Positions 1 to 58,909 of a DNA stretch of 58,909 bases are shown one piece after another. This DNA comes from Nitrospiraceae bacterium (GTDB taxonomy: Bacteria; Nitrospirota; Thermodesulfovibrionia; Thermodesulfovibrionales; UBA1546). The stretch is taken from assembly GCA_003599795.1 (NCBI GenBank), contig QZJQ01000007.1, positions 1 to 58,909 on the forward strand, given 5' to 3'. The notes below the pieces were generated by a model. That model had not been told where the DNA came from and did not search any database. It saw only the letters and a program-made list of their open reading frames with translations. Position numbers and translations under genes: made by a program. Every line of letters starts with the position of its first letter. Positions within the stretch are counted from its first letter, which is position 1.

Positions 1-125
1 TCACTTTTTTTGATATAAACTTTTTACCGCTAAATTTATACACTTTTTACATTGTAATTGTCAAGAATATTTTTACAATTTAAAACATCGTGGTAAGTAT
101 GGAATAAGGATTGTTATAGTGGTCT

Positions 126-491
126 ATGCAGAAAAAGAGAATAAAGGCAAGCAGGGAAATTGGCGAAAAGATTAAAGGGCTGAGGAGAAAACTGAGAATT
201 TCACAGGAGGAACTGGCTGAAACATTAGGCGTTACTTATCAGCAGGTTCAAAGATACGAAAATGGCATGAATAAACTCAACGTGGAAAACATCCAGAGTG
301 TTGCAGATGCCTTAAATGTGCCTGTGTCTTATTTCTTTGAAGCTGAAAAGCCATCAATGGGGACAGAAAGGTCAGCGCCTTATTTACCACCTGATGAAAC
401 CAAGCTTTTAAGACATTTCAGAAAAATTAAAAACCGAGGTTCCAAAAATACAGTCATTCAGGTAGCCCGCCTTGCAGCAAAATCAAATTAA
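126..491 (+). CDS. XRE-family helix-turn-helix regulator
   Basis: A 121-residue protein with a Cro/C1-type HTH at about residues 10-70. The ISQEELAETLGVT helix-turn-helix and the following QVQRYENG recognition segment are clear. The short C-terminal part (KLLRHFRKIKNRG) resembles the tail of small chromosomal XRE regulators. It probably binds DNA as a dimer; its target cannot be told from the sequence. The AT-rich 125 bp upstream hold a weak promoter candidate (TTGTCA at 58-63, 17 bp, TAAAAC). No strong ribosome binding site precedes the ATG. It converges with the FHA gene, with only 6 bp between the stops. Family assignment is secure; role unknown. Confidence 0.85.
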   Translation: MQKKRIKASREIGEKIKGLRRKLRISQEELAETLGVTYQQVQRYENGMNKLNVENIQSVADALNVPVSYFFEAEKPSMGTERSAPYLPPDETKLLRHFRKIKNRGSKNTVIQVARLAAKSN

Positions 492-497
492 AAACCG

Positions 498-1214
498 CTA
501 TTCTTTAATGTAAAACTGCATCTTGATATTTGCCACGTCAACTATATCGCCGTCTTTAAGCTCATGGCGCCCTTCCACTGCATTTCCATTCACCTTAAGT
601 TTCTTGCCCTCAGACGGGCTGATAAAATAACCGCTCTTAGTCCTGTTAATGAGAGCGGCAACTTTCGGCGCAAAAAAACCTTTTAATTTTATTAGCGATG
701 TATCTGATTTTCCTATTGTCGTAAGCCGGCCCGCAAGCTCGTATTCCCTCTTGTCCGTATTTCCCTCAATTATTGTGAACCCGCCAAGCTTTTCTCCGAG
801 TCCTGCCTGGCCTGCTGCGCGCGCTTCTTCTATCATTGCCTTGTGCTTCTTGGGGTCAATTATTATGGTCTCGCCCATCGCAGGCTTTTTTATCTTTAGC
901 GTCTCTGTCTGGTCCTCCTCATGCTCCTGCGGCGAAATGAATATCAAAGAGTGCTTGCCTATTACAATATCATCATTGCTGCTCAGCGCGGATTCAGAAA
1001 TCCTTTTGCCGTTTACAAAAGTGCCGTTTGTGCTGTTCAGGTCTTGAATAAAAAATTTTCCCCCTCTGTTTATCAGCTTGGCATGAAAACCCGAGACAGC
1101 GAGGTTATCAATATGAATATCATTTCCCGGGTTCCTGCCGATTGTAACTGTATCCTTATCCAGAGGGATTTCTTTCAAGACTGCCTCTTTAAACTTCAGC
1201 ATAACCTTTGACAT
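498..1214 (-). CDS. FHA-domain protein, last gene of a Ser/Thr phospho-signalling operon
   Basis: A 238-residue cytoplasmic protein. The N-terminal forkhead-associated domain (about residues 20-95) has the phosphothreonine-binding signature: TIGRNPGNDI, SGFHAKL and DLNSTNGTFVNGK. A second, degenerate FHA-like fold seems present at about 160-235 (RLTTIGKSD, LKVNGNAVEG, LKDGDIVDV). The linker carries a TETLKI stretch that recalls the phosphorylatable threonine segment of GarA-type FHA proteins; whether it is a substrate is inference. It lies directly downstream of a PP2C phosphatase and a Ser/Thr kinase in the same orientation, so it is likely the phospho-threonine reader or substrate of that pair. 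Confidence 0.85.
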   Translation of the reverse strand: MSKVMLKFKEAVLKEIPLDKDTVTIGRNPGNDIHIDNLAVSGFHAKLINRGGKFFIQDLNSTNGTFVNGKRISESALSSNDDIVIGKHSLIFISPQEHEEDQTETLKIKKPAMGETIIIDPKKHKAMIEEARAAGQAGLGEKLGGFTIIEGNTDKREYELAGRLTTIGKSDTSLIKLKGFFAPKVAALINRTKSGYFISPSEGKKLKVNGNAVEGRHELKDGDIVDVANIKMQFYIKE

Positions 1215-1228
1215 TATTGCCTCCTATG

Positions 1229-2026
1229 TCATCTGAAGAGATTTTTGAATTTCTTTAAAAAAGTTTTATCCTCAAACAAATACACAAGCGCTACGGTTAT
1301 ATTATCCTTGCCGCCGTTTTTATTGGCAATATCAATAAGCGAGCTGCAGGCGCTGCCTGGTTCATCAGAAGCGGCAACTATAGAAAGGATAACATTGTCA
1401 GGAACCATGGTTGTAAGCCCGTCACTGCAAAGGAGCACCCTGTCAGCGTCCATAAGGTCTATTTCATCAAGGTCCACTTCCACGGAAGGCATCGTGCCGA
1501 GAGCCCGCGTAATAATATTCCGTATCTCGGAACCCTCTGCCTCTTCTTTTGTAATCAGGCCGCTTTTAATCTGCTCGGACACTATTGAATGGTCATCAGT
1601 AAGCTGGACAATTGAATTTGCCCTGATAAGGTACACCCTGCTGTCGCCTGTGTGAGCTATGCTCATCTTGCCGTTGTCAAGCATAACCGCGGCTACTGTC
1701 GTTCCCATACCGCGCCATTTAACATTGCTTTGCGACGCCTCATATATCGCCAGGTTGGCAAGCCTTATGCCTGATGCAATCCTGTTTGACTCATCAGAAA
1801 ATTTTTTGTCATAATCGCCCACGAACGGCTCATTCCCTGCAGATGAGCGCTTAATATGATCCCTTATCATCTCAACTGCCATCCTGCTTGCGACCTCTCC
1901 TGCGGCAGCTCCGCCCATGCCGTCTGCAACAATAAAAAGGCGCAAATCTTCGTCAATACAAAAACTATCCTCGTTGTTCTGCCTTGAGACGCCTTTGTCT
2001 GATTTTGCCGCAGAAAGAAACTTCAT
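1229..2026 (-). CDS. PP2C-family Ser/Thr protein phosphatase
   Basis: A 265-residue metal-dependent phosphatase of the bacterial Stp/PrpC type. Motifs in order: SRQNNEDSF near the N-terminus, VADGMGGAAAGE (metal-binding aspartate), GMGTTVAAV, HTGDSRVYLIR, LTDDHS, ITRALG, LCSDGL and GGKDNITVAL. All expected metal ligands are visible and the length is typical, so it should be active. It starts 3 bp after the kinase stop and is followed 14 bp later by the FHA gene. It likely reverses phosphorylation by that kinase. Confidence 0.93.
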   Translation of the reverse strand: MKFLSAAKSDKGVSRQNNEDSFCIDEDLRLFIVADGMGGAAAGEVASRMAVEMIRDHIKRSSAGNEPFVGDYDKKFSDESNRIASGIRLANLAIYEASQSNVKWRGMGTTVAAVMLDNGKMSIAHTGDSRVYLIRANSIVQLTDDHSIVSEQIKSGLITKEEAEGSEIRNIITRALGTMPSVEVDLDEIDLMDADRVLLCSDGLTTMVPDNVILSIVAASDEPGSACSSLIDIANKNGGKDNITVALVYLFEDKTFLKKFKNLFR

Positions 2027-2029
2027 CGC

Positions 2030-4516
2030 TTAACCTGCTCTTTTCATACATGAATTAACATCAGCAACCACTTCTTTACCGCTCTGGTACCTCTTTTCAA
2101 CATCCTTGGCAAGAAGTTTATCCGCTATATAAACGCAGCAGTCAGGCACATCCGGCAATAATTCTTTTGGAGAGGCATGAGGTGTATTGGCAATATTGAA
2201 CATAAGCGTTGCAATGCTGTCTCCCTTAAAGGGCTTCTCTCCTGTGAGAAGTTCAAAAAACACGACGCCAAGCGAAAACAAATCAGAGCGGCCGTCAACT
2301 TTCTTGCCCAGTACCTGTTCAGGAGACATATAGCTGGGAGTTCCAAGAATCACGCCTGTCTGCGTTTTAGATGTTGCTATAACTCTTGCTATGCCGAAGT
2401 CCGTTATCTTAACCTCCCCGCCTTTAAGAAGCATGATGTTGGAGGGTTTTATATCCCTGTGAACAATGCCCCTGCTGTGCGCATAGTCCAGCCCGCCGGC
2501 AACGGCGGCAATTATTCTTAAGGCCTCTTTAATGAGAAGCTTGCTCCCCGAAGAAGAAACAGCGCTCAGGTCTTTGCCTTCAAGAAGTTCCATTGCAACA
2601 TAAGCAACGTCATAATCCTCGCCTGCATCATAAATCGTCACGATATTAGGGTGAGAGAGTGTGCCCGCAGCCTCTGCCTCGCGGAAGAACCTTTTCTTGG
2701 TTTCATCAAGCTGCTCGGGATCAATTTCATCAAACCTCATTGTCTTAACCGCAACAAACCTGTTTATTTTTGGATCCTTACCTAAAAATACAGTGCCCAT
2801 GGCCCCGCGTCCGAGTTCTTTCTGAATCTCATACCTGCCGAGCGTAGGCCTTGTCTCAGCGCCTTCCATCAATATTGTGGCTTCTTTCTTAGCGCCTGTT
2901 GCGCCGAATATCATTGTGTCCCCTGCAGTCTTAAGCCTTTTTATCCTCTCTTTTACATCCTTGAAATTGCCTGCCTTTAATATATGCTCATGCACGGCAA
3001 CCGCCTTGTTAAACATCCTCTTGCGCTCGAAATCAAGCCCGAGATTATAGAGCAATTCCTTCACAGCCTCGTCTTCCACAGGGCATTTCCTGAATTTCTC
3101 AAAAGCAAGGTCCAGCATCCCCTGGCCTTGAAATGAAAGGCCGAGCATCTTATTTGTCTCTATGCTGTCAGTTTCAACAAGCTCTTTTCTCCTCTCTGTA
3201 ACCATGTACCTCTTGGACATTATCACAGTGTAACCCACAAAGAGCAGCAGCACCGGAGAAAGCATCATAATCCAGTAGCCGTTTGAAATAAAAAGATATG
3301 CCGCGGCTCCGCTCCATAACAACAGGAACACCAGAGAAATAATTGCGCTTATGCCTGCCTTAAGCCTTGGTATGATGAAAGAGATGAAAATTCCGAAAAA
3401 AGCCATTGCCCCAAGCTCTGCGTATAATGCCCATTCAGGCCTTGAAATAAAATTCCCGTTCAAAAGATTCTCTATCACATTCGCCTGTATTTCAATAGCC
3501 GGAAACGTATGCGCAACCGGAGTCACCTGCAATGTTGCATGCCCTGTCGCAGTATGCCCTATTAATACAATCTTGTCTTTGAATGCTTCAGGAGCAACCT
3601 TGCTGTTTATAACATCAACGAACGAATAATAAGGAAATGTATTAAATTTGCCGTTGTAATTTACAAACATCCTCCGCTGCCTGTCAGCGAGAATGTTGAT
3701 TTTGCCAATGCTCAGGCCCTTGGAAATGTTTATATCTGACATGCCATAGTTCAGATATTTCATTACTGCATGCAAGGCAAAAGACGGGAAAATGCGTCCC
3801 TTGTAATTTATAAATAAAGGCTCTCTCCTGATGGTCCCGTCCTCATCTGCAATAAGGTTCATGTGCCCAAGCGCCAAGGAGCCTGATAAAAATTCCTGAA
3901 TCGGCGCTTCCGTTTCCGAGGCATTGATATACGAACCGTATGCCGCTTCCTTTGAATTCCTCTTGAGATGTTCTCCAAGCTGCCCGGGATCAGGACTGCT
4001 CATCTGATTGCTGATTGTAAAGGAAAGCGGCAACACAACATTCTTTGCGGCGTTTATTGAGGCTGTCAGTTTCGTATCACTGTCAAGGCGCTGTTCTGCC
4101 TCGCCGAGCAGGTTGTAAATACCTGACAAATGCGCGTTGGTCTGGTATTTAGGAAGAGACTCAACCTCTTTCTTCAGCGCCCTAATCTCAAGAAGCCCTG
4201 AATTCATATCCGGCTCTGTATAGAGAATATTAACACCGATAATCTTTGCTCCATAGCCTGAAAGCAGCCCTATCATCTCGGCTATATATACACGGGGCCA
4301 GGGCCAGCGCCCGATGCCTGCAATGCTGACATCGTCTATCGTCACTATGACAACAGGGCTTGACGCCTTGCGCTGCTTGAGCTCTATCATTGAGTCGTAG
4401 GCCTTATATTCAAGCAGGCGCAGAGGATACCACTCAAAAAAATAGCCGCCCGAAATAAGCAGGGTGAGCAAAATGCCGATGAGCCAGTCAGGGAATATGG
4501 TCTTTTTTTGTTTCAT
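2030..4516 (-). CDS. Membrane Ser/Thr protein kinase with CHASE2 sensor
   Basis: A protein of about 828 residues. Order: one N-terminal transmembrane helix (WLIGILLTLLISGG), a large extracytoplasmic CHASE2 domain (residues about 35-370), a cluster of transmembrane helices (about 370-440), a linker of about 100 residues with helical repeat character (LGLSFQGQGMLDLAFEKF), then a Hanks-type kinase domain from about residue 560. The kinase has the glycine loop ELGRGAMGTVF, AVKTM lysine, HRDIKPSN catalytic loop, DFGIA, and GTPSYMSPEQ. It probably senses an outside signal and phosphorylates cytoplasmic targets such as the downstream FHA protein. The start is uncertain: a TTG at 4561 would add 15 residues; I prefer the ATG at 4516. 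Neither has a strong ribosome binding site. Confidence 0.9.
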   Translation of the reverse strand: MKQKKTIFPDWLIGILLTLLISGGYFFEWYPLRLLEYKAYDSMIELKQRKASSPVVIVTIDDVSIAGIGRWPWPRVYIAEMIGLLSGYGAKIIGVNILYTEPDMNSGLLEIRALKKEVESLPKYQTNAHLSGIYNLLGEAEQRLDSDTKLTASINAAKNVVLPLSFTISNQMSSPDPGQLGEHLKRNSKEAAYGSYINASETEAPIQEFLSGSLALGHMNLIADEDGTIRREPLFINYKGRIFPSFALHAVMKYLNYGMSDINISKGLSIGKINILADRQRRMFVNYNGKFNTFPYYSFVDVINSKVAPEAFKDKIVLIGHTATGHATLQVTPVAHTFPAIEIQANVIENLLNGNFISRPEWALYAELGAMAFFGIFISFIIPRLKAGISAIISLVFLLLWSGAAAYLFISNGYWIMMLSPVLLLFVGYTVIMSKRYMVTERRKELVETDSIETNKMLGLSFQGQGMLDLAFEKFRKCPVEDEAVKELLYNLGLDFERKRMFNKAVAVHEHILKAGNFKDVKERIKRLKTAGDTMIFGATGAKKEATILMEGAETRPTLGRYEIQKELGRGAMGTVFLGKDPKINRFVAVKTMRFDEIDPEQLDETKKRFFREAEAAGTLSHPNIVTIYDAGEDYDVAYVAMELLEGKDLSAVSSSGSKLLIKEALRIIAAVAGGLDYAHSRGIVHRDIKPSNIMLLKGGEVKITDFGIARVIATSKTQTGVILGTPSYMSPEQVLGKKVDGRSDLFSLGVVFFELLTGEKPFKGDSIATLMFNIANTPHASPKELLPDVPDCCVYIADKLLAKDVEKRYQSGKEVVADVNSCMKRAG

Positions 4517-4576
4517 AATTGTAGCTATGTAAATAGTATCAATTCCCTGATTCAATTGCAATACAGAATTATTTCT

Positions 4577-5827
4577 TTAACCCATTATTCCCTTGAAGTC
4601 ATTTTCGCTGACAGGCCCGAGCGCCGTAAGCGCAGTTGCGCTTTTGCTTAACAGCTTCTCCGCAAGCCCTTTAACCTGTGCGAGGCTTATGGAATTTATA
4701 TCTTTTATTATCTCCGAAGGCGAGTAATACCTGCCGTAATATATCTCCTGCCGGGCAATGTTCTGCATCCTGCTGCTCGTTGATTCAAGGCCGAGGATAA
4801 GATTGCCCTTAAGCTGAGCCTTGGCCCTTTCTACATCAACATCCGTAAGCATATCTGCCAGGCCCCTCATCTCTTTGAGGACAAGCTCTGTCACCTGAGA
4901 TACTTTCTTTTTTCCCGTCCCGGCGTAAACAGCCAATACCCCAGTATCGGCATAGGATGATATATACGAATAAACAGAATATACCAGCCCTCTTTTCTCC
5001 CTTATCTCCTGAAAAAGCCGTGAGCTTACGCCTCCGCCGAGAATTGTATTCAGAATGAACAATACGTACCTGTCTTTGCTTGCCTGAGGCATACCTTCAA
5101 CGCCGAGACACAGATGAACCTCGGAGAGTTCTTTGCCGTAAACTCTTATTTTACTGCCAAACTCCGGGCGGTCCGGAACGGTTTCAGGCTCTAACCCCTT
5201 TCTGAGAGAACTGAAATTATGATTCAGCGCATCAAGAAGCCTTTCTGTTTCAAAATTTCCAGCGCAGGCTATAACAATACCCTTTGTCCCGTAATGTTTT
5301 TTCGTGTGGCTGACAAGGTCTTCCCTTATAAATGACTTAATCGTCTCTCTTCTGCCGAGTATGGGCTGTCCTATGCCTTCACTGCCCCATATTGTCTGGT
5401 TGAAGAGGTCGTATATGTAGTCGTCAGGCGTATCCTCAACCATCTTTATCTCTTCTTTGATAATCCCCTTTTCTTTTTCTATATCTTCCTCAGGGAATGT
5501 GGAGTGAATGAATATATCAGACAGAAGCTCTATGCCTTTATCAAAATATTCATCAAGGACTTTGATATAAAACGTTGTGCTTTCCCGCGAGGTAAACGCA
5601 TTCAGGTCGCCTCCCATAGAGTCCGTGTCAACGGCGATGTCTTTTGCGGAGCGTTTCTGCGTACCTTTAAAAAACATGTGCTCAAGAAAATGCGATATGC
5701 CGTTCTTCTCAGGCGGCTCGTTCCGGGAACCGACCTTGACCCATACGCCGAGGGCCACAGAACGCACATCCTTTACCTGTTCCATAACTACCGGCATGCC
5801 GTTTTCAAGATAGGTTTTTTTGAACAT
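4577..5827 (-). CDS. M16-family zinc peptidase (YmxG/MlpA-like)
   Basis: A 416-residue insulinase-family peptidase. The inverted zinc motif HFLEH is present, followed by the distal glutamate in the IKEEIKMVED region. The C-terminal M16 half contains the conserved GGGVSSRLFQEIREKRGL segment. The length fits single-subunit processing peptidases encoded next to pnp in many bacteria, for example Bacillus, where the order is rpsO-pnp-...-mlpA. Here the order rpsO-pnp-M16 is also kept, although a 180-bp inverted repeat separates pnp from it. Likely cytoplasmic; substrate unknown. The kinase gene begins shortly downstream. Confidence 0.92.
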   Translation of the reverse strand: MFKKTYLENGMPVVMEQVKDVRSVALGVWVKVGSRNEPPEKNGISHFLEHMFFKGTQKRSAKDIAVDTDSMGGDLNAFTSRESTTFYIKVLDEYFDKGIELLSDIFIHSTFPEEDIEKEKGIIKEEIKMVEDTPDDYIYDLFNQTIWGSEGIGQPILGRRETIKSFIREDLVSHTKKHYGTKGIVIACAGNFETERLLDALNHNFSSLRKGLEPETVPDRPEFGSKIRVYGKELSEVHLCLGVEGMPQASKDRYVLFILNTILGGGVSSRLFQEIREKRGLVYSVYSYISSYADTGVLAVYAGTGKKKVSQVTELVLKEMRGLADMLTDVDVERAKAQLKGNLILGLESTSSRMQNIARQEIYYGRYYSPSEIIKDINSISLAQVKGLAEKLLSKSATALTALGPVSENDFKGIMG

Positions 5828-5842
5828 GGTTGTGTACCTTTA

Positions 5843-6023
5843 TGCTGCTGCCGAACGTCTTTGAGCGGCATTGATATTTTTCGTTAACAGTTCTTGGCGA
5901 AATGAAGCGGCCACAGCCTCGACTGTCTGAGTTCCGAAAGTTTTCGGAACGAGTTTCGAGGATGTAGCGGAATAAGACTTAGAACTGTAGAAAAATATCA
6001 CAGAGAGCGAAAGACAGCACTGC
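5843..6023. repeat. Large imperfect inverted repeat (MITE-like or structured RNA)
   Basis: The two halves of this gap between pnp and the M16 gene are imperfect reverse complements along about 180 bp. Matching pairs from outside in: GTCTTT (about 5856) with AAAGAC (6010-6015); TGATATTTTTC (5872-5882) with GAAAAATATCA (5989-6000 area); ACAGTTCT (5887-5894) with AGAACTGT (5981-5988); CCTCGA with TCGAGG (5956-5961); and GTTCCGAAA with TTTCGGAAC at the centre. As RNA it would form one long bulged stem in the pnp-M16 message. No open frame crosses it. It could be a miniature transposable element or an RNase-processed spacer. A separate AT-rich palindrome (TTACAAAA-TT-TTTTGTAA) lies at 6031-6048, just after the pnp stop. 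Confidence 0.7.
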
Positions 6024-6059
6024 TTATCTATTACAAAATTTTTTGTAAACTTTGCAGCT

Positions 6060-8183
6060 TTAGTTTTTTGCGGCCTCTTTCTCCCGCATAGCCTCTTTCC
6101 TGCTTAGACGAATTTTGCCTGTCCGGTCCATCTCAATTACCTTAACAAGGACTTCTTCTCCCTCATTAAGCACATCCGTAACCTTTGCTATTCTCTTTTC
6201 ATCTATCTGGGATATATGAAGAAGGCCTTCGGTGCCAGGCATTATCTCTACAAACGCTCCAAAATCAACAATACGCTTCACCTTCCCAAGATAAATTCTG
6301 CCGACCTCTGCCTCGGCAATAATGCCGTTGATTATCTCTATTGCCTTCTGAGCCGCCATTTCATCAGCTGATGCAATATTTATCAATCCTGAATCATCAA
6401 TATCAATTTTAGCTCCGGTCTGCTCTATTATCCCTCTTATCACCTTTCCGCCCGTTCCGATGACATCCCGTATTTTTTCCTTTTTTATCTGCATGGTATA
6501 TATGCGAGGGGCGTGCTTTGCAATCTCTGTCCGCGGTTCGGCAATGGCTTCCTTCATCTTGGAAAGTATGTGGAGCCTGCCGCTTTTTGCCTGCTCAAGC
6601 GCTGTCTCCATTACTGAACGGCTTACGCCGCTTATTTTGCAGTCCATCTGGAAAGCGGTAATGCCCTTTTCAGAACCGGCAACCTTGAAATCCATGTCGC
6701 CAAGGTGGTCTTCCAGCCCGAGGATATCGGTAAGAACTACGGTTTTATCTCCTTCCTTGATAAGCCCCATTGCTATGCCTGCCACAGGCGAGGAAAGAGG
6801 CACTCCTGCATCCATCATGGACAGGGTTGCTCCGCATACTGTCGCCATGGAAGAGGAGCCGTTTGATTCAAGGATGTCTGAAACAATTCTTATGGTATAC
6901 GGAAACACTTCCTTTGAAGGGATTACATATTTTAATGCGCGCTCTGCAAGAGCCCCGTGCCCTATCTCTCTTCTGCCCGGTGAGCGGAGCGGCTTTACCT
7001 CTCCGACGCTGAACGGCGGAAAATTATAATGAAGCATGAAACTCTTATACATCTCTCCGTCAAGAGAGTCAATCTTCTGCTCGTCATCTGCTGTGCCGAG
7101 TGTCGTCACAGCAAGCGCCTGAGTCTCGCCTCGGATAAAGAGCGCCGAGCCGTGCACACGCGGAAGGAAACCAAGATTACAGGATATCTGCCTTATTTCG
7201 CTGGTTTTTCTGCCGTCAGACCTCACTCCCTTGCTGAGGATCATGTTCCTGACAATTTCTTTCTCGTAAGAATCGAAGGCATTTGCAATGTCTCTCGTTA
7301 AATCTTTGCCTGCATCTCCCGAAAGCCTCTCTGAGTTTTCAGGAGTGTTGAACTGCTTGATGGCATCTCCAAGAATTATGTCAAGGGCTTCCTGCCGCTG
7401 ATGTTTCCCCTGAATAGTGATTGCTTCATTAAGCCTTTCTGCAACAAAGGCTCTCACTTCTTTTTCAAGCGCAAGATTTTTTTCAACCGGACTGACCGGC
7501 CTTTTTGCTTTTCCTGCCTTGTCTCTGAGTTCGTTTTGCAGCGCCACAATGCGCTTAATCTCCGCATGGGCAAAATCAATGGCTTCGAGGAGCGATGATT
7601 CCGATACCTCTGCCCCCCCTCCTTCAACCATGATTATGGCATCTGCCGTTCCGGCCACAACGAGGTTAAGATCAAGCTTTTCAGTTTCGGCACTGTCCGG
7701 ATTGATTACCAATGCGCCGTTAATCATTCCCACTCTAACTGCCGCTACCGGCCCTTCAAAAGGAACATCGGATATATGCATGGCAGCAGACATTCCGATT
7801 ATGCCTAAAATGTCCGCAACATTTTCACTGCCGTATGACAGAACTGATGCGATTCCCTGAGTCTCATGATAAAATCCTTTCGGAAATAACGGCCTTAACG
7901 GGCGGTCTATGAGGCGTGATGTAAGAACTTCCTTTTCGCTCGGCCTGCCTTCCCGCTTAAAAAACCCGCCGGGGATTTTGCCTGCGGCATAGGTTCTTTC
8001 CTGATATTCAATCGTGAGGGGGAAAAAATCAAGTCCTTCCTTCTTTTTCTTGTCCGCAACTGCAGTTGCCAGTACTACGGTGTCTCCGAATCTTACTACA
8101 ACAGACCCGCCTGCCTGACGGGCCATTACGCCTGTTTCAATTATCAGCTTCTTTCCTCTAATCTCAATTTCAACTTTAGTCAT
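6060..8183 (-). CDS. pnp: Polyribonucleotide nucleotidyltransferase (PNPase)
   Basis: A 707-residue phosphorolytic 3'-to-5' exoribonuclease, the expected length. Domains: first RNase PH-like domain (about 1-220), an all-helical linker, the second, catalytic RNase PH domain (about 310-540, with FPPFSVGE and RREIGHGALAERAL), a KH domain (GTGGKVIRGIIEQTG, about 550-615) and an S1 domain (about 620-690, GKVKRIVDFGAFVE). It forms a trimeric ring that degrades mRNA and takes part in the degradosome. rpsO lies 14 bp upstream, the classic rpsO-pnp operon. The conserved order and motifs make this secure. Confidence 0.98.
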   Translation of the reverse strand: MTKVEIEIRGKKLIIETGVMARQAGGSVVVRFGDTVVLATAVADKKKKEGLDFFPLTIEYQERTYAAGKIPGGFFKREGRPSEKEVLTSRLIDRPLRPLFPKGFYHETQGIASVLSYGSENVADILGIIGMSAAMHISDVPFEGPVAAVRVGMINGALVINPDSAETEKLDLNLVVAGTADAIIMVEGGGAEVSESSLLEAIDFAHAEIKRIVALQNELRDKAGKAKRPVSPVEKNLALEKEVRAFVAERLNEAITIQGKHQRQEALDIILGDAIKQFNTPENSERLSGDAGKDLTRDIANAFDSYEKEIVRNMILSKGVRSDGRKTSEIRQISCNLGFLPRVHGSALFIRGETQALAVTTLGTADDEQKIDSLDGEMYKSFMLHYNFPPFSVGEVKPLRSPGRREIGHGALAERALKYVIPSKEVFPYTIRIVSDILESNGSSSMATVCGATLSMMDAGVPLSSPVAGIAMGLIKEGDKTVVLTDILGLEDHLGDMDFKVAGSEKGITAFQMDCKISGVSRSVMETALEQAKSGRLHILSKMKEAIAEPRTEIAKHAPRIYTMQIKKEKIRDVIGTGGKVIRGIIEQTGAKIDIDDSGLINIASADEMAAQKAIEIINGIIAEAEVGRIYLGKVKRIVDFGAFVEIMPGTEGLLHISQIDEKRIAKVTDVLNEGEEVLVKVIEMDRTGKIRLSRKEAMREKEAAKN

Positions 8184-8197
8184 CTACCCTCTCTTTT

Positions 8198-8467
8198 CTA
8201 TTTTCTAAGCCCTAACCGCTCAATCACCTTTCCGTATCGTTCCTTGCTTGAGGTCTTCAGATAATCAAGCAGCTTTCTCCTCTGTCCGACAAGTTTAAGA
8301 AGTCCACGGCGTGAATGATGGTCGCTTTTGTGTGTTCTGAAATGTTCCGTAAGATAATTTATCCTCTCACTCAGAATAGCCAGCTGAACCTCCGGAGAGC
8401 CGGTATCCTTTTCGTGAACTTTGTACTGTTCCATAAGCGTCTGTTTCTTTTCCTTATTGAGAGGCAT
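8198..8467 (-). CDS. rpsO: 30S ribosomal protein S15
   Basis: An 89-residue protein of exactly the usual S15 length, with the conserved [20 protein letters not shown] and [20 protein letters not shown] helices. It binds 16S rRNA helix h22/h23 and starts assembly of the 30S platform. An AAAGGTGGTG ribosome binding site precedes the ATG. A promoter candidate lies just upstream. In other bacteria S15 represses its own translation; no such leader structure was tested here. Confidence 0.98.
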
Positions 8468-8501
8468 TAAATCACCACCTTTCTGTTTTTAGGTAAGTAA
8501 C

Positions 8502-8531
8502 AGATTAACATATCGCCTTTATTTCTGTAAA
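8502..8531 (-). promoter_or_regulatory. Candidate promoter of rpsO-pnp operon
   Basis: On the minus strand a -35 box TTTACA (8526-8531), an 18-bp spacer and a -10 box TAATCT (8502-8507) preceded by a TGT extended -10 element. It lies about 35-65 bp upstream of the rpsO start. Confidence 0.5.
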
Positions 8532-8554
8532 CCCCGATAGAAATTGAAAAACAC

Positions 8555-8583
8555 TTGACACATTATCTTTAAAATTTTATGCT
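8555..8583 (+). promoter_or_regulatory. Sigma-70-type promoter of argH
   Basis: TTGACA (8555-8560), a 17-bp spacer and TATGCT (8578-8583). Transcription would begin around 8589-8592, at or next to the argH ATG, implying a leaderless or near-leaderless mRNA. No Shine-Dalgarno sequence is visible before that ATG, which agrees. Confidence 0.65.
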
Positions 8584-8591
8584 TTCACATA

Positions 8592-9965
8592 ATGAAAAAA
8601 CCATGGGCCGGAAGGTTTACTGGAAAAACATCAAAGGCAGTTGAGCATTTTACTGAATCAATATCATTTGACCGGAGGCTGTGGAAATATGACATTGAGG
8701 GAAGCATTGCACATGCGATGATGCTCAGCAAGCAGAAAATCATATCTCAGAAAGACTCATCGGCAATAATCAGCGGGCTGAAGAATATCGCAGGAGAAAT
8801 TGAAGCAGGTAGATTCAAATTCACGGCTGAACTTGAAGATATTCACATGAACATTGAGGCGGCTCTTATCAAAAATATCGGGGACGCAGGCAAAAAACTC
8901 CATACAGCGCGTTCAAGAAACGATCAGGTTGCCCTTGACCTCAGGCTCTACCTCAGGGCTGAGACAAAGGAAATAATCTCTCTCATAAAAGACCTGCAAA
9001 AGATAATCCTTAATACGGCAGAAAAAAACACCGGAATCATCATGCCCGGTTATACGCATCTGCAAAAGGCGCAGCCGGTTCTCCTTTCGCATCATCTCCT
9101 TGCCTATGTTGAGATGCTTCAGCGGGATAAAGAGCGTTTTACTGACGCGCTCAAAAGAATAAATGTCCTTCCTCTCGGCTCTTGCGCTCTGGCAGGGACA
9201 TCATTGCCGGTTGACAGGGCTTATGCGGCAAAACTGCTTGGGTTTAAAGCAGTTTCCGAAAACAGCATTGATGCAGTCTCGGACAGGGACTTTGCAATAG
9301 AATTTTTAGCTGACGCCGGCATGCTGATTATGCATCTATCGCGTTTGGCTGAAGAACTCATCCTCTGGTCCACAGAGGAGTTCTCGTTTATTGAGCTGCC
9401 TGACGCCTTTACAACAGGCTCAAGCATAATGCCGCAAAAGAAAAACCCTGATGTAGCTGAATTGATAAGAGGCAAAAGCGGAAGAATATACGGAAATCTT
9501 ATAGCGCTCATGACAGTGATGAAAGGGCTGCCCCTTGCATACAACAGGGATATGCAGGAAGACAAGGCGCCTGTCTTTGACACCGCAGACACCGTCAAAG
9601 CATGCCTGACAGTTCTTGTACAGATGATGCCTCAGATAAAATTTATGCGGGAGAGAATGCATGAGGCTGCCGGCAAAGCATATTCCACGGCAACAGATAT
9701 AGCCGAATATCTCGTAAAAAAAGGCATTCCGTTCAGGCAGGCGCATGAGATAACAGGAAAGATTGTCCGTTACTGCATTAAGAACAAAAAACAGCTTGGA
9801 GAGATTTCTCTCGCTGAATTCAGGAATTTCTCTCAGGTTATCTCGAAAGACGTTTACTCACGCCTCAGCGCTGAAAATTCCGTTAATGCAAAGATAACAA
9901 GAGGCGGTACCTCTCCGTCTGAAGTGAGAAAGCAGATTAAGCGGCTGAAGCAGTTGATAAAATGA
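8592..9965 (+). CDS. argH: Argininosuccinate lyase
   Basis: A 457-residue enzyme of the fumarase/aspartase superfamily that splits argininosuccinate into arginine and fumarate, the last step of arginine synthesis. The signature [12 protein letters not shown] is present, as are [15 protein letters not shown] and the catalytic-histidine region [11 protein letters not shown]. Length is normal. No other arg genes are nearby. The stop overlaps the next start by 4 bp, so the lipoprotein gene is co-translated. The start lacks a ribosome binding site (see promoter). Confidence 0.97.
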
Positions 9966-10897
9966 AAACATCCGGAATTCTTGCTGTTTACTGTTTACTG
10001 TTTACTGTTTGCCTCATGTTTGTTTCCTGCGGCAAAAAAACACCGCCTACACTCAAGGCGTATGAAAAACCGCTTGCTCCGGCAGCTCTTAAGGCAATAC
10101 ATAGAGAGGACAGGATTATCCTCTCATGGGCCTACTCTTCAAAAAAAGAAAATTTAAAAGAATTTCATATTCTCAGGGCAGAGGACAGCAGTTTTAAGAA
10201 AATAGGAGTTGTAAGCAAGGATGCATCTGCTTATACGGATATTAATTTTAAGACCGGCACCCCCTACAAATATAAAGTGGTTGCAGAAAGCCTGAAAAAA
10301 GTCCTCAGCGACGATTCAACTGTAATTGAAATAAAGCCTGCGGTTGTGCCTCCTGCTCCAAAGAATATATCCTTCAAGGCCGGCAATGACAGCCTGAACG
10401 TTTCATGGGACAGCTCAGGCGAAAATGTGCTTTATAACGTTTACAGAACCGCTGAGAAAGGAAAATACGGCATCAACCCCGTAAATAAAGAGCCCCTGAC
10501 AATGCCAAAATATTCCGACACGCTGGAAGCAAGCGCTCCTGTTTATTATGCAATCCGCAGTCTTTTGAATAAAGAATTCCGAAGTGAGGGACCGGCGTCA
10601 GCGGAAATAACAGTGGACCCTTCAACCTTTATCCCTTCAAAGCCCGAAGGATTTCAGACAGTTGTCGCAGACGACAGAGTCGTTATTTCATGGAAAGAAA
10701 ATCCTGAGATGTGGGTGACAAAATACAGGGTTTATGATAAGGTGAATGAAAAAGACGGATTTAAGCTTATAAAAGAATCCGTGACTCCTGCGTTTACTTT
10801 AAGGGAGAAAACAGGGACAAAGCATACTTTAAGGGTAACTGCAGTCGGTCCGTTAAAAGAAAGCGAACCTTCAGAGACAGTTACATTTGATTTTTAG
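9962..10897 (+). CDS. Lipoprotein with fibronectin type III-like repeats
   Basis: A 311-residue protein with a lipoprotein signal ending at Cys (FVSC followed by GKKTPP). The mature part holds about three beta-sandwich modules of roughly 90 residues each, beginning near [30 protein letters not shown] and [14 protein letters not shown], each with the Trp and Tyr spacing of FnIII domains. Likely anchored in the outer or inner membrane and exposed to the periplasm or surface. The hydrophobic core of the signal peptide (VYCLLFTVC) is encoded by a 7-bp tandem repeat. The gene overlaps argH by 4 bp, a link to arginine synthesis that is probably only positional. Confidence 0.8.
9985..10012. repeat. 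7-bp tandem array inside a signal-peptide region
   Basis: Three copies of TGTTTAC followed by TGTTTGC, in the coding sequence of the lipoprotein signal peptide. One member of the short-period array family seen across the window. Confidence 0.85.
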
Positions 10898-10940
10898 ATT
10901 ATGGGAAATCACAAGGCAGAACACGGCATTCTCGCTCATT

Positions 10941-10961
10941 CTCGGGCTAACGCCCTCCGAG
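10941..10961. repeat. Intergenic GC-rich palindrome
   Basis: A palindromic core with GGGC-TAAC-GCCC flanked by CTCGG and CCGAG. It lies in the 178-bp gap between the lipoprotein gene and panB. AGGCA and TGCCT (about 10916 and 10978) make an outer, weaker stem. The gap has no convincing gene. It may act as a terminator stem, but no clear U-tract follows. Confidence 0.6.
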
Positions 10962-11075
10962 GAATTTTGCCTCATTATTTTTCTTGTTTAAGTTTCAGGA
11001 AAATCGGCAAAATAAAACCGCTCAAATACCATGTCCAGCCTGTGATGGTCAGACCAATCGGAGAGGAGCAACTAT

Positions 11076-11876
11076 ATGCCTAAGATAACCATTCAGGATT
11101 TTTTGAAGAAAAAGAGTGAGAAGAAAAAAATCACTATGCTTACGGCATACGACTATCCGTTCGCACAGATAGTTGACGAGGCTGGCATTGACGCAATACT
11201 TGTCGGAGACTCTCTCGGAATGGTGGTTCAGGGACTTGAGAACACGCTTCCGGTCACAATGGACGAGATGATATACCACACAAAGATGGTTACAAGGGCC
11301 GTAAAGAATGCAATGGTCATCGGAGATATGCCGTTCATGTCTTATCAGGCAAGCGTAAAAGATGCTGTAAGAAATGCGGGAAGGTTTCTGAAGGAGGCAG
11401 GCGCATCGGCAATAAAGATTGAAGGTGGCGCTGAGGTTGCAGAGCACATCAGGGCCATGACAAAATCAGACATCCCTGTTATGGCTCACATAGGCCTTAC
11501 TCCGCAGTCCATACACAGAATGGGCGGATATAAGGTTCAAGGCAAGACCGAAGAGGCGCAGAAAAGATTGATTGAAGAGGCGCATATCGCAGAGGACACA
11601 GGCGCCTTCTCTCTCTTGCTTGAGGCGATCCCAATGAGCCTTGCAAAAAAAATAACAGAAGAGCTTTCCATCCCTACAATCGGCATAGGCGCAGGGCCTT
11701 TTTGCGACGGGCAGGTGCTGGTTCTTCATGACGTCATAGGATTGTTTGAAAGATTCGTCCCGAAATTCGTAAAGAGATACGCTAATCTTAAGGAGGAGGC
11801 GCTGAAGGCAATAAAGGCTTATAAAAAGGATATAGAAAAAGGCACATTCCCGTCTGAAGAGCAAGGCTTTAAGTAA
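11076..11876 (+). CDS. panB: 3-methyl-2-oxobutanoate hydroxymethyltransferase
   Basis: A 266-residue TIM-barrel enzyme that makes ketopantoate from 2-oxoisovalerate and methylene-tetrahydrofolate, the first committed step of pantothenate and CoA synthesis. Motifs: [25 protein letters not shown] (Mg-binding Asp), [15 protein letters not shown], and the HIGLTPQS segment with conserved glutamates downstream. Length is normal. An AGGAG ribosome binding site precedes the ATG. panC and panD are not adjacent. Confidence 0.97.
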
Positions 11877-11929
11877 ACTTTTACAGCGCCCTTCATATTT
11901 TATTCATATTCACGCAGTAAACTGTTATC

Positions 11930-12997
11930 ATGATGCAAAGAATGCTAATCGGATTGTTTGCAGGATTGATTATGCTGGCACAGCCGGATTCATCAGCAGG
12001 GAAAAAACTTGAAAAGGCAACCTTTGCCGGAGGCTGCTTCTGGTGCACGCAGCATGCCTTTGACAAGGTAAAAGGCGTAGTGTCCACAACCGTAGGATAT
12101 ACGGGAGGACGCAAAGAAAATCCGACATACGAAGATGTATCAGCCGGAACTACAGGACACGCTGAAGCCACGGAAATAGTTTACGACCCGTCCATTGTTT
12201 CCTACTCTGAACTGCTCGATATCTTCTGGATGAATATTGACCCTACAACCGCCAACAAGCAATTCTTTGATTCAGGCACACAGTACAGAACAGCTGTTTT
12301 TTATCACAACGACAAGCAGAAACGTTTAGCAGAGGCTTCAAAAGAAAAGCTCCAGAAGTCAGGCAGATATAATAAACCGATTGTTACTGAAATCACCAGG
12401 GCGTCTAAGTTCTACAAGGCAGAAGAATATCATCAGCAATATTACAAAAAAAATGCATCAGGGTATGAGTCATACAAGAAAGCTTCGGGCAGAGAGGAAT
12501 TCCTAAAAAAAACCTGGGGCGGCTTAACATCACCGCAAAATCCGGTTAATGCAGGTAAAGAGCTGAAAAATCCTTCAAAGGAAGATATGAAGAAAAAACT
12601 GACTCCTCTTCAGTATAAAGTCACGCAGCAGTGCGCCACAGAAAAGGCGTTTGACAATGAATACTGGAATAATAAAAAAGAGGGCATATATGTTGACATC
12701 GTCTCAGGAGAACCGCTCTTCAGCTCTCTTGATAAATATGATTCAGGCACGGGATGGCCCAGTTTCAAAAAACCGCTGGAGCCAAAGAATATAATCAAAA
12801 AAGAAGACAAGAAACTCTTCATGAAAAGAACAGAGGTCAGGAGCAGAAATGCTGATTCGCATCTCGGCCACGTTTTTTCTGATGGTCCAGCGCCCACAGG
12901 ACTGCGGTATTGTATAAATTCGGCAGCCCTCCGCTTTATTCCAAAGGAAAACCTTGAAAAAGAAGGTTACGCCGAATACCTGAAGCTGTTCAGGTAA
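11930..12997 (+). CDS. msrAB: Exported fused methionine sulfoxide reductase A/B
   Basis: A 355-residue fusion. Residues 1-24 form a Sec signal ([10 protein letters not shown] core). The MsrA domain (about 28-185) has the catalytic GCFWC motif and the GYTGG segment. The MsrB domain (about 215-350) has SGTGWPSF, a nucleophile region [10 protein letters not shown], and DSHLGHVF. The MsrB zinc CxxC pairs are not evident, so it is probably the metal-free type. It repairs both S- and R-methionine sulfoxide in periplasmic proteins. It converges with the CorC-like gene, 9 bp between stops. Confidence 0.95.
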
Positions 12998-13006
12998 TCC
13001 TTACAT

Positions 13007-14269
13007 TTAAAGCTTCGTAATCTTAACCTTGGATATTTTTCTGTCTTCCATCTCAAGTATGAGGAACCTGAGGTTATGATACCTGACCTGCTCGCCGACC
13101 TTCGGAAGCCTTCTGAAAAGCCCGAACACAAAACCGCCGATTGTATGAAAGTCTTCGCTCACAAGCTCTGCGCCGACAAGCTCATTGATTTCGTCAAGCC
13201 CCGTCTGCCCCGCGACTATGGAGGTCCTTTCATCAATAATCTCAACTTCCTTTTCGCCTTCCATGGCCTCAAACTCGTCCTGCAGGCCTCCGACTATTTC
13301 CTCCATTATATCCTCAAGCGTGATAAGCCCGGCTGTGCCTCCGTATTCATCCATGACAATAGCTATCTGAAATTTGTTCTTCTGCATCTCATCAAGAAGT
13401 TCCGTAACCATCTTATTTTCAGGGATGTAATAAGCCTCTCGCACAATCTCCGTTATAGGCGTATAGTTCTCTATCTTGCCCTGCGCCATCTGTTTCACTA
13501 TATCTTTTACATAAAGGATTCCTGTAACGCTGTCTATGCTCTCTTTTATAACAGGAAAGCGCGAATAACCCTCTTCCAATACAAGCTTCAGGGCATCCCC
13601 GACTGTTGAATCATCAGATATGGAGACAATCTCTGTTCGCGGCACCATAGCCTCTGTTACAACCTTATCTCCGAATTCAAAAACCTTGTGAAGCATCTCC
13701 TTCTCTTCTTCTTCAAGCGTGCCTTCCTCTTCTCCTATGCTTATCATTGTTTTAATCTCTTCTTCTGTGACAAACGGCGAGACCGGCCTTTCCTTTCCGC
13801 CAAGCAGTTTAATTATAAAGTTTGAAGAGACCTTGAATATCCATACGAGCGGAGAGATTATCTTTATGTAAAAAGCAACCGGCCTGGCAAGAAAGAGCGA
13901 GACCCTTTCTGAATGTGAAACCGCAAATGTTTTCGGCGCAAGCTCTCCGAATACAACGGTGAGAAAGGTCATGACAATTGTAGCTATTATTATCCCGTTC
14001 TCGCCAAAATACCGCAGCGCAAGAGCGGTCCCGATGGATGTGGCAAGGACTGTAAACAGGTTGCCTGAGAGTATCACTGCGCTGAAAAGCTTGTCATGCT
14101 CATCCAGTATCTTCTGAACGGCCTTGGCCCTGCTGTCGCCTTTCTCCATAAGGCTTCGTATCCTGATTTTGTTTACGGCAATAAAGGACGATTCAGAGCT
14201 TGACAAAATGGCAATAAAGACAATGGACAAGGCAATGACAACTATGGGCAATATACTATGCGGTTCCAT
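13007..14269 (-). CDS. CNNM/CorC-type hemolysin-family transporter protein
   Basis: A 420-residue membrane protein. Order: DUF21/CNNM transmembrane domain (about 1-180, several helices including the first, IVVIALSIVFIAIL), a pair of CBS domains (about 205-320, with MVPRTEIVSIS and the DEYGGTAGLITLEDIMEEIVG signature), and a C-terminal CorC_HlyC domain (about 340-415). Members act in Mg/Co efflux or ion homeostasis; the old hemolysin name rests on Brachyspira and is not a functional claim. Single-gene unit followed by repeat-rich spacer. Confidence 0.9.
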   Translation of the reverse strand: MEPHSILPIVVIALSIVFIAILSSSESSFIAVNKIRIRSLMEKGDSRAKAVQKILDEHDKLFSAVILSGNLFTVLATSIGTALALRYFGENGIIIATIVMTFLTVVFGELAPKTFAVSHSERVSLFLARPVAFYIKIISPLVWIFKVSSNFIIKLLGGKERPVSPFVTEEEIKTMISIGEEEGTLEEEEKEMLHKVFEFGDKVVTEAMVPRTEIVSISDDSTVGDALKLVLEEGYSRFPVIKESIDSVTGILYVKDIVKQMAQGKIENYTPITEIVREAYYIPENKMVTELLDEMQKNKFQIAIVMDEYGGTAGLITLEDIMEEIVGGLQDEFEAMEGEKEVEIIDERTSIVAGQTGLDEINELVGAELVSEDFHTIGGFVFGLFRRLPKVGEQVRYHNLRFLILEMEDRKISKVKITKL

Positions 14270-14276
14270 AATTATA

Positions 14277-14346
14277 AGTTATAAGTTAGGAGGTTAGAGT
14301 TAAAAGTTTCAGAATTTATCATTTTTTAAACTTTTCATTTTTAATT
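14277..14346. repeat. Degenerate 7-8-bp array turning into its inverted copy
   Basis: Units AAGTTAT, AAGTTAG, GGTTAG, AGTTAAA run to about 14312. They are followed by the opposite sense (AAACTTTT, AAACTTT) into the end of the dehydrogenase gene, whose last codons (KLKV) are part of the array. It could fold as a hairpin between the two genes. Confidence 0.7.
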
Positions 14347-15426
14347 TTAAACTTTCAGCTTCCGTATGACCGCATCTGCCACCTCTGATGTGCCGGCCGC
14401 AGCCGGGTCATCAGGCATTGGTTTCATGTCATAGGTCACATATCGGCCTTCTTCTATGACAGAGGCTATTGCTTTTTCAAGTTTATCCGCAGCCGTAAAT
14501 TCTCCGAGATGCCTGAGCATCATCACCCCTGAAAGCATCATAGCAAACGGGTTCATTTTATTCAAACCCTTATATTTTGGCGCGCTTCCGTGCGTCGGCT
14601 CAAATACCGCCATCTCATCCCCGATGTTCGCCCCCGGCGCAAGCCCCAGCCCTCCTATAAGCCCTGCCGCAAGGTCTGAAACAATGTCTCCGTAGAGATT
14701 GGGAAGCACAATGACATCATACAGCTCGGGTTTCTGCACAAGCTGCATGCACATATTGTCAACAATCCTGTCTTCAAACTCAATTTCGCTGTAATTTGCC
14801 GCAACATTTCTTGCAACCTCAAGAAATAAGCCGTCGGAGTATTTCATTATGTTCGCCTTATGGACCGCGGTGACTTTCCTTCTTTTATTTTTTCTCGCAT
14901 ATTCAAATGCAAACCTCACTATCCTTTCAGCGCCGTAAACAGAAATAGGTTTTATGCTGATGCCCGAGTCCTGCCTTATGCTCTTTCCCGTTGTTGCTTT
15001 TACAAAATCAATCAACTGTTTTGTCTCTTCCCTGCCTTTCTGAAACTCTATGCCGGCATAAAGGTCTTCCGTGTTTTCCCGCACTATCACAAGGTCAATA
15101 TTCTCATATCTTGTCCTTGCGCCCTTGAAACTCCTGCAAGGCCTTAGGCAGCTGTAAAGATCCAGCGCCTGCCTCAATGTAACATTAACGCTCCTGAAAC
15201 CTGTGCCAACAGGTGTTGTTATAGGCCCTTTAATTGCTATCTTATTTTTTCTGATGGAATCAATTATCCTGTCAGGCAAGGGATTGCCCTCTTTCTGATA
15301 AACATCCTCTCCGGCGTCATGCACTTCCCATTTAATTGCAACGCCTGTTGCTTCAATCACGCGCCTCGTCGCTTCAGCTATTTCAGGCCCCACGCCGTCA
15401 CCGGGAATTAAAGTTATGTTATACAT
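14347..15426 (-). CDS. NAD-type isocitrate/isopropylmalate-family dehydrogenase, probably isocitrate dehydrogenase
   Basis: A 359-residue beta-decarboxylating dehydrogenase. Visible: [11 protein letters not shown] at the N-terminus, [15 protein letters not shown] (substrate loop with the Ser and Asn typical of isocitrate rather than isopropylmalate enzymes), [25 protein letters not shown] and [11 protein letters not shown]. It should oxidise isocitrate to 2-oxoglutarate. It lies just downstream of a homocitrate-synthase-like gene. This is the arrangement in which the partner has been shown to be Re-citrate synthase in anaerobes such as Dehalococcoides. Homoisocitrate or isopropylmalate use cannot be excluded. 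The C-terminus runs into a short tandem array. Confidence 0.85.
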
Positions 15427-15482
15427 AAATCACTCCAATAATTTTTATATTTTTTATATGATGCATGATAGTAGTTATTCTC

Positions 15483-15510
15483 AATCCTGAATCTTGAATC
15501 CTGCATCGTG
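15483..15510. repeat. 7-bp tandem array, four units
   Basis: AATCCTG, AATCTTG, AATCCTG, CATCGTG in perfect 7-bp register, between the dehydrogenase and the citrate-synthase-like gene. Same unit family as the arrays in murD (30013) and between murE and murF (34422). Confidence 0.9.
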
Positions 15511-15514
15511 AGAT

Positions 15515-16750
15515 TTACGGATTTGACGTCATTATCTTTCTTGCAATGTCAGGATACTTGGCAATAAATCTCAGCTCGTCGTCAGTCATCGGTTTTTGCG
15601 TATGCAGGTTAGCATACTGAACAAGTTCAAGAACTGTTCTCGCTTCGTTGTCGTCATGAAAGTGGATTCCGAGTTTGTCATAGACATGCCTGAAGCCCTT
15701 AACGCCGCCGTATTCTCCTGTTGTTATTATCCTTCCTGTCTCAAGTAGTTCCGGTTCGCCCCGGCCCACATCCTCTGGGTCATAAAGCTCGTAATTTCGC
15801 CTGTCTTTTAAGGCTCCGTCTGCGTGAATGCCTGACTCGTGCGCAAACGCATTTGAACCTACTCCGGGCTGATTTATAGGTATCGGAAGATTAAAGGCAT
15901 AGGATGCGTATTTTGCGATTCTCCATGATTTTTTCAAGTCCACGTGTTCATCAAGATGAACCTTTGCGCTTAACCCGTGCGAAAACTTAAGGGCGAGAAT
16001 TGTGGATACAAGGTCGCAGTTTCCGCAGCGTTCCCCATAGCCGTTTATTGTCGTATTTATATAAGCATCAACACCGCCTTCTATGGATGCCTGCGCACCT
16101 GCCACCGATACCGCTTCTGCCATGCCGAGATCATTGTGGCAGTGCATCTCTATCGGAAACTTTGTAGACAGCGCAAGCGCCTTTATCCTGTCATAGATTG
16201 TTATCGGATCGTCGGCTCCGAGCGTATCGCAGTATCTGAACCTGTCAGCGCCGGCTTCCTTGCCGGCCGCTGCAAACTCTATCAGCCTGTCAAGCTCTGT
16301 CCTTGATGCATCCTCGGCATTGAGCCCTACGGTTTCAGCCCCTGATTCTTTCGCGAGTTTTACGGCTTCAACCGTTGTTTTCAGAATGTCCTTAAATGTT
16401 TTCCTGCCCTGGAATTTGCCTTGTATCATTATCTCTGATGTTGATATGGAGATATTAAGGTGTTTTATGTCAGGACAGTTTTTGAATGTGAGTTTTATGT
16501 CTTCAGGAACTGCCCTGCACCAGCCTTCAAGATGGATTCTCTTGATTGCGCCAGCCTTAACAAGCTCAAGATTGCCGTTTATATAATTCACTTCATGCTT
16601 GAGCGTAGGGAAGCCTATCTCGCTCTGATACACTCCCATCTCATCAAGATAGATGTTAAGCATGGTCTTGGAAAGCTTCGGCAGGAGTATCCTGGATGTC
16701 TGAACGCCGTCCCTGTTTGTAACATCTATAAGATAAACTTTATTTTTCAT
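15515..16750 (-). CDS. Homocitrate-synthase-like enzyme, candidate Re-citrate synthase
   Basis: A 411-residue DRE-TIM metallolyase. It has the DVTNRDGVQ metal and catalytic segment at the N-terminus in place of the usual LRDGEQ of 2-isopropylmalate synthase, the HCHNDLGMA metal-binding motif, and the NGYGERCGN region. It lacks the C-terminal allosteric LeuA dimer domain, so leucine synthesis is unlikely. The family covers homocitrate synthase (NifV, lysine) and Re-citrate synthase. Pairing with isocitrate dehydrogenase, and no nif or lys genes nearby, favours citrate formation from oxaloacetate and acetyl-CoA. That is inference. Confidence 0.75.
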   Translation of the reverse strand: MKNKVYLIDVTNRDGVQTSRILLPKLSKTMLNIYLDEMGVYQSEIGFPTLKHEVNYINGNLELVKAGAIKRIHLEGWCRAVPEDIKLTFKNCPDIKHLNISISTSEIMIQGKFQGRKTFKDILKTTVEAVKLAKESGAETVGLNAEDASRTELDRLIEFAAAGKEAGADRFRYCDTLGADDPITIYDRIKALALSTKFPIEMHCHNDLGMAEAVSVAGAQASIEGGVDAYINTTINGYGERCGNCDLVSTILALKFSHGLSAKVHLDEHVDLKKSWRIAKYASYAFNLPIPINQPGVGSNAFAHESGIHADGALKDRRNYELYDPEDVGRGEPELLETGRIITTGEYGGVKGFRHVYDKLGIHFHDDNEARTVLELVQYANLHTQKPMTDDELRFIAKYPDIARKIMTSNP

Positions 16751-16798
16751 GTCGCAAACCTCATTTTAATTTAAACTTTTACACTCCGGCAGTTGCAT

Positions 16799-16828
16799 AG
16801 TATAACCAAACAAGAGTTAATATTACAA
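16799..16828 (-). promoter_or_regulatory. Candidate promoter for citrate-synthase-like/dehydrogenase genes
   Basis: Minus strand TTGTAA (16823-16828), 18 bp, TATACT (16799-16804), about 50 bp upstream of the start at 16750. Confidence 0.45.
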
Positions 16829-16909
16829 ACGGGCCTAATGTCAGGGCAGCGTGGACTTTTTTATGTAAAATCCGTCCAGAAAAAAATAAGAACGCATTAC
16901 TATCCTGAA

Positions 16910-17665
16910 TCATTTACTAATGTTCTCTGCTGCTTCATCGGGAATATCAAAATTTGCATATACATTCTGGACATCGTCATGGTCCTCAAGCGCATCCATA
17001 AGCCTTATCATCTGCTCTGCCGCCTTTCCGTCCAACGCTACATAATTTTTGGGAAGCATGGTTATTTCAGCAGACTCAACCGGAATATTTGCCTTCTCAA
17101 TAGCAGCCTTAACATTATTGAAGTCCTCCGGCGCTGTTATTATCTCAAAGTTTCCTTCGTCAGAGTCATTTCTCATGTCCTCAGCTCCTGCATCAAGGGC
17201 AGCAGACATTACAGAGTCTTCAGCTGCCTTCGCCTTATTAACCAGAATATAACCCTTTTTATCGAACATCCATGAAACACATCCTGTTTCGCCGAGGCTC
17301 CCGCCGTGCTTTGCCATCATATGCCTTATTTCAGGGACGGTTCTGTTTTTGTTATCAGTCATGACCTCAATCATTAGGGCAACACCTGAAGGGCCGTACC
17401 CTTCATACATGATTTCCTCATATGTAACGCCGGGAAGTTCGCCTGTGCCTTTCATGATAGCCCTTTTAATATTGTCGTGGGGCATATTGACTTCTTTTGC
17501 CTTTTCCATTGCAGTTCGCAATCTCGGATTGCCATCAGGGTCGCCGCCTCCGAACCTTGCCGCAACCGCTATCTCTTTGACAATCTTGGTAAAGGCCCTG
17601 CCCCTTTTTGCGTCGGTATGAGCCTTTTTATGTTTTATCTGAGACCATTTGGAATGTCCTGACAT
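16910..17665 (-). CDS. yebC: YebC/TACO1-family protein
   Basis: A 251-residue protein starting with the hallmark [14 protein letters not shown], followed by [13 protein letters not shown] and a DPDGNPRLR segment. Three-domain YebC layout and standard length. Members bind DNA as regulators (PmpR) or help translation of proline-rich stretches on the ribosome; sequence alone does not decide. It is preceded by the NtrC-type gene in the same direction with a 28-bp gap and a good ribosome binding site (GGAGG). Confidence 0.97.
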
Positions 17666-17693
17666 TATAATCCTCCGGTATTTTTTAGATATT

Positions 17694-19061
17694 CTATTCT
17701 TCTATATGATATTCTTTTATCTTTGTTAAAAGCGTTTTGTAACTCACCTGCAGGATTTCCGCTGCCCTGCTTTTATTTCCCTTGGTCTCTTTCAGCGCCT
17801 TTATTATCCTCTGCGTTTCAGCAATCCTTAATGCCTCTTTCGCGGCATCCTCAAGGGCTCCGTCCATCGGGAGATTCTTCATATATGATTCAAAGGCTAA
17901 AGGGCTCAGCGATATATGTTCCGGCATTATCACTTTCCCGTCGCATAATATTATCGCCCGCTCTATTGTATTTTCAAGCTCTCTGACATTGCCTTTCCAC
18001 GGATACTCAACCATCATTTCAAGGGCTTCGGCAGAGATACTCTTCAAAGGCGTCTTGAGCTCAGAGCAGTATTTGTTAAGAAAAAAATCCGCAAGCATGG
18101 GAATATCCCCGGCTCTTTCCCTGAGCAGGGGAATCCTGACAGGGAACACGCTCAGCCTGTAGTAAAGGTCTTCCCTGAATGTTTTTTCTGAAACAGCCTT
18201 CTCAATGTCCTTATTGCTTGCAGCTATAACCCTTACATCTATCTTTATCGCCTTCAGTCCCCCAATCCTTTCTATTTCTCCCTCCTGAAGCGCCCTCAGC
18301 AGTTTAGCCTGAAGCGCAGTATCCATCTCGCCTATTTCATCGAGGAATATTGTGCCCTTATCAGCCAGCTCAAATTTGCCAAGCTTCTTGAAATCAGCTC
18401 CTGTAAAAGCTCCCCTTTCATGCCCGAAAAGCTCTGACTCCAAAAGTTCCCTTGGTATGGCAGCACAGTTTATGGGGACAAACGGATATTCCTTTCTCGG
18501 GCTAAGATAATGAATGGCCCTTGCGAACAACTCCTTGCCTGTGCCGCTTTCACCGAGAATCAGCACAGTTGTCTTGCTCGGCGCAACCTTCTGTATCTGC
18601 TGCGCGACTTCCGTTATCTTTTCGCTTTTCCCTACTATCCTCGGCAGCCCGAGCTGTGATGAAAACTCCTCTTTCATGAGCATATTCTCTGTCATAAGCC
18701 TCTGAGTCTCAAGCGCCCTTTTCATAATCACAAGAAGATGGTCGGTATCAAAAGGCTTTGTAATAAAATCAAATGCGCCTTCTTTGATTGCAAGCACAGC
18801 GGTCTCAACAGAGCCAAAAGCAGTCATTACAATTACCGGCATTAAAGGATTTTCTTCCTTTGCAGCCTTTAATACATCTATGCCGTTTTTTCTGGGAAGT
18901 TTCAAATCAGTAAGGACAAGGTCAATCCTGTTTTCTTTTATCTTTTTTATGCCTTCCGGCCCGTCTTTTGCCGTTATAGTCCTGTAGCCCTCAGCCTTGA
19001 GGGTCTCATTAAGCATATCTGACATTGATTCTCTGTCTTCAACTATAAGAATGGTATTCAT
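17694..19061 (-). CDS. Sigma-54-dependent response regulator (NtrC family)
   Basis: A 455-residue regulator. Receiver domain about 1-115 with the acidic start (VEDRE), phospho-acceptor Asp in VLTDLKLP and Lys in ITKPFD. AAA+ domain about 140-375 with Walker [11 protein letters not shown], the sigma-54 contact loop GAFTGA, and Walker [10 protein letters not shown]-terminal Fis-type HTH about 415-452 ([20 protein letters not shown]). It activates RNA polymerase-sigma-54 after phosphorylation. No histidine kinase is adjacent, so the input and targets are unknown. Confidence 0.95.
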
Positions 19062-19079
19062 GGGGAATTTTATATAGTA

Positions 19080-19859
19080 TCACATCTTTGCATTCCCAAG
19101 TGCGTCCTTGCACATGCAGTTCCTTGTATGAGGGATTCTGACAAATGTCTTTTCTAAAAGAGCCTTCACCGCTTCTGCGGATTCTGCCATTGTCCTTACA
19201 ACCTCAGTTGTGGTAAGCCTGTTGCCTGAAATACCGGCAGCAAAATTTGTGACAACACCTATCCCTGAAAAACATATCGCAAGCTCTCTTGCCAGAGACG
19301 CCTCAGGCATGCCTGTCATTCCAACCACATCAGCTCCGAGCATAGAAAACGCCTTTATTTCCGCGGCAGTTTCAAGCCTTGGGCCGTTGACACATATATA
19401 AACAGCTTTCTCTTTAAGCACAATCCCTGCGTTTTTGCCTGCCGTGAGTAATGCTGTTCGCAGTTCAGGACAGTACGGCTCTGTAAAGTCCACATGCACG
19501 ATTTCTTCTTCATCATAAAATGTTGACGCCCTGCCCTCTGTCATGTCAATAATCTGATTAAGAATGACAACATCACCCGGTTTAAGCTTGGAGTTTATTC
19601 CTCCGACCGCATTCACGGAGATAATCCTTTCAGCGCCGAGTTCTCTGAATCCCCATATATTCGCCCTGTAGTTAATCTTATGTGGTGCAATGTGATGCGG
19701 AGAGCCGTGCCTCGGAAGAAATGCGACCTCTATCCCTGATATCTCGCCAATCCTGTAAGAATCGGACGGCTCGCCGAAAGGAGTTGAGATTCTTTTCTCC
19801 TCCTTGATTACAACTCCCTCAATCTCGTAAACCCCGCTTCCGCCTATAACGCCTATCAT
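19080..19859 (-). CDS. mtnP: S-methyl-5'-thioadenosine phosphorylase
   Basis: A 259-residue purine nucleoside phosphorylase-fold enzyme. Motifs: GVIGGSGVYEIEGV, TPFGEPSDSYRIG, FLPRHGSPHHIAPHKINYRAN (His and Asn phosphate and base site) and VGMTGMPEASLARE. It cleaves methylthioadenosine to adenine and methylthioribose-1-phosphate in methionine salvage. A C-terminal cysteine pair (CMCK) is present. The annotated role is firm; a switch to inosine or adenosine specificity is possible in this family. Confidence 0.93.
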   Translation of the reverse strand: MIGVIGGSGVYEIEGVVIKEEKRISTPFGEPSDSYRIGEISGIEVAFLPRHGSPHHIAPHKINYRANIWGFRELGAERIISVNAVGGINSKLKPGDVVILNQIIDMTEGRASTFYDEEEIVHVDFTEPYCPELRTALLTAGKNAGIVLKEKAVYICVNGPRLETAAEIKAFSMLGADVVGMTGMPEASLARELAICFSGIGVVTNFAAGISGNRLTTTEVVRTMAESAEAVKALLEKTFVRIPHTRNCMCKDALGNAKM

Positions 19860-20000
19860 ATTTTCTCCTGAGACTGTTTTAAAATGTTAATGAAATTCTA
19901 ACATATAAGCGCCATGTCTATCGATAATTAAACAGTATATAGGATTCGAGAGAATTAAGGCTTTTTATATCGCGTATGTTGACTTAAAAGAGGGGGGAGA

Positions 20001-20030
20001 GGGGCTTCCGGGGGGACGGAAGCCCCTTTT
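20001..20030 (-). terminator. Hairpin terminator after ftsZ
   Basis: A perfect 10-bp GC stem (GGGGCTTCCG at 20001-20010 with CGGAAGCCCC at 20017-20026) and 6-nt loop, 13 bp past the ftsZ stop. On the minus strand an A-run precedes it; a C-rich then CTCTTTT tract follows. On the plus strand TTTT follows. It most likely ends the dcw transcript. Confidence 0.6.
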
Positions 20031-20042
20031 GGGGGGAAACAA

Positions 20043-21221
20043 CTATATTACTTTTTGAACTGTTTTCCTCATAAATGCAGGCACGTCAAGCGGATCCTCA
20101 TAAGGCATGAGCGCCGGTATGTCCTCCGAACAGCTTGGAGGCAAAGGCAATGCCGGATAATCAGGCGTGAGGCTCTTCGCAAGAATCCTGTCCGAACCTT
20201 TAAAACTAACATGCTCTTTAACAGGAGTCCATTTTTTAACCTGAGGAAGCTCTACCTTCTCTTTTCTCTCCTCAAAACCTGTTGCAATCACGGTTACCCT
20301 GACCTCATCCTCAATGTCAGGATTAATCACTGCTCCGAATATTATATTTGCCTCATTATCCGCAAGGTCATAGATAAATCCTGCGGCATCCTGAACAGAA
20401 CTCTGCGAGAGGGTGAGGCCTCCTGTGATATTTAAAATAATCCCTTTTGCGCCTTCAGTTGAAGAATCTTCAAGCAATGGGTTTGATATGGCCTTTCGTG
20501 CCGCCTCAAGCGCTCCTCCGTCTCCTCTTCCAACGCCTATGCCCATTACAGCCCTTCCTGCGCCTGCCATTACAGCCTTCACATCGGCAAAGTCAAGATT
20601 TATCAGTCCGGGAATTAATATTAAATCTGATATTCCCTGAACAGCCTGCCTGAGTACGTCATTCGCAACAGCAAATGACTTTAGCATGGGCGTGCCTTTT
20701 TCAACGACAAGCCCTATCCTGTCATTTGGAACAACGATAAGGGCGTCAACACTGTTCTGAAGTTCTTTCATCCCTATGTCTGCATTGATGGCCCTTTTTC
20801 TTCCTTCATAGAAAAACGGTTTCGTAACAATGGCAACTGTCAGAGCGCCTAATTCCCTTGCAATGTTTGCCACAACAGGAGAAGCGCCCGTGCCTGTTCC
20901 GCCGCCCATTCCCGCTGTTATAAATACCATGTCAGCGCCTCTTATAGACTCTGCAACAGCATCCCTGTCTTCAAGAGCTGCCTCACGGCCTATCTCGGGG
21001 TTTGAGCCTGCTCCGAGGCCCTTTGTAAGCTCCATGCCTATCTGCACCTTTAGAGTGGCAAGCGAAGTCTCAAGTATCTGGCTGTCGGTATTAACTGCTA
21101 TGAATTCAACTCCGTGCAGGCTGGATGCTATCATGTTATTTACGGCATTGCCGCCGGCCCCTCCCACTCCTATGACCTTGATGTTCGCTCCCTGCCCTCT
21201 CACTTCCTCCATTTCAAACAT
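20043..21221 (-). CDS. ftsZ: Cell division protein FtsZ
   Basis: A 392-residue tubulin-like GTPase that forms the Z ring. It has the tubulin signature GGGTGTG, VIGVGGAGGNAVNNMI at the N-terminus, and the T7 loop region NLDFADVK. A short disordered linker (about 320-370) leads to a C-terminal peptide DPLDVPAFMRK, the docking site for FtsA and other partners. Last gene of the dcw operon, after ftsA and a repeat-filled gap, followed by a hairpin terminator. Confidence 0.98.
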   Translation of the reverse strand: MFEMEEVRGQGANIKVIGVGGAGGNAVNNMIASSLHGVEFIAVNTDSQILETSLATLKVQIGMELTKGLGAGSNPEIGREAALEDRDAVAESIRGADMVFITAGMGGGTGTGASPVVANIARELGALTVAIVTKPFFYEGRKRAINADIGMKELQNSVDALIVVPNDRIGLVVEKGTPMLKSFAVANDVLRQAVQGISDLILIPGLINLDFADVKAVMAGAGRAVMGIGVGRGDGGALEAARKAISNPLLEDSSTEGAKGIILNITGGLTLSQSSVQDAAGFIYDLADNEANIIFGAVINPDIEDEVRVTVIATGFEERKEKVELPQVKKWTPVKEHVSFKGSDRILAKSLTPDYPALPLPPSCSEDIPALMPYEDPLDVPAFMRKTVQKVI

Positions 21222-21245
21222 GAATTCCTCCTTTTTATAATTAAT

Positions 21246-21328
21246 AGTTAGAAGTTAAAAGTTGAAAGTTGAAAATTAAAAATTCTAAAGAATTTAACTC
21301 TTAACTCATAACTCTCAACTCTTAACTT
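21246..21328. repeat. Self-inverting AGTTRAA / AACTYTT array between ftsA and ftsZ
   Basis: Left half repeats AGTTAGA, AGTTAAA, AGTTGAA, AGTTGAA. After a short centre (about 21283-21290) the right half repeats TTAACTC, TTAACTC, ATAACTC, TCAACTC, TTAACTT in the opposite sense. The halves are near reverse complements, giving a long imperfect hairpin in the ftsA-ftsZ message. It fills almost the whole 115-bp spacer. Confidence 0.85.
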
Positions 21329-21336
21329 GTTCATTT

Positions 21337-22665
21337 TCATATCCTCTGCCTGATTGATCCGCCCAAGGCGGATTTCCCTCTTAAATCATGCCCATTAACG
21401 CCGAAAAGATTTCTTACCCATTCTGTCATCCTGTCAAATATCCCGCCAAACATCTCTCCGTTAATTCCGAAAGCATTCGGAACAGTTTCGCCGTCCGTGC
21501 CGTGAAGAATAAGGCCTATGCCTGTTGAATACATCGGATTATTTACACTGCTCTGGAAGAGAGGCGAATTTAAAGCGCAGCTTGACTCTATTCCGGCAGG
21601 CATTCCGATTCTCACTGAAAGCCCCAGATTTGCCTCCATTAGCCTGTCAAGCCCTGCAAGCAGTGATGCGCCGCCTGTCAGTATAACTCCGGACAATCCG
21701 GGTTCAAGCCCGGCGCTGTTTTCTATCTCGCGTTTTATCAGTTCCGTAAGCTCCTCACACCTCGGCTGTATAATCTCTGCTATATACCGCCTCGGTATCT
21801 TTCTTACCTGTTTGTCGGCGCCTGCAACATCCATCTCCTCTGCTTCGTCAATCATACTTGTAATTGCACAGCCGTATTTTTTCTTTATCCTCTCCGCCTC
21901 CTGCACAGGGATTCTCAAGCCAATGCCTATATCATTCGTAAAATGATTGCCGCCAAGCGCAAGAACAGCTGTGTGCCTCAGGCTTCCGTCTTTATATATT
22001 GCAATGTCTGTTGTTCCTCCGCCTATATCAACGAGTGCTGTTCCGAGGTCTTTCTCGTCTTCCGTAAGCACCGCAGCCGCAGAGGCGATGGGCTCAAGCA
22101 CAATATCAATTACATCAATGCCTGCCCTTTCGCAGCACTTAAGAAGGTTCTGCACAGACGAGACAGCGCCCGTGACTATATGAACCTTAACCTCAAGCCT
22201 TACTCCGGCCATGCCAACAGGGTCTTTTATCCCATCCTGCCCGTCAAGTATGAATTCAGTGGGGATTACATGAAGAACCTCTCTGTCAAGCGGAACATAA
22301 ACCACGCTTGCAGAATCAATGGCGCGTTCAACATCCTGGTACTTTACTTCTTTCCCTTTTATGCCTACGGCCCCGTAACTTTCAAAACCCTTTATATGGC
22401 CTCCGGCAATCCCGACATAAACAGACTTTATTTCAATCCCGGCGATTGCCTCAGCGTCTTTTATTGCTTTTTTTATTGAATCAACCGTAGACTCTATATT
22501 TATAACAACGCCCTTTCTCAAGCCCGTTGAAGGAGCTGAACCTATTGCGATAATATCAGTCTTGCCGCCCCTTACCTCAGCAACAATGGCGCATATCTTT
22601 GTTGTGCCGACATCAAGCCCGACTACAATATTCCCTCTTCGTCCGAGCGGATCTTTTATTCTCAT
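21337..22665 (-). CDS. ftsA: Cell division protein FtsA
   Basis: A 442-residue actin-fold ATPase that ties FtsZ to the membrane. Motifs: VGLDVGTTKICAIV (phosphate 1), VDIGGGTTDIAIY (phosphate 2), and ILTGGASLLAGL (adenosine). The amphipathic membrane-targeting helix is probably GIFDRMTEWVRNLFG near residues 406-420. Beyond it is an unusual tail, part of which (SALGG) is encoded by a TCCGCC-TTG-GGCGGA palindrome. The start overlaps the ftsQ stop by 4 bp. Confidence 0.97.
   Translation of the reverse strand: MRIKDPLGRRGNIVVGLDVGTTKICAIVAEVRGGKTDIIAIGSAPSTGLRKGVVINIESTVDSIKKAIKDAEAIAGIEIKSVYVGIAGGHIKGFESYGAVGIKGKEVKYQDVERAIDSASVVYVPLDREVLHVIPTEFILDGQDGIKDPVGMAGVRLEVKVHIVTGAVSSVQNLLKCCERAGIDVIDIVLEPIASAAAVLTEDEKDLGTALVDIGGGTTDIAIYKDGSLRHTAVLALGGNHFTNDIGIGLRIPVQEAERIKKKYGCAITSMIDEAEEMDVAGADKQVRKIPRRYIAEIIQPRCEELTELIKREIENSAGLEPGLSGVILTGGASLLAGLDRLMEANLGLSVRIGMPAGIESSCALNSPLFQSSVNNPMYSTGIGLILHGTDGETVPNAFGINGEMFGGIFDRMTEWVRNLFGVNGHDLRGKSALGGSIRQRI
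21357..21373. repeat. Palindrome in the ftsA C-terminal codons
   Basis: ATCCGCC-CAA-GGCGGAT, 7-3-7 perfect. Read in the ftsA frame it encodes SALGG. Same core and same reading register as the two copies in uvrA. Confidence 0.9.
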
Positions 22666-23441
22666 CTTATGACCTCGTTAATAGGTTTAACTATGACCTT
22701 GTTTGCAAATCTAAGGTCAATGTAATCAACAGGAATTCCCCTCCGCATTATCTCATCTTCAAGCTCAAGCAGCCTTTGAAGCTTTTCATCATATTCCCCG
22801 TGCCCGACTTTTACGAGCATGCCGTCAACCTGCATGGAAATATCCTCCGGTTTCGCTCCATGAGGTATTATTATCTCTATGCGATCCTTCAGAGCGGTAA
22901 AACCCTTATCCTTCATGGTTCTCACAAGGCTCAGCACATCAGGAAAGACGCTGGCATTTTTGAACGGGTCTCCTGAAATTACCGGCAAAAAAGGAATGGA
23001 TTCTCCTTTTAATTCTTCAAGCATATTACCCTTATCATCCACAAAAAATGTTCGGCCGTTCATTTCAAGAAGAGCATAGGGCATGGACTCCTCAATCCTG
23101 ACCGTAAATTTATGCGGAAAATCCTTCCTGAAACTGACGGCCTTTATCCACGGTGATTTTAAAAGCCTTGCCTCAAGCTCTCCTGACGATAATCCCAAAA
23201 GGCTTTCATTCCCGTTAATTCCCATAATTGCCTTCAGCTCGCTGTCAGAGATATGTTTGTTGCCTGAAAACACGATTTCTTTTACCGGAAACATCGTCCT
23301 TCGCGCAGTATCAACGGCATATTTAGCGCCCCAGTATGCGCCTGTTATAAGCAAAACCAACGCAAATAACTTAAGCAGGCAGCGCCGTTTTTTAGCCTTT
23401 GGCGCCGCTCCCTGCTTATTTATCCTTCTGTTATTCCTCAT
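22662..23441 (-). CDS. ftsQ: Cell division protein FtsQ
   Basis: A 259-residue single-pass membrane protein. A basic cytoplasmic tail ([10 protein letters not shown]) leads to one helix ([14 protein letters not shown]), then a POTRA domain (about 53-120, [20 protein letters not shown]) and the FtsQ beta domain to the C-terminus ([16 protein letters not shown]). It links early divisome parts with FtsB/FtsL. Overlaps ddl by 4 bp and ftsA by 4 bp. Confidence 0.92.
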
Positions 23442-24406
23442 CTGTGCTTCCTTTGCTGCCTTTCAATTGCATGTTTAAGAATCTCCTCCGCGAGCGCGGG
23501 AAAATCAAGCCCTGCTTCCTTTGCAATCTTTGGCAGCAGGCTCGTTTCAGTCATGCCCGGTATTGTGTTGACTTCAAGCACATAAGGATTTCCGCCTTTA
23601 TCAATCCTCAAATCAACCCTTGTCGCGCCGGAACAGCCGAGCGCCCTGTTCGCAGAAAGCGCAATATCTTTTGCCTTCGTATACACTGCCTCATCTATTT
23701 GAGGAGGGAGTATATATTCAGTTAGGCCGGCTGTATACTTTGCCTCATAGCTGTAAAATTCAAGCGATGTTTTTACCTCAACGCCTCCGAGCGCTCTGTC
23801 ATTGAGAATCCCTATATGGATTTCCCTGCCCTCTATGTATTTTTCTATGATTACCTCGCTGCCGCATGAGAATCCGGCCTTGAGATCGCTTTCTATCTGT
23901 CCTTTGTCTTTCACTATGCTCACTCCGACGCTTGACCCCTCACTTACAGGCTTGACAACCCAAGGCAGAGGAAAGTTAGGAGTTAAGAGTTGCCCTCCTC
24001 GAGCGGGTTCGCCTGAGGCGAAAGAGTTGAGAGTTTCCGAGTTTTCACTGACGACTGTAAACGGCGGCACGGGAATCTTGTGATAAAGAAATATTTTCTT
24101 TGAAGCCGCCTTGTTCATTGCAACAGCCGAGGAAATAACATCAGATCCTGTATAGGGAATTCCCATAACTTCAAGAAGCCCCTGTATAGAGCCGTCTTCT
24201 CCCCATCCTCCGTGAAGAACAAGAAACGCTATGTCAATCTTCTCTTTTTTCAACGCCTCGCATATGTTGGGCCCCGCATCTATCGCAGCGGCATTATAGC
24301 CGAGTTTTTTCAGGGCCTTGAAAACCGCGCTTCCGCTTCTCAGCGAAACCTCCCTCTCGCTGGATGCGCCGCCCATTAGGACTCCTATCTTTTTAGTTGT
24401 TAACAT
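23438..24406 (-). CDS. ddl: D-alanine--D-alanine ligase
   Basis: A 322-residue ATP-grasp enzyme that makes the D-Ala-D-Ala dipeptide for peptidoglycan. Motifs: [30 protein letters not shown], and [12 protein letters not shown]. Just before [10 protein letters not shown] there is an extra segment of roughly 20-25 residues ([19 protein letters not shown] and onward) not usual in the family. It is encoded by a composite repeat (see next entry). Since it falls in the loop before the ATP-grasp core, activity may be kept. Confidence 0.95.
23974..24047. repeat. Composite in-frame insert in ddl: tandem array plus palindromes
   Basis: An AGTTAGG, AGTTAAG, AGTTG array is followed by a CTCGAGCGGG segment, a perfect TTCGCC-TGA-GGCGAA palindrome (24008-24022), then more units (AGAGTTG, AGAGTTT, CGAGTTTT). 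The whole stays open in the ddl frame; the palindrome encodes FASGE. Confidence 0.8.
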
Positions 24407-24410
24407 AGCA

Positions 24411-24480
24411 ACCTCTCAACAGGGTTCAAGCAATTCAACCTTTCACCCGAACCCTTGAATCCTCTAACCCTCAAACCCTT
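24411..24480. repeat. Degenerate array between murB and ddl
   Basis: Units such as AACCTCTC, AACCTTTCACCC, AACCCTTGAATCC, AACCCTC, AAACCC, with an inverted GGGTTC (24422-24427) and GAACCC. It fills the 75-bp spacer; no gene. Confidence 0.65.
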
Positions 24481-24481
24481 T

Positions 24482-25432
24482 TTATTCATCTCTCCCCACA
24501 ATCCTTATCTCCGTCTCAAGCTCTGTGCCGAAAACCTTCATTACCTTTTTTTTCACCTCATCCATAAGCTTCAAAAAATCTGACGCCTTCGCTTGGCCTT
24601 TATTGATAAAAAAATTTGCATGCACTCTGCTCACTTCAGCATCTCCAACCCGCATCCCCTTGCAGCCTGCTTCATCTATCAGCCTTCCTGCGGATGCGCC
24701 TCCGGGATTCTTAAATACGCAGCCCGCAGACATCTCTGACAGAGGCTGTGTCTCGCGTTTCTGCTTAAGAAAAGAATCTATCTTTTTTTCAACATCCTCC
24801 TTCACTTCCTTTCTCAGCCTCATGTTTGCGCTCAGGATAACAGCTCCTTCAGGCAGCATTGACGCCCTGTATTCAAGCCCGAGTTCAGAGACGCTCATCT
24901 CGTAAATCCCCTTATCAGAGTGCATTAATCTTACAGAGACAAGCGCATTCTTTATTGAATAGCCGAAGGCCCCTGCATTCCCCGCAATTGCGCCTCCGAC
25001 AGAGCCCGGTATGCCTACCAGGCCTTCAATGCCGGAGTATCCGTTTTCTCTTGAAAAACTCACAAGTTTTTGAAGCGGAGTTCCCGACTCGGCAAAAAAC
25101 AGGACCATATCCTTCTCTTCCTTTGCAATGTCATTGCGCCTGAAATTCTTCAATGAAATAACCACTCCGTATATCCCGCCGTCTTTCACAAGGATATTAG
25201 TGCCTCCGCCAACTGTCACAAAAGGTATGCGTTCTTCATTCAGCACGGTAAGAATGTTTTCCAGAGACACCGTGTCCTGCGGGCATGTGAAGACGTCTGC
25301 CTCGCCGCCTATCTGGAGATATGTATGCGCCTTCATGGGCTCCTTGAACTTCACCTCGCCATGAACTTCCAGGGAAGAAACCATCTTCTGCCACAGACGC
25401 TCATCCACTACAGTTTGCTTTTTAGTTGCCAT
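24482..25432 (-). CDS. murB: UDP-N-acetylenolpyruvoylglucosamine reductase
   Basis: A 316-residue FAD enzyme that reduces enolpyruvyl-UDP-GlcNAc to UDP-MurNAc. Visible: TYLQIGGEADVF, VTVGGGTNILVKDGG (FAD site), GIPGSVGGAIAGNAGAFG, YRASMLPEG and SAGCVFKNPGGASAGRLID (catalytic Ser region). Type II length. Overlaps the murC end by 11 bp. Confidence 0.97.
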   Translation of the reverse strand: MATKKQTVVDERLWQKMVSSLEVHGEVKFKEPMKAHTYLQIGGEADVFTCPQDTVSLENILTVLNEERIPFVTVGGGTNILVKDGGIYGVVISLKNFRRNDIAKEEKDMVLFFAESGTPLQKLVSFSRENGYSGIEGLVGIPGSVGGAIAGNAGAFGYSIKNALVSVRLMHSDKGIYEMSVSELGLEYRASMLPEGAVILSANMRLRKEVKEDVEKKIDSFLKQKRETQPLSEMSAGCVFKNPGGASAGRLIDEAGCKGMRVGDAEVSRVHANFFINKGQAKASDFLKLMDEVKKKVMKVFGTELETEIRIVGRDE

Positions 25433-26831
25433 CGCCCCAGTCCTTTATTCTCTTTAATATCTCTTCCCCGAGTTTCCAGACATCTCCTGCGCCGAGTGTG
25501 AGAAGCACGTCTCCGCTTTTCAATCTCATAAGAAGATTTTCTATTAGTTTCTCCCTGTCGGGGAAATAAGAGGCATCCTTATGCCCGGTCTTTTTGATGC
25601 GGTCAAGCAGGGCCGTGGAATCAATGCCGTTTATCGGCTTTTCACCTGCTGAATATACGTCTGTCAAACAAAGAATATCAGCTTCAGAAAAACAGGATGC
25701 AAACTCATCCATGAGGTCTTTGGTTCTCGTATATCTGTGAGGCTGGAATATAACAACCAATCTTCCCGATAATACCGGGGCCTGCTTGGTAAGAAGCCCG
25801 TCCTTCGCCGCTTTCAGAGTGGCTTTTATTTCAGTGGGATGATGCCCGTAGTCATCAAAAATTTTTATCCCCTTTTCCTCGCCTTTTAATTCAAATCTCC
25901 TCTGTATACCGCTGAATTTTTTCAGGGCCTCTTTTATTACGCCTGTATCTATCTTCAATTCCCTTGCAACAACTATTGCCGCGAGGCTGTTGAGAATATT
26001 GTGCATGCCGGGCACAGGCAGGCTGAAATTGCCGAGGTTTTCTCCCTTATACACGACATTAAAACTCATTGTCATAAACCCTTTTCTTATATCATCTGCA
26101 TAAACGTCAGCGTCAGGCGAGAGCCCGTACGTTATATATCTTCCGTGCACATAAGGCAGAAGTTTACGAAGTTCCTCATTTTCAATGCATATTATTGACA
26201 CCCCGTAAAACGGAACCTTATTTATAAACGACAGAAAAGCATCCCTTAATGAATCCATTTTTTTAAAAAAATCCATGTGTTCCCTGTCTATATTTGTCAC
26301 AACCGCAAGGGTCGGAGAAAGCCTTAGGAATGAACCGTCGCTTTCGTCAGCCTCGGCCACAAGGAAATCTCCCTGCCCCAATCTTGCATTGCTACCCGTG
26401 GCCCTGAGTTTTCCTCCGATAACAACCGTTGGGTCCAGGCCGCTGCTTGCAATCACTGTTGCAATTAAAGAAGTTGTTGTTGTTTTGCCGTGCGCTCCTG
26501 CAATTAGAATCCCGTATTTCATTCTTGCGAGTTCAGCGAGCATCTCGGCTCTCGGGATTACAGGTATTGATTTTCTCTTTGCCTCAACCACCTCGGCATT
26601 GTCATTGGAAACAGCGGAAGATATAACCACAACATGGGCGTCATCAACATTTTCCGCTCTGTGCCCGATATATACCTTTATGCCGAGACTGCCAAGCCTG
26701 TTTGTAGTATCAGACTCCTTAACATCCGAGCCTGTGACTTCATAGCCGAGATTATGAAGGACCTCTGCTATGCCGCTCATCCCTATTCCTCCGATGCCTA
26801 CAAAGTGGATTATCCTGTATTGCTCAAACAT
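25422..26831 (-). CDS. murC: UDP-N-acetylmuramate--L-alanine ligase
   Basis: A 469-residue Mur ligase adding L-Ala to UDP-MurNAc. N-terminal UDP-binding GIGGIGMSGIAEVL, ATP loop GAHGKTTTTSL, central DESDGSFL, and C-terminal DDYGHHPTEIKATL and FQPHRYTR. Normal length. First enzyme of cytoplasmic peptide assembly; follows murG after a repeat-filled gap. Confidence 0.98.
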   Translation of the reverse strand: MFEQYRIIHFVGIGGIGMSGIAEVLHNLGYEVTGSDVKESDTTNRLGSLGIKVYIGHRAENVDDAHVVVISSAVSNDNAEVVEAKRKSIPVIPRAEMLAELARMKYGILIAGAHGKTTTTSLIATVIASSGLDPTVVIGGKLRATGSNARLGQGDFLVAEADESDGSFLRLSPTLAVVTNIDREHMDFFKKMDSLRDAFLSFINKVPFYGVSIICIENEELRKLLPYVHGRYITYGLSPDADVYADDIRKGFMTMSFNVVYKGENLGNFSLPVPGMHNILNSLAAIVVARELKIDTGVIKEALKKFSGIQRRFELKGEEKGIKIFDDYGHHPTEIKATLKAAKDGLLTKQAPVLSGRLVVIFQPHRYTRTKDLMDEFASCFSEADILCLTDVYSAGEKPINGIDSTALLDRIKKTGHKDASYFPDREKLIENLLMRLKSGDVLLTLGAGDVWKLGEEILKRIKDWGDGN

Positions 26832-26846
26832 TTTCGCTCCAGCTAA

Positions 26847-26924
26847 ATTTAAAATTTAAAAGTAAAAATTCAAAGATGATGAAGTCATTAATTTTGAATT
26901 TTTCATTTTGCATTTTTATCTTTC
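26847..26924. repeat. Self-inverting AT-rich array between murC and murG
   Basis: AAATTTAAA, AATTTAAAAG, AAAAATTCAAAG on the left and TTTTGAATTTTT, CATTTTGC, ATTTTTATC on the right are approximate reverse complements around 26880. Same TTTTGAAT unit as in the dacA start region. Confidence 0.7.
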
Positions 26925-28012
26925 CTCATAAGGCTCATCGCAATATCAACTATTTTATGGGCAGCATCCGGCCTGCCGACTGATCTGCTTTGCCTTTCCA
27001 TTTCATGCCTTAACTCTTTGTTCTCATAAAGCTCTCTTATATTTTCCGCCAGGATTTCTCCTGTTAAGGCCTGGTCCAGTATCATTTTTGACGCCTTAAG
27101 TTCAAGCAGCTTCCCGGCGTTAAGCTCCTGATGACGTCCTGCTGCATAGGGATACGGGATTAAGATTGCCGGCTTGCCGACGGCTGTGAGTTCAGCGAGG
27201 GTTGTCGCTCCAGCTCTTGATATCATTATGTCTGCAACCGCGTACGCCTCTGCCATTTGGTATATAAAAGGCGCCACCGTGCCGCTGAATCCCCACTTCC
27301 TGTAGGACTCCCTTACGAGCTCATAGTCCCTGTCGCCTGTCTGGTGCAGAAATTGTATTTTGTCTTTTAGGTCCAGCATATGATTAAAGGAATCTACCAC
27401 TGCGCGGTTTATGTTCCTTGCCCCGGAACTGCCGCCAAAGACAAACAGCGTAAACTTACTCCTGTCCAGTGAAAAGATGTCATAGGCAGCGTCCCTGTTT
27501 CCGGTTAAAATGCGCGTCCTGATAGGGTTCCCTGTAAAGAATGTCTTGGCCCTCGGGAAAAACGATATGCTTTCCTGATACGTTACCCCCACGGCTCCCG
27601 CAAATTTTCCAAGCAGTTTATTGGCAAGCCCCGGCACTGAATTTTGCTCCACTATCATTGAAGGGATTGACATAATGGATGCCGTAAGCACAGGGCCCAC
27701 AGACGCATAGCCTCCAACCCCTATTACAATATCGGGAGATACTGCCTTAAGAATTCCGTAAGAGTCAACAATTGAGAACAGCATCTTCCATAACGCTTTG
27801 ACCTTCCTTAACAGAGATACGCCGACAAAGCCTTCTGCCCGCAGAAATTTTATCGGATACCCCTCACGCGGAATAATCCTGGCCTCAATCCCGTGTTCCG
27901 TGCCTATGAATATCACTTCTGTTTTTTCCTCTCTTCTTTTCAATTCCTCTGCTATGGCTACGCCCGGGAAAATGTGCCCGCCGGTGCCTCCTCCTGCGAT
28001 AATCACACGCAT
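26903..28012 (-). CDS. murG: UDP-GlcNAc:lipid I GlcNAc transferase MurG
   Basis: A 369-residue GT-B glycosyltransferase that converts lipid I to lipid II on the inner face of the membrane. Motifs: IIAGGGTGGHIFPGVAIAEEL, GVGGYASVGPVL, EQNSVPGLANKLL, FVFGGSSGARNIN, and ISRAGATTLAEL with PYPYAAGRHQ. Normal length. The short C-terminal tail (LMRKDKNAK) reaches into the adjacent repeat array. Confidence 0.97.
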   Translation of the reverse strand: MRVIIAGGGTGGHIFPGVAIAEELKRREEKTEVIFIGTEHGIEARIIPREGYPIKFLRAEGFVGVSLLRKVKALWKMLFSIVDSYGILKAVSPDIVIGVGGYASVGPVLTASIMSIPSMIVEQNSVPGLANKLLGKFAGAVGVTYQESISFFPRAKTFFTGNPIRTRILTGNRDAAYDIFSLDRSKFTLFVFGGSSGARNINRAVVDSFNHMLDLKDKIQFLHQTGDRDYELVRESYRKWGFSGTVAPFIYQMAEAYAVADIMISRAGATTLAELTAVGKPAILIPYPYAAGRHQELNAGKLLELKASKMILDQALTGEILAENIRELYENKELRHEMERQSRSVGRPDAAHKIVDIAMSLMRKDKNAK

Positions 28013-28035
28013 ACAACATCCTCTGCAACAAAGTA

Positions 28036-28181
28036 GGGTTCGAGGGTTCGCGGGTTCGAGAGAAAATCCAAGAGTCCGAGCGTCAAAGTGTCAGCGTCTT
28101 CTACACTTTGATACTCTGATACTTTGATACTGTTTTTCTTTGATTCCTTGACCCCTTGACCCCTTGACCCCTTTTGACCCT
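28036..28181. repeat. Three adjacent 8-bp arrays between murG and ftsW
   Basis: First, GGGTTCGA, GGGTTCGC, GGGTTCGA (28036-28060). Second, a self-inverting array (GCGTCAAAGTGTCAGCGTC then ACTTTGATACTCTGATAC, 28079-28131). Third, CTTGACCC three times and a variant (28145-28181). Together they fill the 168-bp spacer. An open frame happens to cross them on the minus strand, but it looks like a repeat artefact. Confidence 0.9.
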
Positions 28182-29350
28182 TAATTCTTTGTGCCATATA
28201 CCGCCCTCAATGCTTTTTTCCTCATTACCAGTTCTTTTGTCCTGTCAAAAACTCTTCTGCTGTCTTCTCCTTTTGAAAGATTAAGCAGAATGCCGACTGC
28301 CGCCATATTCACGAGCAGAGACGACCCCCCGTAACTTATAAACGGAAGCGGAAGCCCCTTTGTCGGAATCATCCCTGTTACAACAGAGAAATTTATCAGC
28401 GCCTGAAGCGCAATCATTATTGAAAGGCCGAAGGACAGATAATACACAAAGCTGTCTCTGGCCCTGTTAGTAACGGCAATTCCCCTCACAAACAACATCA
28501 CAAACAGCAAAACAATCACTCCCGCGCCTATCAGCCCGAGTTCTTCGCCTACGAGCGAAAAAATAAAATCCGTATGGGTTTCAGGCAGGAACAACAGCTT
28601 CTGCTTGCTCTCGCCAAGGCCCACTCCATTAATGCCTCCGCTGCCAAGGGCAATAAAGGATTGTATAAGCTGAAAGCCGCTTCCCTGAGGGTCATCCCAC
28701 GGATTAAGAAAAGACGTGACACGTTTCCACCTGTAAGGCTCTCTTATAAGTTTCACCACTACCGGGAGCGCAAATATTGCAATGGATAATAAATACCGCA
28801 ATTTCATGCCTGAAAAAAACAACATGGCAAGCGTAATTATGCCGAGGCTTATGGCAGCTCCAAAGTCAGGCTGTTTAAGGAATATAACCTGAAACACCGC
28901 CATAATTGCGACAGGCTTTATAAAAGAGGCAAAGCTGTCTGTCCTGTAATTATACGATGACATATATTTAGCAAGGAATATAACCATTGAAAGCTTTACC
29001 AGCTCCGAGGGCTGAAAGGTTGAGGGCCAAAGCTTCAGCCATCTTTTTGCTCCTCCTGCCGATATTCCCATTCCCGGAACAAAGACAAGGACAAGAAGCA
29101 GAAAGGAAAACACAAGCAAAGGCAGGGCTGCCTTCTTTAGCATCTCAGGCCTCAATCTGTAAGCGGCAAACATCACAGCAAATCCGAGCAGCATTGTAAA
29201 CAGATGCCTCTTAAAATAAAAAAACTGCGTCACATCTTTTTTTAACATCGCAGGGGATACAACTGCCGTTGAACTGTATATCATGAGCGCACCCAGTCCC
29301 AGCAAAAAAAACGTGATTAACAAAAGCCACCTGTCATACGTTTTATTCAT
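28181..29350 (-). CDS. ftsW: Lipid II glycosyltransferase FtsW
   Basis: A 389-residue SEDS protein with about ten membrane helices. Signature segments: RWLKLWPSTFQPSELVKL, PDFGAAISLG, NPWDDPQGSGFQLIQS, LVGEELGLIGAG and PTKGLPLPFISYGGSSL. It polymerises glycan strands at the septum with FtsI. Starts 2 bp from the murD stop. The dcw position favours FtsW over RodA. Confidence 0.95.
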   Translation of the reverse strand: MNKTYDRWLLLITFFLLGLGALMIYSSTAVVSPAMLKKDVTQFFYFKRHLFTMLLGFAVMFAAYRLRPEMLKKAALPLLVFSFLLLVLVFVPGMGISAGGAKRWLKLWPSTFQPSELVKLSMVIFLAKYMSSYNYRTDSFASFIKPVAIMAVFQVIFLKQPDFGAAISLGIITLAMLFFSGMKLRYLLSIAIFALPVVVKLIREPYRWKRVTSFLNPWDDPQGSGFQLIQSFIALGSGGINGVGLGESKQKLLFLPETHTDFIFSLVGEELGLIGAGVIVLLFVMLFVRGIAVTNRARDSFVYYLSFGLSIMIALQALINFSVVTGMIPTKGLPLPFISYGGSSLLVNMAAVGILLNLSKGEDSRRVFDRTKELVMRKKALRAVYGTKN

Positions 29351-29351
29351 C

Positions 29352-30812
29352 TCAGTACAAATCCCTCACAATCTTTTTAAACTGCTCTCCCCTGTCTTTG
29401 TAATCCTTGAACATATCAAAACTCGCGCACGCGGGAGAGAGAAGCACAACATCGCCTTTTGACGCCGCTTTTCCGGAAATCATTACTGCTTCTCTCAGGC
29501 TGTCCGCAAAAACAGTCTCTGTCAGCCCGCCGAGAACTTCCTTTATCTTTTCTCTTGCCTCTCCGATGAGAACAAGTTTTTTTACCCTGCTTTTTACGAG
29601 AGGGCTCAGGAGAGAAAAATCTCCGTCCTTGTCCCTTCCGCCGGCAATTAAAATGACCGGTACTGAGAAACTCTCAAGCGACTTCACAACCGCATCCACA
29701 TTCGTGCCTTTTGAGTCATTGATGTAATCAACTCCCTCAAATTCCCTGACAAGTTCAAGGCGGTGTTCCAGCCCTTCAAACTCTTTTAAGACTTTCACTA
29801 CTGCCTCTGACGGACATCCTGCAAGGAGAGCCATGGCCGAAGCAGCCATGGCATTCTCCAGGTTGTGAACCCCTTTAATTTTTATTTCATCAGCGCGCAG
29901 AAGTTGAGAGTTAAGGGTTAAAAGCGAAGAATTGAAGTTAGAATAAATAACTCCGTCCTTGGAATAAATTCCGTTTACTTCTTTTTTACGGCTGAAGAAA
30001 TATACGTCAGGTAATCTTGAATCTTGAATCTTGAATCTTGAATCGTATAATCTCATTGTTTCCCTGTCATCCGCATTAAGGACAAGGTAATCTCCTTCCC
30101 CATGATTTGCGAATATCCGCGCCTTAGCATCCTTGTAATTCTCCATTGAATGATATCTGTCCATATGGTCAGGCGTGATATTGAGTATAGCTGCGCCTGC
30201 AGGCCTGAATGTCTCTATTGCCTCAAGCTGAAAACTTGACACCTCAGCGACGATGAAATCAACTTTTAATTTTTCACTTTTAACTTTCAACTTGTTAAGT
30301 TCCTCTGTGAGCGCATTCCCTATATTCCCTCCCATGACTGTCCTGAAACCGCCTTTATTCAGCATCTCATTTAACAGCGTTGTAGTGGTTGATTTTCCGT
30401 TTGTGCCTGTTATTGCCAGAAAGGGAATTGGGGATTGGGGATTAGGGATTGGAGTTGTTTCTTTTGCCAACCCCTGACCCCTAACCCCTAATCCCTGAGT
30501 TGCCTGATACGCAAGTTCAAGTTCACCGATAATTCTTATCCCCATCTCCCTTGCCTTCTTTAACGGAGCAATGTCCGACGGCACGCCCGGACTCAGCACT
30601 ATCATATCCACACCCTGCAGGATGCCGTCAGGATGCCCGCCGAGACTAAGCCTTATTGTAGGCAAAAGCCTCTCAACATATTTCATTAGCGCTTCTTTCG
30701 GCTTGCTGTCAGTAACCGTTACCTTTGCTCCAAAATGCGCAAGCAGATTTGAAGCGCCGGCTCCGCTCTCCGCAAGGCCGAAAACAAGTATATTCTTATT
30801 CTTTAGTTCCAT
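29352..30812 (-). CDS. murD: UDP-N-acetylmuramoylalanine--D-glutamate ligase with four repeat-encoded inserts
   Basis: A 486-residue Mur ligase adding D-Glu. Motifs: VFGLAESGAGASNLL, TGTNGKSTTTTLLNEML (ATP loop), EVSSFQLE, ITPDHMDRY, NDSKGTNVDAV and LSPACASFDMF. Compared with the usual 440-450 residues it carries extra low-complexity stretches, each coinciding with a tandem array: LGVRGQGLAKETTPIPNPQ before the ATP loop, KLKVKSEKLKVD, YDSRFKIQDSRLP and NFNSSLLTLNSQLL. All catalytic motifs remain, so it is probably functional. I chose the ATG at 30812 (MELKNKN), overlapping the dacA end by 17 bp; an upstream in-frame start would only add dacA-overlapping residues. Confidence 0.95.
   Translation of the reverse strand: MELKNKNILVFGLAESGAGASNLLAHFGAKVTVTDSKPKEALMKYVERLLPTIRLSLGGHPDGILQGVDMIVLSPGVPSDIAPLKKAREMGIRIIGELELAYQATQGLGVRGQGLAKETTPIPNPQSPIPFLAITGTNGKSTTTTLLNEMLNKGGFRTVMGGNIGNALTEELNKLKVKSEKLKVDFIVAEVSSFQLEAIETFRPAGAAILNITPDHMDRYHSMENYKDAKARIFANHGEGDYLVLNADDRETMRLYDSRFKIQDSRLPDVYFFSRKKEVNGIYSKDGVIYSNFNSSLLTLNSQLLRADEIKIKGVHNLENAMAASAMALLAGCPSEAVVKVLKEFEGLEHRLELVREFEGVDYINDSKGTNVDAVVKSLESFSVPVILIAGGRDKDGDFSLLSPLVKSRVKKLVLIGEAREKIKEVLGGLTETVFADSLREAVMISGKAASKGDVVLLSPACASFDMFKDYKDRGEQFKKIVRDLY
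29898..29942. repeat. Array D in murD (AGTTGAG/GGTTAAA units)
   Basis: AAGTTGAG, AGTTAAG, GGTTAAA, then AATTGAAG. Encodes NFNSSLLTLNSQLL in MurD. Confidence 0.75.
30013..30045. repeat. Array C in murD: AATCTTG x4
   Basis: Four perfect copies of AATCTTG plus a partial fifth. Read in the murD frame this 7-bp unit gives a heptapeptide-like pattern (DSRFKIQDSR). Confidence 0.95.
30261..30299. repeat. Array B in murD (AACTTTT/TCACTTTT units)
   Basis: AACTTTTAAT, TTTTCACTTTT, AACTTTC, AACTTG. Encodes KLKVKSEKLKVD. Confidence 0.8.
30424..30500. repeat. Array A in murD: self-inverting GGGGATT / AATCCCC array
   Basis: On the plus strand GGGGATT units (30430-30453) are followed by CCCCTGA, CCCCTAA, CCCCTAAT, CCCTGAG (30472-30500). 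On the minus (coding) strand the latter give four G-runs with 3-4-nt loops, a G-quadruplex pattern. Encodes the glycine- and proline-rich segment before the ATP loop. Confidence 0.85.
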
Positions 30813-31929
30813 ACGCCACGTTTCTAATAATCCCTTTATTTTTTGTTTTTTTACCTTCCTCCGCAGGAACAGCATCTTCTTCTTTATCAGGCCTTGCCCT
30901 GTTAGTCTTCTTCTTTGATAAAACCCTGTCTGATTTTGTTTTATTATTTTTTGAATATGCCTTTAACTTTAAATTTTTATTTTTTGACTTTGTCGCCTCG
31001 GCAGTTCGCCCGCGGCGAGAACTTTTCTGATAATCCGCTTTTGTGAAATAAACAACAGGCTGTTCATTGCTTGCAATAACAGCAAAGCCTTTTGTTTCTA
31101 ACCGCTCCGCCTCATTCCACAAAGTCTCTCTGCTCTGCGCTCCCAGAATAGCAACTATCACCATTCCGCCTTCTTTTTCGCCGGCATACACAAAACAATG
31201 CCTCGCCGCTTTCGTATATCCCGTCTTTCCACCGACTGCGCCATTGTCAGACCACAGAAGCCTGTTAGTGTTCTCAAGGGCTATGGTCCTGCCCTGTTCC
31301 GTAGATATCTCAGCCTCTTTTTTGCCTAAAATCTCTCGTATCACAGGATATTTAAGCGCATGCCTCATTATCTTAGAGAGGTCATAAGCTGTTGTATGCT
31401 GGCCTTTCCCCGGAAGTCCTGTAGTATTTATAAACCTTGTATTATATGCCCCTATTGCAACAGCCTTTTTATTCATTAGCTGCACAAATTTCTTCTCCGA
31501 GCCCGCAACAACCTCTGCAAGGGCAAAAGCAGCGTCATTTGCCGACCTTATAAGAGCTGCATAAAGCAGGGTTTCCACAGTCAGGGTTTCTCCTGCCTTC
31601 AGCTTTGTCTCTTTAAGCGAGGGGACCTTTGCCGCCGCCTCGCTGATTGTCACTGTATCGCTCATGTCAGCCCTGTCAAGGACGACCATGGCTGTCACAA
31701 GTTTAGTTGTGCTTGCAGGAGGCAGTCTTAGGTTTGGATTTTTCGCAAACAACACCCTGCCTGTTGAAGCCTCCATGACAACCGCAGCCTTTGAGGAAAT
31801 TTCATCAGCAGATGCCGCAACGGCCAAAAATGCAAAATTTAAAATTAAAAATGCAAAAATAAAGAAGATTTTAAAATTTTGAATTGTAATTTTGAATTTT
31901 GATTTTTGAATTTTGAATTCCATTTTCAC
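30796..31929 (-). CDS. dacA: D-alanyl-D-alanine carboxypeptidase (PBP5/6 family) within the dcw cluster
   Basis: A 377-residue exported penicillin-binding protein. Serine motifs in order: ASTTKL (SxxK, about residue 68), SAND (SxN) and GGKTGYT (KTG). It trims the terminal D-Ala of peptidoglycan pentapeptides. The signal peptide ([20 protein letters not shown]) is encoded by a self-inverting AT-rich array. The C-terminal tail after about residue 300 is lysine-rich ([16 protein letters not shown]) and replaces the usual PBP5 C-terminal domain and amphipathic anchor. The GTG start overlaps the mraY stop by 4 bp. The position between mraY and murD is unusual. Confidence 0.93.
31003..31023. repeat. 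Palindrome in the dacA tail codons
   Basis: AGTTCGCC-CGC-GGCGAGAACT, near-perfect (two extra bases in the right arm). Encodes SSRRGRT in the lysine-rich tail, in a different register from the uvrA and ftsA copies. Confidence 0.75.
31826..31920. repeat. Self-inverting TTTTGAAT array encoding the DacA signal peptide
   Basis: ATGCAAAATTT, AAAATTAAAA, ATGCAAAAAT on the left; TTTTGAATTG, TTTTGAATTTTG, TTTTTGAATTTTGAATT on the right, with the turn near 31870. The whole stretch is open in the dacA frame. Confidence 0.85.
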
Positions 31930-33008
31930 CTCAGCTTTAACGTTGCAAGGCTCAAAAGAGCCAGCATTATTCCGACTATCCAGAATCTGACTATCACTTT
32001 CGGCTCAGGCCATCCCTTGAGTTCAAAGTGATGATGTATCGGAGCCATTCTGAACACTCTCTTTCCCGTGAGTTTGAAAGACGCAACCTGAAACACAACC
32101 GAGAGCGTCTCTATGACAAAAATTCCTCCCACAACCGCAAGCACTATCTCCTGTTTTGTTATTACGGCAAGCGTTCCGAGCGCTCCGCCAAGAGAGAGAG
32201 AGCCGACGTCTCCCATAAACACGTCCGCCGGATATGAGTTATACCAGAGGAAACCGAGAGAGGCCCCGAGAATGGCACCGCAAAAAACAGTCAGCTCCCC
32301 GGTGCCGGGAATATAAAGAACCTGAAGGTATTGTGAAAACTTCAAGTTGCCCGATATATAAACAAGGATTCCTGTAGCAAGAACTGAAATCCCCACAAGG
32401 CCCACGGCAAGGCCGTCTATGCCGTCCGTGAGATTGACTGCATTTGAGGACCCTACGATAACAATAATTGAGAAAGGCACATAAAACCATCCGAGGTCAA
32501 AAAGCCATTTTTTGAAAAATGGGATGCTCAGGACATCGTTATAAGGGTCTTTAGGGTTCATGTAAAGGAACATGCTTATCGCTAATGCAAGAAGCACCTG
32601 CGCTCCGAATTTGTAATAGCCGCGCAGCCCCTTGGGATTTCTCTTTACAACCTTCAGATAATCATCAATAAATCCTATTGCTCCAAAACCTACGAGAGAA
32701 AAAATCATTGTCAATATATATTTATTGGCAAGGTCGCCCCACAGAAGAACAGTTGTAAGTATGGATATTATTATTAAGACTCCGCCCATAGTGGGTGTTC
32801 CTGCCTTGCCCAGATGCGTCTGCGGCCCGTCATCCCTGACCTGCTGAGTTACGCTGAACTTCCTGAGCCTTTTTATAACCTCAGGCCCGATTATGAATGC
32901 AATAAGCATCGCTGTAAGAACCGCAAGCGCACTCCTGAACGTTATATATCTAAAAACATTGAATGGGAAAAACCATTCATGCAAGCTATATAGCAGGCTA
33001 TAAAGCAT
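31926..33008 (-). CDS. mraY: Phospho-N-acetylmuramoyl-pentapeptide transferase
   Basis: A 360-residue polytopic enzyme that transfers phospho-MurNAc-pentapeptide to undecaprenyl phosphate, giving lipid I. Motifs: [19 protein letters not shown] (catalytic Asp pair), [26 protein letters not shown] and [13 protein letters not shown]. About ten membrane helices and standard length. Overlaps murF by 11 bp. Confidence 0.98.
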
Positions 33009-34368
33009 TTCCTGTCCCTCCGTTTATCTCCAGGACTTTTTCCATTCTCATTCCCCTTGAACCCTTTACTACAATCGTATCGCCTTCCCTGCACAGCCCC
33101 GCCAGTATCTTTCCCGCTTCTTCCGCATCAGAAACGCTGAACGACAGCCTTCCTGTTTTAACAAACTCTGAATGCGCTATTGCCATCAAGGGTCCGACGC
33201 CGATAAATACGTCTACCGGAAGCACTGACATCCATTCTCCAACTTTTCTGTGCGCCTCTTCAGAATATGCCCCAAGCTCAAGCATGTCTCCGAGAACAGC
33301 TATAGCCCTTTCTTTCTTAAGCCTGACAAGTTCTTTTATTGCCTCTTCCATTGACGAGGGGTTTGCGTTATAGACATCGCTTATAACCGTTGCTCCTAAC
33401 AATTTCTTAATCTCAAGCCTCATGGGCACGCCTTTAAAAGATTCAATGCCTGCTTTTATATCAAGAAGACCCATATTAAAAACCTGTCCCACTGCTGCTG
33501 CGGCAAGCGCATTATAAATGTTAAAAGCTCCGGGGATATTAAGATTTATCTCTATGCAGTTCCCGTCACCGAAGCAGAGTAAGAAATCAGAGCCTCTATC
33601 AGTCAACCTGATATCCTTTGCGAAAACATCAGCTTTATTTTTTATGCCGAATGTAATAATTTCTCCCTGATACCCTGAAACTCCCTGCATAAGAAAAGTG
33701 TCGTCAGCGTTTACCGCAACTTTCTTCACGGCGTCAAGAAGCTCAAGTTTTGCGGCTCTGACTGCCTCAAGGCTTCCGAAACCTTCAAGATGTCCAGGCC
33801 CTATATTTGTCACAACTCCGCAATCAGGCGCTGCAATACCGCAAAGTTCTCTTATGTCTCCGGGAAAGCTTGCGCCCATTTCAAGAACGATTACCTCATC
33901 ACCGGTTCTGAGTTTTATAAGGCTCAAAGGAAGGCCTATCTGATTATTGAGATTGCCTGTATTTTTGTGAACCCTGTATTTTGCGCTCAGGATTGAAGCT
34001 ATCAGTTCCTTTGTCGTCGTCTTTCCGTTGGTCCCTGTTATGCCTATGACAGGAATATTGCTTCTCATGCGGACATAACGCGCGATATCCTGTAAGGCGC
34101 TGAGGGTGTTTTTCACATATATTATTGCCTTGCCTTTCAGGTGCTCTGCAGGAGGGAAATTCACCAGCGCTCCACTTCCTTTTTCAAGCGCCTTATAAAT
34201 AAAATCGTGCCCGTCAAATCTTGCGCCGCGCAATGCTACGAATATCTCTCCCTCTCCAATTGTCCGCGAATCTATGGATACGCCTGTAAACGGATGGGAG
34301 TTGCCGTTTTTATAGACAATACGACCGCCTGTTGCATTGATAATTTCTTCTATCGTCAAATTCGCCAT
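32998..34368 (-). CDS. murF: UDP-MurNAc-tripeptide--D-Ala-D-Ala ligase
   Basis: A 456-residue Mur ligase that adds the D-Ala-D-Ala made by Ddl. Motifs: [55 protein letters not shown], and [14 protein letters not shown]. The ATG at 34368 ([10 protein letters not shown]) has an AGAGAGG ribosome binding site. An upstream ATG would add 13 residues (MNHESCIRFF...) made only of array sequence, so I rejected it. Confidence 0.97.
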
Positions 34369-34389
34369 AACCTCTCTAAAAAATCTGAT

Positions 34390-34449
34390 GCATGATTCAT
34401 GATTCATGATTCATGTTTTTTATCCTGCATCCTGTATCTTGTATCCTCT
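34390..34449. repeat. Two 7-bp arrays at the murE end
   Basis: GCATGAT, TCATGAT, TCATGAT, TCATG (34390-34415), then ATCCTGC, ATCCTGT, ATCTTGT, ATCCTCT (34422-34449). The arrays encode the last residues of MurE (DTRYRMQDKKHES) and its stop. Confidence 0.92.
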
Positions 34450-35936
34450 TTAAGTTTCTCCTTTATAGCTTTCTCTGCTGTCCCCCTGTCGCTGAATTTA
34501 TGCCTTGCGCCCTTTATCTCCTGATAATCCTCGTGCCCCTTGCCTGCAATAAGCAGTATGTCGCCCTTTTCTGCGGTCTCCACTGCCTTCTGAATAGCCT
34601 TCTCCCTGTCAGGTTCAATTGTATAATTCATCCTCACTGCGCCCTTCTCTATCTCTTTTATTATCTCCATCGGTTCTTCGCTGCGGGGGTTATCAGAGGT
34701 TATCACTATATAATCGCTCAGTTTTGTTGCTATCGCTGCCATTTGCGGCCTCTTTCCCCTGTCCCTGTTGCCGCCGCAGCCAAAAACAGTAATGATTTTC
34801 CCCTGACCCTCTATAAGTTCTCTGGCAGCGCATATCAGCCTTTCAAGCGCATCTTCTGTGTGAGCATAGTCAACTATACAGAGAAAATTCTGCCCGAGGT
34901 CAACCTTTTCAAATCTTCCCTTTACAGAAACCATCTTCTTTATTCCGCTTATTACCGCTTCCCACGGCACATTCAGGCTAACAGCAGCGCCGACAGCAGA
35001 GAGTATGTTATAAACATTGTGCGTGCCTACAAGCGGAGACTGAATATTGTAGGTCCTGCCGTTGAAATTAATATCAAACACAAGCCCGTCAAATGAGTTT
35101 TTAATATTCGCCGCAGCAATATCCGCTCCTGCTTCAATGCCGTATGTAATCAAATTTCCAACTTTTGAATTCCTCAATTCAGATATCAATTCTCTTCCGT
35201 AAATATCGTCAAAATTTATTACAGACGTCCCGTCTTTCAAAAGAAGCTCTTTAAACAGCCTTTCCTTTGCCCTGAAATAGTCTTCCATTGTTATATGAAA
35301 ATCCAGATGGTCTCTTGTAAGATTTGTGAAAACTGCAATGCTGAACCCCGTATAGTCCACCCGCTTCTGCGCAAGAGCATGGGATGACACTTCTGTCACA
35401 ACATGAGTGCACCCTGCTGAAACCATTTCGTTCAATACAGCCTGAAACTCAAGCGCCTCAGGCGTGGTATGAGGGGCGTCATAATGCCTGTCCTTCACAA
35501 GATAATTGATGGTGCCTATAAGCCCCACATTTTCCCCCCATGCCTCAAGGACTGACTTTATAAGATATGTTGCCGTTGTCTTTCCGTTGGTTCCGGTTAT
35601 ACCTATAACAGTCAACTTGTCAGACGGCCTTTCGTAAAAATTATTGGATAGGCACGCAAGAGCCTTCCTGCTGTCAGCGACTTTGATGAATACGGGAATC
35701 GGTGAATCGGTTGCTGTTTTTTCCTCTTCATAAACCACCGCGACTGCGCCTTTCTTAACTGCCTCGCTGATAAAATCATGGCCGTCAACACGCTCGCCTT
35801 TTGCGGCAACAAAGACATAGCCTTGCCTGACCTTCCTCGAGTCATAGGCGATCCCCGCCACCTCAACATCATCCGCCGCTGGCGGACTGGTCATCTCTTT
35901 TATCTCCATATCCTTTATAAGCATCTTTAAGTTCAT
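34404..35936 (-). CDS. murE: UDP-MurNAc-L-Ala-D-Glu:meso-diaminopimelate ligase
   Basis: A 510-residue Mur ligase. The DNPRSEEP motif marks meso-diaminopimelate rather than lysine specificity. Others: [36 protein letters not shown] and AGKGHEDYQEI. Two repeat intrusions are visible: a GC palindrome near residue 17 (SPPAADD) and a C-terminal tail from a 7-bp array. Core motifs are intact. Confidence 0.97.
   Translation of the reverse strand: MNLKMLIKDMEIKEMTSPPAADDVEVAGIAYDSRKVRQGYVFVAAKGERVDGHDFISEAVKKGAVAVVYEEEKTATDSPIPVFIKVADSRKALACLSNNFYERPSDKLTVIGITGTNGKTTATYLIKSVLEAWGENVGLIGTINYLVKDRHYDAPHTTPEALEFQAVLNEMVSAGCTHVVTEVSSHALAQKRVDYTGFSIAVFTNLTRDHLDFHITMEDYFRAKERLFKELLLKDGTSVINFDDIYGRELISELRNSKVGNLITYGIEAGADIAAANIKNSFDGLVFDINFNGRTYNIQSPLVGTHNVYNILSAVGAAVSLNVPWEAVISGIKKMVSVKGRFEKVDLGQNFLCIVDYAHTEDALERLICAARELIEGQGKIITVFGCGGNRDRGKRPQMAAIATKLSDYIVITSDNPRSEEPMEIIKEIEKGAVRMNYTIEPDREKAIQKAVETAEKGDILLIAGKGHEDYQEIKGARHKFSDRGTAEKAIKEKLKEDTRYRMQDKKHES
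35872..35886. repeat. Palindrome in the murE N-terminal codons
   Basis: TCCGCC-GCT-GGCGGA. In the murE frame it gives part of SPPAADD, a different register from the uvrA and ftsA copies. Confidence 0.85.
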
Positions 35937-35948
35937 CTATTTTAAAAA

Positions 35949-36005
35949 AGTATCAAAGGGTCAAAGGGTCAGAGAGTCAAAGTCTCTGATACTCTGACAC
36001 TCAGT
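35949..36005. repeat. Self-inverting GTCAAAGG array between ftsI and murE
   Basis: GTATCAAAG, GGTCAAAG, GGTCAGAG, AGTCAAAG followed by TCTCTGATAC, TCTGACAC in the opposite sense. Same unit family as the arrays at 28079 and 50899. Fills the 76-bp gap. Confidence 0.9.
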
Positions 36006-36012
36006 TTCAACC

Positions 36013-37713
36013 TTATCTCCTCTCAACAACCAAAATATTCTTTTCTCCGACATCTTCTCTCGGCACATTCAGGTACGAGAGCGATTGTTTTGCAATCTCC
36101 TTGAACACAGGAGCCGCTATGACCCCTCCGTAAATCTGCCCCTTCGGCTCATAAATAACTACTATCATCGCTATCATCGGATTATCCGCGGGAACGAATC
36201 CCACGAATGAACCAACATATTTTTCCTTTGAATATCTCTTGGTCCTCGGGTCTATAATCTGCGCTGTCCCTGTTTTGCCCGCAACGCTATTGCCGTCAAC
36301 AGAAGCGCTTTTGCCTGTGCCGCCTTCCTCTGCAACTGTCTTCAATATATCCTTGAATATTTCTGCTGTTTTTTTTGAGATAGCCCTCTTGTTTCCCTTG
36401 GAGTTGAATGAATACACAGGGACATCATCCGGAGACCGTATCTCTGACACCACATGGGGCGTAACAAGAACGCCTCCATTCGCTATCGCCGAATAAGCCC
36501 TCAGAATCTGAAGAGGCGTAACTGCAACTTCCTGCCCTATGGATATTGCTCCTATGGAACCGGCTGACCACTTTTGAGGCAGCCGTATCCAGCCTGATAC
36601 CTCGCCGGGCAGGTCTATGCCTGTCTTTTCTCCGAAACCAAAAAGCTTTGCATACTTATATACCTTTTCCTTCCCAAGCTGCATGCCTATCATGGTGCTG
36701 CCGACATTTGAAGACTTCTGTATAACCTCTTTGAATGTGAGTACGCCGTGTTTATGCGCGTCATGAATAACAGCACCACCCACTGAGACGGCTCCCTTGC
36801 TGCAGTCAAATTTTGTGTCCAGCTTTACAATCCCCTCCTCAATAGCAGCGGAGCCGACAATTATCTTGAATGTTGAGCCCGGCTCATAACAATCTGTTAT
36901 GGCCCTGTTTCTTTTTTCAAAGTCCTTTGCATATGCCGCGGAATTTGGATCATAGGCAGGCCTGTTTGCAAACGCTAGTATCTCGCCCGTGAAGGGGTCC
37001 ATCATTATTACTGTTGCCGCAGATGCCCGCCATTGCGTCATTGCATTGTCAATCTCTTTTTCAGCTATATACTGAAGCCCCTCGTCTATTGTCAAAAATA
37101 CATTATTGCCTTTGGACTCTATATCCACGCCTGTAGAAAGCGTTCTGCCTCTTGCATCCCTCGTAACAAGGATTTTCCCTCCGGGTGTTTTTAAAAATTT
37201 ATTGTATTTCAATTCAACGCCTTCAAGAGCCTGATTATCAATGCCCACGGCTCCGATAACATGAGAAGCGAGCTTGCCCTTCGGATAAAATCTCTTTGCG
37301 TCAGGCACAAACCCAAGCCCCTTTATGTCCATCTTTTTTATCTTCTCCGATGTTTCGTGATTAAGCTTTCTTTCCACCCATACAAATCGGCCTTTGGAGG
37401 AAAACTTTGCAAGCATTGCCTCAGGCTTTTTCCCTATAACTTCCGAGACATCGTATGCCGCGGTCTTAGGAGAAACCATTGCCGCAGGATCGCAAAACAA
37501 AGATTCCACTTCAATATTCACTCCGAGTTCCCTTCCCCTTCTGTCAAATATAAATCCGCGCCTCACCTGTATGTCCTCTTGTTTGAGCTGCTGTATCTTT
37601 GCCCTCTCGGAAAACCTGCCGTGGTTAAGCACCATCAGATCCACAAGACGCAAAAATACCGCAACAAAACCAAAGATTATTGCGGTATTAAGAATTATCG
37701 CTCTCTTTCTCAT
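36013..37713 (-). CDS. ftsI: Septal peptidoglycan transpeptidase FtsI (PBP3)
   Basis: A 566-residue class B penicillin-binding protein. N-terminal helix (ILNTAIIFGFVAVFLRL), pedestal domain, then transpeptidase domain with SxxK in EPGSTFKI, SxN in KSSNVGS, and KTG in AGKTGTAQ. No PASTA repeats follow. It cross-links septal peptidoglycan with FtsW. Next upstream gene is ftsL, 22 bp away. Confidence 0.96.
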   Translation of the reverse strand: MRKRAIILNTAIIFGFVAVFLRLVDLMVLNHGRFSERAKIQQLKQEDIQVRRGFIFDRRGRELGVNIEVESLFCDPAAMVSPKTAAYDVSEVIGKKPEAMLAKFSSKGRFVWVERKLNHETSEKIKKMDIKGLGFVPDAKRFYPKGKLASHVIGAVGIDNQALEGVELKYNKFLKTPGGKILVTRDARGRTLSTGVDIESKGNNVFLTIDEGLQYIAEKEIDNAMTQWRASAATVIMMDPFTGEILAFANRPAYDPNSAAYAKDFEKRNRAITDCYEPGSTFKIIVGSAAIEEGIVKLDTKFDCSKGAVSVGGAVIHDAHKHGVLTFKEVIQKSSNVGSTMIGMQLGKEKVYKYAKLFGFGEKTGIDLPGEVSGWIRLPQKWSAGSIGAISIGQEVAVTPLQILRAYSAIANGGVLVTPHVVSEIRSPDDVPVYSFNSKGNKRAISKKTAEIFKDILKTVAEEGGTGKSASVDGNSVAGKTGTAQIIDPRTKRYSKEKYVGSFVGFVPADNPMIAMIVVIYEPKGQIYGGVIAAPVFKEIAKQSLSYLNVPREDVGEKNILVVERR

Positions 37714-37735
37714 TCATCCTTTCTTGTTTTACAGG

Positions 37736-38083
37736 TTAAGGCCCTGATAACTGCCTTCCCTCCAAAGATGCCTTGAACGGGGTGTTCTTCCCGTCCCTTT
37801 TTACATAGACCACTTTTACCCTGTCGGGAAAAACCAGCGCAAGTTTTCCGCTTCCCTTGTTTTTAACGCTCTGAATGGACAGAAGGCTCGCCTTCTCTGC
37901 CATAAGTGTTTTTCTCTCTCTGAGAGTTTCCATCCTTTTATGGTCCAGAGCAGAGATGCTGTACTCTACTGTCCGCACGCTTGACCTCAGCCAGACAATT
38001 GAGAAGATGCCGAACAAAATAAGAGCTATGGACAGGGGGACAATGAAAAAAGAAAAAATACTGCCCCGGTTCATATGAGTCAT
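37736..38083 (-). CDS. ftsL: Cell division protein FtsL-like
   Basis: A 115-residue bitopic protein with one helix (FIVPLSIALILFGIFSIVWL) and a short coiled-coil (HKRMETLRERKTLMAEKASLL). Sequence conservation in FtsL is low; the call rests on topology and its place between rsmH and ftsI. Overlaps the rsmH stop by 4 bp. Confidence 0.85.
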   Translation of the reverse strand: MTHMNRGSIFSFFIVPLSIALILFGIFSIVWLRSSVRTVEYSISALDHKRMETLRERKTLMAEKASLLSIQSVKNKGSGKLALVFPDRVKVVYVKRDGKNTPFKASLEGRQLSGP

Positions 38084-38991
38084 ATTTTTTCCGCCCCTCT
38101 TAATTTCGCGCTCCTCGCAGACGGATTAAATCTTATTTCTTCGTCTGAAGGGGTCATGGGTTTTTTTGTTAACATCCTTAATCCGCCCTGCTTATGTTCA
38201 TCCCTTATAAAGTTCTTTACTATCCTGTCTTCAAGCGAATGATATGAGATAACGCACAGCCTGCCTCCGCTCTTAAGAAGGCCTGCCGCCCCATTAAGCC
38301 CTTTGCTGAGCTCATTGAGTTCATCATTCACGGCAATCCTCAATGCCTGAAAGGTCTTTGTCGCAGGATGATGCTTTCCTCTTTGCCTGTAAACCTTGTA
38401 AACAATATCCGACAGTTCAGCGCAGGTATCTATCTTCTTTTTTGCCCTGTAATCAATGACTGCCCTTGCTATTTTCCGTGAGAGTCTTTCTTCTCCGTAT
38501 TCCCATAAAATCCTGTTTATTTCTTTTTCGGGATATTTATTAACAATGTGAGCTGCCGTAATTTCCTGCTCCCTGTCCATTCTCATATCAAGCGGTTCTC
38601 CTGACATGAAACTGAACCCCCTCTCAGCTGTCTTGAGATGAAACATGGATGTGCCGAGGTCCAATAAAATCCCGTCTGCTTCTGAAATGCCTGCTTCGGC
38701 GGTTAGCCTGCTGATATCGGAAAATTTCCCCTTCTTAACAATAAACCTGTTATCGGAAATTCTTTTCATTGCCATATCCAGAGCCTCTTCATCCCTGTCA
38801 ATGCCGAGAAGCCTTCCATTGCCGATATGCTTGAGTATTTCTTCTGCGTGACCGCCAAGCCCGACTGTTGCATCAACATATACTCCCCCTGATACTGGTT
38901 TCAGCAACATAACCACCTCCCTTAACATCACAGGGAGATGAATCCCGCTTAGAGATTTATCTCTAACGGGATGAATACCCTCCACATTCAC
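38080..38991 (-). CDS. rsmH: 16S rRNA m4C1402 methyltransferase
   Basis: A 303-residue SAM-dependent methyltransferase. Motifs: HLPVMLREVV, VYVDATVGLGGHAEEIL (SAM loop), GILLDLGTSMFHL, GFSFM, DMRMD and the C-terminal ISYHSLEDRIVKNF. The N-terminus contains an extra HPVRDKSLSGI encoded by a 31-bp palindrome right before the conserved HLPVM. The core is complete. Confidence 0.97.
   Translation of the reverse strand: MNVEGIHPVRDKSLSGIHLPVMLREVVMLLKPVSGGVYVDATVGLGGHAEEILKHIGNGRLLGIDRDEEALDMAMKRISDNRFIVKKGKFSDISRLTAEAGISEADGILLDLGTSMFHLKTAERGFSFMSGEPLDMRMDREQEITAAHIVNKYPEKEINRILWEYGEERLSRKIARAVIDYRAKKKIDTCAELSDIVYKVYRQRGKHHPATKTFQALRIAVNDELNELSKGLNGAAGLLKSGGRLCVISYHSLEDRIVKNFIRDEHKQGGLRMLTKKPMTPSDEEIRFNPSARSAKLRGAEKI
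38942..38972. repeat. 31-bp palindromic element in the 5' codons of rsmH
   Basis: ATCCCG, a single extra C, then TTAGAGAT-TT-ATCTCTAA, then CGGGAT: perfect arms apart from the bulge. A GATGAAT direct repeat lies at both ends (38937-38943 and 38970-38976), like a target-site duplication. It is in frame and encodes HPVRDKSLSGI. This resembles Rickettsia palindromic elements that sit within genes. Confidence 0.88.
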
Positions 38992-38996
38992 CGCCT

Positions 38997-39449
38997 CTAA
39001 AGCCCGTAGCTTACAAGTCTTTGTTCAACAGCTTTTTTGTCTATCTTCGCAGGGTCCACCATCGCATCCCATTCTTTCCTGTCCCAGAGTTCTATCTTGT
39101 CTATCTGCCCGACAACGACTATTTCTCCGTTTATGCCTGAGTCCTCTCTGTGAGCAACAGGAATAAGCACTCTCCCCTGCTTATCCAGTTCAATCTCAAC
39201 AGCGGATGCGATAACCTTTCTCATAAAAAACTTTACGGCCTCATCCATCTTTGGCATGGCCCTCACCCTTTCTTCAAGCCTGTTCCATTCCTCTTGAGGG
39301 TATAAATGAAGGCACTTGTCAAACGCAGCATTGACGATATAAAGTTTCGGGTTGTAGTTGGCGGAAATGATTTCCCTGAAGGGCGCGGGTATGATGATTC
39401 TGCCCTTTGGATCTACTGTATAATAATATTTTCCCGAAAAAGAAGGCAT
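38997..39449 (-). CDS. mraZ: Transcriptional regulator MraZ
   Basis: A 150-residue protein with two SpoVT/AbrB-like swapped-hairpin domains (DPKGRIIIPAPFRE and DKQGRVLIPVAHRE). It forms a ring that binds repeated boxes upstream of the dcw operon and represses it. I chose the ATG at 39449 (MPSFSGKYYY), with GGAGGGAAG in front. A GTG at 39470 is in frame but lies inside the operator repeats. First gene of the dcw operon. Confidence 0.95.
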   Translation of the reverse strand: MPSFSGKYYYTVDPKGRIIIPAPFREIISANYNPKLYIVNAAFDKCLHLYPQEEWNRLEERVRAMPKMDEAVKFFMRKVIASAVEIELDKQGRVLIPVAHREDSGINGEIVVVGQIDKIELWDRKEWDAMVDPAKIDKKAVEQRLVSYGL

Positions 39450-39456
39450 CTTCCCT

Positions 39457-39480
39457 CCACCTTCTACCACTTTTTACCAC
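39457..39480 (-). promoter_or_regulatory. MraZ box: three GTGG repeats at 10-bp spacing
   Basis: On the minus strand GTGG occurs at 39477-39480, 39467-39470 and 39457-39460, exactly one helical turn apart (GTGGTAAAAA, GTGGTAGAAG, GTGGAGG). This matches the known design of MraZ operators, direct repeats with 10-bp period. It lies between the -10 box and the mraZ start. Confidence 0.8.
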
Positions 39481-39481
39481 T

Positions 39482-39510
39482 AATATAGGGGTTAAGGGAG
39501 GGCTTGTCAA
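39482..39510 (-). promoter_or_regulatory. dcw operon promoter
   Basis: Minus strand TTGACA (39505-39510), exactly 17 bp, TATATT (39482-39487). The transcript would start near 39475, inside the MraZ box, so MraZ binding would block initiation. Confidence 0.8.
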
Positions 39511-39679
39511 GAAAAAAATGAATAAAATTAAGGGGTGTCTATATTTTGTGTCCGTGGAGTGCTGTGACCACTATATAGTGTTGTGATGGGGTTATTGTTA
39601 AATGAAGATTTTATTGATGCCGCTCTGAATTTATATTAGAATGCACATTTTTTGATTTGGATGGTTCAGGAATGTGCAT

Positions 39680-39769
39680 CTATTTCCGGCAATCAATAAC
39701 TATAAATAAAGCCATAAGGATTGAAATTATTATGAGCGCTGATGAGAATTTGAGCTTATTTCTGTTCAT
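39680..39769 (-). CDS. Putative 29-residue single-helix membrane peptide
   Basis: ATG with a GGAGAAAG ribosome binding site a few bases upstream opens a 29-residue frame: a basic start (MNRNKLKF), one hydrophobic helix (ALIIISILMALFIVI) and a short DCRK tail. Topology resembles small membrane proteins or a lipoprotein-like peptide with a late Cys. No family recognised. The rest of the 39511-39810 gap shows no other gene. Confidence 0.35.
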   Translation of the reverse strand: MNRNKLKFSSALIIISILMALFIVIDCRK

Positions 39770-39788
39770 AAAACTTTCTCCCTATCGT

Positions 39789-39813
39789 AAAAGTTTATGA
39801 GTTATGAGTTTTA
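39789..39813. repeat. AGTTTATG/AGTTATG array at the 3' end of the YgiT-like gene
   Basis: AAGTTTATG, AGTTATG, AGTTTTATG. The last bases overlap the stop of the next gene. Confidence 0.6.
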
Positions 39814-40104
39814 TGCAACTTCGTAGTGGACGACCGACATTTCTGAACGAAGCTCATCCAATTTATCAAGAACAGATTCAACCTTATCCACAACACTGCT
39901 CTTCATATATGCCTCGCCGCAGTCTGAACAGATTTCAGCAGGCACATCCTTGATAACCACAACCTTCTCACTAATAAGAAATGGAATTGTGGTCATACCG
40001 TCGTGCATCTCTCCGCCGCATAATGGACATCTCTTAACCTTGTTTTTTCTTGTCTTCCAGTCATTTTTCCACCTCTCAAAAATAAATGGGGTCAGGTCTT
40101 GCAT
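39811..40104 (-). CDS. YgiT/MqsA-type zinc-finger protein (orphan antitoxin-like)
   Basis: A 97-residue protein with two CxxC knuckles, CPLCGG and CSDCGE, typical of the zinc domain of MqsA/YgiT-type antitoxins. The C-terminal helix (VDKVESVLDKLDELRSEM) replaces the XRE domain of full MqsA. The usual toxin partner (MqsR or DUF4258) is not adjacent. The start ATG and first residues (MQDLTPFIF) lie inside a repeated palindromic sequence, so the native start may differ; no in-frame alternative with a ribosome binding site is evident. Confidence 0.75.
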   Translation of the reverse strand: MQDLTPFIFERWKNDWKTRKNKVKRCPLCGGEMHDGMTTIPFLISEKVVVIKDVPAEICSDCGEAYMKSSVVDKVESVLDKLDELRSEMSVVHYEVA

Positions 40105-40116
40105 TTATGCATTTAT
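40082..40116. repeat. ATAAATG...CATTTAT inverted repeat with GCATTTAT duplication
   Basis: ATAAATG (40082-40088) and CATTTAT (40102-40108) enclose GGGTCAGGTCTTG; GCATTTAT is then repeated (40101-40116). The ATG of the YgiT-like gene lies inside it. Confidence 0.65.
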
Positions 40117-40125
40117 CTTTTAGCC

Positions 40126-40184
40126 ACATTTCACATCTCCCAAATCACTTTACTCCGCTTCCTTCAAAATATATCTTTGCCCTG
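40126..40184. repeat. Direct repeat copy A flanking vapBC
   Basis: About 59 bp starting ACATTTCACATC. It matches copy B at 40871 over nearly its whole length with scattered differences. Lies upstream of the YgiT-like gene and just past the vapC stop. Confidence 0.8.
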
Positions 40185-40192
40185 TCTTCTCA

Positions 40193-40579
40193 CTATTCAT
40201 AAGAAATCATATCTAATTCATCGATGAACCGATAATCACTTCGATTTTTTGTAGCTAAAGGCGCCCCTTTAATAATGGCTGTTGCTGCTATCAAGGCATC
40301 AGCAATCAGCAGGCCATGACTCAGACGATATTTATGAAGCAGTTCCACCGCCTTACCGCCAATTGATTCATCCATGCCTTCAATATTAAATCTGCCGACA
40401 AACTTATCCAGCACGGTTAATTCCCTTTTGTTTCCGCAACCGACTATTAATTCCATTTGTGTGACAACACTGATTATCGGAGTAAATTCTTTCTCTGTTT
40501 TGTCCAGAAATGAAACAGCCTTTGCTACATTGCGACCGATGTCTATCAGAATATCTGTATCAATAATAACACGTTTCAT
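40193..40579 (-). CDS. PIN-domain ribonuclease toxin (VapC-like)
   Basis: A 128-residue PIN protein. The acidic quartet is visible: DTDILID at the N-terminus, the Glu in TQMELIVG, and Asp in LLIADALIAATA with the later KNRSDY. Probably a Mg-dependent RNA-cleaving toxin. Start overlaps the upstream antitoxin-like gene by 4 bp. Confidence 0.88.
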   Translation of the reverse strand: MKRVIIDTDILIDIGRNVAKAVSFLDKTEKEFTPIISVVTQMELIVGCGNKRELTVLDKFVGRFNIEGMDESIGGKAVELLHKYRLSHGLLIADALIAATAIIKGAPLATKNRSDYRFIDELDMISYE

Positions 40580-40827
40580 GCTCTGTCAGCCCATTCGCTA
40601 CGCCTCACTTTTCTTACCCATAAGGCGCTGTCCTGCATGTCTTTTCTCTCTTTCCACATCCCGACAAAAGCTTCATCTTTAAGCTTTAACACTTTTGCTT
40701 TCTTCTCTGTGGTTTTTTCCTTATAGCGGCTGCCAAGAAACTTGATAAAGTCTGCTACCTCCTGTTGTGCCTTTTGAGGCAATTTATCGAATTGATTGAA
40801 TACTTCTGTTTTAACCGTACCAGCCAT
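40576..40827 (-). CDS. DUF2281-type antitoxin-like protein (VapB role)
   Basis: An 83-residue protein. The N-terminal helix-rich part (VFNQFDKLPQKAQQEVADFIKFLGSRY) is typical of DUF2281 proteins paired with PIN toxins. The C-terminal WKERKDMQDSALWVRKVRRSEW segment is the likely toxin-binding tail. A GGAGG-type ribosome binding site precedes the start. Confidence 0.82.
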   Translation of the reverse strand: MAGTVKTEVFNQFDKLPQKAQQEVADFIKFLGSRYKEKTTEKKAKVLKLKDEAFVGMWKERKDMQDSALWVRKVRRSEWADRA

Positions 40828-40870
40828 TTTCTTTTACCTCCTCTAAAAGGTCTTTAAGGCAAAGTTAAAT

Positions 40871-40930
40871 ACATTTCACATCCCCCAAATCTCTTTACAC
40901 CAGTTCCTTCAAAATCCTACCCTTGCCCTG
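40871..40930. repeat. Direct repeat copy B flanking vapBC
   Basis: Partner of copy A, upstream of the antitoxin gene. The two copies bracket the toxin-antitoxin pair in the same orientation. The rest of 40828-41043 holds no gene that I can see. Confidence 0.8.
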
Positions 40931-41043
40931 CCCTATCCTGCTCTACAAAATAAGAATTCGACAGACAATATATTTTATGCAGAATTATATGGTTTTTTAC
41001 TATAGTTGTGCAATACTGAAATCATCACTCTGATTTCCCTCGC

Positions 41044-41739
41044 TTATCTTGCCACAGCCAGATTCCTGCTCAATATAATCTTCCCGAAATATCCTTCTCC
41101 AATGCTCTCGGTATGCTGGCAATTCGTCTGAACCCTGACGCCTTTTACATAAGGCGGCTCTTCTTTGAAGAATTTTCTGTAATCATCATATACATTTCTT
41201 GTCATGGTCAGCCACTTGCCTATATCCGCAGCCCCTGACTTTACCGTAATTATTTTTATTCTCAGGCTGACAGGCCACGCAACAGATTCCTCTGTTACCG
41301 TGCCTTCAGGCGCATTTGAGTCCCATATATAACTGAGTATTTTTCGGCCTTCAAACGCCACAAGAAGCTGGAGGACTTGATCATTTGTTTTATCTTTGCG
41401 GACATCGCCTTTGGGGGGCAGCTTTAAAACCTTCCACTTCCATGTGACATAAGGATAATTCTTCACATCAACTTTAACCTCTCTTCCTAACGAAAAAGAG
41501 GCGTCATCACACTTAAGCTGAATAACCTTCTCGCTGCTGTCAGAGATAATCTTTACGTCAGCGTTGCCTGACTTCTCTTTTAACTCCCACGGCGCGGCGA
41601 CGCCGCTGCTGTTAATCTTGCCGTCAAAATCAAATATAATTGACTGAGCATCCGAAAGGCTGAGCTTTACGAAAAAAATACCGGTCAATACTGAGAAAAC
41701 AATTCCAACCGCGCATATCTGCAGATATTTTCTCATCAC
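41044..41739 (-). CDS. DUF3047-family exported protein
   Basis: A 231-residue protein with an N-terminal signal or anchor (AVGIVFSVLTGIFFVKLSLS). The rest matches the DUF3047 pattern: YPYVTWKWKVLKLPPKGDVR, the Asp-rich substrate-like loop, and SYIWDSNAPEGT. The fold is thought to be a carbohydrate-binding-like beta sandwich, but function is unknown. Lies 15 bp after the helicase stop in the same direction. Confidence 0.85.
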   Translation of the reverse strand: MMRKYLQICAVGIVFSVLTGIFFVKLSLSDAQSIIFDFDGKINSSGVAAPWELKEKSGNADVKIISDSSEKVIQLKCDDASFSLGREVKVDVKNYPYVTWKWKVLKLPPKGDVRKDKTNDQVLQLLVAFEGRKILSYIWDSNAPEGTVTEESVAWPVSLRIKIITVKSGAADIGKWLTMTRNVYDDYRKFFKEEPPYVKGVRVQTNCQHTESIGEGYFGKIILSRNLAVAR

Positions 41740-41754
41740 TTCCTCTTAAGTTAA

Positions 41755-43338
41755 TTATCTCCTCTCCCTTTTCCTTGCCGGCTGGATTCTGACCTTTCTC
41801 CCTTTTATGATGCTGTCGTTGATGGCGCTTATAACCCTGTCTGCAAGGTCAGCCGGGACTTCTATAAAACTGAACTTATCAAAAAGCGCAATGTTGCTTA
41901 TTTTGCGCTCGGGGATGCCTGCTTCTGCAGAGATTGATTTGACTATATCTCCCACCTTTATCTTGTCCATCTTGCCTATGGTCATGAATAAGCGCACGGA
42001 ATCCTTCTGCTGTCCAGCATATCCTTTTCCCGGCTCCTCAATCTCCTGTATATCCTCTGTATCAAGGAGCATGCTCAGCGCTGCTGCAGCTATGTCCTCA
42101 GGAGAGTATTTCTCAAAGAGCCTTTTTGCCATGGCATATAAACGAGTGTGTTTGCCTTCTTTTATAATCTCTTCAACACCATCCGAAAGCTCTTCCTCTT
42201 TTGCCTTTCTCACTTCTTCCCTGCTCGGAAGCTTTGCCTTCTTTATTTGCGTCTTTGCTGACTGCTCTATGAGTTTTAGCTGGCGGTACTGACGCGGTGT
42301 GACAAAGGTTATCGCAATGCCGGATTTGCCTGCCCTTCCTGTCCTGCCGATCCTGTGGATATAGCCCTCAGGGTCTTGCGGAATGCTGAAGTTAATAACA
42401 TGGGAAACGTCAGGTATGTCCAGTCCGCGCGCCGCAACATCTGTGGCAACGAGTATGTCTATGTCTCCGCCCTTGAACTTTCGCATCATTTCGTCCCTGT
42501 GGCTCTGGGTGAAGTCTCCGTGGATTGCGCCTGCAGGATAGCCCATCTGCTGGAGCCTTCCGGCAACTTCATCCACCTCTTTTTTTGTATGGCAGAATAC
42601 GAGAGTAAGCGCCGGGCCCTCAACATCCAGAAGCCGGGTTAAAGCCTTTATCTTGTCTTCATCGCGCACCTCGTAAAAGACCTGCTTTATCTTGGCGACA
42701 ACCATCTCGCTCGCATCCACGCCCACATGCACGGGTTTGTTCATGTAGTTTTTTGAAATGCGGATAATTTCTTTCGGCATGGTGGCGGAAAAGAGCATCG
42801 TCTGTCTTTCTCCTGGTATTCCGCCGAGAATTTTCTCTATGTCCTCTATGAAACCCATGTTCAGCATCTCATCTGCTTCATCAAGGACTACGGCCTTTAT
42901 ATCCTTAAGAACGAGTGTCTTCCTTCTCATATGGTCCAGCACCCGTCCCGGTGTGCCAACTACAATCTCTACTCCTCTCTTCAGGCTCCGTATCTGCAGT
43001 TCTATAGATTGTCCGCCGTAAATCGGAAGCGAGACAACGCCGGCTCTCGCGCCCATCTTATTGATTTCCTGCGATACCTGAACAGCAAGCTCGCGCGTTG
43101 GCGCAAGAACTATTGCGTAGGGATACCTTCCTTTTGTCTCAGGCCTTTGTTCTATCAGCGGTATTCCAAAGGCAGCTGTCTTGCCCGTGCCTGTCTGTGC
43201 CCTGCCTATGATGTCCTTGCCCTGCAGAACCGGCGGGATTGCCATCTTCTGTATTGGAGTGGGCTCTTCAAAACCCATCTCTGAAAGCGAGACAATTATC
43301 TTATCTGAAATGCCAAATTCATTGAAATTTTTATACAC
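41755..43338 (-). CDS. deaD: DEAD-box RNA helicase (DeaD/CsdA-like)
   Basis: A 527-residue ATP-dependent RNA helicase. Q motif (EPTPIQKMAIP), Walker A AQTGTGKT, PTRELA, DEAD box VLDEADEML, SAT, and motif VI HRIGRTGRAGK. After a linker, a C-terminal RNA-binding domain of the DbpA/CsdA type (VRLFMTIGKMDKIKVGDIV ... FSFIEVPADLADRVISAIND). It unwinds structured RNA in ribosome assembly or cold adaptation. The start is GTG with AAAGGAG upstream, 14 bp after a small basic-protein gene. Confidence 0.96.
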   Translation of the reverse strand: MYKNFNEFGISDKIIVSLSEMGFEEPTPIQKMAIPPVLQGKDIIGRAQTGTGKTAAFGIPLIEQRPETKGRYPYAIVLAPTRELAVQVSQEINKMGARAGVVSLPIYGGQSIELQIRSLKRGVEIVVGTPGRVLDHMRRKTLVLKDIKAVVLDEADEMLNMGFIEDIEKILGGIPGERQTMLFSATMPKEIIRISKNYMNKPVHVGVDASEMVVAKIKQVFYEVRDEDKIKALTRLLDVEGPALTLVFCHTKKEVDEVAGRLQQMGYPAGAIHGDFTQSHRDEMMRKFKGGDIDILVATDVAARGLDIPDVSHVINFSIPQDPEGYIHRIGRTGRAGKSGIAITFVTPRQYRQLKLIEQSAKTQIKKAKLPSREEVRKAKEEELSDGVEEIIKEGKHTRLYAMAKRLFEKYSPEDIAAAALSMLLDTEDIQEIEEPGKGYAGQQKDSVRLFMTIGKMDKIKVGDIVKSISAEAGIPERKISNIALFDKFSFIEVPADLADRVISAINDSIIKGRKVRIQPARKRERR

Positions 43339-43352
43339 TTAATTATTCTCCT

Positions 43353-43532
43353 TTAAGCATCTTGTATAGGTAATGCAACCCCATCTTTTTGATCGGAAAC
43401 TATTGTTTCAGCGCCTTGTTCCTGTCCCGTATTTTTATTTAAACGCCTTTGCCGCTTTTCTTCCTGCTTCTTCTGGCGCACCAATTCTTTTTTTCTCTTG
43501 TCGCTTTTAAATGCTCCTCCGTGTCTTGCCAA
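43353..43532 (-). CDS. 59-residue basic protein upstream of the helicase (TTG start)
   Basis: A short frame with a TTG start and a GGGAG ribosome binding site. It begins ARHGGAFKSDKRKKELVRQK, then KQEEKRQRRLNK, and ends in a neutral tail. Strongly basic, so probably RNA- or ribosome-binding. The stop is 14 bp before the helicase start, and the helicase ribosome binding site overlaps the stop, implying coupling. I recall similar small basic proteins beside DEAD-box genes but cannot name a family. Confidence 0.7.
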   Translation of the reverse strand: MARHGGAFKSDKRKKELVRQKKQEEKRQRRLNKNTGQEQGAETIVSDQKDGVALPIQDA

Positions 43533-43610
43533 ATTATCTCCCTTCAGTTATCTGTCCCCGTTTGTTTATTCCTAACAGCCTGTAGCTTGAAGTCAGGGAG
43601 AAAATGTCAT

Positions 43611-43632
43611 AAAAAAACCCGCAAGCGCAGGA
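43611..43632 (-). terminator. Possible attenuator hairpin in the helicase leader
   Basis: Minus strand CCTGC-GCTT-GCGGG (one G-U pair) followed by seven T's. It lies between the promoter at 43680-43709 and the small basic gene, about 80 bp upstream of its start. Either a conditional terminator or one for a read-through transcript. Confidence 0.45.
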
Positions 43633-43679
43633 TTTTGCACGGTTTAGATATAACAAAATACTCCTTAACCTCTTCTAAG

Positions 43680-43709
43680 AGTATCATGCTTATTACGTCT
43701 AAAAGTCAA
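43680..43709 (-). promoter_or_regulatory. Candidate promoter for the basic protein-helicase operon
   Basis: Minus strand TTGACT (43704-43709), 18 bp, GATACT (43680-43685). Divergent from the lipoprotein promoter. Confidence 0.4.
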
Positions 43710-43721
43710 GGCGCAGAGGGT

Positions 43722-43750
43722 TTGACAGTGTACGATTATAGGTGTATAGT
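43722..43750 (+). promoter_or_regulatory. Promoter of the small lipoprotein gene
   Basis: TTGACA (43722-43727), 17 bp, TATAGT (43745-43750). About 37 bp upstream of the ATG at 43788. Strong match to sigma-70 consensus. Confidence 0.7.
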
Positions 43751-43787
43751 GAAATTAAAAAGCATGAGGAAAAGAGGAGGCAGGACT

Positions 43788-44240
43788 ATGAAAAGATTTG
43801 GCGTCATAAGATTAAGCGTCATATGTGTTATAGCGCTAACAGCGCTTGCAGGCTGTGTGCAGACAGTCACTACTTACAGCATAGACGATTATAAGACCGT
43901 GCCTAAGGTTGTTTACACGGCGTATTTTTATAGTTCCGGCATAGGCGAGAGATTAAGGGCTGTTTTCCTGAAAAGCCCTGAAACCGAGGTGGAAATTGTC
44001 CCTTATTCCCGGCAGATAACAACTGAAAAAGCTACGTTCAGCGATGCGCTGACCTTTATGGAAAAAGTAGGGGACTTCAAAAACATTTCCATACAGGGAG
44101 TAAAATATAAAGAAAAGACCATAGGCTATCTGCTCACATTCGCAAGGCCTGTATCTCCGAGGGAATCCATAGAGGTTAATGTTTACGAGCGCGATGGAAA
44201 GATTTACTTTTCAGTCACGGAAAGGAAACATGATGAGTGA
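43788..44240 (+). CDS. Small lipoprotein, unknown function
   Basis: A 150-residue protein with a lipoprotein signal ending LTALAGC, placing Cys at about residue 23. The start at 43788 has a perfect AGGAGG seven bases upstream; a longer reading from 43449 is rejected because its first 113 residues cover the divergent promoter region. The mature domain is beta-rich (IDDYKTVPKVVYTAYFYS ... VNVYERDGKIYFSV). No family recognised. Converges with the DUF433 gene. Confidence 0.75.
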   Translation: MKRFGVIRLSVICVIALTALAGCVQTVTTYSIDDYKTVPKVVYTAYFYSSGIGERLRAVFLKSPETEVEIVPYSRQITTEKATFSDALTFMEKVGDFKNISIQGVKYKEKTIGYLLTFARPVSPRESIEVNVYERDGKIYFSVTERKHDE

Positions 44241-44252
44241 TTGGCGGTTAGA

Positions 44253-44444
44253 TTAAGCATATGCCAAAGCTTCGTCTATGTCTTGTGGTTCAAGATATGG
44301 ATAAGCCTTTAATATGGATTCTTTTGTCTCACCGACAGACAAAAGTCCGAGGATTCTGGAAACAGGAAATCTCAAGCCTCTGATGCATGGTTTGCCGGAA
44401 CAGACTTCAGGGTCAACAGTTATTCTGTTAAATTTCATATTCAC
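44253..44444 (-). CDS. DUF433 antitoxin-like protein, orphan
   Basis: A 63-residue protein matching the DUF433 core: ITVDPEVCSGKPCIRGLRFPVSRIL and YPYLEPQDIDEALAYA, a small winged-helix DNA-binding fold. Such genes usually precede a PIN-like (DUF5615) toxin. Here the next bases downstream belong to the convergent lipoprotein gene, so no partner is present. Confidence 0.88.
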   Translation of the reverse strand: MNMKFNRITVDPEVCSGKPCIRGLRFPVSRILGLLSVGETKESILKAYPYLEPQDIDEALAYA

Positions 44445-44584
44445 CTCCTGTCCTCATTTTAGCATAAAAGCGTTGGACATAGAGAAAAGTTGTTAGTCCT
44501 CTCCTTTTAAAAAAGGGTTTGAGGGTCGTATTCAAAAAAAGCGGTCGCTGTCCCTCGTTTCTGTTCTTATTAGGCTGTATATTA

Positions 44585-44611
44585 ACCTAACTCTTCGGTG
44601 TGTACGTTATA
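44585..44611 (-). other. attC-like site, weak (end of third cassette)
   Basis: Minus strand GTATAAC ... GTTAGGT, 11 bp past the stop of the RDD gene, with outer arms CTGTATA and TATACAG. Short and imperfect compared with typical attC sites. The rest of 44445-44621 shows no gene. Confidence 0.35.
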
Positions 44612-44621
44612 CAGGGGAAAG

Positions 44622-45374
44622 TCAAGAATGTCTTTGATATGCTGTCAATAACCCTATTAAATAAAAATAACCGATAAAGAAAATTATTGCGACAATCACG
44701 CGCATGGGACCGATTTTATCATGAGACACGATAAAATTGCCTTCACGATCCCATGATGTTATACCATCTTTTGTTAGGTTATTATGTGCAATAGCAAGAG
44801 TTATAAGTATAACGATCGGGAATCCTATCCCAAGCCCTCTCCACCACACTGAAAAACTACGTGTTAAAGCACTTGAAAATGTCAGTTTATCCCCTGCACC
44901 ATTCCGTAAAGAGGTTTTGAATAACCATTTCCCCGGAGTACTACCCCATGTCGATATCAAGCTTGATTCTACGAAAATCCAAATGAATATTATTAACATG
45001 CCCAATGCAAAATCTGGCATATTTGACATAGATGGGTGGAAAAACACCAATACAAAACCAGCAAGAAGTGAGAATGAACAAAGATCAAACATCCTTGCCC
45101 AAAAGCGAACCCATGGACGGACTTGGATCCCCGCAAGTAACCCTAAAGAAGGAATTGGCGGCGGTTCTTGTTTTGGCAAAGGCGGCGGATAAGGAATAAC
45201 CTTCACTAAGAAAGCTTCAACTTTAAAAGCTGGTGTCCATTTTGATAAATTGTCAGACCAAATCAGTGTCGCAGCTCCCAAAATTCCAGCGTTAAACATC
45301 TCATGCATCTTACTCTGAGGAACTGGCCCCTCTTGTTTGTTCTCCTTAACGTAATACCACATTCTTTCACTCAT
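44622..45374 (-). CDS. GYF_2/RDD membrane protein (cassette gene 3)
   Basis: A 250-residue protein. The N-terminal GYF_2 (DUF4339) domain has WYYVKENKQEGPVPQSKM and TLIWSDNLSKWTPA; a proline-rich linker (PYPPPLPKQEPPPIP) follows; then an RDD domain with helices such as FSLLAGFVLVFF and the STWGSTPGKWLFK motif. Function unknown; such proteins are common in integron cassettes and may affect envelope or transport. A GGAGCTAA ribosome binding site precedes the start. Confidence 0.85.
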   Translation of the reverse strand: MSERMWYYVKENKQEGPVPQSKMHEMFNAGILGAATLIWSDNLSKWTPAFKVEAFLVKVIPYPPPLPKQEPPPIPSLGLLAGIQVRPWVRFWARMFDLCSFSLLAGFVLVFFHPSMSNMPDFALGMLIIFIWIFVESSLISTWGSTPGKWLFKTSLRNGAGDKLTFSSALTRSFSVWWRGLGIGFPIVILITLAIAHNNLTKDGITSWDREGNFIVSHDKIGPMRVIVAIIFFIGYFYLIGLLTAYQRHS

Positions 45375-45401
45375 ATTTAGCTCCTTTTAAAAACTTGTGC
45401 C

Positions 45402-45435
45402 GCCTAACGTTCACGCACAAACTAAGCCGTTAGGT
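45402..45435 (-). other. attC-like site between cassettes 2 and 3
   Basis: Minus strand ACCTAAC ... GTTAGGC with arms CCTAACG and CGTTAGG, and an internal CACAAAC/GTTTGTG pair. It meets the RYYYAAC/GTTRRRY consensus but is short (34 bp). It starts at the stop of the nuclease-like gene. Confidence 0.55.
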
Positions 45436-46104
45436 TTGTGGTCTTTGCCGTTTGTGCTGTGTTAGCAGTTGCTCTATAATATTACTAATAAAATCTTCTT
45501 GTGCACTATTTGCATACTTCCATAATCTCTGACCAGTCCAATCCCATTGAGGATGGGATGCTTTCTGAATTTTGTATGTATTGAAGCGGCTGTATATAAA
45601 CTCCAAAACGTTTTTCCATGTAATCTGTGGAACTTCTGGATATTTTTGCTTCAGGTCTTGATTGATTTGGTTGCCAACACAAAAAAGTGAAAGGTATGCA
45701 AGTTGGTTTTCAAAGACTCCTTTTTCGTAAATTTGTTTTGCAATTCTGTCTACTGATGCTTCTGGAAAAACTCCAATAGCTCTTAACACTCTATGTATGT
45801 TCATTCTTTCTCTCTGAACCCATGGTCCGTTCAGGTTGCAAGTTTGAGACTTCACCTCAGCAATGATAATATAAGGCTTATGTTTGACTTTTGTGAAGAT
45901 TTCTTCATCGACCATGGGATTTTTCAACAACTCAGCCCTGTAAGGAAATCTTACACCCAAAATATCTACATCGGTTTCTTGTCCGCATCTACTATCTGGG
46001 TGAACAACGAAATTAACAGTTGTAAGAAAACCATTCAAACGGAAGTACCAATAGGCAAGATTTTCGGAATCAATAGGTTTGACTTCTCTCACCTTCATCT
46101 CCAA
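45430..46104 (-). CDS. Putative PD-(D/E)XK-type nuclease (cassette gene 2)
   Basis: A 224-residue soluble protein of no family I can name. The N-terminal half reads ENLAYWYFRLNGFLT, then TDVDILGVRFPYR, then YIIIAEVKSQ. The spacing of D ... D-x-D-ILG ... E-V-K fits a PD-(D/E)XK nuclease core. The C-terminal half (WKNVLEFIYSRFNTY) is helical. Immediate attC-like sequences on both sides mark it as a mobile cassette gene. A defence role is possible but inferred. Confidence 0.55.
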   Translation of the reverse strand: MEMKVREVKPIDSENLAYWYFRLNGFLTTVNFVVHPDSRCGQETDVDILGVRFPYRAELLKNPMVDEEIFTKVKHKPYIIIAEVKSQTCNLNGPWVQRERMNIHRVLRAIGVFPEASVDRIAKQIYEKGVFENQLAYLSLFCVGNQINQDLKQKYPEVPQITWKNVLEFIYSRFNTYKIQKASHPQWDWTGQRLWKYANSAQEDFISNIIEQLLTQHKRQRPQT

Positions 46105-46129
46105 TCTTCGTTATAAGGCAATTTCGGAT

Positions 46130-46199
46130 AACGACCAAGCTCACTGGCGGCGGTTCCGCTTACGCTCCATCCCCGCCAGTGCAGCGCATTGTTAGATGC
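46130..46199 (-). other. attC site of cassette 1
   Basis: Minus strand begins GCATCTAAC right after the stop of cassette gene 1, then inner arms CACTGGCGG (46173-46181 region) and CCGCCAGTG (46142-46150), ending GTCGTTATCC. The GCATCTAAC is the exact reverse complement of GTTAGATGC at the cassette start (47221-47229), the hallmark of a complete integron gene cassette. Confidence 0.85.
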
Positions 46200-47204
46200 T
46201 CACTTATATTGTTCCTGAATGATAAAAGAATTAGCGATCATTTTAAAAAGTAGTTCAAAACGACTAAAATTTTCTTGCAGTTTTGACTCTTTACCTGGCG
46301 TAGCAGAAATCACACACTGAATGAATACCATTTTATTTCCATGTATAATAATGAAGTGCAGATTTCGCATTGTCAAAGTCAAGTCAAGTCTTTGCACTGA
46401 TTGGTCAAAAAGGATCATAGCACCTTTATGATTATCTAGAACAATGGGTTTCGCAGAAATGAACTTTCCACCATCAGAAACCATCCCTCTCAATTCACTT
46501 TCAGTGAAGAACTCATCTAAATCCTTCTGGGTTAGTGTATAACCAGGAGGTAATGGAATGTCTTTCACCATAATCAAAAACATTTCCAAACCCCTGCCAT
46601 TTTCACTTGTGAATTTTTGGATAATATTTGGCCTTTCCCCTTCTTTAGGTTGCCAGCTAATAGGATAACGAATCTGAAAATCAATACCCTTTGCTTTTGG
46701 GTGACCTTTTGTTCGGAAAATACGGTTATATCCTTTAGTGAATTCTTCCGCTGGACGATATTGAAATTGATATGTAAGCAATGTTTCCAGAATAGGGGAA
46801 GGGACATTGCCTTTAGCTCTTGATTCTACTTCGGCAAGAAACAGTACTGCGATGTCTTGATTTAACTGTTGAGGAGAGAGTGTAGATTTGAGTTGCTTCT
46901 TCATCCTTGCCACATATTCAGAATATTTATCTTTAAGCATGTCTTTCAGAGCACTTTTGATATTCTCTTCAGCAATGCCAAATGCTGTTTTGAATTCAAG
47001 GTCTGCCTTTTGAACCCGTAAACCTAGGGCTGGATATTCATCCTTTATACGATTAAGGCTAAATCGTTGTCCCATGATAAATCCCAACGTTTTGCTCAAA
47101 TCAACGTGAAGCGACTCCTGAATTGTCTGGCCAGACACGGATTGAACAGAAACAATAGTAAATGCCATGAATATGCTTATAAATAATAAACAAAAAGTTT
47201 TCAT
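46200..47204 (-). CDS. Exported protein of unknown function (cassette gene 1)
   Basis: A 334-residue protein with a Sec signal (LLFISIFMAFTIVSVQSVSG). Middle part helical and charged (residues 50-140). The C-terminal half, from about 170, looks like a PsbP/DUF1795-type sandwich (FQIRYPISWQPKEGERPN, LFDQSVQRLDLTL). Family only tentatively placed. Its stop codon touches the attC site and its start lies 17 bp after the cassette start, the compact layout of a cassette. Base use is richer in A/T than the dcw genes. Confidence 0.75.
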   Translation of the reverse strand: MKTFCLLFISIFMAFTIVSVQSVSGQTIQESLHVDLSKTLGFIMGQRFSLNRIKDEYPALGLRVQKADLEFKTAFGIAEENIKSALKDMLKDKYSEYVARMKKQLKSTLSPQQLNQDIAVLFLAEVESRAKGNVPSPILETLLTYQFQYRPAEEFTKGYNRIFRTKGHPKAKGIDFQIRYPISWQPKEGERPNIIQKFTSENGRGLEMFLIMVKDIPLPPGYTLTQKDLDEFFTESELRGMVSDGGKFISAKPIVLDNHKGAMILFDQSVQRLDLTLTMRNLHFIIIHGNKMVFIQCVISATPGKESKLQENFSRFELLFKMIANSFIIQEQYK

Positions 47205-47220
47205 CTGCCATTATCCTTTC

Positions 47221-47229
47221 GCATCTAAC
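47221..47229 (-). other. Start boundary of gene cassette 1 (recombination core)
   Basis: Minus strand GTTAGATGC, the GTTRRRY core where integron recombination occurs. Upstream on that strand (47230-47370) there is only a small GCAC-TCAG-GTGC hairpin and no integrase gene. Confidence 0.75.
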
Positions 47230-47375
47230 TTGTTTATAATTGCACTCAGGTGCGTTTGTCCTCCTGAAAAAGGACATTTGCATCCTAAGATACAAAAGAG
47301 CGATATTCCTGTCAAGGAAATTTTCACATCCAAAAGCAGGACTCTGAGAAATGACAAAAGTATCGAATTATGTTG

Positions 47376-47381
47376 TATAAT
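47376..47381 (+). promoter_or_regulatory. TATAAT box directly upstream of the AbiEii-like pair
   Basis: A consensus -10 (TATAAT) ends 6 bp before the ATG at 47388, so transcription would start at or beside the start codon. The -35 is poor (ATGACA at 47351, 19 bp away). Confidence 0.4.
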
Positions 47382-47387
47382 AAATCC

Positions 47388-47654
47388 ATGAAAACCATTG
47401 ATACTACAGTAAATATATCTATGAAATATCCGGTGTCCGAAAAGAAACTATCTGAGATTATAAAATCTGGAAAAACGGATAATAAATATCTTGCGCATAT
47501 ATTTGCCTTGTTTACCGATGTCCCCGCGCCTGATTTATTGGCTTTCATCAAAAAATATGATATATCCTTGCCTGCCATCAAGAAATATTACTTTAAGCAC
47601 GTAAAGAAATTTTACCCTAATGCCGAATTAGAAAATGTCTTTACGTTTAAATAA
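47388..47654 (+). CDS. Small protein preceding AbiEii-like gene, possible antitoxin
   Basis: An 88-residue protein (starts MKTIDTTVNISMKYPVS). Mixed charge, likely helical, with VPAPDLLAFIKKYDISLPAIKKYYFKH in the second half. No family recognised. Its stop overlaps the next start (TAATG), so the two are coupled. The size and position suit an antitoxin or regulator of the nucleotidyltransferase. An earlier in-frame start at 47370 would place the -10 box within the gene. Confidence 0.65.
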   Translation: MKTIDTTVNISMKYPVSEKKLSEIIKSGKTDNKYLAHIFALFTDVPAPDLLAFIKKYDISLPAIKKYYFKHVKKFYPNAELENVFTFK

Positions 47655-48283
47655 TGAAATCTGCTGACTGGCTTCCTCTCTTTAAGTTCGCTTTAAAAAT
47701 CTTATCACAGGAAAAGGTTTTAAAAAGTCAGTGGTCTTTCGGCGGCGGAACTGCTTTAATGACTTACTATAATCACAGGAAAAGTAAAGATATTGATATT
47801 TTCTTGAGAGACGTCCAGCTTCTAACAAAATTTACGCCGCGATTAAACGACTATGTTGCCGAGCAAACAGATGACTATACCGAAATGTCAAACTCTCTGA
47901 AATTGAAGGTAAAGGAACAAGAGATAGATTTTATTGTTGCCCCGTTATTAACCAAAACGCCTACATTAAAAAAGATAGTGGGCAATACTCCAATTTATAT
48001 TGAAACCCCGGAAGAAATAGTAATCAAGAAAATTTTTTATAGGGCAGACGCCTTCAAAACAAGAGATGTCTTTGATCTGGCAGTTGTTATTAAGCATAAA
48101 GAGAATAGCCTTTTAGAGAATCTTGATATTTTTCAGAGTAAGATAGATGTCTTACTAAACAGGCTAAATATCCTGAAAAAAATTTACGCTATTGAATTGA
48201 AATCCCTTGATATTATAGACAGCCAGACTGCTAAGGACTCCCTCAAGATAGTACAAGAATTTATTAATAAGTTAATTCACTGA
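47654..48283 (+). CDS. Nucleotidyltransferase of the AbiEii/AbiGii toxin family
   Basis: A 209-residue protein with the nucleotidyltransferase start [23 protein letters not shown] (GG x TA, D-x-D pattern) and the later EIDFIVAP third acidic site. [27 protein letters not shown] is the hallmark AbiEii segment. AbiEii enzymes act as toxins by modifying tRNA or other RNA and give phage defence. Active residues appear intact. The upstream coupled gene is not the classic AbiEi winged-helix antitoxin. Confidence 0.85.
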
Positions 48284-48308
48284 GGCAAAAACAATTTCCG
48301 TCAACAAT

Positions 48309-50873
48309 ATGCAAACCTCTATAGTCATAAAAGGCGCGCGGGAGCACAATCTCAAGAACATCAGCGTATCCATACCCAGAGAAAAGATAACTGTTATCAC
48401 CGGCCCCTCGGGCTCCGGCAAATCATCCCTTGCAATTGACACAATCTACGCCGAGGGACAGAGGCGGTATGTTGAAAGCCTTTCAGTATATGCAAGGCAG
48501 TTCCTTGAACAGCTTCAGAAACCCGACGTGGACCTTATTGAGGGGCTTTCCCCTTCCATTGCAATTGAGCAGAAAACAGTTACGAAAAGCCCGCGTTCAA
48601 CACTCGGCACAATAACCGAAATCTATGACTATATGCGTGTGCTTTACACGCGGATTGGAAAACCTTACTGCTATAACTGCGGTTCGCTTATAGCCGCGCA
48701 GGAGGCTCAGAACATAATAGATTCCGTTGTGTCACTCCCTCAGGGAACACGCATACAAATACTTGCGCCTATTGTCAGAGACAGAAAAGGTGAATATAAA
48801 AAAGAGCTTTACGATATGCTGCGCGACGGGTTTATAAGGGCGAGGATAGACGGCGTGATGTTTGACCTCACACAGGATATAAAGCTGAAGAAACAGCAGA
48901 GGCATACCATCGAGATTGTTATAGACAGGCTTCTTATAAAAACAGGGACTGAAAGGCAGATAAAGAGCGCGATTGATTCAGCATTAAAATATACGGACAC
49001 CGTTATAATTAATCTCATAGACAAAAACAAGGACATCCCTTTCAGCAGGACCATGGCATGTCCCAACTGCAGCATAAGCTACCCTGAGATTAATCCGAGA
49101 TTTTTTTCCTTCAACAGCAAATACGGAGCCTGCCCGAGATGCCACGGCATCGGGTTTGAAAACATCGGCGAGGATTTTGAGGCCGAAAAACAGGACTTCG
49201 GAGCTATAACCGATGAGGAAGTGGCCGGGTTATCAGCGTGCAAGGCGTGCAAAGGCATGAGACTGAGAAAAGAGGCGCTGAGCATAAAAATAAACGACAC
49301 AAACATAGCTGAATTTTCAAGAATGTCTGTCATCAACGCAATTCAATTTATCAATGCGCTTAAGCTTACGGACCGGGAACAGACAATAGCTTCGCGCGTG
49401 CTGAGAGAAGTCAAAGACAGGCTTTCGTTTCTCAATAAGGTCGGCCTCGGTTATCTGACAGTTGACAGGCTTTCGCTTACGCTTTCAGGCGGTGAAGCGC
49501 AGAGGATACGACTTGCAACGCAGATGGGCTCGTCCCTCACAGGAGTGCTTTATGTCCTTGACGAGCCAAGCATCGGGCTTCATCCAAGAGACTGCAAAAA
49601 ACTGCTTGAAAGCCTTTCGTCAATAAGAGACTCAGGAAATACAGTGATAATAGTTGAACATGATGAAGATACCATAAACTGGGCTGACCATGTCATTGAC
49701 ATGGGGCCGGGCGGAGGGCTTAGAGGCGGATGGATAACCGCAGAAGGCCCGCCTTCTGTTATCAGGGATAACAAAAACTCATTGACAGGCAGATACCTCA
49801 AAGGCGAACTGAGCATACCAGTGCCTGCAAAGAGGAGAAAATCAAAAGACTTCATCCATATCAACGGCGCGTCAGAATTTAATCTTAAGGATATAGATGT
49901 CAAGATGCCGCTGGGCCTGTTTACATGCATAACAGGTGTTTCAGGTTCGGGCAAGAGCACGCTGATATTTGAAACTCTATACAAAGCTATCGCCGGAAAA
50001 CTATATAAAAGCGCGCTCATCCCGGGAAAGCACAGGGAAATTACAGGCATGGAAAAAATTGACCGCATAATATGCGTGGACCAGTCTCCGTTGGGACGCA
50101 CGCCCAGGTCTAATCCCGCGACTTACACCGGGATATTCACATACATCAGGGAACTCTTTGCGCAGATTCAGGATTCAAAGATACGGGGATATACTGCATC
50201 GCGCTTCAGTTTTAATGTCGCATCCGCCTCAGGCGGAGGAAGATGCGAGTCCTGCCATGGCGGAGGCACGCTTAAGGTTGCCATGCATTTCCTTCCTGAT
50301 GTTTACATCCCATGCAATGTATGCAAAGGCAAAAGATACAATAAAGAGACGCTTGAAATAAGATATAAAGACAAAAACATAGCTGAGGTCCTTGCGATGA
50401 CGGTTTCAGAGATGCTCCGGTTCTTCAGCGCAATTCCGCTTATACGCCAGAGGCTTGAAATACTTGAAGACGTGGGGCTCGGATACATTCAGCTTGGCCA
50501 GTCCGCGACAACTCTCTCAGGCGGTGAAGCTCAAAGGGTAAGGCTTTCAAGAGAATTCGGGAAAAGGTCCTCCGCCTCAGGCGGAGGAAACACTCTTTAT
50601 CTGCTTGACGAGCCTACGACAGGACTGCACTTTGCCGACATTCAGAAACTCCTTGATGTCATAAACAGCCTCATAGACCTCGGAAACACGGTGGTTGTGA
50701 TAGAGCATAATCTTGACGTGATAAAGTCATCTGACTATATAATTGACCTTGGGCCTGAGGGCGGAGAAAAAGGCGGAAGGGTCATAGCCGCAGGAACACC
50801 TGAAGAAGTGAGCTCAAATCCTGATTCGTATACGGGGATGGCTTTGAAAAATAAATTAGCGGTGAATAGATAA
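48309..50873 (+). CDS. uvrA: Excinuclease ABC subunit UvrA, insertion domain absent
   Basis: An 854-residue tandem ABC ATPase; usual length is about 940. Present: Walker [12 protein letters not shown] and [12 protein letters not shown], UvrB-binding domain ([12 protein letters not shown] ... RARIDG), zinc modules CPNC/CPRC/CKAC and CESC/CNVC, ABC signatures TLSGGEAQR twice, and Walker [12 protein letters not shown] and [11 protein letters not shown]. Between CPRCHGIG and [10 protein letters not shown] only about 30 residues occur, whereas a lesion-contacting insertion domain of around 100 normally sits there. Two 15-bp palindromes add SASGG before CESC and before the last Walker B. Likely still acts with UvrB in nucleotide excision repair. 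Confidence 0.95.
50223..50237. repeat. Palindrome copy 1 in uvrA
   Basis: TCCGCC-TCA-GGCGGA, in frame, encoding SASGG just before the second zinc module, where other UvrA proteins have a single residue. Confidence 0.92.
50569..50587. repeat. Palindrome copy 2 in uvrA
   Basis: CCTCCGCC-TCA-GGCGGAGG, 8-3-8 perfect. Encodes SSASGGG between KRS and NTLYLLDEP, a five-residue gain over the family pattern. Confidence 0.93.
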
Positions 50874-50881
50874 ATGGGTGA

Positions 50882-51943
50882 ATGGGCATGAGAAAAAAGT
50901 ATCAAAGTGTCAAAGCGTCAAAGCGTCAAAGCAGCTTCTGCTCTGCTGTTCTGCTGCTCTTCTGCTCTCTACTCATTCTGTCTGCCTGTTCTCCTGCTCA
51001 GGAAACACTCTATAAAAAAACCCGCACTTCTATGTACACCATTGTCTCGATTACTATTTCTTCTGACTCCGAAGAAAAAGCAGAAAAAGCAATTGAGATG
51101 GCATTTAACGAGTTGGACAGGCTCGCAAAGCTTTTAAACTTTTATTCCGAAGACAGCGAAGTATCCGCGATTAACAGAAACGCGGGCAACAGGCCTGTAA
51201 ATGTATCTCAGGAGACATTGGAGATAATAGATAAGGCATTGTACGTGTCGGAAAATACAGAAGGCGGATTTGACATTACAGTCGGGCCATTGGTGCGTTT
51301 GTGGGATTTTCAGAAAAAAATAATTCCTGACGGAGCAACAGTCAAAGAAAAATTAAAATTAGTGGGGTATAAAAATATCATTATAGACAAAAAAGCGTCA
51401 ACGGTCTTTCTTAAAACAAAAGGAATACAGGTAGACCTCGGCGGCATCATAAAGGGTTATGCTGCCGATAAGGCAGTCGGAGTTCTTAAGCAACAGGGCA
51501 TAAGGGCTGGCATAGTCGCGGTTGCAGGAGATATTAAAACCTTCGGTATAAGGCCCGATGGCGGTTTATGGAAGGTGGGGATTCAAAACCCAAGGCAGCA
51601 AACAGATAAAGATGAAATTATGGCAACCGTGGGCCTCTCGGATACAGCTATATCGACATCCGGGGATTACCAGAAATTTTTTATAAAAGACGGCAGAATA
51701 TATCATCACCTTTTAAACCCTAAAACAGGTTATCCTGATAACGAATGCCGCAGCGTAACCATAATAGCAAAGGACGCCGCATTTGCAGACGCCTTTGCGA
51801 CAGGCATATTTATTTTAGGGACGCAGAAAGGCATGGACACTCTGAACCGGCTGGGACTTGATGGAATTATAGTGGACAAAGATGGCAAAATACATGTAAC
51901 ACAAAATCTGCGGAGCAAGGTTGAGTTTAAAAAAGATAAGTAG
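50882..51943 (+). CDS. apbE: FAD:protein FMN transferase, lipoprotein form
   Basis: A 353-residue ApbE protein that attaches FMN covalently to Thr in flavoproteins such as NqrC/RnfG using FAD and Mg. Motifs: GGFDITVGPLVRLW, DLGGIIKGYAADKA, VAGDIKTFGIRPDG and STSGDYQKFF with HHLLNPKTGYP. Signal peptide ends LLILSAC, a lipobox. Its N-terminal codons are made of two tandem arrays. A Gx-type transporter gene follows 8 bp later, a common pairing. Confidence 0.95.
   Translation: MGMRKKYQSVKASKRQSSFCSAVLLLFCSLLILSACSPAQETLYKKTRTSMYTIVSITISSDSEEKAEKAIEMAFNELDRLAKLLNFYSEDSEVSAINRNAGNRPVNVSQETLEIIDKALYVSENTEGGFDITVGPLVRLWDFQKKIIPDGATVKEKLKLVGYKNIIIDKKASTVFLKTKGIQVDLGGIIKGYAADKAVGVLKQQGIRAGIVAVAGDIKTFGIRPDGGLWKVGIQNPRQQTDKDEIMATVGLSDTAISTSGDYQKFFIKDGRIYHHLLNPKTGYPDNECRSVTIIAKDAAFADAFATGIFILGTQKGMDTLNRLGLDGIIVDKDGKIHVTQNLRSKVEFKKDK
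50899..50985. repeat. Two tandem arrays encoding the ApbE signal peptide
   Basis: GTATCAAA, GTGTCAAA, GCGTCAAA, GCGTCAAA (50899-50930, 8-bp register) followed by TCTGCT/CTGTTCTGCTGCTCT-type units to about 50985. The first gives the basic n-region (QSVKASKRQS), the second the hydrophobic core (FCSAVLLLFCSLL). Confidence 0.9.
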
Positions 51944-51951
51944 AGCTATTG

Positions 51952-52470
51952 ATGCAATCACAGGATAAATACCGCATAGCCCTGCTCTCAGCTTATGCCA
52001 TTGCAATTCACAGTTTTGAAAACCTTCTGCCGACGCCGATACCATGGCTCAGGCTAGGCATAGCAAACATCATCACTCTTGCAACGCTCGTTCTCTACGG
52101 ATTCAGGGCCGCAATGATGGTAACGCTTATACGGGTGATAATATCCTCCATGTTCATCGGCACATTTCTTGGCCCCGGCTTTATCATGAGCTTTTGCGGA
52201 GGAGTTTCAAGCACAGCGGCAATGGGGCTTGCCTTCTCAATGTTTCCAAGGCTCTTTGGCCCTGTAGGACTCAGCCTAATCGGCGCATTATTCCACAATG
52301 CAGCCCAGCTTTTTATTGCATACGTGTTGTTCGTCCAGCAGATAAAAGCTGTCTTAATAGTAGCGCCTTTTTTGATTTTGTTAGGGACCATCACAGGCGT
52401 TGTGAACGGCATTATAGGAGGCATGCTCATCAAGAATATTTCAGAAAAATCACCCGGCGCATCCGGATGA
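51952..52470 (+). CDS. Gx transporter-family membrane protein
   Basis: A 172-residue protein with about five helices; ENLLPTPIPWLRLGIANIITL and the FLGPGFIMSFCGG stretch are typical of the Gx/heptaprenyl-diphosphate-synthase-component-I-like family linked to ApbE. It may move a flavin or lipid precursor; the substrate is not known. ATG at 51952 preferred over the TTG just before. The stop overlaps the next start by 4 bp. Confidence 0.85.
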   Translation: MQSQDKYRIALLSAYAIAIHSFENLLPTPIPWLRLGIANIITLATLVLYGFRAAMMVTLIRVIISSMFIGTFLGPGFIMSFCGGVSSTAAMGLAFSMFPRLFGPVGLSLIGALFHNAAQLFIAYVLFVQQIKAVLIVAPFLILLGTITGVVNGIIGGMLIKNISEKSPGASG

Positions 52471-53078
52471 TGCGGCTGAATGCTCATAGGGTCTTTGCCG
52501 CAGCTTCTCTTACCGCCGCGGTATCGCATATAGCAGCTGTCCTTGTCGCCGGATTTTTAACGCCTGATTATTCTCTAACTCAGAGGGCCATCAGCGACCT
52601 TGGTATCGCCGGTCAGCCATATGCCTTTCTCGTCAACTATTTCGGCTTCGCCTTGCCGGGTGTTTTTATTCTGTTGGCAGCCCTGTCAGCCCATAAGCCT
52701 TGGGCTTCTGCTTTACCGCCCAAACTTGGGCTGAGGTGCATGGCATGCGCCGGCGTGCTCCTAATTGCCGCAGGTTTCTACCCGTTTCCTTCATTGATTC
52801 ATCTCACTTCTGCTCTTCTCGCCGGGCTCTCGGCATCCATCAGCATCTTCGGGTTCTCTGTCTATATCATGAAGAATAAGGGTTATTCAGTCTTGGCTAT
52901 ATCAGGGTTCACTATCGCAATTCTCATCTTAATGGACGCCGCAACATGGGTTCTGGCTGAGACTCAGCATATCAGGATTCACGATTTCATGGGACTCCAG
53001 CAAAGGCTTGCCGCTTTTTCAGCGTTCATCTGGTTCAGCGCCTTAGCAATCGCATATACACAGAAGCTAAGGCACTAA
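52467..53078 (+). CDS. DUF998-family membrane protein
   Basis: A 203-residue protein with about six helices. The segment TPDYSLTQRAISDLGIAGQPY is the DUF998 signature (after helix 1), followed by FPFPSLIHLTSALLAGL. Start chosen at the ATG overlapping the previous stop (ATGA); a longer frame from 52044 only overlaps the Gx gene. Function unknown. Confidence 0.8.
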   Translation: MMRLNAHRVFAAASLTAAVSHIAAVLVAGFLTPDYSLTQRAISDLGIAGQPYAFLVNYFGFALPGVFILLAALSAHKPWASALPPKLGLRCMACAGVLLIAAGFYPFPSLIHLTSALLAGLSASISIFGFSVYIMKNKGYSVLAISGFTIAILILMDAATWVLAETQHIRIHDFMGLQQRLAAFSAFIWFSALAIAYTQKLRH

Positions 53079-53120
53079 AATATCCTTGACATTTACTCCC
53101 CTAATGTTTGACAATTCATT

Positions 53121-54056
53121 ATGACTACTAAAAAAATGAATTTTAAAAAACTACTGCTAATCCTATCAGGCGGCATCATCCCGCTGGGCTTTATTTTTTA
53201 CTCATCTGTTTTTCTGGCAACGACTTCATGCGAACCTCCGGCTTATACACCGCCGCAGGTTTATTACCGCCCGATACCTCAATTCGGCGATTTATATTCA
53301 TTCCCGAAATATAACATACCTGAAGCCAGAAAACCCGGCAGTGCAAATCTGACGGTGGTAATAACAGTCCCTGAATATAAAGACACTGCCACGCAGGAAT
53401 ATGTTGGCGGGGCCAAGGTAGCTGCAGGCGGTCCCATGACGCCTGATATGCGAAAGGTCTTCAAGAGTTTTGCCGGAAGCATGGGTGAGGATATTCAATC
53501 GCAGTTAGTTGCCAAAGGCATGACAACAAAAGGCCCTTTCAGCATGGCTGAGGTTACATACCCTGACAAAAAAGGCTCTGACCTCACAATTTCAACAGGC
53601 GTTATATTTGACATTCATTACAGCGACCCTAAGTTTAAGGAACGGGCAAACTTTGAGGGAGGAATTTCGGGGAATGTTTATACCACCACAATGTCTGTTG
53701 GCATGAAAGTCTTCTTCTATATGCTTGAGCCGATGTCGGAGGAAAAGATGTGGATAAAAAAGCTGGACCTCGGGGTTCAGGATTTTCCGGCTGAGTATGC
53801 TGTGGGACAGGAGCAATATCAAACAGGAACTACTCCGCGTACATCTGATGGTTGCGGGGGTTATTACGGGGGACATCCTACCTACGGTTGGAGAGACAAA
53901 GGCACTCTCTATGATGAAAGGGCCAAGATATTCTCTGATATATTGAAAACAGCTTATCCGCAGGTAATGAAAGCTGCATGGAATTATCTGAACACAGATG
54001 AGATGCTCAACCTGAAAATGAAATCTCAGGAAATCAGGGAGAGGAAGAGATATTAA
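53121..54056 (+). CDS. Exported protein, possibly HpaA-like lipoprotein
   Basis: A 311-residue protein with an N-terminal membrane segment (ILSGGIIPLGFIFYSSVFL) then TTSCEPPAY, a poor lipobox. The body has NLTVVITVPEY, a VAKGMTTKGPFSMAEVTYPDKK stretch that resembles HpaA-type outer-membrane lipoproteins, and a late Gly/Tyr-rich loop (CGGYYGGHPTYG). HpaA similarity is from memory and weak. No operon partner is obvious. Confidence 0.55.
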   Translation: MTTKKMNFKKLLLILSGGIIPLGFIFYSSVFLATTSCEPPAYTPPQVYYRPIPQFGDLYSFPKYNIPEARKPGSANLTVVITVPEYKDTATQEYVGGAKVAAGGPMTPDMRKVFKSFAGSMGEDIQSQLVAKGMTTKGPFSMAEVTYPDKKGSDLTISTGVIFDIHYSDPKFKERANFEGGISGNVYTTTMSVGMKVFFYMLEPMSEEKMWIKKLDLGVQDFPAEYAVGQEQYQTGTTPRTSDGCGGYYGGHPTYGWRDKGTLYDERAKIFSDILKTAYPQVMKAAWNYLNTDEMLNLKMKSQEIRERKRY

Positions 54057-54066
54057 GGACTCATCT

Positions 54067-54085
54067 CCCTCGAGCCGCTCGGGGG
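54067..54085. repeat. Intergenic palindrome CCCTCGAG-CCG-CTCGGGGG
   Basis: An imperfect 8-3-8 palindrome in the gap before the Lgt-like gene. Its CTCGAG core also occurs in the ddl insert. Confidence 0.6.
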
Positions 54086-54124
54086 TTCATAACAATATCT
54101 TTTATTTAATATCTTCCATCTGAA

Positions 54125-54964
54125 ATGTTACCTTCTATTTATTTCGGCAGCCTGGAAATTTCTACCTGGCGGCTCGCCGCTCTCGGCAGTGTAGTGATAT
54201 GCTGGATTCTCTTTCTGATACGCTCAAAAAAACTGGGTTATTCATTCTATGCGATTTTCCCGTGGTTATTATTTGCCCTGCCGGTCGGCACCTTAGGGGC
54301 TCATCTTTTTAATAAGCTGATTCCTGTTCTTGCCGGGTCTACTTACAGTCCCTCTAATTCTTTTTCCGGCCTTACCGTAATCGGAAGCATTATATCCATC
54401 CTGATATACAGCCTTCTTTACATCAAGTATGTGATGAAAACTCAGCCCATGCCTCTTATGGATGCGGTTGCCTTTACATTTCCTCTCTCAGTCCTGTTAG
54501 GCCGCATAGGCTGCCTTCTGGCCGGATGCTGTTACGGAAGAACAGCTCCTGAATCAATCGGCGCTTCTTTCCTTTCAGCCTTTACGCTGCCTCTTGATTT
54601 CTATACTCCTGCTTCAGAGGCCGGGCAGGCATATCATGACATGCCCCTTAACACCCTTGTATGGAACCTGCCTTTATTGTTTATGCTTGAGGCTTTTGTT
54701 ATATTAGTGATTACTGAAGCCTTGTATCACAAGCGTGAAAAATGGAACCTGCATCCGGGGACGGTCTTTGCATCAGCAGGCGCCCTGTATTCAGGCGGAC
54801 GGTTTTTTTTAGAGTTTATGAGGAAAGATGAGATGGTCGGCAATACTATTTTTAACGCCTGGCAGCTGGCTACATTGGTTCTCTTTCTGTTTTTTACTTT
54901 CTGGCTTTGCTTCAGCCTGTACAGGAGGCGTCAAAATCTATCGCATAACAAGGGAGGCGTTTAA
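54125..54964 (+). CDS. Lgt-like integral membrane protein
   Basis: A 279-residue protein with about seven helices. The segments LLGRIGCLLAGCCYG and ALYSGGRFFLEFMRKDE match the prolipoprotein diacylglyceryl transferase superfamily. Overall it differs from housekeeping Lgt: no clear HGGLIGG motif. It ends one base before the start of a B12-radical SAM gene and is likely co-translated with it, so it may handle a lipid or glycerol-containing substrate used by those enzymes (inference). Confidence 0.75.
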   Translation: MLPSIYFGSLEISTWRLAALGSVVICWILFLIRSKKLGYSFYAIFPWLLFALPVGTLGAHLFNKLIPVLAGSTYSPSNSFSGLTVIGSIISILIYSLLYIKYVMKTQPMPLMDAVAFTFPLSVLLGRIGCLLAGCCYGRTAPESIGASFLSAFTLPLDFYTPASEAGQAYHDMPLNTLVWNLPLLFMLEAFVILVITEALYHKREKWNLHPGTVFASAGALYSGGRFFLEFMRKDEMVGNTIFNAWQLATLVLFLFFTFWLCFSLYRRRQNLSHNKGGV

Positions 54965-56494
54965 ATGAGAATAATTTTTATAAATCCAAAGCATCATCCC
55001 CATTCAATGAATTTTCACCATTGCATGGACCTTGTAGGCGTGAAATATTCTCACCTGCCGTTGTCTCTTCCTACGCTGGCAGCGCTGACCCCTGCGGACT
55101 GCAGCGTCGGGCTTATTGATGAAAATGTTGAGGCTGTAAATTTTGAAACCGATGCTGATGTTATTGCCTTGACCGGCTCGGTGCCCCAGAGAAAGAGGGT
55201 TTTTGAATTAGCGGACGAGTACAGAAAGCGCGGAAAATTTGTAGCTATCGGCGGGCCGATCTCATTTGACATGCCTGAAGAATGCAAAGCGCACGCTGAT
55301 ACGGTTTTTATCGGCGAGGCTGAATACACATGGCCTGCGTTCATAGATGATTTCAAGCAAGGGAAACAGAAGAGCCTCTACCATCAAAAAGAATTTATAA
55401 ATATTGACGATTCTCCGGTTCCTCATTTTCATCTGATGAAAACAGGCCAGTACGCAAGCGGATGCATTCAGGTAACGCGGGGATGCCCTTACCGGTGCCA
55501 CTTTTGTGATATTCCCATAAAGTACGGCGGACAGCCACGCTCTAAAAAAATAGAACAGGTTCTCAGCGAAATAAGAATTCTTTCAGAACTCGGCAATGAT
55601 TCGGTATTTATTGTGGACGACAATTTCGCAGGCAACAAACCGTATGCCAAAACCCTGTTGAAAGAGATAGCCGGCCTGCTTCCTTCTCTTCCGACCAAGA
55701 TGTACTTTTATACTCAGGCGGCCCTTGATGTGGCGAACGATGATGAACTGCTGAATTTATTCCGGGCGGCAAATTTTCTCAGGCTGTTCATAGGAATAGA
55801 GACCGGAGATAAAGGCAAACTGAGCGAACTGAACAAGAGACATCAGGTGGATATGGACATAAACCGCGCTGTTGAAAAGATCAAGTCCTACGGCATCACA
55901 GTATGGGCCGGCATCATGTTCGGGCTTGAAAGTGATGACCTGTCGTCTTTTGACAGGCAGCTTGAGTTTATCCGTGATACCAACTTTATCCCTGTACAGG
56001 TAGGACTGCTGCAGGCGCTTCCGGAAACCCCTCTTTACAGGCGCGCTCTGGAGACGAACAGGCTGCTGCAACTCCCCTCCTTACTCGGACTGACAGCGCT
56101 CAGCGAGGAAGAACTCTCCAAGGCAACGAACCTGATTCCGCAGAAGATGAGCGAGGAGGAGCTTGAGAAAAACTTTGCGCGCATCCTGAGAAAAATGTTC
56201 TCGCCGGAATCCTTCAGGCTGAAGATGATTCAGTATATCGGCTCTAACACCAGAAACCTGACATCATCAATGCCTGCCCTCAACCTAAAGACAGCAATGA
56301 TACTGGTGCGCATGCTTTCGTTTTACCTGTTCCGGGCTGACAGCAAAACGCGAAAGATGTTCTTTCATGTGCTTAAGGCTCTCGTGTCTCACAGGCTGCG
56401 GAATCTGGATGAGACTGTTTTCCATCTTCTGGCATACAAACACATGCAAACGCACTACTATAGAATAGCGGCTATCTGTGAATCCAAGAGATGA
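54965..56494 (+). CDS. B12-binding radical SAM protein, copy 1
   Basis: A 509-residue enzyme. N-terminal cobalamin-binding domain (about 1-150, VIALTGSVPQRKRV, VAIGGPISF, FIGEAEYTWPAF). Radical SAM core with CPYRCHFC (CxxxCxxC) at about 180 and the NDSVFIVDDNFAGN strand. C-terminal DUF4070-like region with GLLQALPETPLYRR and a helical tail. Related enzymes methylate hopanoids or other lipids. Overlaps the next gene by 4 bp. Confidence 0.88.
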   Translation: MRIIFINPKHHPHSMNFHHCMDLVGVKYSHLPLSLPTLAALTPADCSVGLIDENVEAVNFETDADVIALTGSVPQRKRVFELADEYRKRGKFVAIGGPISFDMPEECKAHADTVFIGEAEYTWPAFIDDFKQGKQKSLYHQKEFINIDDSPVPHFHLMKTGQYASGCIQVTRGCPYRCHFCDIPIKYGGQPRSKKIEQVLSEIRILSELGNDSVFIVDDNFAGNKPYAKTLLKEIAGLLPSLPTKMYFYTQAALDVANDDELLNLFRAANFLRLFIGIETGDKGKLSELNKRHQVDMDINRAVEKIKSYGITVWAGIMFGLESDDLSSFDRQLEFIRDTNFIPVQVGLLQALPETPLYRRALETNRLLQLPSLLGLTALSEEELSKATNLIPQKMSEEELEKNFARILRKMFSPESFRLKMIQYIGSNTRNLTSSMPALNLKTAMILVRMLSFYLFRADSKTRKMFFHVLKALVSHRLRNLDETVFHLLAYKHMQTHYYRIAAICESKR

Positions 56495-58002
56495 AAATAT
56501 GCCTTATCAACCCGCGCTTGCCGCTTTCACTGTGGGATTTTTCTTATTCCAGAGACCTTGACGGCAATGCTTTTCCCTTCCCGCCGTTATCGCTTTCTAC
56601 CTTAGCCGCTTTAACTCCGGAGAAACATGAAGTCCTCATATGCGACGAAAATGTCAAGCCTGTTGATTTTGACACAGATGTTGATATAGTCGGCATTACT
56701 GGCTACCACATCCAGAAAGAGCGGGTTTATCAACTGGCAGACTCATTCCGCAGCAAAGGAAAAACTGTGGCCCTCGGAGGGCCCTTCGTCCAAAAATCAA
56801 ATCTTGACGAGTGTGCAGAACATGCCGATGTTGTTTTTCTGGGAGAGGCTGAATATACATGGCCGTCATTCATACGCGATTTTCAATCAGGCAATACTAA
56901 ATCTTTATATGCGCAGGAAGAATTTGTGGATTTAACAGCTTCCCCTGCTCCCCGCTTTGACCTGCTTGAGCTTTCGGCATATTCAACGGCAATCATTGAA
57001 ACATCGCGCGGCTGTCCGCATTCGTGCGAGTTCTGCGAAATACCGATTCGCCTTGGCAAGCGGCCCCGGAATAAATCAGCGGAACAGGTGATGACAGAGA
57101 TTCGCAGCCTATACGCACTGGGCGCAGATTCCATTTTTATCATTGATGACAACTTCTTCGGGAATCGTAAAAGGGCCTTAGAGCTTCTTTCTGAAATCGA
57201 GCGTTTTGTCAAATCCATTGACTACCGGCTTTATTTCAGCTGCCAGTTCACAATAGATATTTCGCGTGACGAAGAGATTCTGTCTCTCATGAACAGGGCC
57301 AATTTCAGGCGCGTGTTTGTCGGCATAGAGACTCCGCGTAAACTCAGCCTGACAATGGCAGGAAAAAACCAGAACACCAATGTAGACCTGCTGGATGCTG
57401 TTCAGCGCATTCAATCAAACAACATAATCGTGTGGGGAGCTTTTATTGTAGGCTTTGACGCTGATGACACTAATATATTCAATGAGCAGCTAAGGTTTAT
57501 ACATGCAGCGTCAATCCCCGTTGCCATGGTTGGAATACTTCAGGCAATTCCCGGAACACCGCTGTACGAGCGCATCAGGCAAGAAGGCAGATTAAGGGAC
57601 AATGAAGAAGGCGGCATAAGAGGGGCTGTTAATAGCCTTATACGAACAAACATCGCACCGCTTAATATGGGCCTTGAAGAGCTTGCCAATGGATATGGAT
57701 TTCTGGTCCGGAATTTATACAGTTATGATAATTTTGCCGAAAGGCTGATAAATGCCGTTAAACTCGGTAAAAAGCATGGAGTCAAAGGCCGGGCAAAAAT
57801 CAGTAAAAAGGGGATCCTGACCTTGCTTCGTCTTTTTAAATATTACGTTTTATCAACCGACCTGCGCAGAATTTATATGTTCATGCGGATTATCGCTCAA
57901 ACGCTCCTGCACAACCCTCAGCATGTGCAAACCGTGCTCATGCACCTCGTCGTATACAAACATCTTAAGCTATTCTATGAACATGGGACATCTTCCAATT
58001 GA
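56491..58002 (+). CDS. B12-binding radical SAM protein, copy 2 (paralogue)
   Basis: A 503-residue protein clearly homologous to the preceding one along its length: VDIVGITGYHIQKERV, GEAEYTWPSF, cluster motif CPHSCEFC, ADSIFIIDDNFFGN, VGILQAIPGTPLYERI. The divergence indicates an old duplication rather than a recent copy. Both cluster cysteines are intact. Shared context with an Lgt-like gene suggests the two act in turn on one substrate (inference). Confidence 0.88.
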   Translation: MKICLINPRLPLSLWDFSYSRDLDGNAFPFPPLSLSTLAALTPEKHEVLICDENVKPVDFDTDVDIVGITGYHIQKERVYQLADSFRSKGKTVALGGPFVQKSNLDECAEHADVVFLGEAEYTWPSFIRDFQSGNTKSLYAQEEFVDLTASPAPRFDLLELSAYSTAIIETSRGCPHSCEFCEIPIRLGKRPRNKSAEQVMTEIRSLYALGADSIFIIDDNFFGNRKRALELLSEIERFVKSIDYRLYFSCQFTIDISRDEEILSLMNRANFRRVFVGIETPRKLSLTMAGKNQNTNVDLLDAVQRIQSNNIIVWGAFIVGFDADDTNIFNEQLRFIHAASIPVAMVGILQAIPGTPLYERIRQEGRLRDNEEGGIRGAVNSLIRTNIAPLNMGLEELANGYGFLVRNLYSYDNFAERLINAVKLGKKHGVKGRAKISKKGILTLLRLFKYYVLSTDLRRIYMFMRIIAQTLLHNPQHVQTVLMHLVVYKHLKLFYEHGTSSN

Positions 58003-58054
58003 TTTTGCTTCCTGCGCGCAGTATTATATTTCTAAAGGATGATAAGGAGAAACA

Positions 58055-58528
58055 ATGCTGACAGCTAAAGACATAATGACAAAGAATGTGACAACAGTTA
58101 ACGCATCAACCACAATAGAAGAACTGGCACGGATACTCATGGAACTTAAAATCAGCGGCGTGCCGGTTGTAGATGATAATGAAAACTTAATCGGCATAGT
58201 CACGGAAAACGACCTTATAAGCCGGGACAAAAGGCTTCACATTCCTACTGTGATGAGGCTTTTTGACGCATTCATTGTCCTTGAAAGCCAAAGCAAGATA
58301 GAAAAAGAGATTAAAAGGATGACAGCAATTACAGTGAATGACATCTATACAAAAGATGCCATAACTGTTGCTGAAGGCACGCCTGTTCAGGACATCGCCA
58401 CCATAATGTCTGAAAAAAAGGTTCACCTTATCCCTGTTGTTGAGGGGAAAAATGAGAAAAAAATTATCGGCATAATCGGCAAGATAGACTTAATCAAAGG
58501 GATAATTCGCCCCGGCGAATCCGCTTGA
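58055..58528 (+). CDS. CBS-domain pair protein
   Basis: A 157-residue cytoplasmic protein made of two CBS domains (about 1-60, DIMTKNVTTVNASTTIEEL, and 85-150, DIYTKDAITVAEGTPVQDI). Such modules bind adenine nucleotides and act as energy sensors. Good GGAG ribosome binding site. The last codons (RPGESA and stop) are encoded by two adjoining palindromes, the TGA lying in the loop of the second. Confidence 0.9.
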   Translation: MLTAKDIMTKNVTTVNASTTIEELARILMELKISGVPVVDDNENLIGIVTENDLISRDKRLHIPTVMRLFDAFIVLESQSKIEKEIKRMTAITVNDIYTKDAITVAEGTPVQDIATIMSEKKVHLIPVVEGKNEKKIIGIIGKIDLIKGIIRPGESA

Positions 58529-58534
58529 GGCGGA
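58505..58534. repeat. Two adjoining palindromes at the CBS gene stop
   Basis: ATTCGCC-CC-GGCGAAT (58505-58520) shares its last base with TCCGCT-TGA-GGCGGA (58520-58534, one mismatch). The TGA in the loop is the stop codon, in the same reading register that gives SASGG in uvrA and SALGG in ftsA. Confidence 0.88.
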
Positions 58535-58584
58535 CAGGCAGCGCACAATAAAAACATCTTCTGTTATAATTATTTAATAAAAAA

Positions 58585-58909
58585 ATGAGCGACCTTTATG
58601 ATGTGATAATTATAGGCGGAGGCCCAGCAGGGCTTTCAGCAGCGCAGTATGCAGCAAGGGCAAAACTAAAGACAATTGTCCTTGATAAATCCAGAACCGC
58701 AGGCGCCCTTGCGTTCGCGCACAAGATAGAAAATTACCCGGGCCTTTCAGCGCCACTGACGGGAAAAGAACTGCTTGATATATTCAGAAAGCAGGCGATT
58801 GATTTCGGAGCCGAATACGTTGAGGTTCAGGTTATAGGAGTGAATCTCAGCAGCAATGCAAAAGAAGTCTTTACGATGGATAAGAACTACAGCGGCAAGA
58901 CCGTAATCA
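58585..58909 (+). CDS. Thioredoxin-reductase-like flavoprotein (cut by window end)
   Basis: The first 108 residues of an FAD/NAD(P)-dependent oxidoreductase: DVIIIGGGPAGLSAAQYA (FAD-binding Rossmann motif), VLDKSRTAGALAF, IENYPGL and GKELLDIFRKQA. These match TrxB/AhpF-type reductases, but the CxxC active site would be beyond the window. A TATAAT box lies at 58565-58570; the leader is very short and lacks a Shine-Dalgarno sequence. Confidence 0.85.
   Translation, partial: MSDLYDVIIIGGGPAGLSAAQYAARAKLKTIVLDKSRTAGALAFAHKIENYPGLSAPLTGKELLDIFRKQAIDFGAEYVEVQVIGVNLSSNAKEVFTMDKNYSGKTVI

Follow-up and report, generated by a model that had tools for sequence, protein, structure and literature searches.

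Purine-first repeat hairpins with 7- and 8-bp units that differ at the same sites among related Nitrospirota genomes

Heptameric repeats are known in several bacterial lineages, and the literature that we found leaves their origin and function open. The question is raised again by a stretch of 58,909 nucleotides, hereafter the window, which is contig C3 of a 1.40-Mb Nitrospirota (Thermodesulfovibrionia) metagenome assembly, 75% complete, and in which short tandem arrays keep a steady step while their units vary: by what process could such repeats be written? The window carries on its minus strand a division and cell-wall cluster (ftsI-like, murE, murF, mraY, dacB-like, murD, ftsW, murG, murC and murB), and the closest named relatives of its MraY are from Nitrospirota metagenome-assembled genomes, several of them from groundwater and Thermodesulfovibrionales among them.

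In the window, a strict scan (18-bp comparison, at most two mismatches) detected seven period-7 and six period-8 arrays but no array with a period of 3-6 or 9-12, whereas 60 local dinucleotide-preserving shuffles of the window gave a mean of 0.0 arrays. Genome-wide counts, which cover 1.08 of the 1.40 Mb of the window genome, comprised 93 period-7 and 32 period-8 arrays (octads being about a quarter of the arrays), a total of two for periods 3-6 and of six for periods 9-13, besides peaks at 14, 16 and 21 that are harmonics of period 7 or 8. Therefore, of the family of 7-9-bp arrays put forward in the original prediction, periods 7 and 8 stand and period 9 does not, in the strict scans of both the window and the 1.08 Mb. 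The predicted positions were recovered by TRF: GGGTTCGA at 28035, CTTTGATA at 28105, CTTGACCC at 28146, AATCTTG at 30013, AATCCTG at 15483, TATCCTG at 34421, TCAAAGSG at both 35953 and 50902, TGTTTAC at 9984, TTAAAAG at 21241, AATTTTG at 31875 and ATTCATG at 34386, while the GTCAAAGT/GTCAGCGT stretch at 28079 consists of two units pairing with the 28105 array. Shuffled sequence is thus practically free of such arrays, which occur genome-wide and in relatives. An assembly artefact is ruled out, because independent assemblies show the same sites, in frame.

The usual form of these elements is a purine-rich array followed by a loop and a pyrimidine-rich array resembling its reverse complement, that is, a convergent pair. 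A convergent partner was found within 120 bp for 52 of the 125 arrays, compared with 7 in the direct-repeat control. The purine arm precedes the pyrimidine arm in 48 cases against 4 in the window genome and in 38 against 3 in its congeners (each pair being countable from both arms), and likewise in 12 against 0 in the rest of the family and 16 against 0 in Xanthomonas and Luteimonas sequences fetched solely as mraY relatives (pairs again being countable from both arms). Arrays matched their own reverse complement in the expected flank, with a score of at least 13, in 43% of cases versus 14% for arrays of other sites, and therefore the arms go together site by site. Since units vary by site and the architecture is common to all, simple slippage of one motif does not explain the arrays, as had been predicted. 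Units also recur at distant sites, far above the null: identical heptad-unit pairs numbered 136 among 93 arrays (10 expected from letter-shuffled units) and identical octad-unit pairs among sites numbered 37 (0.4 expected). Members of the octad family have unrelated loops and outer flanks, and their two arms consistently differ (GGGTTCGA vs GGGTCAAG) at several sites. The GATNCAN/ATCNTGN family has 52 members in the examined sequences, with 7 nt, equal to one unit, as the commonest loop length; often the members have a 7-nt loop that is rich in A or T. Most consensus units are devoid of GGG, GGGGATT/AACCCCT being a minority.

Other features were observed alongside these families. In GATNCAN/ATCNTGN members one position of the unit repeatedly shows, on the sense strand, a mismatch of purine with purine between the two arms, and the orientation of these members is biased 28:1 in genes and 18:3 in co-directional gaps, a bias for which stop avoidance alone is insufficient. 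The densest group seen in the genome is in L141 (G000:C33), where some 7 kb at positions 1250-8040 contain about eight repeat hairpins. A GC-rich palindrome with the core CTCGGCGACTCGCCTGAGG lies within or adjoins heptad arrays in G001 at window site 30013, in L141 at 7804-7860, in L122 near 6690 and in G003 at window site 35687; searching by core motifs gave 14 loci in the 1.08 Mb, and 4 of these have a strict array no more than 100 bp away (2.6% at random). A CCCCCCTTTACTAAAGGGGGG-like palindrome is present in G002 and G007 at window sites 30261 and 35687, where some congeners have heptad hairpins.

Comparison of the sites with those of the congeners G001-G003 and G005-G007 (FtsW 91-94% identical, array flanks 82-92% identical) revealed different repeats at the same place. 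The ftsW/murG gap of the window holds a nested octad hairpin at 28035..28175 (TRF, strict scan, congeners), with outer arms GGGTTCGA (28035-28060) and CTTGACCC (28140-28175) and inner arms GTCAAAGT (about 28079-28098) and CTTTGATA (28105-28131); the same gap has GATNCAN heptads in G001, the AATTTTG type in G002 and G003, and the AAGTGAA type in G005 and G007. The convergent pair AAAAATT/AATTTTG at 31826..31919, which encodes the signal-peptide region of a DacB-like D,D-peptidase, has counterparts with other units in G001, G003, G005, G007, L010 and L012, so that one pair of flanks encloses several unit types across the congeners. The heptad array (TGTTTAC)n at 9980..10013 (TRF, strict scan), at the junction of two co-directional ORFs, corresponds in G001 to a longer segment with another unit, ACAGGAT, and the convergent pair AGTTAAA/AACTCTT in a co-directional gap at 21241..21327 (TRF, congener comparison) corresponds to other units in G002 and G003 and to a short remnant in G001. 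In addition, an AATCCTG array was recovered by TRF between two ORFs at 15483..15511, and the octad arrays GGTGAATG, GTCAAAGC and CTGCTCTG, which are convergent, lie at an ORF start at 50861..50999 (TRF, strict scan, congeners).

Empty sites were found in some congeners at 24450, 26845, 34386 and 35953. An insert of about 80 bp with the degenerate octad array AACCCTCA, identified by congener comparison at the murB/ddl-like junction (24407..24486), is missing from G001, G002, G003 and G007; likewise, the convergent heptad pair in the murC/murG gap (26845..26917, congener comparison) has no equivalent pair in G001, G002 and G003 and faces a GATNCAN-type hairpin in G007. The murE/murF junction, with the convergent pair GATTCAT/ATCCTGN at 34385..34447 (TRF, congeners), is empty in G001, G003 and G005, and the convergent octad pair TCAAAGGG/CTCTGACA in the ftsI/murE gap (35953..36002; TRF, strict scan) is missing from G001 and G002. 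Target-site duplication, judged by eye at empty and filled sites, is suggestive at 34386 only and is not established.

The 33 comparisons between the window genome and G001, covering 0.46 Mb of G001 sequence and classified by reading, gave about 10 sites with the same family and about 15 with different families, while the remainder were empty or reduced. Heptad and octad hairpins stand opposite each other in the two genomes at C8:11129, C27:13657 and C33:7749; these sites and window site 28035 are examples of a change of unit, sometimes along with the period, at one place. The orthologous arrays at C33:1251 and C33:2392 differ by unit drift and copy number, and the AATCTTG array in murD has the same unit and the same copy number in three genomes, indicating that rewriting is not constant. 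The window and G002 share both the arrays and the flanks at 31826 and 34386, and the array forms that arise are probably passed on among congeners by allelic exchange. Because the architecture is common, units recur, and unit or period changes at one site, a shared generating process behind the arrays is likely, in agreement with the original prediction; different units at identical spots, even inside essential genes, point to an unexplained copying process that rewrites them.

With respect to gene context, we examined 267 arrays in 1.82 Mb of sequence from the family of the window genome, taking long ORFs, rather than curated annotation, as genes. The arrays had been described as filling gene gaps, which does not apply to most of them: 127 (48%) are gene-interior, compared with 70% of random intervals, 68 (25%) are at gene ends, and 56 (21%) are in co-directional gaps, compared with 8.7% of random intervals. 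Gaps between convergent genes are not enriched (3 of 267, 1.1% vs 1.8% of random intervals).

Within murD there are three arrays, AATCTTG at 30011..30047, AACTTTT at 30261..30298 and the convergent pair (GGGGATT)n/(AACCCCT)n at 30423..30496. For all three, the solved MurD structure 3lk7 has a shorter segment or none at the corresponding place: the first encodes a loop missing from 3lk7, the second a loop, and the third the linker between the N-terminal and central domains (residues ~128-151). Different repeat families have common boundaries inside the murD loops. A short octad array, TGAATCGG, lies inside murE at 35687..35711. Length differences are divisible by 3 in 32 of 33 comparisons of coding sites, compared with 14 of 30 for gap sites, and the frame is held in murD, murE and dacB in the genomes compared, for murD in all seven. 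In this the arrays differ from phase-variable contingency repeats, whose copy number switches the reading frame of a gene. Coding-interior arrays are stop-free in 104 of 127 cases on the sense strand and in 40 of 127 on the antisense strand, while the corresponding numbers for gap arrays are 25 and 18 of 56. Given their in-frame lengths and sense-strand stop avoidance, coding arrays are thus passengers that are translated and whose readability is maintained by selection, and essential enzymes such as MurD take up variable repeat-coded loops in frame, which is a source of new protein segments.

The trait is patchily distributed. Family f1 is rich in arrays, with 3-16 heptad arrays per ~20 kb or less (G009, with none, is the exception), as are G025 and G037, whereas most other families of the order have few or none. 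The genomes counted as array-rich are G000-G008, G010-G015, G025 and G037, with G009 and G055 among the array-poor ones. The recombinase or polymerase that the original prediction suggested looking for did not emerge from searches in 61 genomes of the order. No PF01797 match (Y1/RAYT) was found in G001, an array-rich congener rated 100% complete, or in G003, also array-rich; no PF00078 match (reverse transcriptase) was found in G000, G001, G002, G003, G005 or G007; and Ku, Y-family polymerase and SbcD were undetected in G001, which does possess MutS1. None of these six (Y1/RAYT, reverse transcriptase, SbcD, Ku, Y-family polymerase and MutS1) tracks the arrays across the 61 genomes. Since G001 is array-rich, the enzymes undetected in it are therefore not needed to keep arrays, though they could have acted in the past. 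SbcD is undetected in almost all array-rich genomes, yet also in most array-poor ones. Only six of the 61 genomes pass the SbcD cut-off, and their stretches have no or few arrays. Most genomes of the array-rich family, and G025 as well, lack the MutS2-like second MutS match that nearly all others have, with exceptions both ways (G012 and G037; G009 and G022); the array-rich genomes without MutS2 are one clade.

We postulate, giving it somewhat less than an even chance, that these are DNA-level repeat hairpins rewritten by templated slippage or template switching and tolerated where insertions do little harm. Slipped and template-switched synthesis in the course of replication or repair would write the arms: a nascent strand may re-pair 7-8 nt off register, either with the opposite arm of the hairpin or with an array at another location, and then be extended. 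Templated rewriting of this kind would keep the arms matched and spread unit families among sites; it would also change unit and period at occupied sites, and sites could shrink to nothing. The elements would persist only where insertion is tolerated, in gaps of operons or in signal peptides and surface loops, with the reading frame kept and stop codons mostly avoided. The architecture, polarity, arm matching, unit and period switching, empty sites, frame constraint and lack of an RNA-hairpin signature were observed, and to these we add by inference the templating itself and its timing. Against templating, the GGGTTCGA and GGGTCAAG arms of the octad family stay different, which inter-arm copying should erase. 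Templated rewriting also leaves the 7-8-bp step length and the purine-first polarity unaccounted for, slippage by itself not predicting such a polarity.

It is conceivable, if unlikely, that the arrays are non-autonomous mobile hairpin cassettes, two-armed elements moved by a hypothetical transposase, in which switching would be loss followed by re-insertion at preferred targets. Presence or absence with empty sites fits cassettes, as do the dispersed families, of which GATNCAN/ATCNTGN, with 52 members and often a 7-nt loop rich in A or T, is an example, but the unrelated loops and outer flanks of the octad family, the common boundaries of different families within conserved murD loops, and the failure to detect Y1/RAYT or reverse transcriptase in the complete congener G001 argue against them. 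Ordinary polymerase slippage acting independently at each site, the standing proposal for the bacterial heptamer excess, is less probable still and is already weakened; it agrees with the confinement of the period to 7-8 and with the drift at C33:1251 and C33:2392, but gives neither inverted partners with fixed polarity, nor unit recurrence at unrelated sites, nor a simultaneous change of period in both arms, and frequent single-unit slips would break the murD frame, which is intact in all seven genomes.

Polarity is where a fourth reading has its strength. If a break received purine-rich repeats at its two 3' ends, in the manner of telomerase, and was then joined, the scar would be purine-first on both strands, as are fused telomeres, and this is the sole rival that predicts such polarity; however, reverse transcriptase and Ku were undetected in G001 and congeners carry different units within identical boundaries, and we regard break healing as very doubtful. 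We would assign the same low likelihood to selected regulatory or RNA elements acting as terminators, G-quadruplex switches or translational regulators, a reading for which the enrichment in co-directional gaps speaks, as does the finding that, in Xanthomonas, related heptads rich in G are transcribed and fold into quadruplexes in vitro (PMC4692102). RNA hairpins predict more G·U than A·C mismatches on the transcribed strand, but in gaps there were 43 G·U versus 36 A·C (p = 0.50), no excess, and therefore selection for an RNA hairpin is not visible; R·R (44) and Y·Y (42) mismatches were equal there. We reject RNA function in gaps on this count, and terminators on the lack of enrichment between convergent genes. 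In gene interiors there is a strong skew in the opposite direction (10 G·U versus 76 A·C), which fits stop-free reading. Moreover, half of the arrays are inside genes, most units have no G-tract, and Rfam gave no match in the window.

Among known systems, REP sequences are short hairpins that occur in large numbers in the gene gaps of a genome, have a conserved sequence and are associated with a Y1 (RAYT) transposase; unlike them, the elements described here are variable in sequence, and Y1 was undetected in G001. They also differ from diversity-generating and other reverse transcriptase-based elements, as the six genomes named above gave no PF00078 match. With the bacterial heptameric long simple repeats they share the 7-bp excess and the enrichment in non-coding sequence, but period 8 is abundant and 48% of the arrays are inside genes. 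The TAACTGA heptads of Beggiatoaceae form many short intergenic arrays and are patchy among phyla (PMC4679880); they have one unit, almost no inverted pairs and a position just upstream of start codons, which is not the case here. Several heptads in one genome are known also for the STRR heptamers of cyanobacteria, with three units in Calothrix PCC7601 (cited in PMC4692102), and in the part of that literature available to us no description of polarity, octads or unit switching was found.

Two other systems offer close parallels. The G-rich heptads of Xanthomonas and Nostoc are mostly located between aligned genes, at positions that are kept while length varies between species (Rehm 2015, PMC4692102), and Xcc has 70 convergent inverted heptad pairs (PMC4692102). 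Convergent inverted pairs are found here too, as is GGGGATT, at 30423 in the window, but there are many unit families, most of them without G-tracts, about a quarter of the arrays are octads, half are coding, unit and period switch at fixed sites, and the elements as a class do not show the four consecutive G-tracts per array that characterize the Xanthomonas and Nostoc quadruplexes. In the P6b stem of the cyanobacterial tRNA-Leu (UAA) intron, the heptad class, TDNGATT or NNTGAGT, has been repeatedly swapped in place (PMC4476775), and replacement of the heptad class at a fixed site with both arms matching is likewise seen here; unlike that single RNA stem of a group I intron, however, the present elements comprise well over 100 arrays in protein genes and gaps, with no G·U signature and, in the window, no Rfam match. 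Our literature search returned no report of such arrays in Nitrospirota, and the literature has the parts (convergent pairs, class replacement, heptads), not the whole combination. Tentatively, and with the odds rather against it, we suggest one class of element in Nitrospirota, Xanthomonadaceae and probably cyanobacteria: purine-first hairpins with a 7- or 8-nt step, whose unit words would pass between sites and arms without a dedicated transposase or reverse transcriptase. With their fixed polarity, arm matching, unit and period switching, and a complete congener without the usual enzymes, the arrays described here make the question of heptameric repeats testable.

Follow-up and report, generated by a model that had tools for sequence, protein, structure and literature searches.

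We describe here a short array of gene cassettes in a Nitrospiraceae genome that is probably the integrase-less remnant of an integron-like platform, one served by a tyrosine recombinase that we call X. X is related to the integron integrase IntI and lacks the IntI insertion, the I2 helix. With somewhat less confidence, we favor the view that X platforms make up a second integron lineage, spread over bacteria and archaea and marked by an I2-less integrase, a distinct folded attC (attC-X) whose outer stem is extended, and a palindromic attI (attI-X). The array lies in a 58,909-nt stretch of DNA, hereafter the window, which is contig C3 of a 1.4-Mb MAG (G000) that is 74.7% complete.

The array comprises three leftward open reading frames packed head to tail, just as a first-pass annotation made from the sequence alone had described them (Table 1). 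That annotation also read the ends of cassette 1 correctly: the cassette start GTTAGATGC lies at 47229-47221, its exact complement GCATCTAAC opens attC1, and attC1 has 9-bp inner arms (CACTGGCGG/CCGCCAGTG). The claim of an attC-like site after each stop went too far, as there are two attC sites and not three. The cassette 2 stop codon lies inside attC2, no attC was detected after cassette 3 by either covariance model used here (R1 and R2, below), and the stretch that follows cassette 3 folds no better than its shuffles. The overall reading, an integrase-less cluster of the CALIN type, stands. It was incomplete in that one of the expected sites is missing, attC2 is not canonical, and half an attI (47253-47225) that leads directly into cassette 1 had been overlooked.

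Table 1. Features of the cassette array and its upstream junction (window coordinates).
Feature	Position	Strand	Remarks
Cassette 3	44622..45407	-	ORF 44622-45374, 250 aa, GYF_2 and RDD domains
attC2	45400..45469	-	attC-X type
Cassette 2	45408..46131	-	724 bp; attC-X-like start TTATCCGAAATTGCC
Cassette 2 ORF	45430..46104	-	224 aa
attC1	46124..46199	-	canonical integron attC with L'' bulge
Cassette 1	46132..47228	-	1097 bp; exact 9-nt complementarity between start and R''
Cassette 1 ORF	46200..47204	-	334 aa; hydrophobic N terminus resembling a signal peptide
Right half of attI-X	47225..47253	-	GCACCTGAGTGCAATTATAAACAAGTTAG; predicted crossover G^TT between 47229 and 47228
Inferred breakpoint	47254..47260	-	GGACAAA (plus one base)
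Promoter-like sequence into cassette 1	47287..47315	-	TTGACA 47315-47310, 17-nt spacer, TATCTT 47292-47287

The cassettes carry unusual cargo. The cassette 1 protein matched no family, the cassette 1 DNA had no match in plasmids, and Rfam gave no matches in the window. The cassette 2 protein had neither a family nor a library match; its D-x-D-I-L-G-V ... I-I-I-A-E-V-K pattern recalls PD-(D/E)XK nucleases. Fixed gene order in distant relatives, which the first-pass annotation had named as grounds against a cassette array, was not seen: 148 related genomes all lack the proteins encoded by cassettes 1 and 2. Because the start (GTTATCCGA) and the end (ACTGCTAAC) of cassette 2 are not complementary to each other, two cassettes may have fused to give this unit.

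The two attC sites, about 0.7 kb apart, differ in type. attC1 has the R''/R' boxes, the L''/L' stem and the extrahelical base in L'' of a canonical attC, here a single bulged base at three pairs into that arm. It shares the geometry of class 1 integron attCs, the L'' bulge included, and is identical in this respect to the aadA2 and dfrB3 sites; geometry and stem together are expected 0.0045 times per 59 kb (1346 dinucleotide shuffles). Start and end of cassette 1 pair no further than the R box, which is the pattern that a canonical attC should show. Both sites were returned by covariance models, the kind of search that the first-pass annotation had proposed as a check. A model of 11 canonical sites from class 1 integrons and IntI loci, the window not among them (R2), found attC1 as its sole match in the window (26.2 bits, E 0.0012), and gave no match to attC2 at E≤5. 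Conversely, a model of attC-X sites from which the window was also absent (R1) found attC2 as its sole match in 59 kb (41.7 bits, E 2e-7). An R2 scan of the whole MAG listed weak matches only and not attC1, which was probably lost in the pre-filter.

There is no IntI in the window. Elsewhere in the genome, where the annotation had advised looking for intI, neither IntI nor X protein was found in the MAG (74.7% complete); its best and only TIGR02249-like match was considered as a candidate IntI and rejected, as it is XerD. With about 75% of the genome assembled, an integrase elsewhere is therefore possible. A search of 61 genomes, this MAG plus 60 relatives, gave an IntI above the family cut-off in 17, and the congeners G001, G003 and G004 have real intI genes. 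By the working definition, which asks for two or more attC sites and no integrase, the array is formally a CALIN: it has two attC sites near each other and no integron integrase nearby in a MAG that is 74.7% complete, and the label fits because neither window nor MAG contains IntI. Like the CALINs of IntegronFinder (PMC9024848), it is a short array of two attC-type sites without an integrase in window or MAG. Unlike them, it keeps half an attI, from an integrase lineage without I2, and joins one canonical site to one attC-X.

The half attI was recognized by a DNA search. Read on the minus strand, 47253-47225, ending GTTAG, is identical at 29 of 29 positions to G008:C79:159-187, a site that lies ~90 bp past the 3' end of an X tyrosine recombinase gene in a related genus. 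Sites 88–93% identical to 47225-47253 occur in three more genomes (G068, G087, G185), where they adjoin X genes or their remains; the integrase genes of G087 and G185 are broken or partial. The exact half site had no match in viral contigs.

Upstream of the half site lies sequence of another kind. The 76-bp stretch 47330-47255 is 88% identical to a promoter-like repeat in the congener G005 and holds a putative promoter, recognized by its match to the consensus. Since this repeat precedes unrelated genes in other relatives, we take the stretch for a dispersed promoter-like repeat, which may be a conserved promoter or a mobile repeat. For the same reason the 76 bp were rejected as a conserved attI, and only the next 29 bp are assigned to attI. 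In the window and at other loci (L042, L049, L050, L043, L064) the repeat reads TGTGAAAATTACCTTGACAGG, a 17-nt spacer and TATNNT, often followed by GGAG..ATGGGGTAA; many relatives have it ahead of unrelated genes. The two homologies abut, that to the repeat stopping at 47255 and that to attI-X starting at 47253. Because they meet at GGACAAA, which is common to the promoter repeat (GGAGGACAAATG, G005) and attI-X (GGGACAAAAGTTGCACC, G008), a deletion at this microhomology is suggested. Searching by flank homology for a relative with an empty site returned matches to the promoter repeat only, so it is the junction itself that points to the deletion route.

X is set apart from IntI by what it lacks. 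In an alignment with IntI and XerD it has no insertion, and against VchIntIA (2a3v) about 15 residues separate two blocks that are ~57 residues apart in IntI; the IntI-specific insertion around patch III, the I2 helix, is absent. X carries PF13495 (Phage_int_SAM_4) and PF00589 (Phage_integrase), as does IntI, and differs in its N-terminal domain from XerD, which has PF02899. An AF2 model (mean pLDDT 84, pTM 0.65) found 2a3v as its top structural neighbor in Foldseek, and the archaeal Xer 4a8e together with 2a3v in VIA-align. X scores 199–222 bits in two pieces against TIGR02249, short of the cut-off of 265, and 180–194 against the XerC/XerD models, short of cut-offs of ~330. Neither by a Phage_int_SAM_1 domain, nor by these cut-offs, nor by grouping with Xer does X qualify as a XerC/XerD dimer resolvase. 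X is close to the NF040815 family ("site-specific tyrosine recombinase/integron integrase"), whose cut-off is passed by three of four X proteins tested, and to archaeal XerA, with 5hxy as well as 4a8e among the structural neighbors. Archaeal Xer proteins are known as dif-type dimer resolvases; X differs from them in having cassette arrays.

In a tree, X, IntI and a loosely related group of recombinases, Y (41–49% identity), stand apart from Xer with support of 100/100. IntI is monophyletic (100/100) on a long stem and X falls outside its clade; the branching order among X, Y and IntI has no support. A gain of I2 on the IntI stem would fit this topology. An R1 search of the Y loci gave no match. 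X-related proteins occur in archaea and many bacterial phyla, and those of the relatives are 60–84% identical to the G068 copy. In Nitrospirota X proteins (L054 52-1419; L096 9692-10810), an N-terminal extension precedes the SAM-like domain and contains a motif resembling ITVSFPYDPxLVxxxKTIPGHRWHPxxKYWSFP. The insertion-less integrases of the tree also include TnpF (L128 3043-3708, FJ012881), encoded beside tet(X3) on an Acinetobacter-type plasmid.

X loci have the layout of an integron platform, with attI beside the integrase gene and a cassette array after it, and in many phyla the X gene, attI and the first cassette directly follow one another. On the 3' side of the X gene stand two ~20-bp palindromes and a core like AAACAAGTTA, and the first cassette begins at GTTA. 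The palindromes vary in sequence by lineage and keep their palindromy, which exceeds that of shuffles in most loci; such an attI-X follows X in archaea and several bacterial phyla. Chromosomal integrons with IntI (VchIntIA, IntI1) share with X loci an attI, the G^TT core, and attC sites that have TAAC/GTTA boxes, an inner stem and an R'' complementary to the start of their own cassette. They differ from X loci in several respects: X lacks I2 and is encoded on the cassette strand, its attI lies 3' of the gene and is made of two palindromes, and attC-X has an unbulged inner stem, spacers of 1 and 5 nt, and an outer stem that continues beyond the R boxes.

Sites with the attC-X geometry were found by a single finder 16 times downstream of X on the integrase strand, never on the opposite strand, and once, spuriously, in 164 kb upstream. 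R1 was built from those 16 sites, and its training drew partly on X loci. It matches X loci and attC2 of the window and none of 20 IntI loci, and in other phyla nearly all of its matches lie on the integrase strand. R2 matches IntI loci and attC1 and no X locus. One genome (G210, locus L225) has 13 attC-X sites on at least seven contigs; they are scattered singly or in small groups at a great distance from the X gene, a pattern that the window shares.

The sequences of attC-X sites vary as those of a folded element would be expected to. Ten of the 12 inner-stem pairs are changed on both sides, covariation in this stem is 0.64 compared with 0.23 after shuffling and at most 0.14 when slid, and the asymmetry of the spacers is conserved. 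Across 41 inferred X cassettes, the complementarity between a cassette's start and its own end extends beyond GTTA at 4.0 of 5 positions, as against 2.3 when ends are permuted (p<1/20000), and over a wider span reaches 6.8 of 15, as against 4.1 (p<1/20000). It continues for up to ~20 nt, with a frequent A.C mismatch near position 7 to 8. A model-free scan for an end matching the start succeeded in 7 of 10 further X loci, all with at least 900 bp downstream and outside the 41 cassettes, and found no such end on the opposite strand. Covariation and self-complementarity together lend indirect support to integrase-dependent recombination between attI and an attC-X folded as a single strand.

Double-strand recombination by X is the main rival to this reading: X would recombine attC-X in duplex form, much as Xer does at dif, with the inverted repeats serving as ordinary binding sites. 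That X lacks I2 and that attI-X is palindromic, as for recombinases of double-stranded DNA, both speak for it, and we judge it doubtful. It sits poorly with the conserved strand asymmetry (1-nt against 5-nt spacers) and with attC-X arms that differ between cassettes and are complementary within each. Because the arms vary yet stay complementary within the cassette, folding is favored over a fixed binding motif. A different division of labor would have IntI, acting in trans, move the attC-X arrays, with X confined to its own double-stranded palindromic site. Cassette capture has been reported to require the I2 helix, which is described as found in IntI alone and as having no known intermediates (PMC7790495), and several X genomes also carry IntI. 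The distribution of attC-X argues otherwise. R1 detects sites in 60 of 298 genomes, namely in all 18 with X and in 42 of the 280 others (p 3e-14; host kinship uncorrected), and when the seven genomes that contributed training sites are left out, all 11 remaining X genomes have attC-X (p 3e-9; host kinship uncorrected). In genomes that lack X, the presence of attC-X shows no relation to IntI (4/13 vs 12/42, odds ratio 1.1, p 1). The link to X is not one to one, with 42 of 280 genomes having attC-X and no detected X, which gaps in MAGs, loss or dispersal could explain. Moreover, one genome that is a single closed contig (G026) has X, attI and an array and no IntI, and the contiguity of X gene, attI and first cassette across many phyla likewise tells against movement by IntI, which we consider unlikely. 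The G026 array encodes a HEC-05-type protein and, judged by sequence, a HicB/HicA-like pair.

Two further explanations concern the window alone. CALINs can arise by attG insertion, and the array could have been inserted at a non-classical chromosomal site, an attG, by an integrase in trans, with no attI ever present. Such attG sites are an accepted class of integrase target (PMC12901181). The insertion point nevertheless lies in a recognizable half attI-X rather than in random chromosomal sequence, and we regard this origin as very improbable. An ordinary CALIN, that is, a fragment of a normal IntI integron to which X and the attI-like stretch are unrelated, would account for the canonical attC1 and would agree with the real intI genes of the three congeners. 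Against it stand the 29/29 identity to an X attI and an attC2 of a type absent from 20 IntI loci and missed by R2, and it seems improbable.

On the explanation that we prefer, a remnant of an X-type platform, the ancestral locus would have had an X gene without I2 in the direction of the cassettes, followed by an attI of two palindromes ending like AAACAAG^TTA. X would bind this attI and folded attC sites and exchange strands at G^TT, so that circular cassettes would enter beside attI. It is from their association that we infer recombination of attC-X by X, and the arm patterns suggest that attC-X is active in single-stranded form. A deletion, with the 7-bp homology GGACAAA as its probable site, would have taken the integrase gene and the left half of attI and placed the cassettes behind the resident promoter-like repeat. 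What remains would be a cassette with a canonical attC, a cassette with attC-X and a third without a detected attC, presumably immobile now unless an integrase acts in trans. Judged by its sites, the array is chimeric, since it joins a canonical attC1 to an attI half and an attC2 that would derive from an X platform. The presence of a canonical attC at an X-type attI would need cross-use by X or action of IntI, as no other X locus examined has a canonical attC.

Integrons and CALINs are already known. In the literature searched, outside which lie preprints and most subscription journals, we found none that describes integron integrases lacking the insertion and accompanied by attI and attC arrays. 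An "integron-like" subgroup of simple tyrosine recombinases in which the insertion is "not fully conserved" is on record from Smyshlyaev et al. (2021; PMC8138268), who treat the insertion as indispensable to integron function; the passages considered make no mention of cassette arrays or attI for insertion-less members, such as X has. If X platforms are what we propose, cassette capture would not need I2 and possibly predates it. An I2-less lineage beside its own attI and attC arrays would allow direct tests of how single-strand cassette recombination arose, and there are cultured X hosts: Clostridium sp. OS1-26, Acetivibrio alkalicellulosi and Alkaliphilus pronyensis. Some CALINs, the one in the window included, would then be pieces of the X system and could be traced to their source, and X platforms would be labeled integrase-less by any search that demands the IntI insertion.

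Two observations concern the surroundings of the array and the rest of its genome. Contig C47 of the MAG (G000:C47, L019) encodes a paralogue of the cassette 1 protein (30% identical in a partial match; gene 691-1758, minus strand), which adjoins a weak canonical attC-like site (592-661, minus strand); gene and site are perhaps a second stranded cassette in the same MAG. In the window, the array is adjoined by a gene for an AbiEii-like nucleotidyltransferase, with a small partner upstream of it (47370-48283, plus strand); the two are a possible toxin-antitoxin or defense pair.
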